NCBI RefSeq assembly: GCF_000702205.1
Contig: NZ_JNKW01000001.1
Span: 1-64,000 of the forward strand
DNA length: 64,000 nt
Direction of reading: 5' to 3'
Source of the DNA: Lachnospira multipara LB2003
Lineage (GTDB): Bacteria; Bacillota; Clostridia; Lachnospirales; Lachnospiraceae
This document shows, in pieces, positions 1 to 64,000 of this stretch (position 1 is the stretch's first letter; each line of letters begins with the position of its first letter). The notes below the pieces were generated by a model. That model made no database searches. It worked only from the letters and a program-made list of their open reading frames with translations, and had not been told where the DNA came from. The position numbers and the translations under genes are program-made.

Positions 1-231
1 AAGATAAGGACAATCTACTGGAAACAATGGAAGAAGGCTAAAACAAAATTCAAGGAACTCAAAAAGTTAGGCGTGGAAGAAGGAAAAGCGTGGATATGCG
101 CAAACATGCGAAATGGCAACTGGTATTGCGGTAGTTATTTTGTATTACAGACTGCGTTTAACAACAAGAAACTCCGTGAACTAGGATACCCAACATTCAC
201 AGAGTTTTATTTGAAAATATGTGAAAACTAG
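1..231 (+). CDS. ltrA: Group II intron reverse transcriptase/maturase, C-terminal fragment (runs off the left edge)
   Basis: The reading frame is open from base 1 to a TAG at 229-231 and gives 76 residues. The pattern WKQWKKAKTKFKELKKLG, then WICANMRNGNWYCG and LRELGYPTFTEFYL, is the typical C-terminal end of bacterial group II intron-encoded proteins (maturase/DNA-binding part). Such proteins splice the intron RNA and reverse-transcribe it into new DNA sites. The reverse transcriptase domain lies outside the window. The stop codon is followed at once by an intron domain V-like sequence, as expected when the protein is encoded in domain IV. Whether the full protein is intact cannot be seen. 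Confidence 0.85.
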   Translation, partial: KIRTIYWKQWKKAKTKFKELKKLGVEEGKAWICANMRNGNWYCGSYFVLQTAFNNKKLRELGYPTFTEFYLKICEN

Positions 232-234
232 AGA

Positions 235-310
235 AGCGCCGTATACGGAACCGTACGTACGGTGCTGTGGGAGGTCGGTAGATAAAATAATTATCTACCT
301 CCTACCCGAT
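235..310 (+). mobile_element. 3' end of a group II intron: domains V and VI
   Basis: At 235-266 AGCGCCGT pairs with ACGGTGCT around an inner ACGG/CCGT helix. This is the domain V hairpin with the AGC catalytic triad at its 5' side. At 269-307 a second hairpin has GGTAGATAA paired with TTATCTACC inside a GGG/CCC base, fitting domain VI. The sequence CCCGAT ends in the AY dinucleotide expected at an intron 3' end, so the boundary is near 310. The flanking asnB gene ends at 341 on the other strand, so the intron lies in the intergenic space and does not break asnB. The 5' end is outside the window. Confidence 0.75.
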
Positions 311-340
311 TAACTTTTTGTCATTAATATTTATTGCTTA

Positions 341-2185
341 TTAAGCTGCTAATTTGCTATCACCAAAGAAATCATTGTACCATACAAGGAAGATGTAAAT
401 AGTCCAAATTTTTCTTGAATTATCAGCTTTACCATTTTTGTGATCATCAAGATATTTTACAAGGATATCTGTGTTAAAGAATTCCTTAGCTGCATCACTT
501 GTAAATGCGTTCTTAACGATATTATAGTATTTTTCGTCCTTTAACCAAATTCTAATAGGTACTGGGAAACCAAGTTTCTTCTTCTCAGCAACCATATCTG
601 GAAGGTGCTTATTTGCAGCTTTTCTAAAGGCAACCTTTGTATTCTCATTATTAACCTTAAGGTTAGTAGGAAGTGTTCTTGCAACATTCCAAACTTCCTT
701 ATCAAGGAATGGTACTCTAACTTCAAGAGAGTTAGCCATACTCATCTTATCTGCCTTAAGTAAGATATCGCCAATTAACCAGAAATTAATGTCGATGTAC
801 TGCATCTTAGTAATATCATCTAAGTTAGAAACCTTGTCATAGAAAGGCTTTGTAAGCTTAGTATGGTTAGTATTATTTCCTGGATTTTTAAGTAATTTAG
901 CTCTTTCTTCTTCGTTAAACATAAAGGCATTACCAATGAATCTTTCTTCAACAGTCTTGCTTGCACGCTGTAAGAAGTTCTTACCCTTAAACTTAAATGG
1001 AACAGCCTTAGCAAGCTTAGCAAGGCTCTTTCTTAATCCCTTAGGAAGTTTCTGGAATCCTGCTAAATCAAGAGGTTCCTTGTAAATGTTATATCCACCA
1101 AAGAATTCATCTGCACCTTCACCAGACATAGCAACTTTAACATGCTGTGCTGCAGTCTTACTTACAAAATAAAGTGCAATAGCAGCAGGGTCAGCTAAAG
1201 GCTCGTCCATATGGTACTGAATCTTAGGAATTTCTGACCAGTATTCTTCACTTGTAACAAGCTTAGAATAGTTATCAATCTGAATCTTATTAGAAAGAGA
1301 CTTAGCGTAGTCAATTTCATTGTATTTATTGTAATCAAAACCAACTGTAAATGTCTTATCTCCATTAAATGTTGATGCAACATAGCTTGAATCAACACCA
1401 CTTGAAAGGAATGAACCAACTTCTACATCTGAAATCTTATGATATTCAATTGAATTAGCAATAATATCATCGATTTCTTCAACTGCTTCATCCATTGTCT
1501 TAGAATTATCTGGTTCAAAGACTGGCTCCCAGTATCTTTCAATCTTTAACTCGCCATTTTTAAATTCGAAGCAATGACCAGGCATTAATTTAAAGATTCC
1601 CTTAAAGAATGTTTCAGGGAGTACTGAATACTGGAATGTAAGATAATTTTCAAGGGCTTCCGGATTAACTTCCTTCTTAACATCTGGATGCATTAAGATA
1701 CTCTTGATTTCTGAACCATATACGAAGTTTCCATTAGCAACTGTATAATAAAAAGGCTTAATACCAAAATAATCTCTAGCACCAAATAATGTCTTATTTT
1801 TACAATCCCAAATTACAAAAGCGAACATACCACGTAATTTGTTAAGTAAATCCTTACCATATTCTTCATAGCCATGAATTAATACTTCTGTATCAGCTTT
1901 ATTAGCAAAAGTATGACCTTTAGCAATAAGTTCTTCTCTTAATTCTTTAAAGTTATAAATCTCTCCATTAAATGTGATAACCATTGACTTATCTTCGTTG
2001 TACATTGGCTGATCACCATTATTTAAATCCTGAATTGAAAGTCTTCTAAAACCTAGATGAACAAGTCCTTCTTCGTTGTGTGCTCCAGCACTATCAGGTC
2101 CTCTATGAATGATAGAGTCCATCATTTTTTTAAGAACGACGTTCTCGTCTTTGCAAGCACCAGTAAAACCAGCAATTCCACACAT
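341..2185 (-). CDS. asnB: Asparagine synthetase B, glutamine-hydrolysing
   Basis: This 614-residue protein makes asparagine from aspartate, ATP and glutamine in the cytoplasm. It starts MCGIAGF, and Cys2 (exposed after Met removal) is the class II glutaminase nucleophile. The N-terminal amidotransferase domain covers about residues 2-200. The synthetase domain carries the PP-loop LSSGVDSS at 260-267. The length is normal for the family. A good ribosome binding site (CAGGAGG on the minus strand, about 2192-2198) fixes the start. It lies 108 bp downstream of the LacI-type gene on the same strand, but nothing ties the two functionally. The recognition is secure. Confidence 0.95.
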   Translation of the reverse strand: MCGIAGFTGACKDENVVLKKMMDSIIHRGPDSAGAHNEEGLVHLGFRRLSIQDLNNGDQPMYNEDKSMVITFNGEIYNFKELREELIAKGHTFANKADTEVLIHGYEEYGKDLLNKLRGMFAFVIWDCKNKTLFGARDYFGIKPFYYTVANGNFVYGSEIKSILMHPDVKKEVNPEALENYLTFQYSVLPETFFKGIFKLMPGHCFEFKNGELKIERYWEPVFEPDNSKTMDEAVEEIDDIIANSIEYHKISDVEVGSFLSSGVDSSYVASTFNGDKTFTVGFDYNKYNEIDYAKSLSNKIQIDNYSKLVTSEEYWSEIPKIQYHMDEPLADPAAIALYFVSKTAAQHVKVAMSGEGADEFFGGYNIYKEPLDLAGFQKLPKGLRKSLAKLAKAVPFKFKGKNFLQRASKTVEERFIGNAFMFNEEERAKLLKNPGNNTNHTKLTKPFYDKVSNLDDITKMQYIDINFWLIGDILLKADKMSMANSLEVRVPFLDKEVWNVARTLPTNLKVNNENTKVAFRKAANKHLPDMVAEKKKLGFPVPIRIWLKDEKYYNIVKNAFTSDAAKEFFNTDILVKYLDDHKNGKADNSRKIWTIYIFLVWYNDFFGDSKLAA

Positions 2186-2293
2186 ATAAATATCCTCCTG
2201 TTGTAATAAATCTATTGTTTGGTTTGATGTCTATATTTAAAAATACAAGCCTTCTAACTATAACACTTAAGGCCAAAACTATCAATAATTCTT

Positions 2294-3283
2294 TTAATTA
2301 GTTCTAGTTGATTCTCTTATTTCTAGTGAGTAATCAAGCTCGTAAGTATCGCTTATTTCTTCATCCTTATTATTGATTTTTCTTAGAAGAAGAGTAGAGG
2401 CCTTTTGCCCAGCTTCTTCATAATAAAAATGTACAGTGGTTAGAGAAGGGTATGAAACTCTTGAAAAAGCACTATCTCCAAAGCCGCTTATTTGAACGTC
2501 TTCAGGGATTTTTTTGCCAATTTCTCTTAGATATTTAATGGCACCGCTTGCAATAGTATCAGTGGCACAAATTAGTGTATCTAAATCGGGATTGTCAGTA
2601 AAAAGCTTCTTACAAGCATCATAACCTGCTTCAAGGGTGAAGGCTGTTTCAATAATTTGCTTTTGATTAATGTTTTTATGGTTAGCCTTAAATGCATCAA
2701 TAAAGCCCTTTCGTCTATTAAAACCTACAGCTTTATCTTTTTTTGTAACAAAAATCATTCCTGTATTATTAGAGGTCTTTGCAAGTTTTTCTCCAAGGGA
2801 ATATGCTGCCATATAGTCATTGGAGTATATACAAGAAAAACCCTCAAGACTTTGACCTAAAATTACAATTGGAACTTGATAGGATGATAAGGTCTTTATG
2901 TGTTCCTTAGTAAAAACTGTGCCAAGTAGAATAATTCCATCTACTTGATTCTCCTTAAAGAGGTTAAGGTATTTAAGCTCTTCGCTTGCGTTATTATTAG
3001 TACAGGCAAGTAAAAGCTGGTAGTTATTATCTGATAAAACATTGGTGATACCTGCAACCATGCGACCTATTGAATCTGAATTTATTTTGGGAATTATAAC
3101 TCCGATATAGTTGGTTTTTTTACTACGAAGTGTCTGTGCAAAAGTAGAAGGCTTGTAACCTGTTTCGTCTATGACTTTCTTAATACGTTCTTTCTTATCT
3201 GCACTTACATAACCGTTGTTTAGATATCTAGATACGGTAGCTCTTGAAACCCCTGCAAGTTGTGCGATTTCATTTATAGTCAT
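2294..3283 (-). CDS. scrR: LacI/GalR family repressor, probably of the sucrose operon
   Basis: The protein has 329 residues. The N-terminal helix-turn-helix reads TINEIAQLAGVSRATVSRYL, followed by a hinge and a periplasmic-binding-protein-like effector domain from about residue 60. It is transcribed divergently from the PTS/sucrase genes. Between the two lies a 20-bp perfect palindrome of the LacI/GalR type (3471-3490), just downstream of the forward promoter, so it most likely represses the sucrose genes until sugar or sugar phosphate binds. A minus-strand GGGAGGGT motif precedes the ATG. The family is certain; the sucrose assignment rests on the neighbours. Confidence 0.88.
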   Translation of the reverse strand: MTINEIAQLAGVSRATVSRYLNNGYVSADKKERIKKVIDETGYKPSTFAQTLRSKKTNYIGVIIPKINSDSIGRMVAGITNVLSDNNYQLLLACTNNNASEELKYLNLFKENQVDGIILLGTVFTKEHIKTLSSYQVPIVILGQSLEGFSCIYSNDYMAAYSLGEKLAKTSNNTGMIFVTKKDKAVGFNRRKGFIDAFKANHKNINQKQIIETAFTLEAGYDACKKLFTDNPDLDTLICATDTIASGAIKYLREIGKKIPEDVQISGFGDSAFSRVSYPSLTTVHFYYEEAGQKASTLLLRKINNKDEEISDTYELDYSLEIRESTRTN

Positions 3284-3432
3284 ATTACCCTCCCATTAAT
3301 CTCGTTAAATATAATAGATAAAGTATATCATAAAATTGTAATATGATAAGTGGGATTCCTGTTTTAATTTGTTGGAATTTGTTTTGTGTAAACTATACAA
3401 AAAATATAAATACATATTGTTACAATTGTGCA

Positions 3433-3490
3433 TTTACAACAAATGACCTTATAGATATAATATAACTACGATGTGAGAACGTTCTCACAT
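3433..3490 (+). promoter_or_regulatory. Promoter and LacI-type operator of the sucrose operon
   Basis: TTTACA (3433-3438), a 17-bp spacer and TATAAT (3456-3461) form a near-consensus sigma-A promoter. The perfect palindrome ATGTGAGAACGTTCTCACAT occupies 3471-3490, where it would cover the transcription start. Its core TGAGAACGTTCTCA also fits the catabolite-responsive consensus TGWNANCGNTNWCA, so CcpA could bind as well as ScrR. The arrangement predicts repression by steric block. Confidence 0.85.
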
Positions 3491-3530
3491 GAGGAAGCAT
3501 TAATTTAACGTAGTGTAATGGAGGTAAGCT

Positions 3531-4922
3531 ATGGATTATGGTAAGGCAGCTAAGCAAGTGCTTGACGGTGTAGGTGGCGCAGGCAATGTTGTTAGTGCAG
3601 CACATTGTGCTACAAGACTTCGTCTTGTAATTGCAGACAATAGCAAAGTTAATAAGAAAGCTATTGAAGACGCTGAAGGCGTAAAGGGATGTTTTGAAGC
3701 TCAGGGACAGCTTCAGGTAATTTTTGGAACAGGTATTGTTAATGATGTATACGATGAATTCATTAAATTATCTGGTTCTAAGGCTAGTACTAAAGAGGAA
3801 GTAAAGGAAGCAGCTTCTAAGAAACAGAATATTTTCTTTAGAGCAATAAAGACATTAGGTGATATTTTTGTACCTATTATTCCTGCAATTGTAGCAAGTG
3901 GTTTATTAAACGGTTTACTTGGTGGTTTATCAAGTGCATACCCAGAAATTGCTAATACTAGTGTTTATGAAATTATTAATCTTTTTGCTGGTGCAGCTCT
4001 TAGCATGTTACCAATCCTTATTGCAATAAGTGCAGCTAAGAAGTTTGGTGGCAATGAATTCCTTGCAGCAGTTATAGGTTTTATTATGATTCACCCTTCT
4101 TTAACTAATGCTTGGTCAGTTGCAAGCATTGAATCAGCAGGTGGTGTAATTCCAAAGTGGTCAGTATGGTTTGGGGCTTATGATATTAACCAGGTTGGTT
4201 ACCAAGGACATGTAATTCCAGTAATTATTGCAATCCTTATTATGTCATTTATTGAGAAGAAGTTACATAAGATTGTACCCGCAATGTTAGATCTTTTTGT
4301 AACTCCACTTGTAACAGTACTTGTTACTGGTTATTTAACACTTACAATTATTGGACCTATCTTCTCAACAGTTGAAGGTTGGGTATTAACAGGTGCTCAG
4401 ACACTTATTGGTTTACCATTTGGTATTGGTGGTATCTTAATTGGCGGACTTTACGCAATCACAGTAGTTGCTGGTCTTCATCATATGTATAACATGATTG
4501 AAGCTGAGATGTGTTCTCTTGCAACTCCTATGAATAAGTGGATGCCAATTGCTACAGCAGCTAACGTAGGTCAGGGTGCAGCAGCTCTTGCTGTTGGTAT
4601 TAAGTCTAAGAATAAGAAGATTAAGTCAATGGCTATGCCAGCTTCTCTTTCAGCTTTCTTAGGAATTACAGAACCAGCTATCTTTGGTGTTAACGTTAGA
4701 TTTATGAAGCCATTTATTGCAGGTTGTATCGGTGGTGCAGCAGGTGGATTTGTAGCGGCTGTCTCAGGTATCTATGCAAGTGCTTATGGTATTACAGGTT
4801 TATTTGGTTTCTTAATTACAACAAAGTTTGTTGTTGGATATGCATTAACAATGCTTGTATCATTTGTTGTTGCATTTATTTGCTCATGGATTTTATATAA
4901 GGATCCTTCAGGGGAAGAGTAA
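3531..4922 (+). CDS. scrA: PTS sucrose transporter, EIIBC component
   Basis: The 463-residue membrane protein imports sucrose and phosphorylates it at glucose C6. The N-terminal IIB domain (about 1-90) has the phospho-accepting Cys26 in AAHCATRLR. The IIC domain (about 100-460) is rich in hydrophobic helices and has the GITEPAIFG loop typical of the glucose/sucrose superfamily. There is no C-terminal IIA domain, so a IIA from another PTS, such as the BglP-type protein at 18358-20235, must supply the phosphate. It is the first gene after the LacI-type operator and lies upstream of sucrose-6-phosphate hydrolase and fructokinase. Specificity is inferred from context. Confidence 0.9.
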   Translation: MDYGKAAKQVLDGVGGAGNVVSAAHCATRLRLVIADNSKVNKKAIEDAEGVKGCFEAQGQLQVIFGTGIVNDVYDEFIKLSGSKASTKEEVKEAASKKQNIFFRAIKTLGDIFVPIIPAIVASGLLNGLLGGLSSAYPEIANTSVYEIINLFAGAALSMLPILIAISAAKKFGGNEFLAAVIGFIMIHPSLTNAWSVASIESAGGVIPKWSVWFGAYDINQVGYQGHVIPVIIAILIMSFIEKKLHKIVPAMLDLFVTPLVTVLVTGYLTLTIIGPIFSTVEGWVLTGAQTLIGLPFGIGGILIGGLYAITVVAGLHHMYNMIEAEMCSLATPMNKWMPIATAANVGQGAAALAVGIKSKNKKIKSMAMPASLSAFLGITEPAIFGVNVRFMKPFIAGCIGGAAGGFVAAVSGIYASAYGITGLFGFLITTKFVVGYALTMLVSFVVAFICSWILYKDPSGEE

Positions 4923-4943
4923 AAAATACTTAATTGATTATAA

Positions 4944-4975
4944 AAGGGGCTAAATATATGTTTAGTCCCTTATTT
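4944..4975 (+). terminator. Hairpin after scrA, probable partial terminator
   Basis: AAGGGGCTAAA pairs with TTTAGTCCCTT (one wobble) around a short loop, followed by TATTTT. The downstream sucrase and fructokinase lie on the same strand with no obvious new promoter, so this may lower their expression relative to the transporter. Confidence 0.6.
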
Positions 4976-4992
4976 TAACTCATTCGGCGCGC

Positions 4993-5012
4993 AAGACTCG
5001 CGAGCGAGTCTT
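4993..5012 (+). repeat. Short perfect hairpin upstream of scrB
   Basis: AAGACTCG and CGAGTCTT form an 8-bp stem around CGAG, within a locally GC-rich stretch that includes CGGCGCGC. There is no U-run, so it is unlikely to be a terminator. The composition stands out from the AT-rich surroundings. It could be an mRNA processing or stability element. Another GC-rich hairpin lies at 21844-21875. Confidence 0.45.
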
Positions 5013-5040
5013 GACATTATTTTGTGGAGGAAAAACTAAT

Positions 5041-6387
5041 ATGTATCAACATAAATTTCATATAATGCCACCACAGGGTTGGCTTAACGACCCTAATGGT
5101 AGTTGTTATTATAAGGGTTCATATCACATTTTCTTTCAATACAGTAAAGATGATGTAAATGGAGGTCTTAAGACATGGGGTCATTATACATCTAAGGATT
5201 TAGTAACTTTTAAATTTGAAGGCGAGGCAGTTTTTCCAGATTCTAAATGGGATAAGGACGGTGCTTATTCAGGTACAGCCTATACAGAAGACGGAAAGTT
5301 AGAACTATATTATACAGGCAATGTTAAACACAAAGGAAATTATGATTATATTAATGAGGGCAGGGGACATAATTGCCTTAGGGTGGTAAGTGATGAAGGT
5401 TTTGATTTTAAAGACAAGGAATGTCTTTTGGAAAATAAAGATTATCCTTCTAATATGAGTTGTCATGTAAGAGACCCTAAGATTTTTAAAAAGGATAATA
5501 AATACTATATGTTGCTTGGTGCAAGAACTAAAGATAGCAAGGCAGCATTTCTTTTGTATGAATCAGACAATAAGGATAGTTGGAATTTAACAAGAAGCTA
5601 TATTCCAAAGTATGATTATGGATATATGTGGGAGTGTCCAGATTACTTTGAATTAAATGGACATAATATTTTTTCTTTTTGCCCACAGGGCTTAGAATCA
5701 ATGCCAGATAGATTTGCTAATATCTATCAATCTGGATATATTGATTTGAATAAAATGGACATTATAAATACTGTTGATGAAGAATTAAATCAGATTATAA
5801 TTAAGGAAAATTTAGTCGAGTGGGACTTAGGATTTGATTTTTATGCTCCACAGACTTTTAAATCTAATGATAATAGTACTTATTTAATTGGCTGGGCTGG
5901 CGTGCCTGATGCAGGATATGGAAATACACCGTCAATTAAGGAGGGCTGGCAGCACTCCATGACCCTTATAAGAAAGCTAGAATATAAAAATGGCAAGATA
6001 TATCAAATGCCAGTAAAGGATATATATAAGCTAAGAAAGGATAAATTATTAGTTGTTGATAATAATATTCAAGCTGATCTTTACTGGAATTTAACAGCGG
6101 ATATGTTTAACGGTGGATGCCTTTATTTTAATGATGATTTAGAATTAAGACATGAGGATGATAAACTTATTCTTGAATTTAAAAATAACACAGGAGATGG
6201 AAGAACTAAAAGGATTGTGCCTCTTAGTGAATTGAAAAAATTAGACATCTTCATGGATGGCTGTATAATGGAAATCTATGTAAATGATGGTGAATATTGT
6301 CTTACTACTAGATATTATCCAGTATCGGATTTAGTAAGCATTAAAGTAGAAAAAGGTGTTAATGTAAACGCCTGGTCAATGGATTAA
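5041..6387 (+). CDS. scrB: Sucrose-6-phosphate hydrolase (GH32)
   Basis: This cytoplasmic invertase splits sucrose-6-phosphate into glucose-6-phosphate and fructose. It has 448 residues from the ATG at 5041, chosen because GGAGG lies a proper distance upstream; the frame is open further upstream but without a ribosome site. GH32 motifs are present: WLNDPNG at 14-20 with nucleophile Asp17, the RDP triad at 144-146, and WECP with acid/base Glu198. No signal peptide is seen, which fits a phosphorylated substrate. It lies between the sucrose PTS gene and fructokinase. Confidence 0.94.
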   Translation: MYQHKFHIMPPQGWLNDPNGSCYYKGSYHIFFQYSKDDVNGGLKTWGHYTSKDLVTFKFEGEAVFPDSKWDKDGAYSGTAYTEDGKLELYYTGNVKHKGNYDYINEGRGHNCLRVVSDEGFDFKDKECLLENKDYPSNMSCHVRDPKIFKKDNKYYMLLGARTKDSKAAFLLYESDNKDSWNLTRSYIPKYDYGYMWECPDYFELNGHNIFSFCPQGLESMPDRFANIYQSGYIDLNKMDIINTVDEELNQIIIKENLVEWDLGFDFYAPQTFKSNDNSTYLIGWAGVPDAGYGNTPSIKEGWQHSMTLIRKLEYKNGKIYQMPVKDIYKLRKDKLLVVDNNIQADLYWNLTADMFNGGCLYFNDDLELRHEDDKLILEFKNNTGDGRTKRIVPLSELKKLDIFMDGCIMEIYVNDGEYCLTTRYYPVSDLVSIKVEKGVNVNAWSMD

Positions 6388-6406
6388 GAAAGTGAGGAAG
6401 TAAGAA

Positions 6407-7381
6407 GTGAAGAAGTTATTAGCAATTGGTGAGGCTTTAATTGATTTTATTCCACAGGAAAATTCTAAGGCAATTAGTGAAGTAGAAGGCTTTAGCCCTA
6501 AAGTTGGTGGTGCTCCTGCTAATGTGTGTGGATGCTATAAAAAATTAGGTGGAGATGCTTCTATAATTACACAGTTAGGAGATGATGCCTTTGGAGATAA
6601 GATAGTTAATGAGCTTTCTGGATTTGGCATTGATACAAGTACAGTTAGAAGAACTAATGAAGCTAATACAAGTCTTGCTTTTGTAGCACTTAAAGAAGAT
6701 GGCAATAGAGAATTTGCTTTTTTTAGACGTCCTGGTGCAGATATGCTTTATAGGGAAGAATATTTATCTGAAGTGAATTTTAAGGACATTTTTGGCTTAC
6801 ATTTTTGCTCTGTTTCTTTAGGAAACTTTCCTATGAAGGATGCACATGTAAAGGCTATTAATTTAACTAAAGAGAATGATGGCATTGTAAGTTTTGACCC
6901 TAATTTAAGATTTAATTTATGGGACTCAAAGGAAGAACTTTTTAAAGCTGTATGGAAATTTATTCCAAAGGCGGATATTTTAAAGGTTTCTGATGAAGAA
7001 ATAGAATTTATTACAGGAACAAGTGATATAAATGAGGCGCTTCCTAAATTAATGGTAGGTGAAGTTAAATTAGTTATTTATACAATGGGTTCAAAGGGAG
7101 CATATGCTTTTACTAGGAATGCTAAAGCATTTAGCCAGTCTATGGAGGTTAATGCTGTTGATACAACAGGAGCTGGTGATGGTTTTATTGGTGCTATTCT
7201 TTGGCAGCTTAATAATTCTAATGTAACTAAGGCTGATTTAGAGAATCTAACTAGTGAACAACTTTCAAAATATCTTGATTATGCTAATGTTTGTTGTGGA
7301 ATAAGTGTAACAAGAAAGGGAGCAATTTGTTCTTATCCTAATGACGAAGAAATTAGAAAAATGTTAGCTTTATTATATTAG
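6407..7381 (+). CDS. scrK: Fructokinase, PfkB family
   Basis: The 324-residue kinase phosphorylates fructose released by the upstream hydrolase. PfkB signatures are visible: the GGAPANV motif near residues 34-40 and the C-terminal DTTGAGDG at 252-259, with the catalytic Asp in GAGD. Translation begins with GTG (GTG AAG AAG), preceded by GAGGAAG. It is only 19 bp after scrB and so belongs to the same unit. Ribokinase-type activity on another sugar is possible, but the sucrose context favours fructose. Confidence 0.9.
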   Translation: MKKLLAIGEALIDFIPQENSKAISEVEGFSPKVGGAPANVCGCYKKLGGDASIITQLGDDAFGDKIVNELSGFGIDTSTVRRTNEANTSLAFVALKEDGNREFAFFRRPGADMLYREEYLSEVNFKDIFGLHFCSVSLGNFPMKDAHVKAINLTKENDGIVSFDPNLRFNLWDSKEELFKAVWKFIPKADILKVSDEEIEFITGTSDINEALPKLMVGEVKLVIYTMGSKGAYAFTRNAKAFSQSMEVNAVDTTGAGDGFIGAILWQLNNSNVTKADLENLTSEQLSKYLDYANVCCGISVTRKGAICSYPNDEEIRKMLALLY

Positions 7382-7470
7382 TTCTTAATATAAAGCCCTA
7401 GTCTTTTATTTACAAAAAAGTCTGCATAAATTATAATTAACAAGAAATTTAATTAAGATGGGTCTGACAG

Positions 7471-7523
7471 TAATAGCTTAAACTATTACAAGGCTAATAG
7501 TTATTTGGCTTTAACCATTAGCC
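7471..7523 (+). promoter_or_regulatory. Two tandem leader hairpins upstream of icd
   Basis: The first hairpin pairs TAATAG (7471-7476) with CTATTA (7483-7488). The second pairs 12 bases at 7492-7503 with 7512-7523 (one mismatch; GGCTAAT with ATTAGCC at its base), followed by a weak T-rich stretch just before the AGGAGG at 7536-7541. The second could terminate scrK transcription or act as an icd attenuator. No known riboswitch class was recognised. Confidence 0.5.
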
Positions 7524-7551
7524 ATTATTTTATGTAGGAGGAATGTGTAAC

Positions 7552-8766
7552 ATGGCAAAAATTAAGATGACAACTCCATTAGTTGAAATGGACGGAGATG
7601 AAATGACTAGAGTTTTATGGGGATTAATTAAAGAGGAATTACTTAATCCATTTGTAGAACTTAATACAGAATACTATGATTTAGGACTTGTTCATCGTAA
7701 TGAAACTAATGATCAGGTTACTATAGATTCTGCTAATGCAACTAAGAGATTAGGTGTTGCTGTTAAGTGTGCAACAATTACACCTAATGCTGCTAGAATG
7801 ACAGAATATGACCTTAAGGAAATGTATAAGAGTCCTAATGGTACAATTAGAGCTATGCTTGATGGTACTGTGTTTAGAGCACCAATTATTGTAAAGGGAA
7901 TTGAGCCATATGTTAGAACATGGAAAAAACCTATTACAATTGCAAGACATGCATATGGTGATGTTTATAAGGCTTCTGAAATGAAGGTTAGTGGCAAGGG
8001 TAAGGCTGAAATTGTATTTACTGATGAGAATGGTAACGAACAAAGAGAGCTTATCCATAACTTTAATGGAGCTGGTATTTTACAGGGCATGCATAACTTA
8101 GAAGATTCAATTGAGAATTTTGCTAAGAGCTGTTTTAATTTTGCTCTTGATACAAAGCAGGATTTATGGTTTGCAACTAAGGATACTATTTCTAAGAAGT
8201 ATGATCATACTTTTAAGGATATTTTCCAGGAAATCTTTGATAAGGAATATGCTGATAAATTTAAAGAAGCAGGAATCGAATATTTCTATACATTAATTGA
8301 TGATGCAGTAGCTAGAGTAATCAGATCTGAAGGCGGATTTATCTGGGCATGTAAAAACTACGATGGTGATGTTATGTCAGATATGGTAGCTACAGCATTT
8401 GGTTCATTATCAATGATGACTAGTGTTCTTGTATCTCCTCATGGATATTATGAATATGAGGCTGCTCATGGTACAGTTCAAAGACATTATTATAAGCATC
8501 TTAAGGGCGAAGAAACATCAACTAACCCTATTGCAACAATTTTTGCTTGGACTGGTGCTTTAAGAAAGAGAGGCGAAATCGATAAATTAAATGATTTAGT
8601 TGATTTTGCTAACAAGCTTGAAAAAGCATGTATTAAGACTGTTGAAGATGGTAAGATGACTAAGGATTTAGCTCTTATTACAACAGATCCAAATCCAACA
8701 ACATTAAATACACAGGATTTTATTAAGGCTGTTAGAGAAACACTTGAAGGCTTGATGGCTAATTAA
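7552..8766 (+). CDS. icd: NADP-dependent isocitrate dehydrogenase
   Basis: The 404-residue enzyme oxidises isocitrate to 2-oxoglutarate, supplying carbon for glutamate synthesis. The N-terminal pattern [13 protein letters not shown] and the substrate-binding SPNGTIR at 94-100 place it in the homodimeric, eukaryote-like class found in many Clostridia rather than the E. coli class. The ATG at 7552 is preferred over one at 7543 because AGGAGG at 7536-7541 is 10 bases from the former and only 1 base from the latter. It stands alone between terminator-like hairpins. In anaerobes with a branched TCA pathway its role is biosynthetic. Confidence 0.94.
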
Positions 8767-8805
8767 GAAATGTTGCCAATAATGATTGTGTAATGTATTA
8801 TACTT

Positions 8806-8831
8806 AGGGCATATTTAATATGCCCTATTTT
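8806..8831 (+). terminator. Intrinsic terminator after icd
   Basis: GGGCATA pairs with TATGCCC around a short AT loop and is followed by TATTTTATT. Confidence 0.75.
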
Positions 8832-8894
8832 ATTGTTAAAACTTAGAAAATATAGTAGTATATTAGTGTACTAATGATATGGTGAGGAGAGAGT

Positions 8895-9503
8895 ATGTAT
8901 AACGTGTTATCTAATTTTGTATTTAAGGGTATGAATATTAATCAATTTGTTATTTGGTTTTTTATTTATAGCTTTCTTGGATGGTGCATGGAATGTGTAG
9001 TTATTAGGCATCAGCTTGGATATTGGGAAAATAGAGGTTTTGCTAAATTACCATTTTGTGTAATTTATGGATTTGGTGTATTTTTTGCATTTATCCTATT
9101 TAAGCCAATTGAGCATAATTTATTTGCCCTTTATATAGCAGGTGCAATTGGAGCTACAGCCTTTGAATTTTTAACTGCACAGGTTATGTTAAAGTTATTT
9201 GGTGAAGTTTGGTGGAATTATGACCACTTAAGATTTAATTACAAAGGTATTATTTGTCTCCAGTCAACAATTGGTTGGGGTTTTGTTGCAGTATTGGTTT
9301 TTGGTATTGCCAATGACTATATTCAAAAATTGGTTTGTATGATTAATCCTAAGGTTTGCGTTGCATTATCTATGGTGCTTGTGGTTTCATATATAAGCGA
9401 TTTTGTATATCACTTTACTAATAGACTTCTTGCAACAGATAACGTTAGGGATTTCAATGCAAGAGCTAAAGATAGAATGAAGAGTATATTTAAGATAGGT
9501 TAG
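8895..9503 (+). CDS. Integral membrane protein of the PF06541 (putative ABC-transporter type IV) family
   Basis: The 202-residue protein has about five or six hydrophobic segments. The pattern IWFFIYSFLGWCMECV followed by NRGF...PFCVIYGFG is the hallmark of this family of uncharacterised membrane proteins common in Firmicutes. The ABC label is historical; no ATPase is adjacent. GAGGAGA precedes the ATG. It is 5 bp from the next gene, a membrane glycerophosphodiester phosphodiesterase, suggesting a shared transcript and possibly a membrane or lipid-related job. The precise function is unknown. Confidence 0.82.
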   Translation: MYNVLSNFVFKGMNINQFVIWFFIYSFLGWCMECVVIRHQLGYWENRGFAKLPFCVIYGFGVFFAFILFKPIEHNLFALYIAGAIGATAFEFLTAQVMLKLFGEVWWNYDHLRFNYKGIICLQSTIGWGFVAVLVFGIANDYIQKLVCMINPKVCVALSMVLVVSYISDFVYHFTNRLLATDNVRDFNARAKDRMKSIFKIG

Positions 9504-9508
9504 GGATT

Positions 9509-11317
9509 ATGATTAGTAACATTAGGAATAGTTTAAAGCTCTTAAAATCGAGCGGAGGTAATATTTTACGATTTGAATTGGTGTTTAAATTAGGCGCAAT
9601 TGCAGTAACGGTGCCGCTTTTGACATTTATTCTTTTGTTAGGAATGAAGTTTGCCAAAATTAGTTATTTGACCAATGGCTATATTATTAAAGCCCTCACT
9701 AATCCTTTTGTTATTATTTTAATTCTTTTGTCTATTGGATTATTAATTACATATTGTATTTTTGAAATGTCATATTTGTCTGTGGCATTTGAGACTGGAA
9801 GAAGAGGATATGAGGCTTCAATTAAGGATTGTTTATATAACGCATATAAGCGTGTAAAAATGAACTTTAAAATTAAGCATTTTCCTCTTTTTTTTGTGTA
9901 TTTATTTGCTATTGCATTTATTAATGTGGTGGTATTTATAAATATGGTTTTTACAGAAACTAATAAGACGCTTTTTAGAGTACATATAATTGGAGGAAGT
10001 TGGTATATTAAGCTTTTCTTGATTCTTGGAATTGCAATTATTTATGTATTGGTTATAAGCGGAATTTTTACAGCTAACATTCATATTCTAGAGGAGAAAA
10101 AGTTTAGAGAAAGCTTTAAGCTTAGTTGTAAATTAGTTAAGAAGAATTTAGGCAAGGTTTTATTAAATATTATAGTCTACAATTTAATTGTGGCCTTGAT
10201 TTTTGGCTTGGTTTACCTATTTATTACTATTGTATTGGTAGTTGGAGTTAGAATTCTTGATAGGGCATATATTGGAAGTACCCTTTATTTATCTGCACTT
10301 AGAACTATTAAAGCGATTTTTAATATTGTATGGACACTTATAGCTGTTCCTCTTTCATATTCGCTTATTTCAACAATGTATTATTCATTAGTTGATACAG
10401 ATTATATAAGCTTTGATTATGTGGATATTGAAGAGGGGTCAGACAGAAAGAATGAGCTTATTTATAGAATTATTCTTTCTATTTCAACTATACTTTGCGT
10501 ACTTTATGTGGCATTAAGTTTTAATGATAATCCATTTGAAAGAGTTGCTATTTTTCATAGTACTCAGGTTACAGCACATAGGGGTAATTCAGTGGATGCA
10601 CCAGAGAATACACTGGCAGCTTTTAGGGCTGCTATTGATGATATGGCAGATTGCATAGAACTTGATATCCAAATGACAAGTGATGGAGTATTAGTTGTTA
10701 TGCATGATCCGTCCCTTTATAGAACAACTGGATTAGATAAAAAGGTAACGGAAGTGACATATGATGAAATAAGCAAGTTAGATGCTGGTTCTTGGTATTC
10801 TGATGAATTTAAGGGAGAAAAAGTCCCTACACTTGAGGAAGTTCTTGAATTAGTTCAGGGAAAAATTGACCTAAACATTGAAATTAAGACTAACAATACA
10901 CGATATGAAATAGCTAAGGAACTTGTTGATTTACTTGCTAAATATAATATGGAAAATCGTGTGGTAGTTACTTCTTTTGATTATAAGTCCTTAAAGGCAG
11001 TAAAGGGATTTAACAGTAACATTCAGGTTGGATATATTTTATCCATGGCATATGGCGATTTTTACAATATGCAGGATGTGGATTTCTTTAGTGTTAATGC
11101 ATCCTTCCTTTCAAAAAGAACAGTAGATGCGATTCACAACTCAGGAAAAATGGTATATGCTTGGACAGTTAATAGTAGTGAATCTGCTATAAACCTTACA
11201 AATAAAGGAGTTGATTGTCTTATTACAGATAATCCGGTTATGATTAAGGAGGCTATTTATTCAAGGGATACATCTAACACGATTTTTAGTATGATTAAAT
11301 ACGTTTTTAATTCTTAG
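9509..11317 (+). CDS. Membrane-anchored glycerophosphodiester phosphodiesterase
   Basis: The 602-residue protein has an N-terminal region (about 1-340) with several transmembrane helices, matching the membrane domain often fused to GDPD in Firmicutes. The C-terminal GDPD catalytic domain (about 350-590) has AHRGNSVDAPENT, ELDIQMTSDG and the HDP motif, which supply the catalytic histidines and metal-binding acids. It should cleave glycerophosphodiesters from lipid or teichoic acid turnover into glycerol-3-phosphate and an alcohol. Whether the catalytic domain faces outward cannot be settled here. It probably shares a transcript with the preceding membrane protein and hflX. Confidence 0.9.
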   Translation: MISNIRNSLKLLKSSGGNILRFELVFKLGAIAVTVPLLTFILLLGMKFAKISYLTNGYIIKALTNPFVIILILLSIGLLITYCIFEMSYLSVAFETGRRGYEASIKDCLYNAYKRVKMNFKIKHFPLFFVYLFAIAFINVVVFINMVFTETNKTLFRVHIIGGSWYIKLFLILGIAIIYVLVISGIFTANIHILEEKKFRESFKLSCKLVKKNLGKVLLNIIVYNLIVALIFGLVYLFITIVLVVGVRILDRAYIGSTLYLSALRTIKAIFNIVWTLIAVPLSYSLISTMYYSLVDTDYISFDYVDIEEGSDRKNELIYRIILSISTILCVLYVALSFNDNPFERVAIFHSTQVTAHRGNSVDAPENTLAAFRAAIDDMADCIELDIQMTSDGVLVVMHDPSLYRTTGLDKKVTEVTYDEISKLDAGSWYSDEFKGEKVPTLEEVLELVQGKIDLNIEIKTNNTRYEIAKELVDLLAKYNMENRVVVTSFDYKSLKAVKGFNSNIQVGYILSMAYGDFYNMQDVDFFSVNASFLSKRTVDAIHNSGKMVYAWTVNSSESAINLTNKGVDCLITDNPVMIKEAIYSRDTSNTIFSMIKYVFNS

Positions 11318-11341
11318 AAGAAAGATAGATTGAGGTATAAT

Positions 11342-12583
11342 ATGGGACTATATGATACAGATGAAGAGATTGAAAGAGTAATACTTGTTGGTGTTGAATT
11401 AAATCCTAAGGATGATGTGGAGATGTCTTTAAAGGAGCTTGAAGAACTAGTAAAGACAGCAGGTGCAATTACAGTTGGTAAAATGATTCAGCCAAGGGAT
11501 AGCTTTCATCCAGCAACTTATATTGGTAAGGGTAAATTAGATGAGTTAAGAGCATATATTGCAGAAGCAGATGCTACAGGTATTGTGTGTGATGATGAAT
11601 TATCACCTGCACAGTTGCGCAATTTAGAGGATGAATTACAGACTAAGGTTATGGATAGAACAATGGTAATTCTTGATATTTTTGCTAAGAGGGCAACTAC
11701 AAGTGAAGGTAAGATTCAGGTTGAAATGGCACAGCTTAAATATCGTTCCACAAGATTATCAGGACTTGGTGTAAGCCTTTCAAGACTTGGTGGTGGTATT
11801 GGTACAAGAGGACCTGGTGAGAAAAAAATCGAAACAGATAGACGATTAATTAGAGACAGAATTACAAAATTATCTAGAGATTTAGATGAGATTAAGGCTC
11901 ATAGAGAAGTGCAAAGAACAAAAAGAGATAAGGCAACTACCTTGGTTTGTGCAATTGTAGGTTATACAAATGCAGGTAAATCAACACTTCTTAATGATTT
12001 AACTAATGCTAATGTTCTATCTGAAGATAAGCTTTTTGCCACACTTGACCCTACAACTAGGGAATTGGAATTACCTAATAAGGAGAAAATCTTACTTACT
12101 GATACAGTAGGTTTTATTAGAAAGCTTCCTCATCATTTAATAGAAGCATTTAGAAGTACTCTAGAAGAAGCAAAATACGCAGATATTATCATTCATGTGG
12201 TTGATGCTTCTAATGAAGATTATGACAGACATATGCAGACGGTATACAAAACCCTTGAGGAATTAGGAGTTAAAGATAAGAAGATTATTACACTAATTAA
12301 TAAGGTTGATAAGTTTGAGGAGCCTGTGGTAATAAAGGATACAAAAGCAGATTATTGCATAAATTATTCTAATAAAAGCCATATAGGTCAGGAAGAATTT
12401 TTAAATACCCTTCAGGAAATAATTATGGAATCGCGAGTATATATTGAGAGAGTATTTCCTTATAGCGAAGCAGGCAAGATACAGTTAATTAGAGAGTATG
12501 GTCAACTTCTAAAGGAAGAGTATGTCCAGGAGGGAGTTAAGGTTTGCGCTTACATTCCTAGAGAATTAGAAGGGAGATTGTAA
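11342..12583 (+). CDS. hflX: GTPase HflX
   Basis: The 413-residue ribosome-associated GTPase splits or rescues stalled 70S ribosomes. The N-terminal HflX domain is followed by the glycine-rich LGGGIGTRGPGEKKIETD linker, the G1 motif GYTNAGKST at 207-215, DTVGF (G3) and NKVD (G4). The start at 11342 is chosen because TGAGG sits 6 bases upstream; a TTG at 11330 is in frame but less well placed. It lies 24 bp after GDPD and 2 bp before folA. Confidence 0.94.
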   Translation: MGLYDTDEEIERVILVGVELNPKDDVEMSLKELEELVKTAGAITVGKMIQPRDSFHPATYIGKGKLDELRAYIAEADATGIVCDDELSPAQLRNLEDELQTKVMDRTMVILDIFAKRATTSEGKIQVEMAQLKYRSTRLSGLGVSLSRLGGGIGTRGPGEKKIETDRRLIRDRITKLSRDLDEIKAHREVQRTKRDKATTLVCAIVGYTNAGKSTLLNDLTNANVLSEDKLFATLDPTTRELELPNKEKILLTDTVGFIRKLPHHLIEAFRSTLEEAKYADIIIHVVDASNEDYDRHMQTVYKTLEELGVKDKKIITLINKVDKFEEPVVIKDTKADYCINYSNKSHIGQEEFLNTLQEIIMESRVYIERVFPYSEAGKIQLIREYGQLLKEEYVQEGVKVCAYIPRELEGRL

Positions 12584-12585
12584 TA

Positions 12586-13077
12586 ATGAATTTAATAGCA
12601 GCAGTAGATAAAAATTGGGCAATTGGAAAAAATGGAACATTACTTGTAAATATCCCAGAGGATATGAAGCTTTTTAGAGAAGAAACAACAGGTAAAGTTG
12701 TGGTAATGGGACGAAAGACCTTTGATAGCCTACCTAATAATTCAGCATTAATTAATAGAACTAATATAGTTCTTACAAGTGATAGAAGTTTTAATAATAA
12801 GGACTGTCTTGTAGCTCATGATATTCCAAGCCTTCTTGAAATGTTAAAGGAATATGATACTAAAGATGTATATATAATTGGTGGTGGTCAAGTTTATAAA
12901 GAGATGCTTCCATATTGCGATACTGCACATATTACAAAGATAGATTATAAATATGAAGCAGATACATTTTTTCCAAATTTAGATGAAGATCCAGAATGGA
13001 AGATAACAGCAAATAGCGATGAACACACATATTTTGATATTTGCTACGAATTTGTTAGATATTCAAGAATTAAATAA
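12586..13077 (+). CDS. folA: Dihydrofolate reductase
   Basis: The 163-residue enzyme reduces dihydrofolate to tetrahydrofolate with NADPH. It opens with the family pattern MNLIAAVDKNWAIGKNGTLL and contains VVMGRKTFDSLP and YIIGGGQVYKEML, with normal length. Its ATG is 2 bp after the hflX stop, with GGGAG inside the hflX end, so the genes are translationally linked. A strong terminator follows at 13118. Confidence 0.95.
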   Translation: MNLIAAVDKNWAIGKNGTLLVNIPEDMKLFREETTGKVVVMGRKTFDSLPNNSALINRTNIVLTSDRSFNNKDCLVAHDIPSLLEMLKEYDTKDVYIIGGGQVYKEMLPYCDTAHITKIDYKYEADTFFPNLDEDPEWKITANSDEHTYFDICYEFVRYSRIK

Positions 13078-13117
13078 AGTTAGACATATGGTTAAGTAGA
13101 TGACGATATGTTGATTG

Positions 13118-13163
13118 AAATAGGGTAAACGTGCAAAATAACATACGTTTACCCTATTTTTAA
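13118..13163 (+). terminator. Strong intrinsic terminator after folA
   Basis: AATAGGGTAAACGT pairs perfectly with ACGTTTACCCTATT around a 12-base loop, followed by a T-run. It closes the 8895-13077 transcription unit. Confidence 0.9.
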
Positions 13164-13286
13164 TCAATAATATTAATATTGATAAATTGTTATTTTTTTG
13201 ATAATATAACAATCGTGATTAAGAAATCGATTTCTGAGATATTTAAGAAACGATTAGTCAAAATATGTTCAAAAGGGAGAGATTTT

Positions 13287-15311
13287 ATGTTTTGTACAAA
13301 ATGCGGATTTAACGCAGGTGAATCAAAGTTCTGTCCTAAATGTGGCAGCCCTTTGAAGAAGGCACCTAACGCAGAAACTACATCTAATGAAGTAGTTAAT
13401 AACACAACTGTTGATGCTAGTAGTACAGCTAACTTTGCTAACAATGATTTTAATAATCAGACAGCAACATCTACTAATACAACAAATCAGGAATTTAACA
13501 ATGGATTTAATCAGGCTAATAACTTTAGCCAGCCTCAGGCTTTTGGCTCAATGGGTGGTTTTGATCAGGCACAGTTTGGTACTGTTAACAATACACCAAA
13601 GCCAAAGAAGAAGTGGCCTAAGATTGTTGCTATTGTAGCTGCAATCCTTGTAGTTATTGGTGTGGCTGGATATTTTACATATCCACTTATTGCTAATGCA
13701 TTATCACCTAAGGCTAAGGCAGTTACAGCATTAAAGAATTTAGGTAAGAACGTAGATTCTTATGTAGATGATTTTACTAAAACAGATTTTTCTAGTGAAA
13801 CAGAAGTAGATGTTACTTCACAATTAACTCTTAATAAGGCAGAAGTTAATGGTAAGGATTATGCTTCATATCTTGATGCTAAGACTATTAAGTATGATAT
13901 TCAGTCTAATTTAGAAGACAGCGAATTTGCTGGTACATTATCACTTTGCGATAAAAGTGATAAAGATGTATTAACACTTAAGTTCTATACAGATACTGAC
14001 AAGATTTATTTTAGTTGCCCAGAATTATTTAGCCAAACACTTTCAGTTGATTATGATGATGTAATTTCTACATATTCTAATTATTCAGCTGAACTTGGTA
14101 GCTTAGCATCTTCAGGTTCAATTGATTTAGATTCAATGGATCAGTATTCTGAAGAAATTAAGGCTGTTGTAAGCGATGTATTAAAAGGTTACTATACATT
14201 TGTTGATAACCTAAGTTATACAAAGAAGGGTAATGAAACATTCAAGTCAGAAAATGGCGATATTAAGGTTACTAAGTATGAAGTAAGTATTAATAGAGAT
14301 GCTGTTGTTAAGGGCTTTAATTCAGCAGTAGATGCACTTTATAATGACAAGAAGATTTCTTCATATGTTTCACTTGTATCATCACTTTCAGGCTATTCAA
14401 AGGATAAGGTTAAGTCTTCATTTGAAAGTGAACTTGATGACTTTGAGCCAGTAACATTCGAAATGAGTGTTAATAAGAAGAACGAAATTGTTAGACTTGC
14501 AATAACAGAAGATGATGCTTCAATATTTGCTGAATTTATCGGTAAGAAAGATACACTAGATTATGTTCATACAGGTATTACATCTGGTTCAGAATCAATG
14601 GATTTAGTTGTAAAGAAAGAAGATAAGAAGTATTCAGCTAACTTTACAATGAATATTCCAAGTGAAGATATTAAGACATTAACTGTATTAGCTGAAGTAA
14701 CAAAGAACAGTGACAAGGAAATTACATTAGATAAATTTAGCATTGTTGGTGAAATTGATTCAGATAAGATTAATTTCGAAGTTAGCGGTAGCGTGAAGGC
14801 TAATGATTTTACAGGTCTTGACTATACTAAGTCTGATTTCAAGAATCCAATAGATGTTTCAACAATGACATCAGCTCAGGAGAGTGCTCTTACAACTGAA
14901 GTTATTACTCATTTAGGCGTATTTGAAAAGGTACTTTCACCAGAACTTTATAAGCAGTTAATGGGTAGTATGACAGGCTTATCAGGCGTTTCAACACCTG
15001 CTATCACAGGAACTACAACAGATCCTTTAACAGGAACAACACTAGGGGCTCCTGCAGCAGCTGATACAAGCTACTTAGGAACATGGTCTTCATCAGAAGG
15101 CGTTTCAATTACAATTAATGCTGATGGTACAGGTACACTTACAGCAGCTGGAGATTCACTCTCAGTTTATGTAACAGTTAGCAATGGTTACATTACAGTA
15201 ACAAACCCAGCTGATGCAACAGATACAATTATGTATGCTGTTTCAGTAAGCGGTAATACAATGACATGGTCTGATTCAGACGGTGTTATTACATTTACAA
15301 AAGTAGCATAA
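13287..15311 (+). CDS. Zinc-ribbon, single-pass membrane protein with a large outer domain
   Basis: The protein has 674 residues from the ATG at 13287, supported by GGGAGA 6 bases upstream; the open frame upstream has no ribosome site. The N-terminus MFCTKCG...FCPKCGSPLKK is a cytoplasmic CxxC...CxxC zinc ribbon. A low-complexity N/Q/T-rich linker follows, then one transmembrane helix (about 111-133) after the basic PKPKKKWPK. The remaining 540 residues would be outside the cell and are rich in S, D, K and T. The end, after a TGTTTDPLTGTTLG linker, looks like a small beta-rich domain with TWSSSEGVSITINADGTG. Such proteins are common in Clostridia; function is unknown. Confidence 0.85.
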   Translation: MFCTKCGFNAGESKFCPKCGSPLKKAPNAETTSNEVVNNTTVDASSTANFANNDFNNQTATSTNTTNQEFNNGFNQANNFSQPQAFGSMGGFDQAQFGTVNNTPKPKKKWPKIVAIVAAILVVIGVAGYFTYPLIANALSPKAKAVTALKNLGKNVDSYVDDFTKTDFSSETEVDVTSQLTLNKAEVNGKDYASYLDAKTIKYDIQSNLEDSEFAGTLSLCDKSDKDVLTLKFYTDTDKIYFSCPELFSQTLSVDYDDVISTYSNYSAELGSLASSGSIDLDSMDQYSEEIKAVVSDVLKGYYTFVDNLSYTKKGNETFKSENGDIKVTKYEVSINRDAVVKGFNSAVDALYNDKKISSYVSLVSSLSGYSKDKVKSSFESELDDFEPVTFEMSVNKKNEIVRLAITEDDASIFAEFIGKKDTLDYVHTGITSGSESMDLVVKKEDKKYSANFTMNIPSEDIKTLTVLAEVTKNSDKEITLDKFSIVGEIDSDKINFEVSGSVKANDFTGLDYTKSDFKNPIDVSTMTSAQESALTTEVITHLGVFEKVLSPELYKQLMGSMTGLSGVSTPAITGTTTDPLTGTTLGAPAAADTSYLGTWSSSEGVSITINADGTGTLTAAGDSLSVYVTVSNGYITVTNPADATDTIMYAVSVSGNTMTWSDSDGVITFTKVA

Positions 15312-15343
15312 TTAATGTTAAAAATAATATAAACATATAGAAT

Positions 15344-15422
15344 AAAGAACCTTCTTATGGTATAATTATTACAAATTTTACGAGCGTGATAATTAAATAA
15401 TAAATAAGGAGGTTCTTTTTTT
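15344..15422 (+). promoter_or_regulatory. Terminator-like hairpin that contains the chemoreceptor ribosome binding site
   Basis: AAAGAACCTTCTTAT (15344-15358) pairs with ATAAGGAGGTTCTTT (15404-15418), with one G-T wobble, and is followed by a T-run that abuts the ATG at 15423. The AAGGAGG ribosome site is inside the 3' arm. An inner pairing of AATTATTAC with GTGATAATT extends the stem. It can terminate the upstream gene, and in a read-through transcript it would hide the ribosome site. Confidence 0.7.
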
Positions 15423-16889
15423 ATGACAGAAGAGCAATATATCAGGGCAAATAGAAGTGCCTTTAGGGTTAATCTTATAATTATTGTTATTGCTGTGGTT
15501 CTTATATTGATTAATGGAGTAAAGACAGATCTAAATGCGAAGGTTAATGCTGAAATTTTATTTGCAGCGTTAGGTATTGTAGGAGTTATTATTGGTAATA
15601 CCAAATATAAGGCTGAGAAAAAGGGCTCAATTGCAATAATGGGCGGTAGTTCTTTGGTTTTTATTAGCGCTCTTTTATTAGAAAATAATTTTTCTTACAT
15701 TGTATTGGGTCTTGGCGTACTTTTATCATCTATTATTTATTTAAATGTACGTTTAGTAATGGTAGGAGAAGCAGTAATTGTGATTTCAACAGCAGTTGTT
15801 TTCTTTAAAAATATAGGAGCTGCTATTGAATCAGAGGGCTTTGATGTAGAATTTGTTATTTTTCCATTAGGATTGCTTTGTGCCTGTATTGCTGCTGTAA
15901 GTTCAATTAGAATGTTAGTTACATTTAATAATGAGAATAATGAGACAATTCTAAAGAATGCTAAAAAGCAAGAAAAAGTGGCTAGGTCTATGACAGAAAT
16001 TGCAGATAATATTACATCTCTTTTTGATAAGGCTAGCGGTTCAGCATCAGAAGTTAAAAATATAATTATTAGCAATTCACGAGGAATGGATGATATTTCA
16101 TCATCTATAGAGCATACAGCAGAAGCTATTTCTGCACAGTCAGCAAAGTGTCAGGAAATTAAAGCTCAGACGGATATTATGTCTGATATGAGAATCGAAT
16201 TAAATGAGACCTCTAAGAATACAAAGAATAATGTTAAGGAAGGCAGAAAGATTATTAATGATCTTGATAATAAGTCAAAGCTTGTTGAGAGTGAATCTGA
16301 GCAGACTCTTGAATCAACAAAGGCTGTAACTAATAAGGTAGGAGAAGTACAAAATATTGTAGGTACAATTCTTTCTATTTCAAGTCAGACAAACCTTCTT
16401 GCATTAAATGCTTCTATTGAAGCAGCACGAGCAGGTGAAGCAGGTAAGGGTTTTGCAGTTGTAGCTGAGGAAATTAGACAGTTATCAGAGCAAACTAGCC
16501 TAGCTTCTAACCAGATAACAGCTATAATTCAGGAATTAACAGCAGATGTAGGTGTTGCAATGCAGAGCTGTGAAAAAACTGCTGAATCAGTACATGCACA
16601 GACAGATTTAATTACTGAGACAGGAGAAAAATTTAAAATAATAAATGATCAAGTAAATATCCTTATTGATAAGTTTGAAAGTATTGGTGAAAGTATGACC
16701 ACTATTGAGGTTTCGACAAATGAAATCACAGATAGTATTCAGAATCTATCTGCAATGAGTCAGCAGGTTACATCCCTTGCTAATGAGGGAGCAACTCAGA
16801 GTCAGGTAGCAGTAGATATGTTTGAAGACTTTGGTGAAACATTAAAAGGTATATCAAGTGAGGCAAGAAAGCTCTCTAATATTAATTAG
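15423..16889 (+). CDS. Methyl-accepting chemotaxis protein
   Basis: The 488-residue receptor has an N-terminal membrane region (about 15-165) of roughly five or six hydrophobic segments without a large periplasmic sensor loop. A coiled-coil signalling domain carries the hairpin-tip motif [20 protein letters not shown] at about residues 325-345, which contacts CheA and CheW. It probably senses the membrane state or a small ligand. No chemotaxis operon is adjacent; orphan receptors are common. Its ribosome site is embedded in a terminator-like hairpin. Confidence 0.93.
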
Positions 16890-16945
16890 TAATTAATACT
16901 AAAAAGGATATAAAAAGCTAAAATAAAATATTGTAAAAAATAAAT

Positions 16946-16996
16946 AATCACCGAATTTGAGCGTTTAAATAAACAATCAAAATCGGTGATTGTTTT
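16946..16996 (+). terminator. Intrinsic terminator after the chemoreceptor gene
   Basis: AATCACCGA pairs with TCGGTGATT, with extra AT pairs inside, and is followed by GTTTT. About 120 bp of featureless AT-rich sequence separates it from the licT promoter. Confidence 0.8.
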
Positions 16997-17112
16997 AGAT
17001 ATTAGAAAAATTTCAGAATCCTTTAGAAGTTTAGTATTTAAGGGCTTTTTCAAGAACTGTTTAAATTGTATCAATTTGATTGACATTATTTTGTAAAAAA
17101 TGAACTAAAGTA

Positions 17113-17141
17113 TTGACTTAAAGCAAAGAATAATGTACAAT
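17113..17141 (+). promoter_or_regulatory. Promoter of the beta-glucoside (licT) operon
   Basis: TTGACT (17113-17118), a 17-bp spacer and TACAAT (17136-17141) make a good sigma-A promoter. The antiterminator RNA target begins about 20 bp downstream, so the leader would be transcribed. Confidence 0.75.
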
Positions 17142-17159
17142 ATAACCAAGATGTGAGAC

Positions 17160-17263
17160 AGATTGTTACTTTTAGGAAGGCAAGACTGGATTATACGTCG
17201 GGGCTATTTAGTTGCTTTATAAAGTAACAGTTGTAGGTTCGTGTATGATGCTGGTCTTTTTTT
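17160..17263 (+). promoter_or_regulatory. LicT/BglG-type RNA antiterminator (RAT) and terminator upstream of licT
   Basis: AGATTGTTACTTTTAGGAAGGCAAGACTGG fits the RAT layout (GGATTGTTAC...GGCAAAACC). Its 3' half overlaps the 5' arm of a terminator. AAGACTGG...TATACG at 17182-17197 pairs with CGTGTAT...GCTGGTCTT at 17240-17258, followed by seven T residues. An alternative GTTACTTT/AAAGTAAC pairing also exists. Phosphorylation-controlled LicT would stabilise the RAT and allow read-through into its own gene. Confidence 0.8.
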
Positions 17264-17270
17264 AGTTATT

Positions 17271-18104
17271 ATGGTTATTGAGAAGGTTATTAACAACAAT
17301 GTAATAAGTTCTTTTGAGAACGGTGCTGAAGTAATCGTAACTGGTAAGGGCATTGGTTTTGGCAAGAAACACGGCGATGAAATTGATAAGGAAAAGATCG
17401 AGAAGATTTTCCACCTGCCGGAGGAAAACGTAAGCCAATACGAAAAATTAGTTAGTAAGATGCCTTATGAACATGTTAGATTAGCTAACCAGATAATCCA
17501 TAATGCAAAGTTGCAATTGAACAGACATCTTAATCGTAACGTGTATATAACACTTACAGATCATCTCAATTTTGCGATTGAGAGAAGTAAGAAGGGTATC
17601 GTTTTTCATAACGAACTGCTGTGGGAAATATCGAAATTTTATAAAGCAGAGTTCGACATTGGGAAACAGGCTGTTAAGTTAGTAAAGGAGGCAACAGGAG
17701 TTGCACTGCCGGATGACGAGGCAGGCTTTATAGCACTACATATAGTTAACGCCGAAATGGACGGCGATATGAGGACAACATCAGATTTGCCCGCCATTAT
17801 CAAAGACGTGGTTAATATCGTTACCTATACTCTGGGTATAAATATTGATGAAGAGTCAATTAGTTATGAACGTTTTATTACCCACCTCAAGTTCTTGACA
17901 CAAAGAGCTATAGCGGGAACAGTCTATGGAGAAGATGATGAATTATTCCTTGAAGGAGTTCAGAATCATTATAAGAAAGAATATGCATGTGCTAATAAGA
18001 TAACTGAATATTTAAGTAAGAAGTTAAACTTCACAGCTTCTGAAGAAGAGAGAGTGTACTTAACTGTACACATTGCAAGAATTGTGAAGGAGTCAAAAAT
18101 TTAA
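17271..18104 (+). CDS. licT: Transcriptional antiterminator, BglG/LicT family
   Basis: The 278-residue protein binds RAT hairpins in leader RNA and prevents terminator formation when a beta-glucoside is transported. The N-terminal RNA-binding CAT domain (about 1-55) reads MVIEKVINNNVISS...GKGIGFGKK. PRD1 and PRD2 follow, with conserved histidines visible in MPYEHVRLANQI and LHIVNAEM. The start is placed at 17271 by homology to LicT N-termini. A clear ribosome site is missing because the codon follows the terminator U-tract, which is odd; a GTG at 17241 is in frame but would sit inside the terminator. Two RAT sites flank the gene. Confidence 0.93.
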   Translation: MVIEKVINNNVISSFENGAEVIVTGKGIGFGKKHGDEIDKEKIEKIFHLPEENVSQYEKLVSKMPYEHVRLANQIIHNAKLQLNRHLNRNVYITLTDHLNFAIERSKKGIVFHNELLWEISKFYKAEFDIGKQAVKLVKEATGVALPDDEAGFIALHIVNAEMDGDMRTTSDLPAIIKDVVNIVTYTLGINIDEESISYERFITHLKFLTQRAIAGTVYGEDDELFLEGVQNHYKKEYACANKITEYLSKKLNFTASEEERVYLTVHIARIVKESKI

Positions 18105-18162
18105 TATATTTCCATTGGTAAATTAGAGAACTAATGGATGCAAAAAAGTAATTAATCTTTAG

Positions 18163-18257
18163 GGATTGTTACGAGTAACGTCGGCAAAACCCGGAAGGCT
18201 TAATTTATATCACGGACTGTTTTTCGTGGTGAAATTATGTCCTTTCGGGTTTTTTTA
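18163..18257 (+). promoter_or_regulatory. Second RAT antiterminator and terminator, upstream of bglP
   Basis: At 18163-18191 the sequence GGATTGTTACGAGTAACG followed by TCGGCAAAACC is an almost textbook RAT. AAACCCGGAAGG (18187-18198) pairs with CCTTTCGGGTTT (18241-18252), followed by TTTTT. A second stem inside it pairs TAATTT...CACG with CGTG...AAATTA. RAT and terminator share the AAAACC bases, so the two folds exclude each other. This gives LicT control over bglP and bglA. Confidence 0.92.
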
Positions 18258-18345
18258 TTGGAGAAATCCAATTATATATATTTATATAGTCGAAAAATTT
18301 TTTAATGATTTAGGGAATGTTTAAAGGGGTTTTTACATTACCTAG

Positions 18346-20235
<1,890 letters not shown>

Positions 20236-20268
20236 TTGATAATTATATAATTTATTGATGAATTTAAG

Positions 20269-21769
<1,501 letters not shown>

Positions 21770-21815
21770 TCATTATCTAGAGACACAAATTTTTATACTT
21801 TTTTTCTTATATTTT

Positions 21816-21845
21816 ATTGGGTCAGGTAACTGACCCAATTTTTAA
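21816..21845 (+). terminator. Intrinsic terminator after bglA
   Basis: ATTGGGTCAG and CTGACCCAAT form a perfect 10-bp stem with loop GTAA and a TTTTT tail. Confidence 0.92.
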
Positions 21846-21875
21846 TTCAGTCGGAGTACGAGCTCCGACTGAGTT
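21844..21875 (+). repeat. GC-rich inverted repeat after the bglA terminator
   Basis: AATTCAGTCGGAG (21844-21856) pairs with CTCCGACTGAGTT (21863-21875) around a 6-base loop. The 13-mer AACTCAGTCGGAG recurs exactly at 34504-34516, next to another structured stretch. A CG-rich string follows (TTCGCGAGGATGCGCACGG). This looks like a short dispersed genomic repeat rather than a gene signal. Confidence 0.55.
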
Positions 21876-22020
21876 AAATGCTTCGCGAGGATGCGCACGG
21901 ATTCGGACAGGAATTTTTTAATAATATGTTTATTTACCTTGATGTAAATATAAAGTAGAATAAATGTGTGGTCAAATTATACGTAAGAAAAATGAGATAA
22001 AAAGAAGAAAGGAAATGAAT

Positions 22021-22848
22021 ATGAAAAAGAAAGTAGTTTTTTTAGATATAGATGGAACACTTAGGGACTTTGATGGAACTATTCCTGAATCAACTAAGGA
22101 GGCTATAAAATTAGCTCGCGCTAATGGTCATGAAATGGTTGTGTGTTCAGGAAGAAGCCTATATCAGATTGATGAGCAAATTATGAATCTTGGAATAGAT
22201 GGTGTAATTGGCGGTGCTGGTGCTGTTGTATGTTATAAGGGTAGAGAACTTTACCACAGATATATGACAAGAGCGCAAAAGGAGAAGCTTTTTACATATC
22301 TAGATAGTCATGATGTTATCTATACAGTTCAAACAGATAAGGAATCAGTTATTCCATCAGCTATTAAGGATAAGATGATGGCATATTATAAGGAGCTTGA
22401 AAGCATTGGAATTCCCCTATCTAAGGTGGCTGGCGAATTAAAGCTTGATGATAATTTAGTTGATAATCCTAAGGTGGAAAAATTGGTTTTTCATAGAGCT
22501 AGTATGTCTTTAGAAGAAATCGGACAATATTTAGGAGATGAATTTAGTTTAGTTGGCCTTTCTTTTACACCTGAGGGCGTAGATATTGGCGTAGCTGGTG
22601 AGATTGGAATTGGCGGAATCACTAAGGCTAGCGGAATTGAAAGCTATTTAAAGGCAGCAGGAGTTGATAGAGAGGACTCTATAGCTTTTGGTGATGGATA
22701 TAATGATTTTGAAATGATAGAATATGTTAATTGCGGAGTAGCTATGGGTAATGGCGTTGAAAAATTAAAAGAAATAGCAGACTTTGTAACAGATGATATA
22801 GATAAAGATGGTATATATAATGGCTTTAAAAAGCTAGGTTTAATTTAG
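22021..22848 (+). CDS. HAD-superfamily sugar-phosphate phosphatase, Cof type
   Basis: The 275-residue protein has HAD motif I as VVFLDIDGTL near the N-terminus, motif II as VVCSGRS, and the C-terminal motif IV AFGDGYNDFEMIEY with GVAMGNG. The cap placement fits the Cof/IIB subclass, which dephosphorylates sugar phosphates, FMN or PLP. The ATG at 22021 is preferred to the one at 22015 because AAAGGA ends 7 bases before it. It follows the beta-glucoside operon after a terminator, so co-regulation is not evident. The substrate is not predictable. Confidence 0.9.
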   Translation: MKKKVVFLDIDGTLRDFDGTIPESTKEAIKLARANGHEMVVCSGRSLYQIDEQIMNLGIDGVIGGAGAVVCYKGRELYHRYMTRAQKEKLFTYLDSHDVIYTVQTDKESVIPSAIKDKMMAYYKELESIGIPLSKVAGELKLDDNLVDNPKVEKLVFHRASMSLEEIGQYLGDEFSLVGLSFTPEGVDIGVAGEIGIGGITKASGIESYLKAAGVDREDSIAFGDGYNDFEMIEYVNCGVAMGNGVEKLKEIADFVTDDIDKDGIYNGFKKLGLI

Positions 22849-22895
22849 CTTATGAAAAATAAACTAGGCTTGATTTTATCTAGATAATCATTTAA

Positions 22896-22942
22896 ATGCA
22901 GTTTGGGACATTTACAAGTAATGTTCTAGACTGCATTTTTTA
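22896..22942 (+). terminator. Intrinsic terminator after the Cof phosphatase gene
   Basis: AATGCAGT pairs with ACTGCATT, with an inner GGACATT/AATGTTC helix, and is followed by TTTTT. Confidence 0.85.
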
Positions 22943-22966
22943 TGTTAATTATAAAAAAATAATAAA

Positions 22967-23009
22967 TTAGCACTCGACACTTGACAGTGCTAACAACGAA
23001 TGTTATAAC
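22967..23009 (+). promoter_or_regulatory. CIRCE element overlapping the clpB promoter
   Basis: TTAGCACTC-N9-CAGTGCTAA at 22967-22993 matches the CIRCE consensus (TTAGCACTC-N9-GAGTGCTAA) with one mismatch. TTGACA at 22981-22986, a 17-bp spacer and TATAAC at 23004-23009 form the promoter, so bound HrcA would cover the -35 box. This predicts heat-shock control of clpB by HrcA, which differs from the CtsR control common in Bacilli. Confidence 0.92.
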
Positions 23010-23079
23010 ACAATTGGTAGGAAGCAAGACACAATTTATAGTTTTACTGATTACGAAATTATGAAAAGGAGGAGCGCGT

Positions 23080-25668
23080 ATGAATATAAATAAGTTTACT
23101 CAAAAGTCAATTGAAAGTATTAATAATTGCGAGAAGTTAGCTTACGAATATTCCAATCAGGAAATTGATCAGGAACATTTACTTTACTGCTTAATGACAG
23201 TAGAAGATAGCCTTATTAGTAACTTGATTGAGAAGATGGGAATAGATAAGGCTGGATTTTTATCGGCCATTGAAGATTTGCTTAAAGGAAAGACTAAGGT
23301 ATCAGGAAATGTTCAGTTATACATGAGTGGTGACCTTAATAAAGCGCTTATAAATGCAGAGGATGAAGCCAAGAAGATGGGGGATTCTTATGTATCTGTA
23401 GAGCATATATTTTTATCATTAATTAAACATGCTAATAAGGGATTAAAGGCGCTTTTTAAGACATATGGAATTACTAGAGATTCTTTCCTTTCAGTTCTTG
23501 CAAGTGTGCGCGGAAATCAAAGCGTTACAACAGATAATCCAGAGGCAACTTACGATACACTTTCTAAGTATGCTAGGGATTTAGTTCAGGCAGCAGCTGA
23601 TGGAAAGCTTGATCCAGTTATTGGTAGAGATAATGAAATTAGAAATGTAATTAGAATTCTTAGTAGAAAAACTAAGAATAATCCAGTTCTTATTGGTGAG
23701 CCTGGTGTAGGTAAGACAGCGGTTGTTGAAGGACTTGCTCAGCGAATTGTGGCAGGAGATGTGCCAGAGGCTCTAAAGAATAAGAAAATATTTGCTCTTG
23801 ATATGGGAGCACTTGTTGCAGGTGCTAAGTATAGAGGTGAATTTGAAGAGAGATTAAAGGCTGTACTTGATGAGGTTAAGAACTCAGACGGTGAGATAGT
23901 TCTTTTCATTGATGAGATTCACACAATTGTTGGCGCTGGTAAGACGGAAGGGTCAATGGATGCAGGTAACATGTTAAAACCAATGCTTGCTAGAGGCGAG
24001 TTGCATTGCATTGGTGCGACAACACTTGATGAACACAGAGAATACATTGAAAAAGATCCTGCTCTAGAGCGTAGATTCCAACCTGTAATGGTAGATGAAC
24101 CAACAGTAGAAGATACAATTTCAATACTACGTGGACTTAAGGACAGATATGAAGTATTCCACGGAGTTAAGATTACAGATGGTGCCCTAGTATCTGCTGC
24201 AGTGCTTTCTAATAGATATATTAGTGAAAGATTCCTACCAGATAAGGCTATTGACCTTGTGGATGAGGCCTGCGCTATGATAAAGACTGAGCTTGATTCA
24301 ATGCCAGCAGAACTAGATGAACTTAAGCGTAAGGTTATGCAGCTTGAAATTGAGGAGGCTGCCCTTAAGAAGGAAACAGATAGACTTAGTATGGATAGGT
24401 TAGCTAGTCTTCAGGAGGAACTTGCAAGTCTTCGTGATGAATTTAATGCTAAGAAGGCTAAATGGGATGCTGAAAAAGTTTCTGTGGATTCTGTAAGCAA
24501 GATTAAGGAAGAGTTAGAAGAGGTTAATAAGGAATTACAGGCAGCACAGCGTGATTACGACTTAGAGAGAGCTGCTAAATTACAATATGGTAAATTACCA
24601 GAAGTAAAGGCAAGACTTGAAGAAGCCGAAAAGAAGCTATCTGAGAGAGACTTAAGCCTTGTACATGAGTCAGTAACTGAGGAAGAAATTGCTAAGATTA
24701 TTTCTCGTTGGACAGGAATTCCAGTAGCTAAGTTATCTGAAACAGAAAGAAATAAGACTCTTAATCTTGATAGAGAACTTCATAAGAGAGTTATTGGTCA
24801 GGATGAAGGTGTAACTAAGGTAACAGAGGCTATTATTAGATCTAAGGCAGGAATTAAGGATCCATCAAAGCCTATTGGTTCTTTCCTTTTCCTAGGACCT
24901 ACAGGTGTTGGTAAGACAGAACTTGCTAAAGCTCTAGCAGAAAGTCTTTTTGATGATGAAAGCAATATTGTAAGACTTGATATGTCCGAGTATATGGAGA
25001 AGTATTCAGTGTCTAGACTTATTGGTGCGCCTCCAGGATATGTTGGATACGAAGAAGGTGGCCAGCTAACAGAGGCAGTAAGAAGAAAGCCTTATTCAGT
25101 TGTATTATTTGATGAAGTTGAGAAGGCACATCCAGATGTATTTAACGTTCTTTTACAGGTACTTGATGATGGCCGTGTAACAGATTCTCTTGGTAGAACA
25201 GTAGATTTTAAGAACACAATTATTATTATGACAAGTAATATAGGTTCAGAATATCTACTTGAGGGAATTGATGAAAATGGACAGATAAAGGATGAGGCAA
25301 GACAGCTTGCAACAAATGATCTTCATGCACACTTTAGACCTGAGTTTATTAATAGACTTGATGAGATAATTATGTTTAAGCCTTTAACTAAGGATAATAT
25401 TTCAGGTATTGTTAATCTCTTAATTGATGACCTTAATAAGCGACTTGCAGATAAGGAGCTAAAGATAGAATTAAGAGAGGATGCTAAGGACTTTATTGTA
25501 GATAATGGATATGATCCTGCGTTTGGTGCAAGACCATTAAAGAGATATGTTCAAAAGACAGTAGAGACTTTAGTTGCTAAGTTAATTCTTGCAGGAGACT
25601 TAAACACAGGAGATACTATTGTTATTGAATGTGATGGAAGTGGCCTTGTAGCTAAAAGAAAAATGTAG
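23080..25668 (+). CDS. clpB: ATP-dependent disaggregase ClpB
   Basis: The 862-residue AAA+ chaperone threads aggregated proteins with DnaK help. The N domain (about 1-145) precedes AAA1 with GEPGVGKT at 206-213, a coiled-coil middle domain (about 400-520), and AAA2 with GPTGVGKT near 605-612. The middle domain and the lack of a ClpP-binding IGF loop mark it as ClpB rather than ClpA or ClpC. AGGAGG precedes the ATG. It is a single-gene unit under a CIRCE promoter. Confidence 0.97.
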
Positions 25669-25694
25669 TGCTTATTTCCTAGATAAATAGCACT
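25669..25694 (+). terminator. Hairpin directly after clpB
   Basis: AGTGCTTATTT pairs with ATAAATAGCACT with a small bulge. There is no U-run, so it may be a processing or stability element rather than a true terminator. The arms resemble the CIRCE half site GCACTC by chance or duplication. Confidence 0.4.
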
Positions 25695-25699
25695 CAATG

Positions 25700-25897
25700 G
25701 GAAAGAGGATTAAGCCGATAGTATATTTAAAGGAAATGTTTTGTGTACGGAATCTTTTAATTTCTTGTACTTAAACCTGGTAGGGTTAGAGGTTGTATCG
25801 AAACATTTTAGGGCATAGCCTAGAAAAGCTGAGGTAGACCATGAGTTTGGTAAGTAATTACCTGTACAAAATGGTTAACCTCAGCTTTTTGTCTTAA
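25700..25897 (+). ncRNA. Candidate structured RNA ending in a strong terminator
   Basis: No reading frame of note is seen here. AAATGTTT (about 25735) pairs with AAACATTT (about 25800), enclosing two further stems: GTAC...GTAC, and AACCT...AGGTT. TAGG/CCTA follows, then a very strong hairpin in which AAAGCTGAGGT...ACCAT pairs with ATGGT...ACCTCAGCTTT, with a T-run at 25892-25896. It may be the clpB 3' UTR, or a separate small RNA of about 160-200 nt. It matches no RNA class that I recognise; 6S RNA was considered but could not be confirmed. Confidence 0.45.
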
Positions 25898-25923
25898 TAA
25901 GACTAATAGTCTTTAGATTAGAT

Positions 25924-26103
25924 TTATACGAATTGGTTTGACTTAATGTCATATTCGTAGTCAATAAGCATAAGCTTATATTTTAAATCTGATTCTTTAA
26001 TATCAAAGGCCTTGCAGAAATCATCAAGGCTTTTATAATTATCTCTTAATTGAGTATTTACATAGCTAAGTAACATTACTGGATCCTTTGGCATCTCTAA
26101 CAT
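25924..26103 (-). CDS. DUF4250 family small protein
   Basis: The 59-residue protein begins MLEMPKDPVMLLSYVNTQLR and ends YEYDIKSNQFV, both hallmarks of the DUF4250 family of very small Firmicutes proteins. The ATG at 26103 is chosen because GGTGG lies about 6 bases upstream on the minus strand; an in-frame GTG at 26112 overlaps that site. It lies between the terminator at 25897 and the ppdK leader. Function is unknown. Its presence supports a Clostridia origin. Confidence 0.85.
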   Translation of the reverse strand: MLEMPKDPVMLLSYVNTQLRDNYKSLDDFCKAFDIKESDLKYKLMLIDYEYDIKSNQFV

Positions 26104-26397
26104 ATTCACCACCCTTTTTAATTCTTACTTACTTATATCAAAAATGTGGGACTTTGGCAAATTTTTACATAGGGAAAATAACTTATGAAAAAAAGTAGTC
26201 TTATTTTTTCTAAAAAAGATGTATATTATTGCTGAAAGATGTTGAATTTAAGCATATTTTTTGTTAAACTAATGAAAGATAAATTGATTGACAATTTAAT
26301 AACTATATTTGAAATGAACCCAGAGGAGACTATAAAGATTGGGGAATAGTCGAATTTAGGGGATTTTTTTAATGACTTTTTACGATGGAGGTAAAAA
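26104..26397 (+). promoter_or_regulatory. Leader region between the DUF4250 gene and ppdK
   Basis: This is an AT-rich 290-bp divergent spacer. TTGACA occurs at 26288-26293 with AT-rich candidates for a -10 box downstream, but none has ideal spacing. No hairpin or known riboswitch was recognised. GGAGG precedes the ppdK ATG. Confidence 0.35.
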
Positions 26398-29031
26398 ATG
26401 AAGAAATGGGTTTATTTATTCACTGAAGGTAGAGCCGACATGAGAAACCTTCTTGGTGGTAAGGGCGCAAATCTTGCTGAAATGACTAATATTGGTCTCC
26501 CAGTACCACAGGGCTTTACAATTACTACTGAGGCTTGTACTCAGTACTATGAAGATGGAAGAGAGATTAATGATGAAATCAGAGGCCAGATTGAAGAGTA
26601 TATCTTAAAGATGGAAGAGATAACTGGCAAGAAATTTGGAGATAAGGAAAATCCGCTTCTTGTTTCTGTTCGTTCTGGTGCTAGAGCTTCAATGCCAGGT
26701 ATGATGGATACAATACTTAATCTTGGACTTAACGAGGAGGTAGTCGAGGTAATTGCTCGTAAGTCTAACAATCCAAGATGGGCTTGGGACTGTTATAGAA
26801 GATTTATTCAAATGTATTCAGATGTTGTAATGGAAGTTGGTAAGAAATATTTCGAAGAGCTTATTGACAAGATGAAGGAAAAGAGAGGGGTTAAGCAAGA
26901 CGTTGATTTAACAGCCGATGACTTAAAGGAACTTGCTTGTCAATTTAAATCAGAATATAAATCAAAGATAGGTAAGGACTTCCCAGATGATCCAAAAGAA
27001 CAGTTATTTGGCGCAATTAAGGCTGTGTTTAGATCTTGGGATAATCCTAGAGCAAATGTATATAGAAGGGATAATGATATTCCTTACTCATGGGGTACTG
27101 CTGTAAATGTACAGTCCATGGCATTTGGTAATATGGGCGATGACTGTGGTACAGGTGTTGCATTTACAAGGGATCCAGCAACAGGAGCTAAGGGTTTGTT
27201 TGGTGAGTTCTTAACTAATGCACAGGGCGAGGATGTAGTTGCTGGTGTTCGTACACCTATGCATATTAGTGAGATGGAAGAAAAATTCCCTGAAGCCTTT
27301 AAGCAATTTAAGGAAGTGTGTGAAATCCTTGAAAATCACTACAAGGACATGCAGGATATGGAATTTACAGTAGAGGCTGGAAAGCTCTACATGTTACAGA
27401 CAAGAAATGGTAAGAGAACAGCACAGGCAGCTTTAAAGATTGCTTGTGATTTAGTAGATGAGGGCATGAGAACTGAGGAAGAGGCTGTTGCTATGATTGA
27501 TCCTAGAAACCTAGATACGCTTCTTCATCCACAATTTGATAAGGATGCTCTTAAAAATGCAACGCCAATTGGCAAGGGACTTGGAGCTTCTCCAGGCGCT
27601 GCTTGTGGTAAGATTGTATTTAATGCTGAAACAGCAATTGAATGGGCAGAAAGAGGAGAAAAGGTTGTATTAGTTAGACTTGAGACAAGTCCAGAGGATA
27701 TTACAGGAATGAAGGCAGCAGAAGGAATCCTTACAGTTCGTGGCGGTATGACAAGCCATGCAGCTGTTGTAGCTCGTGGAATGGGCGAGTGCTGCGTTTC
27801 AGGATGTGGCGATATAACAATGGATGAAGAAAATAAGCGTTTTACCCTTGCAGGTAAAGAATTTATTGAAGGAGATTATATCTCAATTGATGGTAGCACA
27901 GGTAATATCTATGATGGTGTTATAAAGACAGTTGATGCTAAGATTGCTGGAGAATTTGGCAGAATTATGAATTGGGCTGATAAATACAGAAGACTTAAGG
28001 TTCGTACAAATGCAGATACACCAGCAGATGCAAAGAAAGCTCGTGAACTTGGAGCTGAGGGTATTGGACTTTGTAGAACAGAGCATATGTTTTTTGAAGA
28101 AGATAGAATTGCAGCCTTTAGAGAGATGATTGTATCCGATTCTGTAGAGGAAAGAGAAGAGGCACTTGATAAGATTTTGCCATATCAGCAGAATGATTTT
28201 GAAGGCTTATTTGAGGCATTGGAGGGTAATCCGGTTACAATTAGATTCCTTGATCCACCTCTTCATGAATTTGTTCCAACAGAAGAAGCAGATATTGAAA
28301 AATTAGCTAAGGCTAAGGGAAAGACAGTTGCTGAAATCAAAGCTATGATTGACTCATTACACGAATTTAACCCAATGATGGGTCACAGAGGCTGTAGACT
28401 TTCAGTTACATATCCTGAAATCGCTAAGATGCAGACTAAGGCTGTAATTCGTGCAGCAATTAATGTTTCAAAGAAACATCCTGAGTGGAAAATTGTTCCT
28501 GAAATTATGATTCCACTTGTTAGTGATATTAAAGAATTTAAGTTCGTAAAGAAGATTGTAGTGAAGGTGGCAGATGAGGAGATTAAGGCAGCAGGCATTG
28601 ACCTTAATTACGAGGTTGGTACTATGATCGAGATTCCTCGTGCAGCCCTAACAGCAGATGAAATCGCTAAGGAAGCTGACTTCTTCTGCTTTGGTACTAA
28701 TGACTTAACTCAGATGACATATGGCTTTTCTAGAGATGACGCAGGTAAGTTCTTATCTGCTTATTATGACACTAAGATTTTGGAAAATGATCCGTTTGCT
28801 AGACTTGATAGAGATGGCGTTGGTAAGTTGATGGAAATGACACTTAAGCTTGGCCGCCCAGCAAATCCTAAACTTCATGTAGGAATTTGTGGCGAGCATG
28901 GTGGTGACCCATCATCAGTAGAGTTCTGTAATGAAATCGGCTTAGACTATGTCAGCTGTTCGCCATTTAGAGTACCAATTGCGAGACTGGCAGCAGCACA
29001 GGCAGCTATCAACGACAACAAAAAAATCTAA
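26398..29031 (+). CDS. ppdK: Pyruvate, phosphate dikinase
   Basis: The 877-residue enzyme interconverts pyruvate, ATP and Pi with PEP, AMP and PPi. It acts in PPi-linked glycolysis or gluconeogenesis in anaerobes. The N-terminal ATP-grasp region has GGKGANLAEM near residue 21. The swivelling phospho-His domain has GGMTSHAAVVARGMG at about 447-461, where His is phosphorylated. The C-terminal TIM barrel has GHRGCRL and CGEHGGDP. The length is normal. It marks the edge of the core genome: the DNA immediately after its stop is a gene remnant followed by repeats and cassettes. Confidence 0.97.
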   Translation: MKKWVYLFTEGRADMRNLLGGKGANLAEMTNIGLPVPQGFTITTEACTQYYEDGREINDEIRGQIEEYILKMEEITGKKFGDKENPLLVSVRSGARASMPGMMDTILNLGLNEEVVEVIARKSNNPRWAWDCYRRFIQMYSDVVMEVGKKYFEELIDKMKEKRGVKQDVDLTADDLKELACQFKSEYKSKIGKDFPDDPKEQLFGAIKAVFRSWDNPRANVYRRDNDIPYSWGTAVNVQSMAFGNMGDDCGTGVAFTRDPATGAKGLFGEFLTNAQGEDVVAGVRTPMHISEMEEKFPEAFKQFKEVCEILENHYKDMQDMEFTVEAGKLYMLQTRNGKRTAQAALKIACDLVDEGMRTEEEAVAMIDPRNLDTLLHPQFDKDALKNATPIGKGLGASPGAACGKIVFNAETAIEWAERGEKVVLVRLETSPEDITGMKAAEGILTVRGGMTSHAAVVARGMGECCVSGCGDITMDEENKRFTLAGKEFIEGDYISIDGSTGNIYDGVIKTVDAKIAGEFGRIMNWADKYRRLKVRTNADTPADAKKARELGAEGIGLCRTEHMFFEEDRIAAFREMIVSDSVEEREEALDKILPYQQNDFEGLFEALEGNPVTIRFLDPPLHEFVPTEEADIEKLAKAKGKTVAEIKAMIDSLHEFNPMMGHRGCRLSVTYPEIAKMQTKAVIRAAINVSKKHPEWKIVPEIMIPLVSDIKEFKFVKKIVVKVADEEIKAAGIDLNYEVGTMIEIPRAALTADEIAKEADFFCFGTNDLTQMTYGFSRDDAGKFLSAYYDTKILENDPFARLDRDGVGKLMEMTLKLGRPANPKLHVGICGEHGGDPSSVEFCNEIGLDYVSCSPFRVPIARLAAAQAAINDNKKI

Positions 29032-29198
29032 GTGAAATCAAATTTACAAAAGAAGCCATAGAAAAAGCTATACAATTAGCTGCATTTGATATATTTGTAA
29101 AGCTATATAAAAAAGAGTTAATCAATTTAGAAGAGTTAAGGTGTGTTGCAGATAAGCATAATATAGAATTTAATATGTCAATTTTAAATTATACTTGA
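29031..29198 (+). pseudogene. C-terminal remnant of an unidentified gene after ppdK
   Basis: A frame that overlaps the last base of the ppdK stop encodes about 55 residues (SEIKFTKEAIEKAIQLAAF...) up to a TGA at 29196-29198. It has no start codon of its own. The amphipathic, protein-like composition suggests a real tail of a lost gene, perhaps left when the accessory region was inserted or rearranged at this junction. No family was recognised. It could be chance, although the composition argues otherwise. Confidence 0.45.
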
Positions 29199-29234
29199 TT
29201 GCTATTTTGGGTTAGTAAAAATTAAAATATAAGA

Positions 29235-29292
29235 AAGCCCCGGTGCGTCATACAGATAAAAATCTGAAGATAGACGCATGGGGGCTTGTTTT
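29235..29292 (+). terminator. Terminator-like hairpin at the head of repeat copy A
   Basis: AAGCCCC pairs with GGGGCTT, TGCGTC with GACGCA, and CAGAT with ATCTG in one nested stem, followed by GTTTT. The same hairpin heads copy B at 32189-32247 with one extra loop base; copy C lacks it. Confidence 0.8.
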
Positions 29293-29573
29293 GGTGTGTT
29301 GGTAAATATGGTAGTAGGACTCATTTGGGGGCTATTGCCTTTATGAAGAAAAATTTCGCTTGTAGGGCAACAAATCTCAAGATTTCTTCTGTGCTTTTCA
29401 TCTTTTTCGCCAATATTTTACTTATATGGGCAATTCTAATTTTTTTAAACCTCGAAGAGGCAAGAATTTGTTGCCTTTTTGACAGCTTTTTGTGTAATTT
29501 GGATTAGTTGTAAAAATATTGAACTTTCCCAAATCAAGAAATCTAATCTTTTTCCAGACTTTTTCCTTGATTC

Positions 29574-29741
29574 GGGCAATCCGACCAGTAACCTAGAGGC
29601 TCAGGAAATGAACCTGGGCAATCAGGCCAGTAACTTAGAGGCTCAGGAAATGAACATGGGCAATCCGGCCAGTAACATAGAGGTTCAGAAAATGAACCTG
29701 AGCAACCCGGCCAGCAACCTCATCAGCGAAGCCGATTACAA
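29574..29741 (+). repeat. 42-bp tandem repeat, four units, within copy A
   Basis: Units start at 29574, 29616, 29658 and 29700 with an exact 42-bp period and core GGGCAATCCGRCCAGTAACC; the fourth diverges in its second half. Because 42 is a multiple of three, the enclosing frame encodes a 14-residue repeat (G-N-P-x-S-N-L-E-A-Q-E-M-N-L). Copies B and C keep the same frame with fewer units. There are no unique spacers, so it is not CRISPR. Confidence 0.9.
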
Positions 29742-29835
29742 TCCGGTCAGTAGCTTAGAGACAAATTATATTTCAGTATAACGCTCCATCTTCTAGGAAT
29801 TTAGAGCAGAAAATCGGAAGTTATGATATGTGTGC

Positions 29836-29884
29836 TTGACAAAAATACTCCTATATCGTAGTATAAAACTACGATATAGGAGTA
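29836..29884 (+). promoter_or_regulatory. Promoter and 17-bp-arm operator of the MarR/radical SAM cassette
   Basis: TTGACA (29836-29841) is followed at 17 bp by TAGTAT (29859-29864). A perfect inverted repeat, TACTCCTATATCGTAGT and ACTACGATATAGGAGTA, occupies 29846-29862 and 29868-29884, covering the spacer and -10 box. The 3' arm also carries the AGGAG ribosome site. This predicts tight autorepression by the MarR protein. Confidence 0.88.
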
Positions 29885-29891
29885 TTAAATT

Positions 29892-30329
29892 ATGAAGACA
29901 AATGGTGGATTTCTTGTTACAAAAATAAAACAGCTAGGTGATCGTATATTTGAAAGGATACTGGCAGAAAAAAACATTGATGCATTTAACGGAGCTCAGG
30001 GAAGGATTCTTTATGTCTTATGGCAGGAAGATGGTGTTCCTATTAAAATTATTTCCGAGAAAAGCGGACTTGCAATTACTTCACTTACAACCATGCTTGA
30101 GCGGATGGAAAAAAACGGACTGATAAGCCGCAAAACTGATGAAGCTGATAAGAGAAAAACTCTTCTGTTCCTCACAGATAAAGCCAAAGAACTTAAAGAA
30201 GCTTATGACTCCGTATCCAATGAGATGGGGAATATTTATTATCGTGATTTTACGGATAAAGAGATTCTTCAGTTTGAAGAGTATCTTAACCGCATCAGGG
30301 TAAACCTTGAGGAATGGAGTGACAAATGA
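29892..30329 (+). CDS. MarR family regulator of a radical SAM mobile pair
   Basis: The 145-residue winged-helix repressor has the recognition region ISEKSGLAITSLTTMLERME followed by a wing with RKTDEADKRKTLLFLT. It overlaps the next gene by four bases (ATGA). It heads the set MarR regulator, protein A, protein B known as the radical SAM mobile pair. Its perfect 39-bp operator region lies directly upstream. Base composition of this cassette is visibly richer in G+C than the core genes, which supports acquisition. Confidence 0.88.
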   Translation: MKTNGGFLVTKIKQLGDRIFERILAEKNIDAFNGAQGRILYVLWQEDGVPIKIISEKSGLAITSLTTMLERMEKNGLISRKTDEADKRKTLLFLTDKAKELKEAYDSVSNEMGNIYYRDFTDKEILQFEEYLNRIRVNLEEWSDK

Positions 30330-31024
30330 GTATCTGTATTAAAGATCAGATTCAGAACATGAATCTTGTTATAGGGTGCACTGTTGGATGTCCGTACTGC
30401 TATGCCAGAAACAATACGAGGCGTTATCACATCATAGATGATTTTGAAAAGCCACAGTTTTTTCAAGGCAAGCTTCGTATGATGGAAAAGAAAAAACCGC
30501 AGAATTTTCTGCTGACCGGCATGAGCGATCTCTCGGGCTGGCATGAGGAATGGAGAGAGGAAGTCTTTAAAAAGATAGCAGAGAATCCTCAGCACCAGTT
30601 TCTTTTTCTTACCAAACGACCGGATCTTCTGTCTTTTGAAACAGATCTTGATAATGCATGGTTTGGCGTTACAGTTACGAGAAAGTCTGAGTTATGGCGT
30701 ATTGATGCACTGCGGAGCAATGTGAAGGCAAAAAAATATCATGTTACCTTTGAGCCTTTGTTCGATGATCCGGGTAAGGTTGATCTTACAGGCATTGACT
30801 GGATTGTGGTTGGAACCATGACAGGTGCAAAGAGCAGGACTGTTAAAACAGATCCCGGGTGGGTTTATTCATTGACAGAACAGGCTCATGAACTGAACAT
30901 TCCTGTATTCTGGAAAGAAGATCTTGTTCCGATTATGGGAGAAAAAATGATACAGGAAATGCCGGATGCTTTTAACAAAGTGTTGGAGGAACAGAGAATA
31001 TGGAACAAGCAGAAATCAAAGTAA
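30326..31024 (+). CDS. Radical SAM mobile pair protein A-like (DUF5131-type)
   Basis: The 232-residue protein has a cysteine cluster GCTVGCPYCYARN near residues 17-29, consistent with a [4Fe-4S]/SAM site of CxxxCxxC form. It continues with a small barrel related to phage Gp37/Gp68 (DUF5131) proteins, as in FLFLTKRPDLL and WFGVTVTRKSE. It overlaps the regulator by four bases and protein B by 25 bases, so the three are co-translated. The paired arrangement matches the known mobile pair families; the substrate of the pair is unknown. Confidence 0.85.
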   Translation: MSICIKDQIQNMNLVIGCTVGCPYCYARNNTRRYHIIDDFEKPQFFQGKLRMMEKKKPQNFLLTGMSDLSGWHEEWREEVFKKIAENPQHQFLFLTKRPDLLSFETDLDNAWFGVTVTRKSELWRIDALRSNVKAKKYHVTFEPLFDDPGKVDLTGIDWIVVGTMTGAKSRTVKTDPGWVYSLTEQAHELNIPVFWKEDLVPIMGEKMIQEMPDAFNKVLEEQRIWNKQKSK

Positions 31025-31923
31025 ATCATATAGAAACAAAAAGTGTAATGACAAAATCGAATACTCCTATTGGAGGATATTCGGTGAATCCCTATGTGGG
31101 GTGTCCCCATGCCTGTAAATACTGTTACGCATCTTTTATGAAACGCTTTACAGGGCATACGGAGGAATGGGGAACTTTCATGGATGTGAAAGACTGGCCT
31201 GAAATAAAGAATCCAAAGAAGTATGCCGGCCAGAAGGTGATCATTGGAACAGTTACGGATGGTTATAATCCGCTAGAGGAAACATATAAAAATACAAGAA
31301 GACTTCTGGAAGAATTAAAGGACAGTGGTGCGGACATACTTATCTGCACAAAGTCAGACCTTGTACTAAGAGATCTGGAACTGCTAAAAGAGATCAATGA
31401 AAATAGCAGACTTACAGTATCATGGTCAATCAATACTCTCGATGAAGAGTTTAAAGATGATATGGATGCGGCAGTAAGCATAGAAAGAAGGCTTGCTGCA
31501 ATGAAAGAGGTATATGCGGCAGGCATTCGTACAATTTGCTTCATTTCACCCGTGTTCCCGGGGATTACGGATATAGAAGCAATCATAGACAGGACAAAAG
31601 ATCAGTGTGACCTTGTATGGCTTGAGAATCTGAATCTTCGCGGAGGTTTTAAGGCAGATATCATGAAATACATTTCCGATAAACATCCAGATCTGGTGCC
31701 ACTGTATGACGAAATCTATAACAAAAAGAATCGCAGCTATTTTGAAGCGCTGGAAAAGAAAGCAGAAGAGCTGGCTAAAAAGTATGATTGCAGGTTTGTT
31801 GATAATGAAACTCCGTATGAGAGAGTAGAGAAAGGACATCCAACAATCGTAGATTACTTTTATCACGAAGAAGTTAGAGGAACTGCCAATAGTGGAAAGA
31901 GAAATGTAATACATAATCCTTGA
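31000..31923 (+). CDS. Radical SAM mobile pair protein B-like (SplB-related)
   Basis: The 307-residue radical SAM protein has its cluster in GCPHACKYCYASF (CxxxCxxC) near residues 34-46. It resembles the SplB/spore photoproduct lyase-like branch, with IGTVTDGYNPLE and the later SPVFPGITD. GGAGG lies 12 bases before the ATG, which is inside protein A. The gene ends the cassette; a terminator follows at 31997. Its role could be nucleic acid repair or modification, but this is not established. Confidence 0.87.
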   Translation: MEQAEIKVNHIETKSVMTKSNTPIGGYSVNPYVGCPHACKYCYASFMKRFTGHTEEWGTFMDVKDWPEIKNPKKYAGQKVIIGTVTDGYNPLEETYKNTRRLLEELKDSGADILICTKSDLVLRDLELLKEINENSRLTVSWSINTLDEEFKDDMDAAVSIERRLAAMKEVYAAGIRTICFISPVFPGITDIEAIIDRTKDQCDLVWLENLNLRGGFKADIMKYISDKHPDLVPLYDEIYNKKNRSYFEALEKKAEELAKKYDCRFVDNETPYERVEKGHPTIVDYFYHEEVRGTANSGKRNVIHNP

Positions 31924-31996
31924 TGGAAGAATAAACCGGAAGTTAATCGTACAAATTCCTGTTTGTCGACCTAATTGAATATTGTACGTAACATAG

Positions 31997-32032
31997 AGCA
32001 GTTATCTCAAATTGAGATAGCTGCTTTTTTGA
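31997..32032 (+). terminator. Intrinsic terminator of the radical SAM cassette
   Basis: AGCAGTTATCTCA pairs with GAGATAGCTGCT (one wobble) around AATT, followed by TTTTTT. Confidence 0.9.
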
Positions 32033-32039
32033 ATGAAAT

Positions 32040-32130
32040 AAAATGTGATGAATAACCATGAAAGTGCCTCATAAAATGTGATGATACCTATTGAAGTGCC
32101 TATTTTTTTGTGATGACTCAGGGGGACGGG
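32040..32130. mobile_element. Possible insertion-sequence end remnant
   Basis: Two imperfect direct repeats of about 29 bp (AAAATGTGATGAATAACC... and AAAATGTGATGATACCT..., each ending GAAGTGCCT or AAAGTGCCT) are followed by GTGATGACTCAGGGGGACGG. Repeated end motifs of this kind resemble the ends of IS21-type elements in Clostridia. No transposase is present. The call is from memory of similar ends and is weak. Confidence 0.3.
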
Positions 32131-32187
32131 GTTAGCGAAATTATTGAGAAAACGGTTACCTTAACCGATAAAATAAATATAACTGAT

Positions 32188-32697
32188 AAAGCCCCGGTGC
32201 GTCATACAGATAAAAAATCTGAAGATAGACGCATGGGGGCTTGTTTTGGTGTTAGTAAATATGCTAGTAGGACTCTTTTGGGGAAAGTTTGGGATTAATG
32301 TATTTTTATGGAAAGGAAAAATTACATATAGTAGGATATAAAATTTAAGGTGGCATATAAATTGGGGCTATTGCCTTTATGAAGAAAAATTTCCCATGTA
32401 GGGCAACAAATCTCAAAATTTCTTCTGTGCTTTTCATCTTTTTCGCTCTTATTTTACTTATATGGGCAATTCAAATTTTTCAAAACCCTGAAAAGGCAAG
32501 AATTTGTTGCCTTTTTGGGGCTTTTTTATTTGATTTGGATTAGTTGTAAAAATATTGAACTTTCCCAAATTAAGAAATCTAACCTTTTTCCAGACTTTTT
32601 CTTTGATTTGGGCAATCCGGTCAGTAATTTCATCAGCGAAGCTGATTACAATCTGGCCAGTAACCTAGAGGTTCAGGAAATGAATTATGTAATGTAA
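32188..32697 (+). repeat. Dispersed accessory-region repeat, copy B
   Basis: This is the most complete copy. It contains the head hairpin (32189-32247), a segment missing from copy A (GGGGAAAGTTTGGG to TTGGGGC), the GGGGCTATTGCC block, the GGCAACAAAT pairing with a TTTTT tail, and a frame from TTG at 32515 to TAA at 32697. The peptide has the same motifs as copy A (SNLFPDFF, then SNFISEADYN and SNLEVQEMN). It sits between the radical SAM cassette and the AbiEi gene, in the same direction as copies A and C. Confidence 0.85.
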
Positions 32698-32723
32698 CCT
32701 TTCGAAAGTTTCACGGACTTTTA

Positions 32724-32811
32724 CTTTTTCGCTACAAAAATATAATTATATAGCGAGAAAGTATTGACTTTCTCGCTACTAGATTCTAAAATTGTAGCGA
32801 AAGGGGTTGAT
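32724..32811 (+). promoter_or_regulatory. Promoter and nested inverted repeats upstream of the AbiEi gene
   Basis: TTGACT (32764-32769), a 17-bp spacer and TAAAAT (32787-32792) form the promoter. A perfect repeat TAGCGAGAAAG...CTTTCTCGCTA (32751-32778) covers the -35 box. Outer half sites TTTCGCTA (32727-32734) and TAGCGAAA (32804-32811) form a second, wider inverted pair. AbiEi antitoxins are known to autoregulate by binding inverted repeats in their promoter, so these are likely its operators. Confidence 0.8.
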
Positions 32812-32814
32812 TGC

Positions 32815-33408
32815 ATGGATGAAGAAAATATCCTTGATAAGCTACTTGAAGAACAGAACGGATATATTCGACTAATAGATGCGCAAAATGAAGGAGTATC
32901 AAAGTATACTGTTATGGAGTATATTCGTAAAAATGAAATGGAAAAACTAGCACCTGGTGTATATATTTCGTCTGATGCTTGGGAAGATAGAATGTATTTA
33001 TTGCAGCTTCGTAACAGGAAAATTATTTTTTCACATGAGTCCGCTTTGTACATGCATAATCTTTCTGATAGAGAACCTTTTTCGCCGGTCATTACTGTCG
33101 GGAGAGGATATAATGCGAAACATCTAAAAGATAATGGCGTTGTAGTTCATACGGTAAGATCAGAGTGGTTAGAACTTGGATTAACGCATGCACAGACATT
33201 CACAGGAAATACAGTACGAATTTATGACAGAGAACGTTGTATTTGCGATATTATCAAGAATAAAAATAAGATGGATATTCAAGTATTTCAAATGGCTTTG
33301 ACATCTTATTTTACTGATGGTGATAAAAATATTCATAACCTTATGAAATATTCGGAGATTATGGGGATTTCAGATAAGGTGAGACAATATGCAGAGGTAT
33401 TATTATGA
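32815..33408 (+). CDS. abiEi: AbiEi-family type IV antitoxin, orphan
   Basis: The protein has 198 residues from the ATG at 32815 (AAAGGGG upstream); an upstream in-frame ATG at 32764 lies inside the promoter. The N-terminal winged helix (GYIRLIDAQNEGVSKYTVMEYI...LAPGVYI) and the following antitoxin domain with HESALYMHNLSDREP and the RERCICDIIK motif are typical of AbiEi. AbiEi represses the operon and counteracts the nucleotidyltransferase toxin AbiEii. Here the toxin is cut to a stub, so the antitoxin is solitary. It may be a leftover, or an anti-addiction protein against other AbiEii toxins. Confidence 0.88.
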   Translation: MDEENILDKLLEEQNGYIRLIDAQNEGVSKYTVMEYIRKNEMEKLAPGVYISSDAWEDRMYLLQLRNRKIIFSHESALYMHNLSDREPFSPVITVGRGYNAKHLKDNGVVVHTVRSEWLELGLTHAQTFTGNTVRIYDRERCICDIIKNKNKMDIQVFQMALTSYFTDGDKNIHNLMKYSEIMGISDKVRQYAEVLL

Positions 33409-33461
33409 TTAAAAGTGCTACAGCCGTAAAGGCAAAGATACTAAGAAAAATGATTGAGTAA
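33405..33461 (+). pseudogene. abiEii: AbiEii toxin stub
   Basis: An ATG overlaps the antitoxin stop (ATGA) and encodes only MIKSATAVKAKILRKMIE before TAA at 33459-33461. The first dozen residues fit the usual AbiEii start; the remaining roughly 250-300 residues and the nucleotidyltransferase motifs are absent. The following 90 bp have no coding match, so the toxin body was deleted rather than frameshifted. Confidence 0.65.
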
Positions 33462-33555
33462 AAAATGCTCACATTGGAAGGAATTGGTATGCTAAAAGAA
33501 GTATTGGCTAGAATATAATGACTTATCAATTATTGAATATTTGTTTTGCTTTAAA

Positions 33556-33588
33556 TCCAGGTGTTTAACTGCACCTGGAAATTTTTTT
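33556..33588 (+). terminator. Intrinsic terminator after the AbiE remnant
   Basis: TCCAGGTG and CACCTGGA form a perfect stem around TTTAACTG, followed by AATTTTTTT. Confidence 0.9.
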
Positions 33589-33599
33589 GAAAAATTATA

Positions 33600-33638
33600 G
33601 ATGTAACCATTGACATTACATCAAAACAATGTTATATT
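33600..33638 (+). promoter_or_regulatory. Promoter with Rrf2-type operator upstream of the SnoaL-like gene
   Basis: GATGTAA-N9-TTACATC (33600-33622) is a perfect inverted repeat. Its spacer carries TTGACA (33610-33615), and TATATT follows at 17 bp (33633-33638). A near copy of the repeat lies upstream of the Rrf2 gene at 35186-35208, which links the two genes in one regulon. Two leader hairpins follow (CGAGG/CCTCG at 33690-33706 and GGGC/GCCC at 33709-33719) before the start codon. Confidence 0.82.
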
Positions 33639-33735
33639 AACAATGTCAGATGAAACCACAACGGTTACATCGATGAACTTTTTAACATTCGAGGATAATT
33701 ACCTCGCAGGGCAGAGCCCGGAAAGGAACATAATT

Positions 33736-34505
33736 ATGACAAATAAGGAAAAAGCATTAGCACTCATCGGAATATTCGTATCAGGAGATACAGCAAAGGC
33801 AAAGGAACTTCTTGCGCCTGGCTATATTCACATAACCTTGTATTTGGTACAGGAGTAGATGCATTTGTGGCAGCAGTTGAAGGACTTGCACAGGCACCTG
33901 TAAAAACAACAGTTAATAACATTCGTGCATTTGAGGATGGAGATAAGGTTTTCCTTCAGACAGTATATAATTTTGCAGGAGCAGGAGAGCAGGTCGGATT
34001 CGATGTTTTTCGATTCGATGCAGACGGTAAGATTGCAGAACATTGGGATAATTTAGCAGACAAGGCAGCTCCTAATCCATCAGGACATACTCAGATTGAT
34101 GGAACTCTTGAGAAGAAAGATGTAGATAAGGAAGAGACACGTAAGGTTGTAGCTGGATTTGTAGGCGATGTACTTCGTGGGGAGAATCCTGACAAGCTCA
34201 CTTCTTACTACGATGAAGATAAATATATTCAGCATAATACTTCAATTGCAGATGGTCTTTCAGGTCTTGGAGCTGCACTTGAAGCTATGGCTAAGCAGGG
34301 AATCTCAATGGTTTATAACAAGACTCATATGATTCTTGCAGATGGAGATTATGCACTTGCCTGCTCAGAAGGAAGCTTTGGCGGTGTAGCTACAACTTAC
34401 TATGATCTTTTCCGTGTTGAGAACGGATTTATCGCAGAGCACTGGGATGTAATGGAGACATTAGCTGATAAGTCTACATGGGCTAATGAGAACGGAAAGT
34501 TTTAA
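33736..34505 (+). pseudogene. Tandem SnoaL-like/NTF2-like protein, frameshifted
   Basis: The gene encodes two consecutive SnoaL-like domains, each ending in an EHWD motif. The first half starts MTNKEKALALIGIFVSGD (AAAGGAA upstream). The frame shifts by one base after CAC at 33829-33831: restoring one base gives YIHHNLVFGTGVDAF, parallel to YIQHNTSIADGLSGL in the second domain. As written, translation stops at 33858. The downstream part is intact to 34505. SnoaL-like folds bind small hydrophobic ligands and serve as isomerases or cyclases; the role here is unknown. A sequencing error is possible. Confidence 0.8.
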
Positions 34506-34660
34506 CTCAGTCGGAGAAATCCCCCATATCTAGGCGTTGGGGAAGAGTCCGCCATGAGAATAGCCTGGCGGCTATGGGCGGCTCCTACATAGCAATCATT
34601 ATATGATTGCTACAGTAATAGCGTAGGTGGGGGTTATGACAAACTATACTCGGTCGGGGT
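34505..34660 (+). other. Multi-stem structured element of unknown type
   Basis: There is no coding frame. Stems seen: AGCAATCAT/ATGATTGCT (34591-34611, perfect 9 bp), ATAGCC/GGCTAT (34560-34575), CCGCC/GGCGG around it, and CCCCC (34521-34525) with GGGGG (34629-34633) closing the whole. CCCCA can instead pair locally with TGGGG (34537-34541). ACTCAGTCGG and ACTCGGTCGG flank it as near direct repeats. It could be a structured RNA, or the hairpin end of an IS200/IS605-like element. No class was identified. Confidence 0.45.
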
Positions 34661-34667
34661 ACAAGCC

Positions 34668-35057
34668 TCTTTTTGGGGAAGTTTGGGATTAATGTACTTT
34701 TTATGGAAAAGAAAAATTACATATAGTAGGATAAAAAATTTTAGGTGGCATATAAAATGGGGCTATTGCCTATATGAAGAAAGATTTCTCCTGTAGGGCA
34801 ACAAATCTCAAGATTTCTTCTGTGCTTTTCATCTTTTTCACCCTTATTTTACTTATATGGGCAATTTTAATTTTTCAAAACCGTGAAAAGGCAAGAATTT
34901 GTTGCCTTTTTGACAGCTTTTTGTGTGATTTGGATTAGTTGTAAATTTATTGAAATTTTTCAAAATCGGAAATCTAATCTTTTTCCAGACTTTTTCTTTG
35001 ATTCGGGCAATCTGGTCAGTAACCTAGAGACTCAGGAAATGAATTATGTAATGTAAC
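34668..35057 (+). repeat. Dispersed accessory-region repeat, copy C
   Basis: It begins at TTTTTGGGGAAGTTTGGG, so the head hairpin of copies A and B is missing. It keeps the GGGGCTATTGCC block, the GGCAACAAAT/ATTTGTTGCC pairing with TTTTT, and the tail frame ending SNLETQEMNYVM and TAA, with a single tandem unit. Compared with copy B it has many point changes but few indels within the tail frame. It lies between the SnoaL-like pseudogene and the Rrf2 gene. Confidence 0.85.
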
Positions 35058-35185
35058 TCTTTGATAGATGTGATTGTGCCAACACTGTCGGCACAAATTG
35101 ATCCGTATTGAACAAAAATGCGGAATCTGCAAAAATGTCGATTAGAGATTGGAGTTCTACTGAAAACAATTTTTTGAAAAAAATA

Positions 35186-35208
35186 GATGTAACCGTTGCA
35201 ATTACATT
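35186..35208 (+). promoter_or_regulatory. Rrf2-type operator upstream of rrf2
   Basis: GATGTAA-N9-TTACATT is an inverted repeat with one arm mismatch. It shares spacer bases (CCGTTG versus CCATTG) with the site at 33600-33622. The upstream TTTTTTGAAAAA stretch is also shared, suggesting that the two promoters are related by duplication. It predicts autoregulation. A leader hairpin (GGAGGGCG with CGCCTTCC, 35231-35274) follows. Confidence 0.75.
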
Positions 35209-35295
35209 TGCCATGAAGTAAAATGATGACAGGAGGGCGTAAACCTTCGTTGTACGATGTTTCGCGCCTTCCGAAATGGAATGGAGAGATTTAAA

Positions 35296-35736
35296 ATGCA
35301 GATATCAAGTAGATTTACGGTTGCACTTCACATTTTTACATGTGTGGATACATTTAAAGATGAACACAAGGTAACGAGCGATTTTCTTGCAGCCAGTATA
35401 AATACAAATCCTGTCATCATTAGAAAGATACTTACTCAGCTTAAGAACGCAGGGTTAATAAATGTTATCAGAGGAACAGGCGGAATAGAGCTTACAAGAG
35501 ATCTTAAAGACATAACTTTTTATGATGTGTATCAGGCAATAGAACCTTTGGAGGATGGAAATCTATTCAGATTTCATGAAGCACCCAATCCAGAGTGCCC
35601 TGTTGGTAGGAATATCCATTCGCTATTGGATGATAAGTTGAAAAGCATCCAGGAAGCGATGGAATCAGAGATGAAAAAATACACACTTAACGATTTAAGA
35701 TCCGGAATGCAGGAACTTTTGGCAAAAGAAGCTTAA
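35296..35736 (+). CDS. Rrf2 family transcriptional regulator
   Basis: The 146-residue protein starts at 35296 (MQISSRFTVALHIFTCV), with GGAGAG 7 bases upstream. The winged helix has the DFLAASINTNPVIIRKIL recognition region and the GTGGIELTRD wing. The three-cysteine cluster of IscR/NsrR is not present: the expected loop holds a single cysteine in NPECPVG, as in YwnA-like members. It therefore probably senses something other than an Fe-S cluster, perhaps an electrophile. It shares an operator with the SnoaL-like gene. Confidence 0.9.
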   Translation: MQISSRFTVALHIFTCVDTFKDEHKVTSDFLAASINTNPVIIRKILTQLKNAGLINVIRGTGGIELTRDLKDITFYDVYQAIEPLEDGNLFRFHEAPNPECPVGRNIHSLLDDKLKSIQEAMESEMKKYTLNDLRSGMQELLAKEA

Positions 35737-35753
35737 TAAGAAGCTTAATAATG

Positions 35754-35787
35754 AGACTCTGAGGTATATACTTCAGGGTCTTTTTTA
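35754..35787 (+). terminator. Intrinsic terminator after rrf2
   Basis: AGACTCTGAGGT pairs with ACTTCAGGGTCT (with wobbles), followed by TTTTTT. A duplicated AGAAGCTTAATA lies just before it. Confidence 0.85.
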
Positions 35788-35788
35788 T

Positions 35789-35866
35789 GTCATAGAGCAG
35801 GAACATTGTCTGCACTGTGGTAATTGTTTGAATACCTGTCCTGCCGGGGCAGTAGTTAGGAGATGA
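35789..35866 (+). pseudogene. Ferredoxin-like 4Fe-4S fragment coupled to the macrodomain gene
   Basis: One frame reads VIEQEHCLHCGNCLNTCPAG, then AVVRR and stop. It contains a full CxxCxxCxxxCP [4Fe-4S] motif in 25 residues. There is no ATG, GTG or TTG at its head; it emerges directly from the rrf2 terminator. Its TGA overlaps an ATG of the next gene. It may be the tail of a lost iron-sulfur protein that was once part of the macrodomain/sirtuin operon. Confidence 0.5.
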
Positions 35867-35871
35867 AAGCT

Positions 35872-36675
35872 ATGCAAAAGAATAGAACACAGGACGAACG
35901 TCTTGATTATCTTGTAGAAGAGTTCAAGGCAGATTCAGATGAATATAAGGATTTACAGACTCCAAATAGTAGGGAAGATAAGAGACGAATCTTAAGGTCG
36001 CTTATGAACATCCGTATGCCAAGAGAATTGTCCTCTGAGGTAATGAAAGTACAGGATGAATATCTGACAGAGAGAGCGGCTGAAAAAGGTGTGGTGAACC
36101 TATCAGACATCCCGGTTATTAGGGATGGACTTTCCATCTGGCAGGGAGATATCACAAGACTTTCGGTGGATGCTATTGTTAATGCCGCTAATTCGCAGAT
36201 GCTCGGTTGTTTTGTTCCGATGCATACTTGCATAGATAACTGTATCCATACTTTTGCAGGAGTGCAGCTGAGAGCCGAGTGCAACAGGAAGATGAATGAA
36301 CTTCGAATCAGATATGGAAGAGATTATGAGCAGCCCACTGCCGTTCCGATGCTCACTGAAGCGTATAATCTTCCGGCAAAGAAAGTTATTCATATAGTAG
36401 GACCAATTGTACAGTACCGCCTTACTCCTGAATTGGAAAAGGATTTGGAGAACTGCTATAGAAACACTTTGGATATGTGTGCTGAAAATGATTTGAAGAG
36501 CGTTGCTTTTTGCTGTATTTCAACGGGAGTTTTTCATTTTCCAAACAAAAAAGCTGCTGAGATTGCGGTTAAGACTGTATCAGAGTGGCTCCGTGAAAAT
36601 CCTGGCAAGGTAGAAAGGGTGATATTTAATGTTTTCAAAGATGAAGATAAGGCCATTTACGAAAAACTTATATAA
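35872..36675 (+). CDS. Zinc-dependent macrodomain ADP-ribosyl hydrolase
   Basis: The 267-residue protein probably removes ADP-ribose from proteins modified by the adjacent sirtuin. The N-terminal helical extension (about 1-85) is typical of the SirTM-linked class. The macrodomain starts at QGDITRL (91-97) with AIVNAAN (101-107). Zinc ligands Cys113, His118 and Cys120 are visible in GCFVPMHTCIDNCIH, the mark of zinc macrodomains. The start at 35872 is chosen because AGGAG ends 9 bases upstream; the ATG at 35863 is too close. SirTM follows after 93 bp. Confidence 0.9.
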   Translation: MQKNRTQDERLDYLVEEFKADSDEYKDLQTPNSREDKRRILRSLMNIRMPRELSSEVMKVQDEYLTERAAEKGVVNLSDIPVIRDGLSIWQGDITRLSVDAIVNAANSQMLGCFVPMHTCIDNCIHTFAGVQLRAECNRKMNELRIRYGRDYEQPTAVPMLTEAYNLPAKKVIHIVGPIVQYRLTPELEKDLENCYRNTLDMCAENDLKSVAFCCISTGVFHFPNKKAAEIAVKTVSEWLRENPGKVERVIFNVFKDEDKAIYEKLI

Positions 36676-36715
36676 CGATTTGCCCAACGGCTATCAGGAA
36701 ACTATAAAGAAAGGG

Positions 36716-36748
36716 CGCTGCATGTCCGGTGGACATGCGTTTAGCGCG
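36716..36748 (+). promoter_or_regulatory. Hairpin between the macrodomain and sirtuin genes
   Basis: GCGCT and CATGTCC pair with GGACATG and AGCGC around GGT, forming a GC-rich stem without a U-run. It may separate or stabilise the two parts of the message. Confidence 0.5.
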
Positions 36749-36768
36749 GACCGGAACGGAGTGGAGAC

Positions 36769-37701
36769 ATGAATGCTGTGAGATACTTTAGTGGAAGCAT
36801 GTCCTATGGTAAGGGAAGCAAAGAAGAACAAGAAAGCCGCCTGAAAAAAGAAATCAAGGAAGCAGATGCCATTGTCATTGGTGCGGGTGCGGGACTATCA
36901 ACATCAGCAGGGTTTACTTACAGTGGCGAGCGTTTTCAAAAATATTTTTTCGACTTTGAAGAGAAGTATGGATTTCATGATATGTATTCGGGCGGCTTTT
37001 ATGTGATGAGGTTAGAACCTGAGATTTCATGGGCGTACTGGGCGAGAAATATTTATATCAACCGCTATATGAAAGCCCAAAAGCCTGTATATGAAATGTT
37101 GTTGGAGTTGGTTAAAGAAAAAGATTATTTCGTTATCACAACAAATGTAGATCACCAGTTTCAGAAGGCAGGATTTGATAAAAAAAGACTGTTCTATACT
37201 CAGGGTGATTTTGGATTGTTTCAGAGCGTGAATCCCGCTATTCAGAAAACCTTTGATAATGAAGAGTGGGTAATGAAAGCTATGGAAGCACAGGGTTTCA
37301 TTCAGGATGAAGCCGGCGTATTTCAATTGCCAGAGGATGGAAAAATCAATATGGAAATTCCTTCTGAAATGATTCCAAAGTGCCCTGATGACGGCTCTGA
37401 TATGACTACGAATTTGAGAGCGGATGACTCGTTTGTTGAAGATGAAGGGTGGCATAGGGCATCTGCGGCATATTCTGATTTTATTCGTAGACATGAGAAT
37501 CTCCATGTTCTTTATCTTGAGCTGGGAGTAGGCGCTAATACGCCTGTAATAATAAAGTATCCCTTCTGGCAGATGACTTTGGCAAATGAAAATGCAGTAT
37601 ATGCCTGCGTGAATTTCGGCGAAAGCTACTGCCCAGAGGAAATTGCAGATAGAAGTATATGTATTGATGGTGATATTGCAAGCATTTTACAAGAGTTGTA
37701 A
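36769..37701 (+). CDS. SirTM-class sirtuin, protein ADP-ribosyltransferase
   Basis: The 310-residue Rossmann-fold enzyme has the NAD loop GAGAGLSTSAGFTYSG (38-53) and TTNVDHQF (124-131). The histidine that sirtuin deacylases carry in the HG motif is replaced by Gln145 in YTQGDFG, as in the class M sirtuins that transfer ADP-ribose rather than deacetylate. In characterised operons the target is a lipoylated GcvH-like protein made with a dedicated lipoate ligase. Neither partner gene is in this window, so the target here is unclear. The gene is convergent with tetR, only 6 bp apart. Confidence 0.9.
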   Translation: MNAVRYFSGSMSYGKGSKEEQESRLKKEIKEADAIVIGAGAGLSTSAGFTYSGERFQKYFFDFEEKYGFHDMYSGGFYVMRLEPEISWAYWARNIYINRYMKAQKPVYEMLLELVKEKDYFVITTNVDHQFQKAGFDKKRLFYTQGDFGLFQSVNPAIQKTFDNEEWVMKAMEAQGFIQDEAGVFQLPEDGKINMEIPSEMIPKCPDDGSDMTTNLRADDSFVEDEGWHRASAAYSDFIRRHENLHVLYLELGVGANTPVIIKYPFWQMTLANENAVYACVNFGESYCPEEIADRSICIDGDIASILQEL

Positions 37702-37707
37702 GCTTAC

Positions 37708-38313
37708 CTATACATATTGCAAGAAATAAGAGTGGATTATACGATCTATGGATTTTTCAATATCACTTTTTCCATCTGATAAGCACCACTCAAAAATACA
37801 GCCTTTAACAATAGTGCAGATGTCTACACTCATAGTGTGGATGTCTGCATTTTTTTTAATGTATCCAGCTTTCTGTAAGATTTTTAATTCATCCTCACAT
37901 CTTGCCATAACAGTGCCATCAAGGAACTTTCCATCGACTTCACTCATATAGGAACTGAGTGATGAGTTAGTGCTAGAATAAAAGCTCTTCATGAAATCTA
38001 AGCCTAAACCTAAGTATCTGTTTACAAGTTTCATATATAGTTCAATAATTCTGTTGGCTGGATGGGATAAGCTATTATTAAGTTCACATTCTTTAAATGG
38101 TATCTCCTGGATAAAATACATGAGAAGATCATCTTTATCTCTAAAGTAATGATAAAAAGTACCTATTGATGAATCAGCTTCTGCACAAACATTTCTTACA
38201 GTTACAGAGTCTGCACCGCTTTTTGTGATAAGACGTATGGTTGCATCTATGATTTTTTGTTTTGAATCCTGCTTATTTGTATCTTTTGCAGGTCTACCGC
38301 ATTTTCTTGGCAT
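37708..38313 (-). CDS. TetR family regulator
   Basis: The 201-residue repressor starts with a basic tail (MPRKCGRPAKDTNKQ) and a TetR helix-turn-helix around VTVRNVCAEADSSIGTFYHYF. The variable C-terminal ligand domain gives no clue to its inducer. It is transcribed away from the DsbA-like gene. Palindromes in the shared intergenic region (38362-38375 and 38398-38411) are probably its operators. The 6-bp gap to the SirTM stop suggests that the two messages overlap at their ends. Confidence 0.9.
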   Translation of the reverse strand: MPRKCGRPAKDTNKQDSKQKIIDATIRLITKSGADSVTVRNVCAEADSSIGTFYHYFRDKDDLLMYFIQEIPFKECELNNSLSHPANRIIELYMKLVNRYLGLGLDFMKSFYSSTNSSLSSYMSEVDGKFLDGTVMARCEDELKILQKAGYIKKNADIHTMSVDICTIVKGCIFEWCLSDGKSDIEKSIDRIIHSYFLQYV

Positions 38314-38352
38314 ATTAAAATCCTCGCTTATAAATTTTTTAGATTTGACCTA

Positions 38353-38411
38353 TTGACATTATAGAACACGTTCTATATAATTGCAATCACAAACAAATAA
38401 AACACGTTCTA
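38353..38411 (+). promoter_or_regulatory. Consensus promoter and TetR operators upstream of the DsbA-like gene
   Basis: TTGACA (38353-38358), a 17-bp spacer and TATAAT (38376-38381) are a full consensus promoter. TAGAACACGTTCTA (38362-38375) fills the spacer, and TAAAACACGTTCTA (38398-38411) repeats it downstream with one arm altered. This predicts strong expression when the TetR protein lets go. Confidence 0.9.
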
Positions 38412-38429
38412 TTTAAGGAGGCTATCATT

Positions 38430-39137
38430 ATGAAGATTACATATTGGTCAGATTATGCATGTCCTTATTGCTATATTGGAGAGACAAGACTTAAGAATGT
38501 TATTAAAGACATGCCAGAGTTTAAGGATGAAGAAGTTGAATTTGAAATGAAGGCATTTCAGCTTGATCCATATGCTGGAGTACATGCGACAAGTGATACA
38601 CAGACAAGATTTGCTAAGAAGTATGGCATCTCTATGGAAGAGGCAGGAGATACAATTGAACATATTTCCCAGCTTGGAAGGGATGAGGGCATTGACTTCA
38701 AATACGCAACAACTCTTTTTACCAATACTATGGATGCTCACAGACTTACTAAATTTGCCATGGAAAAGGGCGATAAAGAGCAGACAGAAAAGCTGACTGA
38801 GAGATTGTATGCAGCATATTTTACAGATAATAAGGAACTTGCCAACAGGGATTTATTGTTAAGTATTGCTGTGGATTGCGGCTTTGATGCAGCTGAAGTA
38901 AAGGCTGTTTTAGACTCAGATAAATATCAAGATGAGGTAGTTCTTGATGAAAGAGAAGCAGCCAGATACGGAATCCATGCAGTGCCATGCTTTATAATCG
39001 GCGCTTACGCTTTGCAAGGAGCACAGCCTGCTGAAATTATGAAGTCAGCTCTACTAAAAGCAATGGAAAAAGAAAGCAGTAAAGTAGACGAGTCACAGGG
39101 AATGGCATGCGGTCCAGATGGCTGCAGGATAGGATAA
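38430..39137 (+). CDS. DsbA-family (FrnE-like) thiol oxidoreductase
   Basis: The 235-residue cytoplasmic thioredoxin-fold protein has the active site CPYC at residues 11-14 (SDYACPYCYIGE) and the cis-proline loop HAVPCFIIG near 189-197. The helical insertion is typical of FrnE/polyketide-type DsbA oxidoreductases. There is no signal peptide. A C-terminal cysteine pair (MACGPDGC) could be redox active or bind metal. It is 4 bp before a metallo-beta-lactamase-fold hydrolase and controlled by the divergent TetR. A role in thiol or electrophile stress is likely. Confidence 0.9.
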   Translation: MKITYWSDYACPYCYIGETRLKNVIKDMPEFKDEEVEFEMKAFQLDPYAGVHATSDTQTRFAKKYGISMEEAGDTIEHISQLGRDEGIDFKYATTLFTNTMDAHRLTKFAMEKGDKEQTEKLTERLYAAYFTDNKELANRDLLLSIAVDCGFDAAEVKAVLDSDKYQDEVVLDEREAARYGIHAVPCFIIGAYALQGAQPAEIMKSALLKAMEKESSKVDESQGMACGPDGCRIG

Positions 39138-39141
39138 AGAT

Positions 39142-39768
39142 ATGATAGTAGAAGTTCCGGTAAAAGGCTATTTTAATGAAAATTGTTATTTCTATATTGA
39201 TGATGAAACAAAGCACGGTTTTTTGATTGATCCAGGCGCAGAAGCTAAAAGGCTTTTAAAACTTATATCGGATAAGGGGTGGAATATTGAAAAAATATTG
39301 CTTACCCACGGTCATTTTGATCACACCGGGGCTGTAAATGAAATCAGAGCTGCTCTTGGAATCCCGGTTATTGCTCATAAAAGAGCAGATCAGTATCTGC
39401 TTGATGGCTATATGAATCTTTCTGCCGAGTGTGGCTCCTCTATAATCATAGGGGGCGTAAAGTATGCCGATGATGGTGATATTCTCTCACTTGAAGCAAA
39501 TCCGAATTTTAAGCTAAAGGTTATATACACTCCGGGACACACGACGGATTCGATTATCTTTTATTCAGAAAGAGATCTGGTTGCCTTTGTAGGAGATACG
39601 ATCTTTAAAGGATGCATCGGCAACTATAAATATCCAGGTGGCAATTTTAAGAATCTTCAGGATAGCATAATTGACAAGATATTTACCTTGCCTGATGAGA
39701 CTATGCTGTTATCAGGGCATTCGGATAAAACGAGCGTTGGGATTGAAAAACAGAGATATGGTTTGTAA
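39142..39768 (+). CDS. Metallo-beta-lactamase-fold hydrolase (glyoxalase II-like)
   Basis: The 208-residue protein has the metal-binding THGHFDHTG motif near residues 54-62, later GHTTDSI and the GDTIF motif, and a C-terminal SGH histidine. These match the hydroxyacylglutathione hydrolase-like group that acts on thioesters. It is 4 bp downstream of the DsbA-like gene and presumably co-transcribed, which fits a thiol-linked detoxification pair. The natural substrate is unknown. Confidence 0.9.
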   Translation: MIVEVPVKGYFNENCYFYIDDETKHGFLIDPGAEAKRLLKLISDKGWNIEKILLTHGHFDHTGAVNEIRAALGIPVIAHKRADQYLLDGYMNLSAECGSSIIIGGVKYADDGDILSLEANPNFKLKVIYTPGHTTDSIIFYSERDLVAFVGDTIFKGCIGNYKYPGGNFKNLQDSIIDKIFTLPDETMLLSGHSDKTSVGIEKQRYGL

Positions 39769-39814
39769 GGAAATGGATGCATTAGAAAACACAATATCAC
39801 TCGGAAATTTATTT

Positions 39815-39857
39815 GGGGAATCTGTAGGTTTAAGACCTATGGGTTCCCCTCTTTTTT
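39815..39857 (+). terminator. Intrinsic terminator after the metallo-hydrolase gene
   Basis: GGGGAA pairs with TTCCCC, and TAGGT with ACCTA inside, followed by TCTTTTTT. Confidence 0.85.
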
Positions 39858-40227
39858 ATTTCAGAAGAAAAGTCCAACAGCAAAATTAAGCAATTTGTAA
39901 GAATTGTGTAGTCAAGCGATTAGCTTGTTCAAGGGGGTTGGGGATGTGGCAGCAACGAGTAGATGATAGTGTTTTGAAAAAAAGCAGTGCTTGCGATTTT
40001 GCGTAGACGCGCCCTAACGTAGAGAAGGAAGATCTCTATTGACTGATTAAGCAAAGAGTAGAAGAAAAAACTGGTAATTTTATTAAATGTTTGAGAGGGA
40101 CAAATGTGGCGACCTAGATCTCTTGAGTTAATAAAATCAAAAATCAGCTAGTTTTCATCCAGTTGAATTAAAATCGCAAGAACTTGAATAAAAACCACAC
40201 ATTTTTGGTGCGCAGTTTTTTGATTTG
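39858..40227. other. Intergenic stretch with no recognised gene
   Basis: No convincing coding frame or tRNA is seen. AGATCTCT occurs at two spots flanking a segment with TTATTAA motifs, and GGTGCG...TGCGTAGACGCG lies between. It forms the left border of the phosphorothioation operon and might hold decayed sequence from its integration. Confidence 0.4.
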
Positions 40228-40236
40228 TGGTACAAT
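40228..40236 (+). promoter_or_regulatory. Extended -10 promoter candidate for the phosphorothioation operon
   Basis: TGG followed by TACAAT gives an extended -10 (TGN-TACAAT) about 45 bp upstream of the first gene. No clear -35 box is at 17 bp. Confidence 0.5.
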
Positions 40237-40281
40237 TTATTATGTGTTGTATCATGTTTTGTCTGAAAAAGAGGTTTATAG

Positions 40282-40488
40282 ATGAAAATTAGTTATAAGA
40301 AATTATGGATTTTATTAGCTGAAAAAGAGATGAGTAAGCAGGATTTTCGAGAGAAACTGCAGATAGCTTCTGGTACGATGACAAAACTTAATAAGGGACA
40401 AGAAGTCTCAATGTCTGTCATTCTCAGGATATGTGAATATTTTGATTGCAATATATGTGATATTTGCGATGCTGTGAAGTCAGATTAA
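40282..40488 (+). CDS. XRE-family small regulator
   Basis: This is a 68-residue Cro/CI-like helix-turn-helix protein of the YozG-like small type: KLWILLAEKEMSKQDFREKL, then TMTKLNKGQEVSMSVILRIC and CDICDAV. It is the first gene of the operon, 18 bp before sspD, and preceded by GAGG. A regulator in this position probably controls the modification and restriction genes, so that restriction does not outrun modification. Its operator was not located. Confidence 0.88.
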   Translation: MKISYKKLWILLAEKEMSKQDFREKLQIASGTMTKLNKGQEVSMSVILRICEYFDCNICDICDAVKSD

Positions 40489-40506
40489 AAATAGATTGGT
40501 GGTTAT

Positions 40507-42237
40507 ATGATTGAAAGAATATGCCCTAAGTGCAGGGTTCCTATGACGGGAGATAAATGTATAAAGCCTAATTGTGGCCATGCTACCGAGATGTCATCAA
40601 CAATATATTGGTGCAATGAATGCAATATTCCTATTTTTGAAAATTCATGTCCCGTATGTGGCAATGAGGGGAAGTATATTGCAACAGATATTAGACCAGT
40701 GTTTCCGGAAGAAAACTGTTTGATATCAATTATTCTTAAGGATGATCCATTTGCTTTTCAAAAGGATTCTGTTTGGTATGGAAGCAATGCTTATATTATT
40801 AATGGTAAAAAGGTAAAACTTGCGGTTAGTAAAATTAATAAGCTTCATATTGATGAGATTAAGACATTCAAGCAGAAGTATGATGATGTTGCTGGTAGTA
40901 TTTTGTATGAATACTTTGATGTGTTCAAGGAAAGATTTATTGAAGCAAATAAAGACAGATATAACTTTATAACTGAAGAAGCTGTTAGCTTTGTTCAGAG
41001 TTATAAGGAACGATATGAAATCGAAGATATGATGGTATCATTCAGCGGGGGTAAGGATTCAACAGTTACATCACATATCGTTAATAGAGCATTGGGAACA
41101 AATAAGGTACTTCATGTTTTTGGAGATACGACATTAGAGTTTCCTTATACATTAGAGTATAAAAAACGCTTTAATAGAAATGAAGAATCTAGTGGTGTAA
41201 GGATTCTTACAGCAAAGAATCGTGAAAAGAACTTTGAAGAATTATGTGAAGTCGTTGGACCGCCTAGCCGTGTTATGAGGTGGTGTTGTACCGTATTTAA
41301 AACCGGTGCGATTCAAAAAACAATTGCGTCTGCATTTAAAGATAAGAATAACATCTTGAGTTTTCAAGGTATTAGACATAATGAATCAGCAAGCAGAAGC
41401 AAGTATGAAAGAGAAAGTGAGAGCCCAAAGATTTCGAAGCAGACAGTTGCTTCTCCAATTATAGATTGGATTGATTTTGATGTATGGCTCTATATTTTGA
41501 CTACAGGAATTGACTTTAATGAAGCATATCGACTTGGATGGACAAGAGTTGGATGCTGGTGTTGTCCAAATAATGGTGGATGGTCAGAGTTCTTATCAAA
41601 AGTTCATATGTATGATCAATATGTTCATTGGCATAATTTGCTTGTGGATTTTGCTAAACAAATTGGTAAGCCGGATCCAGAAGATTATGTTGATGAAGGT
41701 GGATGGAAAGCGAGACAAGGTGGTAATGGGTTAGCTGCAGCACAAACTTCTATCGTTTCATTTGAACCATGTGCTACAGATGAAAATGCTTTTAATTATG
41801 ATTTACAGCGCCCTATTACAGAAGAGTTATACGAATTATTTAAGCCGTTTGGATACATAAACAAGGAACTTGGAAATAAGCGTTTAGGAGAAGTCTATAT
41901 TTTAAATAAGGCTGGAAAGGTTGTGCTTGTTTTACAAGGAAGAGTCGGAAGTACAAGGCTTAAAGTTACTATAAAAGATATTCATATCGCAAAGGCAAAA
42001 ACACTTACTGCGGCAGAAGGAAAGATTCAGTGTCAACTTACAAAGTACCAGATGTGTTTGGGCTGTAAAGCGTGTGAGAGTGTATGTAAATATGATGCCA
42101 TTAGTGTTAAGGATGATGGCACAGGTAAAATCACTTATACAATTGATAGTGATAAGTGTAAGCGATGTACAGAATGTGTTGGACATTTTAATGCAGGATG
42201 TTACATGAGAAAAGTATTAGGAATAAAGAGGACATAA
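40507..42237 (+). CDS. sspD: SspD-like PAPS-reductase-family phosphorothioation protein
   Basis: The 576-residue ATP pyrophosphatase-type protein is expected to activate the DNA backbone for sulfur insertion. The N-terminus has cysteine pairs of zinc-ribbon type (CPKCRVPM, WCNECN, CPVCG). The PP-loop SFSGGKDST is at 178-186. The MRWCCTVFK and GCWCCPN cysteines follow in the PAPS reductase domain. The C-terminus has two ferredoxin-like clusters (CLGCKACESVC and CKRCTEC). Adjacency to DUF4007, a P-loop ATPase and a cysteine desulfurase points to the Ssp rather than the Dnd system. Confidence 0.87.
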   Translation: MIERICPKCRVPMTGDKCIKPNCGHATEMSSTIYWCNECNIPIFENSCPVCGNEGKYIATDIRPVFPEENCLISIILKDDPFAFQKDSVWYGSNAYIINGKKVKLAVSKINKLHIDEIKTFKQKYDDVAGSILYEYFDVFKERFIEANKDRYNFITEEAVSFVQSYKERYEIEDMMVSFSGGKDSTVTSHIVNRALGTNKVLHVFGDTTLEFPYTLEYKKRFNRNEESSGVRILTAKNREKNFEELCEVVGPPSRVMRWCCTVFKTGAIQKTIASAFKDKNNILSFQGIRHNESASRSKYERESESPKISKQTVASPIIDWIDFDVWLYILTTGIDFNEAYRLGWTRVGCWCCPNNGGWSEFLSKVHMYDQYVHWHNLLVDFAKQIGKPDPEDYVDEGGWKARQGGNGLAAAQTSIVSFEPCATDENAFNYDLQRPITEELYELFKPFGYINKELGNKRLGEVYILNKAGKVVLVLQGRVGSTRLKVTIKDIHIAKAKTLTAAEGKIQCQLTKYQMCLGCKACESVCKYDAISVKDDGTGKITYTIDSDKCKRCTECVGHFNAGCYMRKVLGIKRT

Positions 42238-42239
42238 AA

Positions 42240-43100
42240 ATGGCTAATGAAAATTCAATTAGGTTACAGGGTCATGAAAAGTTCGCTATTCGAGAAGGAT
42301 GGCTTGCTAAAGGACTAAACGAAGTTGAAAATCCTAAATATGACAATGTATTTCTGGAGAAAAATGCAGCAGAAATTTTCGGATTAGGTAACAACATGGT
42401 TAAGTCTTTGCGTTATTGGATGAGAGTATTCGGATTAACTAATGATAATGGTACGGAATTATCTACATTTGGTAAACTGGTGGCTGAGTATGATAGATAT
42501 ATTGAAGATACATTTTCTTTATGGATAATGCATTCTAAAATATCTAAAGATATTCATAATGCAACATCTTGGTATATGTATTTTAATCGATGTGACGCTG
42601 ATGATTTAGATAAATCACAGATTAAGAGCATTTTGTATAGAGAGATATCTAAATATGCTCCCCAAAAAAAGGTTTCAGAAAAGTCTTTGGAGAGTGATGT
42701 TGACGTATTGTTGAATATGTATAGCAAACGTAAGGAAAATGATGATCCAGAGGACAAGAGTATTTCTCCGTTTAGCCAACTTGCATTGGTAAAAAATTCT
42801 GGGGGCAAGTATTCAAAAGTACATCCTTCAGCCAAGCATTTTAGTGAATTGATAGTGTTATATGAAATAGCTTCTATGTTATGTGGTGAGGATAGTTTAT
42901 CAATTGATGCATTGATAAATGGAGAAAAAGGACTTCGCAGAATTTATAATCTTTCAAGTGTTGCTGTAAATGATTATTTAGATAAATTAGATGCTGCAGG
43001 ATATATAAAGGTGGATAGAACTGCTGGATTGGATGTTATTTATCCAATGAAAGAATTAGACTCTGATGCAATTTTGAAAGAGTATTATGAAAATAAATAA
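42240..43100 (+). CDS. sspB: SspB-like DUF4007 nickase of the phosphorothioation system
   Basis: The 286-residue protein starts at 42240 (MANENSIRLQGHEKF), two bases after the sspD stop. The open frame upstream overlaps sspD without a ribosome site. The pattern GHEKFAIREGWLAKGL and FGLGNNMVKSLRYWMRVFGL identifies DUF4007. In the characterised Ssp system the DUF4007 protein nicks one strand so that sulfur can be inserted. It is likely co-translated with SspD. Confidence 0.87.
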   Translation: MANENSIRLQGHEKFAIREGWLAKGLNEVENPKYDNVFLEKNAAEIFGLGNNMVKSLRYWMRVFGLTNDNGTELSTFGKLVAEYDRYIEDTFSLWIMHSKISKDIHNATSWYMYFNRCDADDLDKSQIKSILYREISKYAPQKKVSEKSLESDVDVLLNMYSKRKENDDPEDKSISPFSQLALVKNSGGKYSKVHPSAKHFSELIVLYEIASMLCGEDSLSIDALINGEKGLRRIYNLSSVAVNDYLDKLDAAGYIKVDRTAGLDVIYPMKELDSDAILKEYYENK

Positions 43101-43112
43101 AAGGGTGATGGG

Positions 43113-46100
43113 ATGAAAAAAATACAATCTCTTAAAGATATCATAGAATTTAATAGCAGTTTTAAGTCTGCTGTAAATTTATATTTGAGTTTAAATAAGC
43201 CTGAAAAGGTATTGGGCTATATTCCTACAAAATCATCTATATGTGTTATAGGTGATTATTTGGAGAGTATATTATGTAACAAAGAACAAGCAACTCTATT
43301 TGTTGGACCATATGGTAAAGGAAAGTCTCATCTTTTATTGGTTTTGACTGCTATTATTTCGCTGGATAGAACACCAGAGAATAAGAAGATAATCGATGAG
43401 TTAGTAAAAAAAATAAAAAAAGTAGATGAAGTTGGTAATGAAGTCGCTGATTTAATTATGACTATGTGGAACAAAGAAAAGTACTTGCCAGTTCTTATCT
43501 CAGGTTCTACAGGTGATTTGAATCAGGCGTTTTTATACGGTCTTAATGAAGCTATTAAAAGAGATAAGTCATTAGCGGGATTAGCACCAGAGACTTATTA
43601 CACAATAGCAATTGAGCGTATTGAAGATTGGAAGAATAATTACAAGGATACATATGCTATTTTTGAAAAGGAAGTAACGAAGTCAGGAATGATGATTAAT
43701 GACTTGCTTACTAATCTTAAGTTATGCTCAAATGAGGCACTTGATACATTCAAAGCTATTTATCCGAAGGTAACCGCTGGTAGCAAATTTAATCCAATGG
43801 CTGTTTCTGATGTTTTGCCTTTATATAAGGGGATTAGTGAAAAACTAGTAGAAGATCATAAATACAGTGGTATCTATATCATTTTTGATGAGTTTAGTAA
43901 ATTCATTGAGAGCCAGGATGGTTCAGCTGCTGGCTCTAATATGAAGTTAATACAGGATGTATGTGAGCTGGCAACAGAGTCGAAGAATGCACCTTTATTC
44001 TTCACTATGGTGGCACATAAGAGTATCAAAGAATATGGAAAGTATTTATCAATCGATACTATTAACTCATTTACCGGAATTGAAGGACGTATTGTAGAAA
44101 AGTATTTTGTTACTTCATCTAAGAATAATTATGAGCTGATTAGAAATGCAATTATAAAAAAGGATGATGATTTACAGAACATTGAGCACGTTCATAATTT
44201 CGTAGATAATGAGGCTTTAGATAAGTACTATCAACTTCCAGCATTTAAAAGCAATTTTCCAAGAAAAGATTTTGAAAATATTGTTTTAAAGGGCTGTTAT
44301 CCACTTAATCCGATTGCATCGTACTTATTGCTGAATATTAGTGAGAAAGTGGCTCAGAATGAAAGAACTTTGTTTACATTTATTTCTAATGATGAGCCAA
44401 ATAGTTTATTACGTTTTGTAGAGAATCATGATGAAAGCGACGGATGGAGTGCTGGCGCAGATTTGATTTACGATTATTTTGCACCATTGTTCAAAAAAGA
44501 TGTTACAAATGAGTTTATTCATAATATTTGGCTTAGCGCAGAATATGTACTAGAAAGATGCGAATCTGATAATCAGAAAAAGGTAGTAAAGGCACTTGCA
44601 ATTATTCTTATAGCAAATAAGGAAGATGAATTGCCAGCTACACGTACCTATATTCCACTTTGTGTTGATGTCCCTGGTTGTGCTCAGATTATTGATGATT
44701 TAGCAGCTAGCAATTTCATTTATAGAAAGAACGCAAACAACACTTATGCTTTTAAAACTAAAGCTGGTTCAGAATTAAAATCAGAGCTTAATAAGCAAAG
44801 AGAATTAAAGGGAGATAATGTTAATTATGCAAAAGCGTTATTAACAATTACAGGTAATTATTATATTGCGCCTAGAAAATATAATGCCCTTCATTGCATG
44901 ACAAGATATTTTGAAAATGAATATATGCTTGTAGAGGACTTTATGAATATCAATAGTGCCGATGCGCTATTGAGCGGAATGAAAGGTGATGGAAAGGTTA
45001 TCACTCTTTTTAGCTTTGAGACTGTTAAGCAAGAGCAAATTAAAAAGCATTTGGTAGACTTGGCAGATGATAGATTAATTGTTGTGTGTCCTAAAGAAAA
45101 ACTTAAGCTGCAGATAAAAAAGAGATTAAAGGACTATGAAATTGTTCAAGAGCTTAAGTCAAATCAGGTGTTCACAAATAATAATGCTGTCCTTAAGCGC
45201 GAATTACCATTGATGCTAGAAGATTTAACGGTAGAGATTGAAAATGTATTACAAGATATATATGATGATGAGTCAGGATCAAAGGTATTTAGATATAGTT
45301 TTGTGGGTGGAAAAACGGTTAAGGAAAGCTCTGTCGAAAGGGCAGTTAGTGATTGTTGTGATGAAGTTTATAGCGAAACACCAATTATCAATAATGAAAT
45401 GGTTAATAGACAATTTATCACTACAGGACAGACTAAGAAGGCGAGAGTAAACATTATTGATACGATTCTTCAACATAAATGTAATGAAGAATATGGCGAA
45501 GGCTTTAATCAGGAAGCTACAATATATCGTTCTTTATTTGTGAAGAATGAGTTATTAGCAGGAAACAATGATAGACTTCAGAAAATCTTGGATAGGATGA
45601 ATGCCTATATTGATACTTGCTGTGACAAGAAGGTTCCTTTTGGCAACTTAATAAATGAGTTAGTTGCTAAACCATATGGAATGAGACTTGGCGTAATTCC
45701 AATTTATTTTGCGCATGTTCTTGCTGAAAGACAGGAAGATATTATTATATATTTTGCTGATCAGGAAGTTCAGATTAGTGCAGATATTATTGTTAATATG
45801 TGCGAAAACGCAGAAGATTACGCTGTGTATGTTTCCAAGGAGGATATTGAGAAGGAGAAGTATTTAAACGAGTTAAATTCTGAGTTTAGGATTAGTGAAA
45901 ACAGAAATCTTTCTTCAAATCGAATTAAAGATATTGTGATTTGTATGCAAAGATGGTTTAGAGCTTTACCTCAGGCAACAAGAAATCTGGTAGATATCGA
46001 AAAGTACGAAGATAAGGAAACAGTTGTTGCACAAATGAAGGTGATCAGAAAAGCTATGCAAACGGTTGAGTTTAATCCGTTTGAGATGTTATTTGTCACA

Positions 46101-46703
46101 TTCCCTAACGAGTTTGGAACATCTTCACTGTTAGATACATTTGATATTATTGATAATCGAGTAGATGATTTTGAAGATTATTTTCATAAAATCGAGAATG
46201 CAATTGTAGCTGCTATCTTTAAGATATGGGGTACAAAGCCTGGAAAAGACAAACTCTATCATGATTTACGGGAGTGGTATGAGAAACAAAGTGTTTCTGC
46301 TAAGCAGGGATTATATGACGGAAGAATAACTAATTTTATGTCATGTATTGCAAACCTTGATTCATATAATAACGCACAGGTTGCGTTGAAAGTAGTAAAA
46401 GCTGTTACTAACGTATACGTTGAAAACTGGAACAGCGGTTCATTAGATGAATTTATAGAAGAATTATCTAGTCTAAAACAAGAGATTGAATCTATAAAAG
46501 ATGGTGATGCATCTGGTGAGTACACACTTACTTTCTTTGACAAGAATGGTGAGCAGAGGAGTAAAAACTATTCTTATGCAAGCGAAGGAACTGGTAGTGT
46601 ATTAAGGAATATTATTGAGGATACACTTGATGAATATGATGATTTGAGTGTGAATGATAGAGTTTCTATTTTACTAGAAATGATAGACAAGATTACTAGA
46701 TAG
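43113..46703 (+). CDS. sspC: SspC-like large P-loop ATPase
   Basis: The 1196-residue protein has Walker A GPYGKGKS at 65-72 and Walker B IYIIFDE at 254-260. The rest is a long helical region without other known motifs. It resembles the BrxC/PglY-like P-loop group but sits in an Ssp context, where the ATPase SspC provides energy for modification. A GGGTGATGGG stretch precedes the ATG, 12 bp after sspB. It is co-directional with a 12-bp gap to sspA. Confidence 0.83.
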   Translation: MKKIQSLKDIIEFNSSFKSAVNLYLSLNKPEKVLGYIPTKSSICVIGDYLESILCNKEQATLFVGPYGKGKSHLLLVLTAIISLDRTPENKKIIDELVKKIKKVDEVGNEVADLIMTMWNKEKYLPVLISGSTGDLNQAFLYGLNEAIKRDKSLAGLAPETYYTIAIERIEDWKNNYKDTYAIFEKEVTKSGMMINDLLTNLKLCSNEALDTFKAIYPKVTAGSKFNPMAVSDVLPLYKGISEKLVEDHKYSGIYIIFDEFSKFIESQDGSAAGSNMKLIQDVCELATESKNAPLFFTMVAHKSIKEYGKYLSIDTINSFTGIEGRIVEKYFVTSSKNNYELIRNAIIKKDDDLQNIEHVHNFVDNEALDKYYQLPAFKSNFPRKDFENIVLKGCYPLNPIASYLLLNISEKVAQNERTLFTFISNDEPNSLLRFVENHDESDGWSAGADLIYDYFAPLFKKDVTNEFIHNIWLSAEYVLERCESDNQKKVVKALAIILIANKEDELPATRTYIPLCVDVPGCAQIIDDLAASNFIYRKNANNTYAFKTKAGSELKSELNKQRELKGDNVNYAKALLTITGNYYIAPRKYNALHCMTRYFENEYMLVEDFMNINSADALLSGMKGDGKVITLFSFETVKQEQIKKHLVDLADDRLIVVCPKEKLKLQIKKRLKDYEIVQELKSNQVFTNNNAVLKRELPLMLEDLTVEIENVLQDIYDDESGSKVFRYSFVGGKTVKESSVERAVSDCCDEVYSETPIINNEMVNRQFITTGQTKKARVNIIDTILQHKCNEEYGEGFNQEATIYRSLFVKNELLAGNNDRLQKILDRMNAYIDTCCDKKVPFGNLINELVAKPYGMRLGVIPIYFAHVLAERQEDIIIYFADQEVQISADIIVNMCENAEDYAVYVSKEDIEKEKYLNELNSEFRISENRNLSSNRIKDIVICMQRWFRALPQATRNLVDIEKYEDKETVVAQMKVIRKAMQTVEFNPFEMLFVTFPNEFGTSSLLDTFDIIDNRVDDFEDYFHKIENAIVAAIFKIWGTKPGKDKLYHDLREWYEKQSVSAKQGLYDGRITNFMSCIANLDSYNNAQVALKVVKAVTNVYVENWNSGSLDEFIEELSSLKQEIESIKDGDASGEYTLTFFDKNGEQRSKNYSYASEGTGSVLRNIIEDTLDEYDDLSVNDRVSILLEMIDKITR

Positions 46704-46715
46704 AAAGGCGATGTA

Positions 46716-47864
46716 ATGATTTATTTAGATAACGCAGCAACTACATTTCCAAAGCCTAATTCCGTGTATGACGCAATGGATAGGGCAAATAGGGAATATG
46801 CAGTAAATGCTGGAAGAGGATCTTATAAGGCTGCAAGAGAAGCAAATCGAATAATTACCGAGACAAAACAGCAATTGCGTAATTTAGTTAGGGCTGATAT
46901 TTCCGCTGCAGTTGTCTTTGCTCCATCAATAACGATAGCACTTAACCAGATTATTAATGGATTAGATATGCGCAAGGGAGCAGTAGTTTATGTTTCACCG
47001 TATGAACATAATGCTGTAGCAAGAACAGTACACAAAATAGCTAACGAAAGAGACTTACTGGTAAAAGAATTACCTATAAATGAAGAAGATCTTTCAATTG
47101 ACTTAGAGAAGATGAAATATGAGTTTACGAAAGATCGACCAGAGTTTGTGTTTGCTACACACGTTAGTAATGTTACTGGATATGTTTTACCAGTTGAAGA
47201 AATCTTTTCAGAGGCAAAGAAATATGATGCTATTACAGTGCTTGATTCGGCACAATCGCTAGGATTGATTGATATATCAGTATCTTTAATAAAAGTCGAT
47301 ATTATTGCTTTTGCAGGTCACAAAACTTTATATGGCCCTTTAGGTATTGGTGGATTTATTAATGTTTCAGGCGTACCACTTTCTACTTTTATTACAGGTG
47401 GAACAGGAAGCGATTCATTAAATTTGGATATGCCTACTGGAGCAGAATCTCATTATGAAGCGGCTAGCAGCAATATAGTTGCAATATATGGATTAAACGC
47501 TGCATTAACAGATTTAAACCAAAATAGTAATTATAAAAAAGAGATGAAGCTTACAGAGTATTTATTGGAACGTCTTGGTACGATAGAAGGTGTTCGTGTT
47601 ATTGAATATCCTTCAAATAATTTACAAGTAGCGGTTGCCTCATTTATTGTTGATGGTTATAAATCAGAGGATGTAGGAATGATACTCGATGAGGACTTTG
47701 ATATTGCAGTTAGAACGGGATATCATTGTGCTCCGTATATACATAAGTATCTGAAGGACGAACCAACATTAGGTACAATACGCGTTGGATTAGGACAGTA
47801 TTCTACTAGAGATGATATAGATGAGCTAATAAAGGCTTTATGTGATATTATAGGGGGTAATTAA
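46716..47864 (+). CDS. sspA: Cysteine desulfurase of the phosphorothioation system
   Basis: The 382-residue class V aminotransferase begins MIYLDNAATTFPKP. The PLP lysine is Lys203 in GHKTLYGPLG, and the catalytic cysteine is Cys338 in RTGYHCAPYIH. It draws sulfur from L-cysteine and passes it to SspD. It overlaps the helicase gene by one base. Having its own desulfurase in the operon, rather than borrowing IscS, marks a self-contained module. Confidence 0.88.
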   Translation: MIYLDNAATTFPKPNSVYDAMDRANREYAVNAGRGSYKAAREANRIITETKQQLRNLVRADISAAVVFAPSITIALNQIINGLDMRKGAVVYVSPYEHNAVARTVHKIANERDLLVKELPINEEDLSIDLEKMKYEFTKDRPEFVFATHVSNVTGYVLPVEEIFSEAKKYDAITVLDSAQSLGLIDISVSLIKVDIIAFAGHKTLYGPLGIGGFINVSGVPLSTFITGGTGSDSLNLDMPTGAESHYEAASSNIVAIYGLNAALTDLNQNSNYKKEMKLTEYLLERLGTIEGVRVIEYPSNNLQVAVASFIVDGYKSEDVGMILDEDFDIAVRTGYHCAPYIHKYLKDEPTLGTIRVGLGQYSTRDDIDELIKALCDIIGGN

Positions 47865-49561
47865 TGGATCGATTAGAGTACTATATGTATAATTTCAATA
47901 TAATCGAGCTTAAGCAGTATCTTGGAACGGACCTAGCAGATTTGCTGGTGGAATGGCTACCAGAAGGTGAGCAGATTTATTCAGAAGAAAACCTGATTAA
48001 TATGATTCGTTCTGTTTATGGAAATAAGATTCTTGAAAATCCTTCTTTTAGAACTCGATTGTATAAGGCGTTTGAGCCAGAAAAGATTTTAGAATATAGA
48101 GTGCTTTTACCAGGACATGAAAATGATGATGTTGCTGTTGTTATTGAGGCAATGTCAAATTCAACATGGGGGAAGAATGCTCTATCGTATAAAGTGTTAG
48201 ATGACCTAGGTATTGATCATGCATATTTTGAAAAAGCCGAAGATACTAGAGCATCTATTGAAAGTATTGCAGCATATGATAGGTTTTTTGAACTATTAGA
48301 TTATCAATTTATCATAAAACAAAAGATTCTTACGTATGTGAATTCAGATAATGATTTACCTAAAATGCTCGTAAGAATGCCGACTGGTACAGGTAAAACA
48401 AAAACGGCAATGCATACGATAATTAATCAGTATGTATTTAAGCAAAATGGAGAAGGTTTGGTTGTATGGATTGCGCATACAAAGGAATTATTAGATCAAG
48501 CGTTTGATACATTTTGTAATGTCTGGCATCATATCGGTCAGGGAAATGTTAAAACATATAAGCTTTGGGATAGGTATGATGTTAATGAAGCAGAATTAGA
48601 TAATGGATTTATGTTTATTGGTATTCAAAAACTGACTTCATTAATGAATAATAATCCAGATTTGTTTTCAACTATTACAAATAAAGCACATATCGTTATT
48701 GTAGATGAAGCGCATCGTGCAAGTGCAAAGGAGACAAAGAAAGCTATAGATAGGTTGATGGCTTATGTAGGATTTTCAAAAGCATTGATTGGGTTAACTG
48801 CCACTCCAGGACGAACAGGAGATACAGAAACTGCATTATTTCAAGCAATGTTTGATAACAAAATTATAGATATTGATACCAGTATCCTTAATCAGTTAAA
48901 TCTTTCGAAGGTTGAGGCTGATAATACCACACCAGAGAAGGATATAATTAAATATTTTCAGAAAAGAGGTATTCTGTCGAAGTTAAAGCGAACACCTTTA
49001 CAATATGGAGATTTAACTAAAGACGAAATCTCTAAGCTTAAAGTGCATATGACTAGCAATGGATACAGAGATGTTACAGAAGCTTTTCTTAGGATTATTG
49101 CAATGAATAAAAAGAGAAATGCAGTTATTGTAAACAAATTAATTGATTTGAACAATATGCATAAACCTACCATTGTTTTTGCTTGTTCAGTAGAGCATGG
49201 AAAGATGCTATCGGCTGCTCTTACAATGCAGGGAATAAAAAATGGTCATGTATTTGGTGATATGGATCCTGTGGAACGTAGAAATTTTATTTCGAGATTT
49301 AAAGATAAAGATGATGATTTGAATATCCTTATAAACTACGAAGTCCTTACGACCGGATTTGATGCAACAAATATTCAGTGTGTATTTATCACGAGGCCAA
49401 CTAACTCAGTTGTCTTATATAGTCAGATGTTAGGTAGGGGGTTAAGAGGCCCTCAGATGGGTGGTAATGAATACTGCGAACTTATCGATATTGAAGATAA
49501 TTTGGAGCGTTTTACAAACGAATCTCAAGCATTTAATTATTTTAGTGAGTATTGGAATTAG
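47864..49561 (+). CDS. DEAH-box superfamily 2 helicase of the restriction module
   Basis: The 565-residue protein has Walker A MPTGTGKT at 172-179, DEAH at 281-284, GLTATPGR motif III, and QMLGRGLRGP motif VI near the end. The first 150 residues are a helical extension of unknown role. No nuclease motif is seen within it. The gene starts on the last base of sspA with AGGGGG upstream. With the next two genes it occupies the position of an SspFGH-type restriction set, which in other bacteria attacks unmodified DNA; the one-to-one match to SspF, G and H was not verified. Confidence 0.8.
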   Translation: MDRLEYYMYNFNIIELKQYLGTDLADLLVEWLPEGEQIYSEENLINMIRSVYGNKILENPSFRTRLYKAFEPEKILEYRVLLPGHENDDVAVVIEAMSNSTWGKNALSYKVLDDLGIDHAYFEKAEDTRASIESIAAYDRFFELLDYQFIIKQKILTYVNSDNDLPKMLVRMPTGTGKTKTAMHTIINQYVFKQNGEGLVVWIAHTKELLDQAFDTFCNVWHHIGQGNVKTYKLWDRYDVNEAELDNGFMFIGIQKLTSLMNNNPDLFSTITNKAHIVIVDEAHRASAKETKKAIDRLMAYVGFSKALIGLTATPGRTGDTETALFQAMFDNKIIDIDTSILNQLNLSKVEADNTTPEKDIIKYFQKRGILSKLKRTPLQYGDLTKDEISKLKVHMTSNGYRDVTEAFLRIIAMNKKRNAVIVNKLIDLNNMHKPTIVFACSVEHGKMLSAALTMQGIKNGHVFGDMDPVERRNFISRFKDKDDDLNILINYEVLTTGFDATNIQCVFITRPTNSVVLYSQMLGRGLRGPQMGGNEYCELIDIEDNLERFTNESQAFNYFSEYWN

Positions 49562-49572
49562 GAGGAATGAAA

Positions 49573-51390
49573 ATGGATACTGTAACTGCTTTTACATCTG
49601 CCGCTGAGGAGATGGATATTATTAATATTAGCGATTACGGCGATGCACTTAGAAATTCTGGCTATAAAGATATAGAAAGTGCGATGGCTGAGATTGTCGA
49701 TAATTCTATTCAGGCTGAAGCGAAAAATGTTCTTGTTATTATTAAAGATCGTGTTCCATCATATGGAAAACGAAGTCAGGTATATGAAGTAGCATTTTTA
49801 GATGATGGTACGGGTATGTCTCCTGAATGGGTTCAGGGATGTCTTAGATTTGGAAATGGTACGAGAAGAAGTGCAAAAGGAATGGGTAAATTTGGTGTAG
49901 GTTTACCACAATCATCAATGTATGCATGTCCTAGAGTAGAAGTTTATTCATGGCAGGGCGGAATAGATAATTGTTATAGTGCTTTTCTTGATATTGATAT
50001 GGTCTCTAAGGGAGAGCAATTAAAAATTAAACCTGCAGAAAAGAAAGAACTTCCAGAAGAGTACAAGAAATATTTAAGAGAAGGATTGCAGTTATGCGAG
50101 TCCACGTTTGATTTTTCTGAGCATGGGACTTTAGTGCTATGGAAGAATTGCGATAATGTTGTTCCTAGTACGGTTAATGCGCTTTTTAAGCGATTAGAAT
50201 TTTCTTTTGGAAAGAAATATAGGCATTTGATTTGTGATGGAAAATCAAATATTTATTTAATCCATGACACAAAGGATCAGTACAATGAGAAAGTAATACC
50301 TAATGATCCTTTATTTTTAATGCCTAATAATATTGTGCTTGGTAATCCTAATAATCCGGAACAATTACAAAAGAAGAAATTTGTAGAAGGTTCTGAGCCT
50401 ATTTTTGAACCATATGCGACGGAGTTCTGCCCTGATGGAGTAGTTCATCAGACTATTAAATACTGGGATAGAGAATCTAAAACAGCAAAAGAAGGAGAAG
50501 TAAAATTAACTTTTTCTATTGTAAAAAAGAAGTTTTATGATATGGATCATATGACAAATCCAAATCCTGGTAATACTAAAATGGGAGAATATGTAGGAAA
50601 GCTAGAGGGTATTTCTGTTGTCAGAGAAGGACGAGAAATTGATTTTGGTCAATTTGATTTTTATAGTGACAAAAATAGTCCATACCATAGATGGTGGGGA
50701 TGTGAAATAGCGTTTGATAGAGATCTTGATCAGGTGTTTAAAGTTGCAAATAACAAGCAACACGTTGAATTAATAAAGCTAGATGGTGCTGACTACGAAG
50801 AGGAAGAGTATAAGCCTGTTTGGCTTCAACTTGAAAAGATTATTACAGATAAGATTGCTGAAATGGCTAAGAGAAATAAAGCCTTACGTAAAGGCTCTAG
50901 AAGTAATACGTCAACAACAAGTCCGGCAGAGGAAACTGCAACAAAAGCAGAAGAAGGTTCACAAGTTCCAACTGAAAGTGGTGATATAAGAAATACAAAA
51001 ACTGACGAGGAATTAAAAAAAGCCGCTGAAGATATTCTGCATGAGAGAGGTAATGAAGCTCCAGCAGAAGAAGAAAAAGAACAAATATTATTTCAGAAAG
51101 TCGTAATTAGAGAAGAAGATGTATCGCAGTATACAAATAACCTTTTCACAATGAGTGTCGATACAGGAATATGTATATGTACGATTAATACTGGAAGTTT
51201 ATATTATGATAATTATGTGACAAATATGTCAGATGAAGCAAAATTAGCATTTGATCTTTTGTTAGCTTCATTTGTAAGAACTATAGATGAAGCAGCTCCA
51301 GAGAAGAGACCGACATATAAAAAACTTATGGACGAATGGAATTTTAAGTTAAACAAGTACTTATCAGAGTTTCTTGGCATTGATAATTGA
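49573..51390 (+). CDS. GHKL (Hsp90-like) ATPase of the restriction module
   Basis: The protein has 605 residues from the ATG at 49573, 7 bases after GGAGG; other in-frame ATGs upstream are too close to that site. The ATP pocket has the N-box MAEIVDNSIQAEA (38-50), FLDDGTGM (G1, 75-82) and GKFGVGLPQSS (G2, 105-115). The C-terminal part contains a charged low-complexity stretch rich in E, A and T (about 440-510) between two folded parts. It resembles MutL/MORC-type ATPases used in defence systems. It ends 8 bp before the PLD gene. Confidence 0.83.
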   Translation: MDTVTAFTSAAEEMDIINISDYGDALRNSGYKDIESAMAEIVDNSIQAEAKNVLVIIKDRVPSYGKRSQVYEVAFLDDGTGMSPEWVQGCLRFGNGTRRSAKGMGKFGVGLPQSSMYACPRVEVYSWQGGIDNCYSAFLDIDMVSKGEQLKIKPAEKKELPEEYKKYLREGLQLCESTFDFSEHGTLVLWKNCDNVVPSTVNALFKRLEFSFGKKYRHLICDGKSNIYLIHDTKDQYNEKVIPNDPLFLMPNNIVLGNPNNPEQLQKKKFVEGSEPIFEPYATEFCPDGVVHQTIKYWDRESKTAKEGEVKLTFSIVKKKFYDMDHMTNPNPGNTKMGEYVGKLEGISVVREGREIDFGQFDFYSDKNSPYHRWWGCEIAFDRDLDQVFKVANNKQHVELIKLDGADYEEEEYKPVWLQLEKIITDKIAEMAKRNKALRKGSRSNTSTTSPAEETATKAEEGSQVPTESGDIRNTKTDEELKKAAEDILHERGNEAPAEEEKEQILFQKVVIREEDVSQYTNNLFTMSVDTGICICTINTGSLYYDNYVTNMSDEAKLAFDLLLASFVRTIDEAAPEKRPTYKKLMDEWNFKLNKYLSEFLGIDN

Positions 51391-51398
51391 GGTGGCAT

Positions 51399-52301
51399 AT
51401 GGCGATTCTATTTTCAAACGAGATTATAAATGCTGTAATTGATGAACTTAAGAATGCGGAAAACTCCGTACAGATTATAACTGCATATTGCAAAAAGAAT
51501 ACTTTTGAAAAGTTGGACTCAGTTATTTCTAGTAGTGTAAATAACAGAAGACTTCTCGTTCGTTTTCGGCTTGATGATGTTCTAAAGGGAAGTACTGATT
51601 TTGAAATCTTAGAGTACGGAGTACAGCATGGATGGAATGTGTTCTTACGTTTTGATTTACATGCAAAAACCTATATTGTTGATAATAAGCGTGGATTAGT
51701 TGGTAGTGCAAATGCTACCAACTCTGGTTTAAATATTGGTAAAGCAGGCAATATGGAAATGGCAACATTCATTGATGTTGAACTTGAGGATATAGAAAAG
51801 ATTAATGGCTTGTTTGATGATGCAATTCCTGTAGATGGTGAATTGATTACTAAGATGAAACAGCAATTTGATTCAATTGAACCAGCAGAGAAACAGAAGA
51901 GCCATAGCTGGAATACAGAAATAACAAATCGCTTTAATCCAAGTGTTAACACACTATTTTCTTATGAGCTTCCGGAAGAGTTTAACTTTGTTGAAGGCGA
52001 GTATTTTTCATTCTTGGATTATACCTTTTCGGGAGATTTGAATGCCTTTAAAGAAGTATTCAGATGGAGTAATGCATATCTTTGGCTACTGAAGATTGTG
52101 AAAGAAAATGATGGTGAGATGTACTTTGGGGCAGTAACTGAAAAGCTACATAATGCGTTGGTTACAGATCCAAAACCATATAGAAGAGATGTTAAGCAGA
52201 TGCTGGCTAATCTTCTTGATTTAATAGAAAAGCTTGGAATGGAAGAGGTAGTAATTGATAGACCGAATCATTCGCAGAGAATAGCATTAAAAGAAAAATA
52301 A
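51399..52301 (+). CDS. Phospholipase D-like nuclease of the restriction module
   Basis: The protein has 300 residues from the ATG at 51399 (GAGGTGG upstream). A single HKD motif (His88, Lys90, Asp95 in HAKTYIVD, then GSANATNSG) indicates a nuclease that works as a dimer. The C-terminal third resembles a small winged helix (YFGAVTEKLHNAL...). It is likely the cutting subunit that acts with the upstream GHKL ATPase and helicase on DNA lacking phosphorothioate. A phosphatidyl role is unlikely in this setting. Confidence 0.83.
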   Translation: MAILFSNEIINAVIDELKNAENSVQIITAYCKKNTFEKLDSVISSSVNNRRLLVRFRLDDVLKGSTDFEILEYGVQHGWNVFLRFDLHAKTYIVDNKRGLVGSANATNSGLNIGKAGNMEMATFIDVELEDIEKINGLFDDAIPVDGELITKMKQQFDSIEPAEKQKSHSWNTEITNRFNPSVNTLFSYELPEEFNFVEGEYFSFLDYTFSGDLNAFKEVFRWSNAYLWLLKIVKENDGEMYFGAVTEKLHNALVTDPKPYRRDVKQMLANLLDLIEKLGMEEVVIDRPNHSQRIALKEK

Positions 52302-52336
52302 AAGGAGAAGTTGTTAAAAACAATTACTAGATTATT

Positions 52337-53518
52337 ATGGCAGATAAAAACAAAGTATATTATGGGGAGTACACATTACAGCATTGGATTGATTTGATAT
52401 TAACGGGAAATATAGTTCTTCCTCCTTATCAGCGATATTTTGTGTGGGATAAGGAACAATCGCAATCATTAGTTAATGCACTTGTAGAAAATCAATTTGT
52501 TCCACCAGTTACTATTGGTAGCTATGTCGAAAACAAAGAAAAACAGAATTTGATTCTTGATGGTCAACAAAGATTAACAAGTCTTTTGCTTCATTATCTA
52601 AGGGTTTTTCCGAATAGAGATGCATATAAAGTAAGTGCAAAAGATGTAGATTTAGCTAATGAAAATGATGATGAAAATGAAGAGGATATTGATTTTATAA
52701 ATTGGAATTTTAATAAGCTGCTAGATTTGATAAGAAAAAGTAAGTTACGTGATAGATCAGAGATACACGATGCAGCAATTGCTGAAGGCTATGAAGAGTT
52801 AAACACAACAGTAAGCTTATCGTCCTTTAATAAGAGTTATTTAGGTTTTTCATTTATTGTTCCTGGAACAGAAGATGATAGGGAGCAGCAGAAGTTTTAC
52901 TCTAAAGTTTTTAGAAGCATAAATATTGAAGGTAAGAAGCTTCTTCCTATCGAAAGTAGGGAAGCTTTATATTACCTAAACAAGGATTTGGTGGGGCTTT
53001 TTTCGCCGGAGTTTTCAAAAAAAATTACAGTTAATGATGGTAAAATGGATTTTGTGAGATATTTATCTATGCTTTCACAATATGCTAAAAATAATGGTCC
53101 AGATAAAGTGGCACGTGGATTTACAAAAATAATGGAGAGTTACTATGAGAATTTTATTTACGCAGCGGTAGACGGTGAGGAGACAAAAGAATTCAAGAAA
53201 CTTGCTGATATTATTCCAAATCTACAGTTTGAATCTAGAATGGAAAAGCTAAAGACAATAATTGAGGGGATGAATCTGCTAAAACCATATGATTCAATTA
53301 TTACTTTGGATTTATATATGTTTGGACTTGTTTATATTACGATTTTTGAAGATAAAAATATTGAATCCGAAAAATATGAAGATATGCGCAAAAAAATAGA
53401 AGATAAAAGTAATTTATTTAAGGGAGAACGATTACATCATAAAAATCCAAGTGCTTTGAAGCATTTAAAACTTCGCATCCAAGAATCAATAGATATTTGT
53501 GAGGAGTTTGCATCATGA
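52337..53518 (+). CDS. DUF262 (ParB/SspE N-domain-like) protein without nuclease domain
   Basis: The 393-residue protein has PPYQRYFVW (29-37) and the DGQQRLTSL motif (75-83), the hallmarks of DUF262, the NTPase or DNA-state sensor found in SspE and GmrSD. Those proteins carry a C-terminal DUF1524 HNH nuclease. Here the C-terminus is helical and lacks the HxxP and HNH signature; it ends GERLHHKNPSALKHL and a short helix. The stop overlaps the next start by four bases (ATGA), so it is coupled to the HEPN protein. A weak ribosome site suggests low expression. Confidence 0.82.
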   Translation: MADKNKVYYGEYTLQHWIDLILTGNIVLPPYQRYFVWDKEQSQSLVNALVENQFVPPVTIGSYVENKEKQNLILDGQQRLTSLLLHYLRVFPNRDAYKVSAKDVDLANENDDENEEDIDFINWNFNKLLDLIRKSKLRDRSEIHDAAIAEGYEELNTTVSLSSFNKSYLGFSFIVPGTEDDREQQKFYSKVFRSINIEGKKLLPIESREALYYLNKDLVGLFSPEFSKKITVNDGKMDFVRYLSMLSQYAKNNGPDKVARGFTKIMESYYENFIYAAVDGEETKEFKKLADIIPNLQFESRMEKLKTIIEGMNLLKPYDSIITLDLYMFGLVYITIFEDKNIESEKYEDMRKKIEDKSNLFKGERLHHKNPSALKHLKLRIQESIDICEEFAS

Positions 53519-54267
53519 GTAAGCATGAATCTTTTATTTTAACGCCTATCACGAGTGTTCTTGAGGAAATGATAGCAGCAACCTCTGGATTAGATTCAGG
53601 AATTGAGACATATCCGTTGTGGGATTATATTCTTCAGTCAACATTTACTAAGATGACAGGATTTCAAGAACAAAAAATGAAGTGCATAGATTGGGAATTA
53701 GCTACTAATGGATATGATTATCGAAGAAGCTTCCTTGAAGATGTAAAGAATAGAGGTACATATTCTACATATGAATCGAAGCAGACGGTTTATAATGCTT
53801 TATTAGGCGAAATAGCTCGCTATTCTCGAAAGAGTAAAAAAGATATTGTTGAGAAGAAGACAAAAAATGGCATTGATCCCCGAGGTAAAGTACAAAGTAT
53901 TTTAGATGATACAAATGTTAAATACTGTAAACAGCGTGAATATGCCTCCTTTACTAGGTGTAATAATCAGTTTCGTGATCAGTACTGGATTGTCCCTAAA
54001 GATTCAGATAAAACTGTAAAACTATTTGAATCCCGTTTATGTTCATATTACAAAGATGATTTATATCGTCATAGGAACAGAATTGCACATAATACTTTAT
54101 CATATCAGCAGAATTTACCTGAGCTTGAGAGCTTAAAAAATGAAACAGAGTATTCTAGGAATTATTTCTTTTGGTTTGCAATATTAGTTTTAATTGATGA
54201 AATATTCATGGACCTATATCGAGAATACCTGCACTATATAAAAATGAATAGTTATTTTGAAGAGTAA
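53515..54267 (+). CDS. HEPN-domain RNase-like protein coupled to DUF262
   Basis: The 250-residue, mostly helical protein contains RHRNRIAHN at 185-193. This is the R-X4-6-H motif that forms the RNase active site of HEPN effectors, followed by a hydrophobic helix (YFFWFAILVLIDEIFMDL). The first half is of unknown fold. It overlaps the DUF262 gene by four bases and ends the operon before a terminator. HEPN RNases in defence loci typically cut tRNA or mRNA to arrest the host. A link to phosphorothioate sensing through the coupled DUF262 is an inference. Confidence 0.72.
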   Translation: MSKHESFILTPITSVLEEMIAATSGLDSGIETYPLWDYILQSTFTKMTGFQEQKMKCIDWELATNGYDYRRSFLEDVKNRGTYSTYESKQTVYNALLGEIARYSRKSKKDIVEKKTKNGIDPRGKVQSILDDTNVKYCKQREYASFTRCNNQFRDQYWIVPKDSDKTVKLFESRLCSYYKDDLYRHRNRIAHNTLSYQQNLPELESLKNETEYSRNYFFWFAILVLIDEIFMDLYREYLHYIKMNSYFEE

Positions 54268-54284
54268 GAGAGTTTGATGTAATG

Positions 54285-54312
54285 CGCAGAGTCTTAGGTG
54301 GCTCTGCGTTTT
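54285..54312 (+). terminator. Intrinsic terminator of the phosphorothioation operon
   Basis: CGCAGAG and CTCTGCG form a 7-bp stem around a 10-base loop with a TTTT tail, 18 bp after the HEPN gene. About 160 bp of AT-rich sequence without a gene follows. Confidence 0.88.
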
Positions 54313-54473
54313 CTGTTGTAAGGAAAATAAGTAAATAGTATAATAATAACGTAGATGTTGTAAGGCATAATAGTTTAAATTGAAGACAATGTATCTGTTT
54401 ATTTATTAGTGTTTATGCAAGTGGGCATTAGTAAATAGTTTGAAGCAAAGAATTTAATTTAATCTTATTAGGT

Positions 54474-54506
54474 CTGGCAAGTCTTTTGGTGATATCAAAA
54501 TGCCAG
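54474..54506 (+). promoter_or_regulatory. Leader hairpin upstream of the RNase III paralog
   Basis: CTGGCA (54474-54479) pairs with TGCCAG (54501-54506), and TTTTG pairs with CAAAA inside it. It lies 26 bases before the ribosome site. RNase III genes in other bacteria are autoregulated by cleavage of a 5' leader stem, so this is a plausible self-cleavage target. Confidence 0.5.
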
Positions 54507-54547
54507 GCTATTATTATGCCTTCTTATAGAAAAAGGAGGTGTCTATT

Positions 54548-55582
54548 ATGGATAGAAACGATATTTCTGCTATCCAAAAAATCATTGGTTATGAATTCCA
54601 TAACAGTGACTTGCTACAGCAAGCATTTATTAGAAGGTCTTATTCTAAGGAAAAGGGCGGAGAAAATAACGAGGTCCTTGAGTTTATAGGAGACAAGGTT
54701 TTAGATTTGATTGTTGTAAAAATTCTCTCAGAAGAATTTGGCTCTATAACGAGCGGAGACTTTCATGAGTTTGCATCTGAATATCAAGAGAATAAGCTCA
54801 CTGAGATTAAGAAGCGTCTTGTTGAAAAGGATACACTTGCAAATTGTATTGATGACCTTGGATTAGCTGATTACCTAATTATGGGTGAGGGCGATCGAAA
54901 GAATCACGTTGAGAATTCTCCTTCTGTAATGGAGGACTTATTCGAGGCAATTCTTGGTGCTGTAGCTATTGATTCAAATTATGATTTAAAAGTATTACAG
55001 GATGTGATAGAACTAATGCTTAATCCTGAGGCTTTAATCTTTGACAATGAGATTAACTATATCCAAGAAGTACAAGATTGGAGTCTTCGAAGAACAGGAG
55101 AATTACCTGAAAGAGAATTCAAAGAAAATTACGGATTTTATACCATGAGTCCTGGTTTGTTAAATCCACATGCTCCAATGATGAATGAAAAATTTACTTG
55201 TTATGTTCAGGTGGATGGAGTAAAAAAGGCTGTTGGACATGGAACATCTAAAGTAAAAGCTCATGAAGAAGCTGCGAAAGCAATCTATGATTATTTAGAT
55301 GAAAATAATATGCTTTGTACGATTCAGGATGAAATTGATGAGCCATCACTGAATATGGCAATTAATCAACTTGAAACACTTGCACGTAGAGGTTATTTTT
55401 CTTTGCCAGAATATGTTGCTGAAGAACACCATGATGAGAATGGTAATCCCGTTTGGCATGTGGAGTGTTATATTGAAGAGGTTGAATATTACTTTGATGC
55501 AGAGTCTTCCTCAAAGAAGCAGGCAAAGAAGGAATCTGCATTGGATATGTTGAATTATGTATTAGAGAATTATGAGAAGTAG
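54548..55582 (+). CDS. RNase III paralog with two dsRNA-binding domains
   Basis: The protein has 344 residues from the ATG at 54548, 8 bases after AAAGGAGG; a GTG at 54539 is within that site. The RNase III domain has NEVLEFIGD with Glu42, Glu45 and Asp49, and EDLFEAILG with Asp130 and Glu133, so all catalytic acids are kept. Two C-terminal dsRBD-like parts follow at about 183-245 and 262-340, each with an alanine- and lysine-rich final helix. Housekeeping bacterial RNase III has about 230 residues and one dsRBD, and lies near acpP or smc. This is an accessory enzyme inside a defence island. Confidence 0.85.
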   Translation: MDRNDISAIQKIIGYEFHNSDLLQQAFIRRSYSKEKGGENNEVLEFIGDKVLDLIVVKILSEEFGSITSGDFHEFASEYQENKLTEIKKRLVEKDTLANCIDDLGLADYLIMGEGDRKNHVENSPSVMEDLFEAILGAVAIDSNYDLKVLQDVIELMLNPEALIFDNEINYIQEVQDWSLRRTGELPEREFKENYGFYTMSPGLLNPHAPMMNEKFTCYVQVDGVKKAVGHGTSKVKAHEEAAKAIYDYLDENNMLCTIQDEIDEPSLNMAINQLETLARRGYFSLPEYVAEEHHDENGNPVWHVECYIEEVEYYFDAESSSKKQAKKESALDMLNYVLENYEK

Positions 55583-55762
55583 TTATGTCAAAGTTGGCTT
55601 TTATCTAAAGGCAAGACTTTTGTTTTTTATTACTATGCAACCAAGGGTGAATAAGTGTATTCACATCATGAAGATATAGGAAAAGCAAAGTATATTCGCT
55701 TTTAACAGAATGATATTAATGCTACAGGTACTTATGAAATAGAGTAAGGAATTATAAAATCA

Positions 55763-55996
55763 ATGGAATTGGTTTCAAAAAAACAGCTTGATGACTTGCT
55801 GACAGAGAGTTGTTATAATGATGGTAAAGAAAGATTTGCAGATTTTTATTATGTTCTTAAGGTGGAGATAGTAAGCTGCACTGAACCAAAGATTAGCTGT
55901 AATAATAGTGATTTGAATGGTGTGAATGGAAATGATACATTCAGTCCGCATTCACCTAAGGTAGTAACTGAAAAATGGTTGTCTGATCAAATTTAG
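55763..55996 (+). CDS. Small protein of unknown function
   Basis: A 77-residue reading frame begins MELVSKKQLDDLLTESCYND, with AAGGA about 12 bases before the ATG. No family was recognised. It lies between the RNase III paralog and the SIR2 gene on the same strand. The C-terminus is rich in N, S and P and looks disordered. It may be a real small gene or the remnant of a longer one. Confidence 0.45.
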   Translation: MELVSKKQLDDLLTESCYNDGKERFADFYYVLKVEIVSCTEPKISCNNSDLNGVNGNDTFSPHSPKVVTEKWLSDQI

Positions 55997-56057
55997 TTTT
56001 TAGGCTAATAATATAGTTTCAAAATATTGCTAGTATAATCAAGTATTGGGAGGAAAC

Positions 56058-57689
56058 ATGGGAGATATAAAAAAACAAATAATAGATTTGCTAAATGAAA
56101 CACCAACACTGCCTGTTTTATTTGTTGGATCAGGTTTATCAAGGAGATATCTTAATCTTCCGGATTGGGAAGGATTGTTAAAGCATTTTGCTGAGTATTT
56201 GAGTAAGCCGTATTCTTATTATTACAATGAGGCAAAAAATGATGATTCATTGAAGGACGAAAGTTTATTGCTTCCAAGAGTAGCTGATTTTATAGAGAAA
56301 GAATTCAATAAAGTTTGGTTTGAAAATGAAGAGTTTGAGAGTCAAAGAGAAAAATATAAAGATGAAATTGATGCCAAGATTTCACCTTTTAAAATTGCAA
56401 TGGCTGACTATTTTAACACGAAGAGTGGCAAGACAACCTCATCATATTCAAAAGAAATAGAATCATTAAAAGAAATTACTGAGAAAAACATAAGTTGTAT
56501 TATTACAACAAACTACGACTTGTTTTTTGAAAAAATACTTGGGGACTCTTTTCAAAAATATGTTGGTCAAAGTGAATTAATGTTTTCTAAAACAATTGAG
56601 TTGGCAGAGTTATACAAAATTCATGGTTGTTGTACTAAACCGGAGTCTTTGGTAATTAATAAAAATGATTATCAAGAGTTTATGGATAAGCAAAAATACC
56701 TTAGTGCTAAACTCCTGACTATTTTTTTGGAGCATCCGATTATTTTTATTGGATATAGTCTTACGGATACAAATATTCGGAAAATACTAGAATCAATTAC
56801 AGATTGTCTTGAAGATGAGCAATTGCAGCAATTAAAAAATAGGCTGATTTTTATTGAGTGGAATAATACGGATGGTGACGACGAAATAAAAGAGCGTATA
56901 TTTAGCTTTGATAATCAGAAAAGTATAACAATGCAGAGCTTTTGCATTAAAGATTACGCTATATTGTATAATGCAATTCATTCAATTCATGCAAAATATG
57001 AAGTTCGTAACTTAAGACGAATTAAGCAGCAGTTGTATGAATTAGTTGCGACAAATAAACCTACTGAAAAACTATTCGTGGCAACAGAATTGGATAATGA
57101 TAATCCGGATATTGAGTTTGTTGTAGGAATTGGAGTGTATGGAAAATTTGGTGATACAGGGTATAGTGGATTAAATCTTAATCAGCTATATAGATATGTT
57201 TTAGGTCTTGGAAATACTAATTTAAAATCTGATCTGATTTTGAAGAAAACGATTCCAGATTTGTATAATGGAAGTTCAAAATTACCTGTTTGTAGAATGG
57301 TGTCACAGTGCAACGATAAGGATAATATTAGCGATAGAGCAAAGAAATCGTTAGTAAAATCAATTGATGATTTCAGGACTGAAGAAAACAGAAAAAAGAT
57401 TAAGAGAGACGGATATCGTCATTTAGATGTATCACTAATGTATTACTATGAGAACCATAAATTAAGTCAAGTACTTAGTTTAGTTCCGTTATTAGATCCA
57501 GATGAGATTGATGTTGATGATTTATATCGAGTTTTGGTTCGAGCAATAGATGATGATAGTACTCTGCTTGATGAAGAAAAAAAGGTAGATAATCCCAATA
57601 ATTCTGCTTTAAGAAAATGTATTAGCATATGGGATTGGTTAAAATATCATAAAGCAGCAGAAAAAAGGTTAAAAGAACTAGGAATATAG
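56058..57689 (+). CDS. SIR2-domain defence-type protein
   Basis: The protein has 543 residues from the ATG at 56058, preceded by GGGAGG; a TTG at 56046 overlaps that site. The SIR2 fold (about 15-290) shows the NAD loop LFVGSGLSRR (21-30), TNYD (151-154) and the catalytic-site His189 in YKIHG, then IFIGYSLTDTN. The C-terminal 250 residues match nothing that I recognise and are probably the sensor or oligomerisation part. Stand-alone SIR2 proteins in such islands deplete NAD on phage infection. TATAAT lies at 56034-56039. It is distinct from the SirTM enzyme at 36769. Confidence 0.82.
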   Translation: MGDIKKQIIDLLNETPTLPVLFVGSGLSRRYLNLPDWEGLLKHFAEYLSKPYSYYYNEAKNDDSLKDESLLLPRVADFIEKEFNKVWFENEEFESQREKYKDEIDAKISPFKIAMADYFNTKSGKTTSSYSKEIESLKEITEKNISCIITTNYDLFFEKILGDSFQKYVGQSELMFSKTIELAELYKIHGCCTKPESLVINKNDYQEFMDKQKYLSAKLLTIFLEHPIIFIGYSLTDTNIRKILESITDCLEDEQLQQLKNRLIFIEWNNTDGDDEIKERIFSFDNQKSITMQSFCIKDYAILYNAIHSIHAKYEVRNLRRIKQQLYELVATNKPTEKLFVATELDNDNPDIEFVVGIGVYGKFGDTGYSGLNLNQLYRYVLGLGNTNLKSDLILKKTIPDLYNGSSKLPVCRMVSQCNDKDNISDRAKKSLVKSIDDFRTEENRKKIKRDGYRHLDVSLMYYYENHKLSQVLSLVPLLDPDEIDVDDLYRVLVRAIDDDSTLLDEEKKVDNPNNSALRKCISIWDWLKYHKAAEKRLKELGI

Positions 57690-57745
57690 TTTTTTTAAAA
57701 TAATATGCCTGCTCTCTGAAAAGTTTTTGAAGGGGTGATGCTTTT

Positions 57746-58555
57746 ATGGTAGATGAAATTAAGAATATCCGTATCGTGTCCAACAATATCTGTTATGGAC
57801 ATGAGCCTGGTGCTGATGATGAAGTCGAACAATATATTACTATTTCTTCAACGGGAAGAGTATGGTTTTCTGCACGAAATTATCAGCAGTATTGTAATAG
57901 TAAGGACTATTGCCGTAAGAAGCAGACAAGCATTGATAAATGGAAGACAGAGTTTCTCTTACGCTTAATAGATAATATTTCAGAGAATATGTCTTTTGTA
58001 ACAGACGTTGGATCTTATGATTTGGAAATCAGGTATTCAAATGATACAAAGAGGAGAATATCAGGGTCTCTTATCGGAGGTGTATATTCACATGCCTATG
58101 GAGATGAAAATAATGTTGATGTTACCAGATTAATCAGAAGATATATTCCTGTATATGGATTATGAGCTTTCGATGGTTCTACAGCTCCTGATTATGAAGG
58201 GAAAAAAGCGGTTTTTCTTTTTGCTGAAGCGTGGGAGAGATTTTTCAAGAATCCTGATTCAAGTAAAGACTTTGAAGATGGATTTGGACGTGAGTGTGAG
58301 TCTTTAGGCTTTCAGATGGATTGCGGAGAAAAGTTTGTTTTTGAATGCAAGAAGAGAGGATGTAAGACTCCTTATGGCGAAGGTTTAAAAGAAGCTGTAG
58401 CTGATATAGATGATATTGAAGTTATCGGTTCAGGTGCATTTTCATATTGGAGAGGTTTAACACATTGGGATTATATGTATCATTTAGGACCGAAAGAATG
58501 TGGAATTTTTCTATGCTTATTGCGTAGGCTTAAGGAATTAACCAGTAAGAAATAG
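57746..58555 (+). pseudogene. Unknown-function gene interrupted by one in-frame TGA
   Basis: The first part (139 residues, MVDEIKNIRIVSNN...RRYIPVYGL) ends at a TGA (58163-58165). The same frame continues directly as AFDGSTAPDYEGKK and stays open for 129 codons to TAG at 58553-58555. No start codon with a ribosome site lies at the head of the second part. A TGG to TGA change would explain it (GLWAFDG). The whole product would be about 269 residues. The family is not recognised; the first half is beta-rich. Confidence 0.75.
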
Positions 58556-58567
58556 GTGCAATGTATC

Positions 58568-58768
58568 ATGGAAACAATGCGTCATTGGATAGCGCGCGAG
58601 CATTTACATATGTTTTTTGGTGGTGAAATTGATAAGGATAAGATTATAGATTTATGTGGTTTAGTTAATCCATGGTCGCATAATCCTGGAGATGAGCAAT
58701 TCGATGTTCTTAAGCTTATAGATAACTATATTAGTATTCTTAAGCAGCGAGAGCAGTTTTATCTATAA
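58568..58768 (+). CDS. Small helical protein of unknown function
   Basis: The 66-residue frame starts METMRHWIAREHLHMFFGGE (ATG at 58568), with TAGGTG 9 bases upstream. It follows the interrupted gene in the same frame and lies 30 bp before the KAP NTPase gene. It is predicted to be helical and has no known domain. It could be a small partner of the preceding gene or of the NTPase. Confidence 0.5.
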   Translation: METMRHWIAREHLHMFFGGEIDKDKIIDLCGLVNPWSHNPGDEQFDVLKLIDNYISILKQREQFYL

Positions 58769-58797
58769 CAATTATTATTTTGGGAGGGAGAAAAATA

Positions 58798-60174
58798 ATG
58801 GAATCATATGAGTTAAGAGATACAAATGAGAATATTAAAGAAACTTTATTACATGATTCACTTTTTAGAAATATATATTTATACAGATTTTTAGATTTAT
58901 TAAATACTATCGATGACAGTGTGTCACTTGCAGTAAATGGTAGATGGGGAACAGGAAAAACTTTTTTTGTTAAACAAGCTAAGTTATTGCTCGAAGCAGA
59001 GAATCCATTTTTTGAAAATAGACAATACTATAATGAGGTAAAAAATATTTTATCTTGGAAAAATCATAAGGCTGAAATTGACCAGGAATTTGTTCCAGTG
59101 TTACCAGTTTATTACGATGCTTGGATGAATGATAATGCAAAAGATCCGGTATTATCACTTGTTTATGAGATTATTAATCAACTTGATTTAAAGGATGAGA
59201 TAAAAGGTAAGCCTGAGTTTAAGGATATTATAAAAGGGGTTGTAAATCCTTTTATCGAGAAAACGACCGGTGTTAATATTGAAAAGTTTTTAGACTCTCT
59301 TGATAGTAAAGATTATTTAGAAGAAATTTCTACACAGCAGCTTGTTCATGAACGGGTTGCTGAATTTATATCAGACGTTATAAAGGAACGTGGAAATCGT
59401 TTGGTTATTTTTATTGATGAATTAGATCGTTGTCGCCCAGATTATGCAGTTAACCTTTTGGAGCGTATAAAACACTATTTTAGTAACGAAAATGTTACTT
59501 ATGTTTTTTCTGTAAATATTGATGAGCTCCAGCATACAATAAAACGTTTTTATGGTGATGGATTCAGTTCGACTGAGTACTTGGATCGTTTTTTTGACTT
59601 AACGATAGATATTCCGATGATAGATGTAGATAAGTATTTTAACTCTATTTGTTTTGCATCCAATGATTTAGTGTCATCTGTTTGTAAAGTTGTGGTATCA
59701 AAGCTTGATTTTAGTATGAGGCAGACTGAGAGATTTGCAAAAATCATAAAAATTGCAATTTATAATAATAGGTTTTATAAAAATAGATCGAATTCGGAAG
59801 AAGATAGGGCAAAGTTTTTTATGATGGCTAATGTTGCGCCTTTGATTATTGGATTAAGAATGGCAGACATTAAGAAATATAGAAAGTTCATTGATGGTAA
59901 CGAAGCATCATTTATGCTTGAAGTATACGAAGGTGATAATAAAGATTTAGTAGATCATTTTATGCTTAAACAAAATGAAGTCTTTAAAACTGGTAATAAT
60001 GCCGCAAATGAAGTGGATTTTAACCAGCGATTAACAGAGATATATGAAGCGATTTTTAATTATGATAAATCCAATTCATATCAAAAAGAAATTGGAATTA
60101 TGACGTTTGACAAGAACAGTAAAGCATGGTTATTGAATGTGATTAATTTGTTTTCATTACAGATTGAGTTTTAA
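58798..60174 (+). CDS. KAP-family P-loop NTPase
   Basis: The protein has 458 residues from the ATG at 58798 (GGGAGGG upstream). Walker A NGRWGTGKT is at 47-55, and Walker B VIFIDELDRCRP is at 203-214, where the DELDRC signature defines the KAP group. Many KAP NTPases have membrane helices between the Walker motifs; this one has none. A membrane-anchored protein follows two genes later and may supply them. KAP proteins recur in bacterial anti-phage loci, but mechanisms are mostly unknown. Confidence 0.85.
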   Translation: MESYELRDTNENIKETLLHDSLFRNIYLYRFLDLLNTIDDSVSLAVNGRWGTGKTFFVKQAKLLLEAENPFFENRQYYNEVKNILSWKNHKAEIDQEFVPVLPVYYDAWMNDNAKDPVLSLVYEIINQLDLKDEIKGKPEFKDIIKGVVNPFIEKTTGVNIEKFLDSLDSKDYLEEISTQQLVHERVAEFISDVIKERGNRLVIFIDELDRCRPDYAVNLLERIKHYFSNENVTYVFSVNIDELQHTIKRFYGDGFSSTEYLDRFFDLTIDIPMIDVDKYFNSICFASNDLVSSVCKVVVSKLDFSMRQTERFAKIIKIAIYNNRFYKNRSNSEEDRAKFFMMANVAPLIIGLRMADIKKYRKFIDGNEASFMLEVYEGDNKDLVDHFMLKQNEVFKTGNNAANEVDFNQRLTEIYEAIFNYDKSNSYQKEIGIMTFDKNSKAWLLNVINLFSLQIEF

Positions 60175-60211
60175 TGTATTTGGATGAATAAATAGAAATG
60201 GTGGATGAATA

Positions 60212-60442
60212 ATGACTGAATATTTGTGGGATGGAGAAATGGATTGTGGCTGGGAGTCGCTAGAAGAAAAGGTTAAGGATACAGCTGTGAGATTTCAAGA
60301 TGAGCTGCTTGAAATTTTGCAATATTCTCCTTATGAAAAATCTAGGGAGCTAATAAATAAAGAGTCTATGGCTCAATTTGTAGATATTGCAAGGGTGATG
60401 TCTGAACAATTAGAAAATAAAAACACATTTGTAGAAGATTAA
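60212..60442 (+). CDS. Small acidic protein of unknown function
   Basis: The 76-residue protein starts MTEYLWDGEMDCGWESLEEK, with GGTGG before the ATG. It is acidic and helical without known motifs. It lies between the KAP NTPase and the membrane-anchored protein, with 37-bp and 15-bp gaps, and is probably part of the same operon. Confidence 0.6.
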   Translation: MTEYLWDGEMDCGWESLEEKVKDTAVRFQDELLEILQYSPYEKSRELINKESMAQFVDIARVMSEQLENKNTFVED

Positions 60443-60457
60443 GAGGGGTGGCATCAA

Positions 60458-61267
60458 ATGGGAGAAAAATACTATAAACCAATATTAAAGGATGGAGATC
60501 ATTTAGTGCGTTCTTCAAAGAATCCAGAAAGAGTTAGAGGGCAATCCCGTGATGCAGATAATAAGAATCCGGATATTGTTGAATGGGAAGAGATTGAAAT
60601 AGAAGATAACTCATATAATTATGAGCCTATTCCATATGAAGAGAGGCAGGTTCAATTATCTCCGGAAGAAGAACGTATAGCACAAGCAATAGGTGAAGCT
60701 TTAGGAGCTGCAATTGTAGCTGGAGCGGTATGGCTTATAGATAAGAAGGTGACTCCATGGTGGAAAAGAACTGCTTGGCCATGGATAAAAGAAAAAGGTA
60801 ATGATGCGATTGCTTTTTTTAAGGGAGAAGAAAAAACTAAGACGAAACAGAATAAAAAGGTGGAGATTTCAACTGAACTAATAAGTGTTTCTTCTCAGAT
60901 AGATGAAGCTTTTGAACGCTTTTATATCGAAATGGATGAGAAGGAAGCGAAGCAACATATCCTGAAAATCTTATTTCATATGCTTGAAATTGCAAATGAA
61001 ATAAGAATTATGAGTAATGCGCAGATAAAGCATAATGATGAAAGCGAAGAAGAATATTCACGTAGGATAGATGTTTCAGAACAGTATTTGACAGATAAGG
61101 TGGCATCAAATCTAGATAGAATTCTTTCCAACAAAGAATTACAGCTAGATGCAATGACCTCAAAAGAACTATTTGGATTATTTGGTGGTGGAGTAACAAT
61201 GAATGGTGAGTATATTCCAGTTGAGTCACGGAAGGTTTATGAAGCAATATTGGCACAAAATGTTTAA
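60458..61267 (+). CDS. Membrane-anchored partner protein of the KAP operon
   Basis: The 269-residue protein has a charged N-terminal tail (about 1-70), one hydrophobic segment (AIGEALGAAIVAGAVWLI, about 76-94) followed by an aromatic, basic stretch (WWKRTAWPWIKEKG), and a helical C-terminal domain (about 130-269) without known motifs. GAGGGGTGG precedes the ATG. Position and topology suggest a membrane effector or anchor for the KAP NTPase. No family was recognised. A terminator follows. Confidence 0.65.
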   Translation: MGEKYYKPILKDGDHLVRSSKNPERVRGQSRDADNKNPDIVEWEEIEIEDNSYNYEPIPYEERQVQLSPEEERIAQAIGEALGAAIVAGAVWLIDKKVTPWWKRTAWPWIKEKGNDAIAFFKGEEKTKTKQNKKVEISTELISVSSQIDEAFERFYIEMDEKEAKQHILKILFHMLEIANEIRIMSNAQIKHNDESEEEYSRRIDVSEQYLTDKVASNLDRILSNKELQLDAMTSKELFGLFGGGVTMNGEYIPVESRKVYEAILAQNV

Positions 61268-61284
61268 AATCAGAATTGTAGGTT

Positions 61285-61313
61285 GGCTGTCCTAATATAG
61301 GGACAGCCGTTTT
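61285..61313 (+). terminator. Intrinsic terminator of the KAP operon
   Basis: GGCTGTCC and GGACAGCC form a perfect 8-bp stem, followed by GTTTTG. About 240 bp of sequence without a gene follows. Confidence 0.85.
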
Positions 61314-61561
61314 GTTACCATTAGAATCATAAAAGATGGAGTGTACGATTTTAGCGGCTGTCAGATGTTTTTGATACTTTATAGATTATTATTGCAAACA
61401 TTCGTTCGAGATGTTATAATTTCAATTAGGAAGTAACAAAAGTATGTGGGTTACTATATCCGCAAATGAAAGTGTTGGATATGGGTTTTTGGCAGATAGA
61501 TTTTGATAAGGATTAAATAAAGGTTTAAGCAAGGCTCATTAATAATTAGGGGGTATTATCT

Positions 61562-62662
61562 ATGCCATTTCAAATAGTTAGAAACGACATTACAAAAATG
61601 CAAGTTGATGCCATAGTAAATACAGCAAACCCTATGCCAGGATATGGTGCAGGGATTGATAGTGCTGTCTATGAAGCGGCTGGTAAAGATAAACTTTTAG
61701 CAAAACGTCATGAGATAGGTGCTATTTATAAAGGTACATCTGTCATTACTGATGGTTATAATCTATCAGCAAAATTCATCATTCATACAGTGGGAACCGC
61801 TTGGCAAGGCGGTAAAGCTGGTGAGGAAGATATTATTAGAAAATGCTATAGAAGCGTGTTTGATGTTGCGGTTAATAACAATATCTCAAGTCTTGCAATA
61901 CCGCTTTTAGCTTCAGGTAGCTACGGATTTCCTAAAGGTATTGCTCTAAGGATAGCGCTGTCAGAGATTGAAGCATTCATGTCGGAGAGTGATATGGATA
62001 TTTACCTTGTTGTTTTTGATGAAAAATCAGTTTCCTTGTCTTCTGAATTGTATGGGGATATAGATGAGTATATCAATGACAATTATGTAGAAGAAAAGAA
62101 TCAAGAAGAATATCCTGATTCAAATGGAAGAAATGAAAGGGTTGTACAGAGGTCTGAATCTTTTGCAGGCGGATTAGCTTCTAATGGCGCTGCTCCAACA
62201 TTTTCAAAAGCAAATAAGGCTGCACGTAAAGATGAAGAGGAAATGCTTTCTGATGTGTGCCTATCAGCACCGATATTAGAGGAAGAAAGAAGCCTAGACG
62301 ATGTTGTAAATAATCTGGACAAAACCTTTATGGAACTTGTTTTTTCATTTGCTGATGCAAAAGGACTTACTGATGTTGAGGTTCAAAAGAAGGCGAATCT
62401 TGATAGAAAGGCATTTTCTAAGCTTAAATGTGGAACTACAAAGAATCCTAGTAAATCCACAGCTCTTGCTTTAGCAGTAGCCCTAGAATTGAATTTAGAT
62501 GATACAAAGGATCTTCTTTCAAGAGCAGGACTAGCATTGTCTCCATGCAGTAAGCAGGATGTTATAGTGCAGTACTTTATCGAGAAGAAAGCTTATGACA
62601 TATATGAAATCAATCTAGCTCTTTTTGAACATGGAGAACAACTGCTTGGTACGCAAGTCTAG
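61562..62662 (+). CDS. Macrodomain fused to a helical (HTH-like) C-terminal domain
   Basis: The 366-residue protein has an N-terminal macrodomain (about 1-165) with RNDITKMQVDAIVNTANP and LLASGSYGFPKG, the ADP-ribose binding loops. A charged linker (about 175-250) joins a C-terminal domain (about 255-366) with LTDVEVQKKANLDRKAFSKL and LALAVALELNLDDTKDLL, which reads like a CI-type helix-turn-helix. GGGGG precedes the ATG. It belongs with the VWA and ADP-ribosylglycohydrolase genes downstream. It could sense ADP-ribose and act on DNA, but that is inferred. Confidence 0.85.
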   Translation: MPFQIVRNDITKMQVDAIVNTANPMPGYGAGIDSAVYEAAGKDKLLAKRHEIGAIYKGTSVITDGYNLSAKFIIHTVGTAWQGGKAGEEDIIRKCYRSVFDVAVNNNISSLAIPLLASGSYGFPKGIALRIALSEIEAFMSESDMDIYLVVFDEKSVSLSSELYGDIDEYINDNYVEEKNQEEYPDSNGRNERVVQRSESFAGGLASNGAAPTFSKANKAARKDEEEMLSDVCLSAPILEEERSLDDVVNNLDKTFMELVFSFADAKGLTDVEVQKKANLDRKAFSKLKCGTTKNPSKSTALALAVALELNLDDTKDLLSRAGLALSPCSKQDVIVQYFIEKKAYDIYEINLALFEHGEQLLGTQV

Positions 62663-62709
62663 TAAATGTCGCCTGGCAAGTGACCGGTAAAAATTAATAT
62701 CAAGATATA

Positions 62710-62751
62710 ATTACCTCAGAAACAAGCAAATAAGCTAATTACGGAGGTAAT
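62710..62751 (+). promoter_or_regulatory. Hairpin hiding the VWA gene ribosome site
   Basis: ATTACCTC (62710-62717) pairs with GAGGTAAT (62744-62751), which contains the GGAGGT ribosome site for the ATG at 62756. The loop is 26 bases. It predicts translational control or dependence on coupling. Confidence 0.55.
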
Positions 62752-62755
62752 CGTT

Positions 62756-63457
62756 ATGAGAGAAAACTTAACAGAAATCGTATTTATTCTTGACAGAAGT
62801 GGCTCTATGAGCGGACTTGAATCTGATACTATTGGTGGATTTAATTCTATGATTGCTAAGCAGCAGAAAGAAGAAGGGGAGGCTATTGTTTCCACCGTTC
62901 TTTTTGATGATGAAACAGATGTAATTCATGACAGAGTAGCTATTGGTGAAGTAAAGAAGCTTACAGAAGAAGATTATTATGTTCGCGGCTGCACTGCACT
63001 TTTGGATGCGGTAGGTGGAGCAATTCATCATATCGGTAATGTTCATAAGTATGCAAGAGAAGAGGATAGACCGGCTAAGACCTTGTTTGTTATTACAACA
63101 GATGGTTTGGAAAATGCAAGCAGACATTATTCCTTCAAGGATGTTAAGCGACAAATCAAGCGTCAGCAAGAAAAGTATCACTGGGAATTCATTTTCCTAG
63201 GAGCCAATATTGATGCTATAGAAGTTGCAGAAAATATGGGCATTAGTAAAGACAGAGCAGCAAATTATAATTGTGATGAACTAGGAACAGCCCTTAATTA
63301 TCAGGTTCTTGAAGCTGCCGTAACACGAGTAAGAAAATGCAAAGCCGCGGATATGGCTATGACATTTGCAGGTGGAGCATGGAAAGCAGACATTGACCGT
63401 GATTACGAGAAGCGCGGGAAGAAGAACGGGAAGAAGAACGGAAGGAGGGTAAGATAA
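62756..63457 (+). CDS. VWA-domain protein
   Basis: The 233-residue protein is a von Willebrand factor A domain with the MIDAS motif DRSGS (Asp13, Ser15, Ser17), a later Thr in GCTALLDA, and TTDG. It has no signal peptide or membrane segment, so it is a cytoplasmic protein-protein interaction domain. The C-terminus is a very basic tail (KKNGKKNGRRVR) built from a short tandem DNA repeat (GGGAAGAAGAAC). Its stop overlaps the start of the ADP-ribosylglycohydrolase gene by one base, so the two are coupled. Confidence 0.88.
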   Translation: MRENLTEIVFILDRSGSMSGLESDTIGGFNSMIAKQQKEEGEAIVSTVLFDDETDVIHDRVAIGEVKKLTEEDYYVRGCTALLDAVGGAIHHIGNVHKYAREEDRPAKTLFVITTDGLENASRHYSFKDVKRQIKRQQEKYHWEFIFLGANIDAIEVAENMGISKDRAANYNCDELGTALNYQVLEAAVTRVRKCKAADMAMTFAGGAWKADIDRDYEKRGKKNGKKNGRRVR

Positions 63458-64000
63458 TGATTGGTGCAATTATTGGAGATATTGTCGGCAGTCCTTATGA
63501 ATTTGATCGCGGTGAGAAAATAAAGGATTTTGGCCCATTATTCATAGATGAGTCTGAATATACAGATGATTCTGTTATGACAATTGCCGTAGCAGATGGC
63601 CTCATGAAGGCAGGTCTTATGAAAGCTGGTCCTATGAAAGCTGGCCTGAATTGTGATAATGAAACAATTAGGCGTGAAGTAATAAAGGCAATGAAGACTT
63701 GGGGGCGTAAGTATCCAAAAGCTGGATATGGAGGCATATTTATTTGCTGGTTACAGCATGAGGATGAAGGCCCATATGGAAGCTGGGGCAATGGTTCTGC
63801 TATGCGTGTATCTTCTGTTGGATGGCTTTATGACACCATAGATCGTACAAGAGAAGTAGCACGGATTACAGCAGAGGTTACTCATAATCATCCTGAAGGA
63901 ATAAAAGGCGCAGAAGCTACAGCTTCAGCAATTTTCCTGGCTCGTACAGGAAAATTAAAGGATGAGATTAGAAAATATATTGTAGATGAGTTTGGATATG
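63457..64000 (+). CDS. ADP-ribosylglycohydrolase family protein, partial (runs off the right edge)
   Basis: The first 181 residues show MIGAIIGDIVGSPYEF, YTDDSVMT (the metal-binding Thr/Asp/Asp of DraG/ARH enzymes), the conserved GNGSAMRVSSVGWL, and TAEVTHNHPEGIKGAEA. The enzyme class removes ADP-ribose from arginine, serine or DNA bases. AAGGAGGG precedes the ATG. The C-terminal metal site is outside the window. A three-unit GLMKA-type insertion after ADGLMKA is unusual. Confidence 0.9.
   Translation, partial: MIGAIIGDIVGSPYEFDRGEKIKDFGPLFIDESEYTDDSVMTIAVADGLMKAGLMKAGPMKAGLNCDNETIRREVIKAMKTWGRKYPKAGYGGIFICWLQHEDEGPYGSWGNGSAMRVSSVGWLYDTIDRTREVARITAEVTHNHPEGIKGAEATASAIFLARTGKLKDEIRKYIVDEFGY
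63598..63642 (+). repeat. 15-bp tandem repeat inside the ADP-ribosylglycohydrolase gene
   Basis: There are three units of pattern GGYCYYATGAARGCW (63598, 63613 and 63628), encoding GLMKA, GLMKA and GPMKA. The period keeps the frame. It lies between the TDD motif helix and the next helix, so it lengthens a surface loop or helix. Confidence 0.85.

Follow-up and report, generated by a model that had tools for sequence, protein, structure and literature searches.

In the SspABCD–SspE system, the DUF262 protein SspE is described as sensing phosphorothioate (PT)-containing DNA through Y30 and Q31 together with its C-terminal domain, as hydrolysing GTP and as nicking DNA; the C-terminal domain extends to residue 771 (PMC9646914). 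SspF, SspG and SspH are also given as restriction genes, SspH carrying an FtsK-like C-terminus (PMC8092258). DUF262 and HEPN are both given for PD-T4-2, an E. coli phage defence system (PMC10952713) whose deletion raises T4 plaquing (PMC9519451), and Menshen pairs DUF262 with a predicted OLD nuclease (PMC10952713). HEPN RNases encoded beside Dnd and BREX genes have been proposed as back-up suicide effectors (PMC10853773, PMC12839542), and operons combining HEPN with ParB-like genes had been pointed out in 2013 (PMC3710099). SF2 helicases occur with a GHKL ATPase and/or an HKD nuclease in MORC–helicase–nuclease operons (Iyer et al. 2008, PMC2292703) and in the HKD–helicase PbeA (PMC10853773).

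We analysed a 64,000-nucleotide stretch of Lachnospira multipara LB2003, here called the window, in which an Ssp operon ends in a DUF262 gene and an overlapping second gene. The pair appears to be of a known defence type, a DUF262 sensor with a HEPN protein, here tied to a DNA-phosphorothioation operon. The literature searched (supplementary files excluded) yielded no description of a DUF262–HEPN pair in an Ssp operon.

The Ssp operon and its terminal gene pair

Pfam and PADLOC delineate an operon of nine genes on one strand, beginning at 40507 with SspD, ending with the second protein of the pair and followed by a terminator-like hairpin. The first-pass annotation had likewise placed the pair at the end of a phosphorothioation operon. 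The features are:

40507..42237, + strand: SspD/BrxP-type PAPS reductase with a ferredoxin-like C-terminus, 576 aa (Pfam PAPS_reduct 2.1e-31, Fer4_7; PADLOC BrxP 4.8e-80, SspD 2.7e-13)
42198..43100, + strand: SspB, DUF4007, 300 aa (Pfam DUF4007 2.6e-79; PADLOC SspB 8.3e-53)
43113..46703, + strand: SspC/BrxC-like ATPase, 1196 aa (PADLOC SspC 8.1e-103)
46716..47864, + strand: cysteine desulfurase (SspA/IscS role), 382 aa (Pfam Aminotran_5 5.3e-72; PADLOC SspA 1.4e-40)
47864..49561, + strand: SF2 helicase, RadD/type I and III R-like, 565 aa (Pfam ResIII 3.2e-22, Helicase_C; NCBIfam RadD 3.7e-32, below cut-off)
49552..51390, + strand: GHKL (MORC/MzaB-like) ATPase, 612 aa (Pfam HATPase_c_3 3.8e-19; NCBIfam MzaB 1.2e-14, below cut-off)
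51387..52301, + strand: HKD/PLD-family nuclease-like protein, 304 aa (Pfam PLDc_2 6.5e-11, PLDc active-site motif; PADLOC DrmC 2.8e-08)
52337..53518, + strand: DUF262 (GmrSD_N) NTPase-like putative sensor without a DUF1524 match, 393 aa (Pfam GmrSD_N 9.7e-20; PADLOC NsnA 7e-11; PPYQR, DGQQR)
53515..54267, + strand: probable HEPN RNase partner, 250 aa (RNRIAH at 187–192, strict motif statistics, profile score above 120 shuffles)
54284..54309, + strand: intrinsic-terminator-like hairpin closing the operon (10 pairs, 6 of them G–C, T tail)

The 3.4 kb scanned for terminators (51300–54700) held two such sites, against 1.0 expected from shuffles. The modification genes sspB, sspC and sspD stand together with a cysteine desulfurase gene (PADLOC, Pfam). 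The helicase, the GHKL ATPase and the HKD protein likely form a DNA-restriction module, which the first-pass annotation had passed over. An FtsK-like match, as in the C-terminus of SspH, was absent from the ten proteins tested with Pfam for SspFGH-type restriction. In place of SspE or, as far as the tests go, of SspFGH, this Ssp operon has a different restriction half.

A gap of 35 bases precedes the DUF262 gene. An ORF check confirmed that the pair spans 52337–54267 and that its two genes, both with ATG starts and on the same strand, are coupled by the four-base overlap reported earlier, which reads ATGA. This overlap is kept in all three cases known, the window and two relatives described below (L002 and L003). 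Differences between the window and L003 concentrate by codon position (78, 51 and 214 at positions 1, 2 and 3 of the DUF262 gene; 69, 48 and 137 in the second gene), and both ORFs therefore behave as genes.

Directly behind the operon lies a second RNase III-like gene (54539–55582, 347 aa) with RNase III domain and dsRNA-binding matches; another, stronger RNase III match is found elsewhere in the source genome (G000:C1:321889-322284). Further downstream are a SIR2_2 domain protein (56046–57689) and a KAP-family NTPase (58780–60174), which gives the region the look of a defence island.

Relatives of the DUF262 protein inside and outside Ssp operons

Pfam places GmrSD_N/DUF262 over residues 22–212 of the DUF262 protein (9.7e-20), with PPYQR at 29–33 and DGQQR at 75–79. 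The first-pass description of a protein that keeps both motifs and has no HNH part stands: GmrSD_C/DUF1524 gave no Pfam match at E ≤ 1, where the same library finds GmrSD_C in the GmrSD protein of a related operon (L029). The sensitivity of this test is limited, in that two long DUF262 proteins (L027, L028) likewise give no GmrSD_C match at E ≤ 0.001. We rejected the stretch HHKNP (367–371) as an HNH remnant, since its second histidine varies (H, Y or V) and only 22 residues follow. PADLOC ranks NsnA first (7e-11, 40 bits, residues 10–357), with HEC-05 close behind (35.3 bits) and then PD-T4-2_A (24.7 bits, 2.6e-06), scarcely above SspE (22.7 bits, 6.7e-06, 44 residues); judged by these scores, kinship with NsnA is distant. 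An AlphaFold2 model built from only three alignment rows reached a mean pLDDT of 42.8, and a PDB sequence search returned 3iug_A (0.82) and a DUF262 protein, 7p9k_A (1.0).

Scanning genome contigs with the second protein revealed two relatives, one in an Anaerovibrio MAG (L002, 77% identical) and one in a Saccharofermentans MAG (L003, about 62%). The genome of L003 carries all nine operon genes in the same order (L082). Identity to the window is 80% for SspD, 57% for SspB, about 62% for SspC, 60% for the desulfurase, about 46% for the helicase, about 40% for the GHKL ATPase and 73% for the PLD protein; within the pair it is 72% for the DUF262 protein and about 61% for the second protein. The L002 contig starts inside the DUF262 gene; an SspD of that genome (45% identical), possibly belonging with the pair, lies on another contig, which ends in SspC. 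Close homologues of the pair sit in Ssp operons in both cases with readable upstream DNA (the window and L003/L082).

Pairs of the broader class were sought through PF18735, which has 13 occurrences spread over 12 of 110 family genomes; 12 of these places lie above the Pfam cut-off. PF18737 (MAE_28990) occurred in five of the 110 genomes, all already found by PF18735, and added none. The upstream genes of ten of the 13 places, all but L071, L075 and L076, were typed with Pfam: six encode GmrSD_N proteins of 371–424 aa without a GmrSD_C match (L064–L069), and the other four gave AAA twice, a ParA-like match and no match. The partial upstream gene at L071 gave no Pfam match. None of the window's Ssp genes was matched at the 13 loci (5–9 kb each), so that within these stretches all six DUF262–HEPN pairs found in this way lack an Ssp gene related to those of the window. 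Gene order is DUF262 then HEPN in all six, as in the window. This order therefore recurs without Ssp genes. The DUF262 proteins of the six pairs match NsnA at 5.7e-62 to 9.3e-80 (208–267 bits, against 40 bits for the window protein) and PD-T4-2_A at 2.3e-31 to 1.3e-45 (PADLOC). Their HEPN partners gave no PADLOC match at the five loci tested (L064–L068), a result that lends no support to a relationship with the second PD-T4-2 protein. At L065 (569–4753), the one locus whose further upstream genes were examined, the pair directly follows a type II methyltransferase and a restriction enzyme; such a pair can therefore sit behind other defence genes or attach to a DNA-modification system.

Over the DUF262 domain, the profile of the window protein aligned to the HEPN-paired DUF262 group with a probability of 98.1, an E-value of 1.1e-13 and a score of 101.7, and to the two long Ssp-linked DUF262 proteins (L027, L028) with a score of 63.5. 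For the latter two PADLOC reports PDC-M55C, HEC-05 and, in L028, NsnA at 1e-10; because it does not call them SspE they are no yardstick for SspE, and the one direct comparison with SspE is that by PADLOC. The C-terminal half of the window protein matches neither group, scoring 13.8 against the HEPN-paired proteins, under the shuffles (up to 20.1), and 18.4, a value without a shuffle baseline, against the long Ssp-linked proteins.

DUF4007, the SspB domain, occurs in 20 of 329 genomes of the same family, the source genome included. Of the 19 further regions, 13 are readable behind the modification genes (L027–L031, L034–L036, L038, L039, L041, L043, L044); L032, L033, L037, L040 and L045 end at contig ends, and at L042 no other Ssp gene was recognised. 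The second protein had no match at blastp E ≤ 1e-4 among ORFs of at least 80 aa in the 19 regions, the contig-cut ones being uninformative. The restriction halves found behind modification genes include long DUF262 proteins (L027, L028), a GmrSD (L029) and PbeA-type HKD–helicases (L034, L036, L041, L043; four of four tested); such diversity in one family suggests frequent swapping. The position of PbeA behind Ssp rather than Dnd genes is possibly of interest in itself. L035 carries the window's helicase–GHKL–PLD trio without the DUF262–HEPN pair, and the pair therefore looks like an addition. The helicase and GHKL ATPase of L003 are closer to those of L035 (58%, 60%) than to those of the window (about 47%, 41%); its SspC, desulfurase and PLD protein are closer to the window than to L035. 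On these identities, the helicase–GHKL cassette (window 47864–51390; L082 11451–15001; L035 8178–11707) seems to pass from one Ssp operon to another without the genes around it.

These comparisons bear on the central proposal of the first-pass annotation, that the pair is a split, RNA-targeting analogue of SspE. The DUF262 protein would read phosphorothioate as SspE does, and NTP hydrolysis stimulated by PT would activate the HEPN RNase, directing the attack at RNA in infected cells that carry PT. In keeping with this proposal, both homologues with readable upstream DNA share an operon with SspBCD; conservation of the pair is close to that of SspC and PLD (72% and 62% versus 63% and 73%), so it would have travelled with them; and YQR, described as PT-sensing in SspE (PMC9646914), is present in the window (Y31–Q32–R33) and L003. 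However, [YF]QR and D-G-x-Q-R are motifs of DUF262 proteins in general and occur in all six non-Ssp pairs, two of which have YQR, and the two long DUF262 proteins behind Ssp genes of the same family have FQR; PPYQR and DGQQR are therefore uninformative on phosphorothioate sensing. NsnA ranks ahead of SspE, both being distant, and the operon already has a likely DNA-restriction module. PT binding by SspE is moreover described as also involving its C-terminal domain (PMC9646914), which is missing in the window protein. The neighbourhood comparison proposed with the first-pass annotation likewise goes against it, with Ssp genes beside the close homologues only (two of two) and beside none of the six broad-class pairs. 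We consider the split analogue unlikely. A two-layer form of it, in which helicase, GHKL ATPase and HKD protein would act on unmarked DNA while a PT-responsive DUF262 protein switched on a separate HEPN RNase as the RNA-targeting counterpart of SspE, with sulfur marks gating RNA cleavage and dormancy, strikes us as distinctly improbable.

Distribution and character of the second protein

Among 250 family genomes the second protein was found in the source genome only, and the other genome of the genus in the set (n = 1) is without it. A profile search of 391 class genomes returned the source genome and one match at 2.6e-4, which has two stops inside and was dismissed as chance. Of 188 genomes of L003's order, L003's own was the only one with the protein, and the DUF262 protein at E ≤ 1e-10 occurred in one of 299 phylum genomes, again the source genome. 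Three scans of viral contigs gave no relative, and a tblastn search of phages with the DUF262 protein gave three records with about 20% of the query covered. On plasmids the DUF262 protein was without a match; the HEPN-like protein had a single 47-residue match, in Fusobacterium vincentii. That stretch (L005 14001–14141, 62% identical) lies outside any ORF of at least 80 aa and is perhaps a gene remnant.

Such a patchy distribution, with the source genome alone among 250 family genomes, would suit a toxin–antitoxin-like addiction module, in which a HEPN toxin and a DUF262 antitoxin prevent loss of the Ssp operon without sensing phage; two overlapping genes for a probable RNase and a larger partner would suit it as well. 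The would-be antitoxin, however, belongs to the DUF262 proteins, which are familiar from phage defence systems (PMC10952713), and in each of the two readable cases the pair closes an operon of nine genes. We judge an addiction role to be quite unlikely.

The first-pass annotation had assigned the partner to HEPN from an R-X4-6-H motif at 185–193. The motif is present in the last third of the protein as RNRIAH (R187 N188 R189 I190 A191 H192), within one or two residues of that position. As HEPN evidence the bare R-x4-6-H pattern was rejected, being too common: 124 of the 289 background ORFs contain it, at 0.49 occurrences per 250 aa, and this part of the argument falls. Of the same 289 ORFs only 2 contain the strict form R[NHD]xx[AVI]H, versus 12 of 13 PF18735 proteins, a contrast that is somewhat flattering in that the form was chosen, after the window motif was known, on the basis of known HEPN sequences and of PF18735 proteins, and that the PF18735 model may itself reward it. 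Only one of 47 window ORFs, the second protein, has the strict form. The background consists of ORFs of at least 100 aa, not confirmed genes, and excludes the known HEPN or operon loci (L001–L003, L006, L020, L077, L078, L081, L082, L084, L046–L076); with the HEPN-selected loci kept, the count is 34 of 470.

An hhalign comparison of the profile of the three homologues with that of six HEPN proteins (five following a GmrSD_N gene, plus L071, whose partial upstream gene is untyped) aligned the two at the motif with a score of 24.5 and a probability of only 4.1%. The score exceeds all 120 shuffles, the best of which reached 19.4 and 20.9 (60 shuffles of either side). Conservation of the motif says little, because the alignment of the three homologues, the only ones available, is invariant at 141 of its 251 columns. 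The second protein has no HEPN family match in Pfam, PADLOC, NCBIfam or PHROGs, and searching Pfam with the three homologues at E ≤ 10 gave none either, the best match being Nmad2 (0.0035, one homologue). AlphaFold2, again from only three alignment rows, returned mostly helices at a mean pLDDT of 35.5. A PDB sequence search listed almost only antibody chains (best 6tej_C, 0.0043), which we take as chance. The rare strict motif and the profile alignment point to a protein that is probably HEPN. That it instead assists the DUF262 protein or the operon in a non-HEPN role, for example as a DNA-binding or scaffold protein, and carries the motif by coincidence would agree with the missing library matches, the low hhalign probability, the lack of a usable fold and the uninformative motif conservation, but is improbable given that the strict motif is rare, that it lies in the last third of a protein whose gene immediately follows a DUF262 gene, like those of the six known pairs, and that the profile score lies above every shuffle.

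A possible back-up layer and its comparison with known systems

We tentatively favour, at somewhat less than even probability, the reading that the pair is a DUF262–HEPN cassette of the general PD-T4-2 kind and serves as the abortive back-up layer of an unusual Ssp system. We prefer it because HEPN RNases near Dnd and BREX genes have been proposed as suicide effectors and because DUF262 and HEPN are both given for PD-T4-2. In its favour are also the missing DUF1524 match, the first rank of NsnA, the identical gene order of the six non-Ssp pairs, the strict motif with its profile score, and the conservation of the operon in L082; against it weigh the distance from NsnA, the unmatched C-terminal half of the DUF262 protein, the low hhalign probability and the absence of PADLOC matches among the HEPN partners tested. 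The helicase, GHKL ATPase and HKD protein would probably make the main attack on unmarked DNA. The DUF262 protein may act as an NTP-binding sensor that restrains its co-translated HEPN partner. Failed restriction, or contact of the sensor with DNA or a product of the phage, would free this partner, which would then cut RNA, perhaps tRNA, and growth would stop. If the partner is an RNase, no earlier description of such a pair within an Ssp operon would exist in the literature searched (supplementary files excluded), and the locus would allow a direct test of whether recognition of sulfur marks is general to DUF262 or peculiar to SspE.

The locus has in common with SspABCD–SspE its modification genes (SspD, SspB, SspC, cysteine desulfurase) and, downstream of them, a DUF262 protein, which like SspE has an N-terminal DUF262 with DGQQR. 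In contrast to SspE, which has an HNH/DUF1524 nicking domain in the same chain, the window protein (393 aa) gave no match to such a domain, and the operon contains a separate HEPN-like protein plus the helicase–GHKL–HKD module. BREX type 4 comprises BrxP, DUF4007, BrxC, PglZ and BrxL. The window's PAPS reductase is nearest to BrxP (4.8e-80), and BrxC/SspC and DUF4007 are held in common, whereas PglZ and BrxL were unmatched in the ten window proteins tested (40507–55582). Unlike the MORC–helicase–nuclease and PbeA systems, the window has three separate genes inside an Ssp operon, a combination outside those described in the accessible parts of these reports.

NsnA, the best PADLOC model of the window DUF262 protein, is a component of Menshen. 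The likeness extends over residues 10–357 (7e-11) but is distant (40 bits), and the operon proteins tested gave no match to an OLD nuclease (Pfam, PADLOC). PD-T4-2 is a stand-alone system and is not known as part of an Ssp operon. Although the window's HEPN-like protein is without a PADLOC match, the locus resembles PD-T4-2 in the weak match of its DUF262 protein to PD-T4-2_A (2.6e-06) and, given the HEPN assignment, in the order of a DUF262 gene followed by a HEPN gene.
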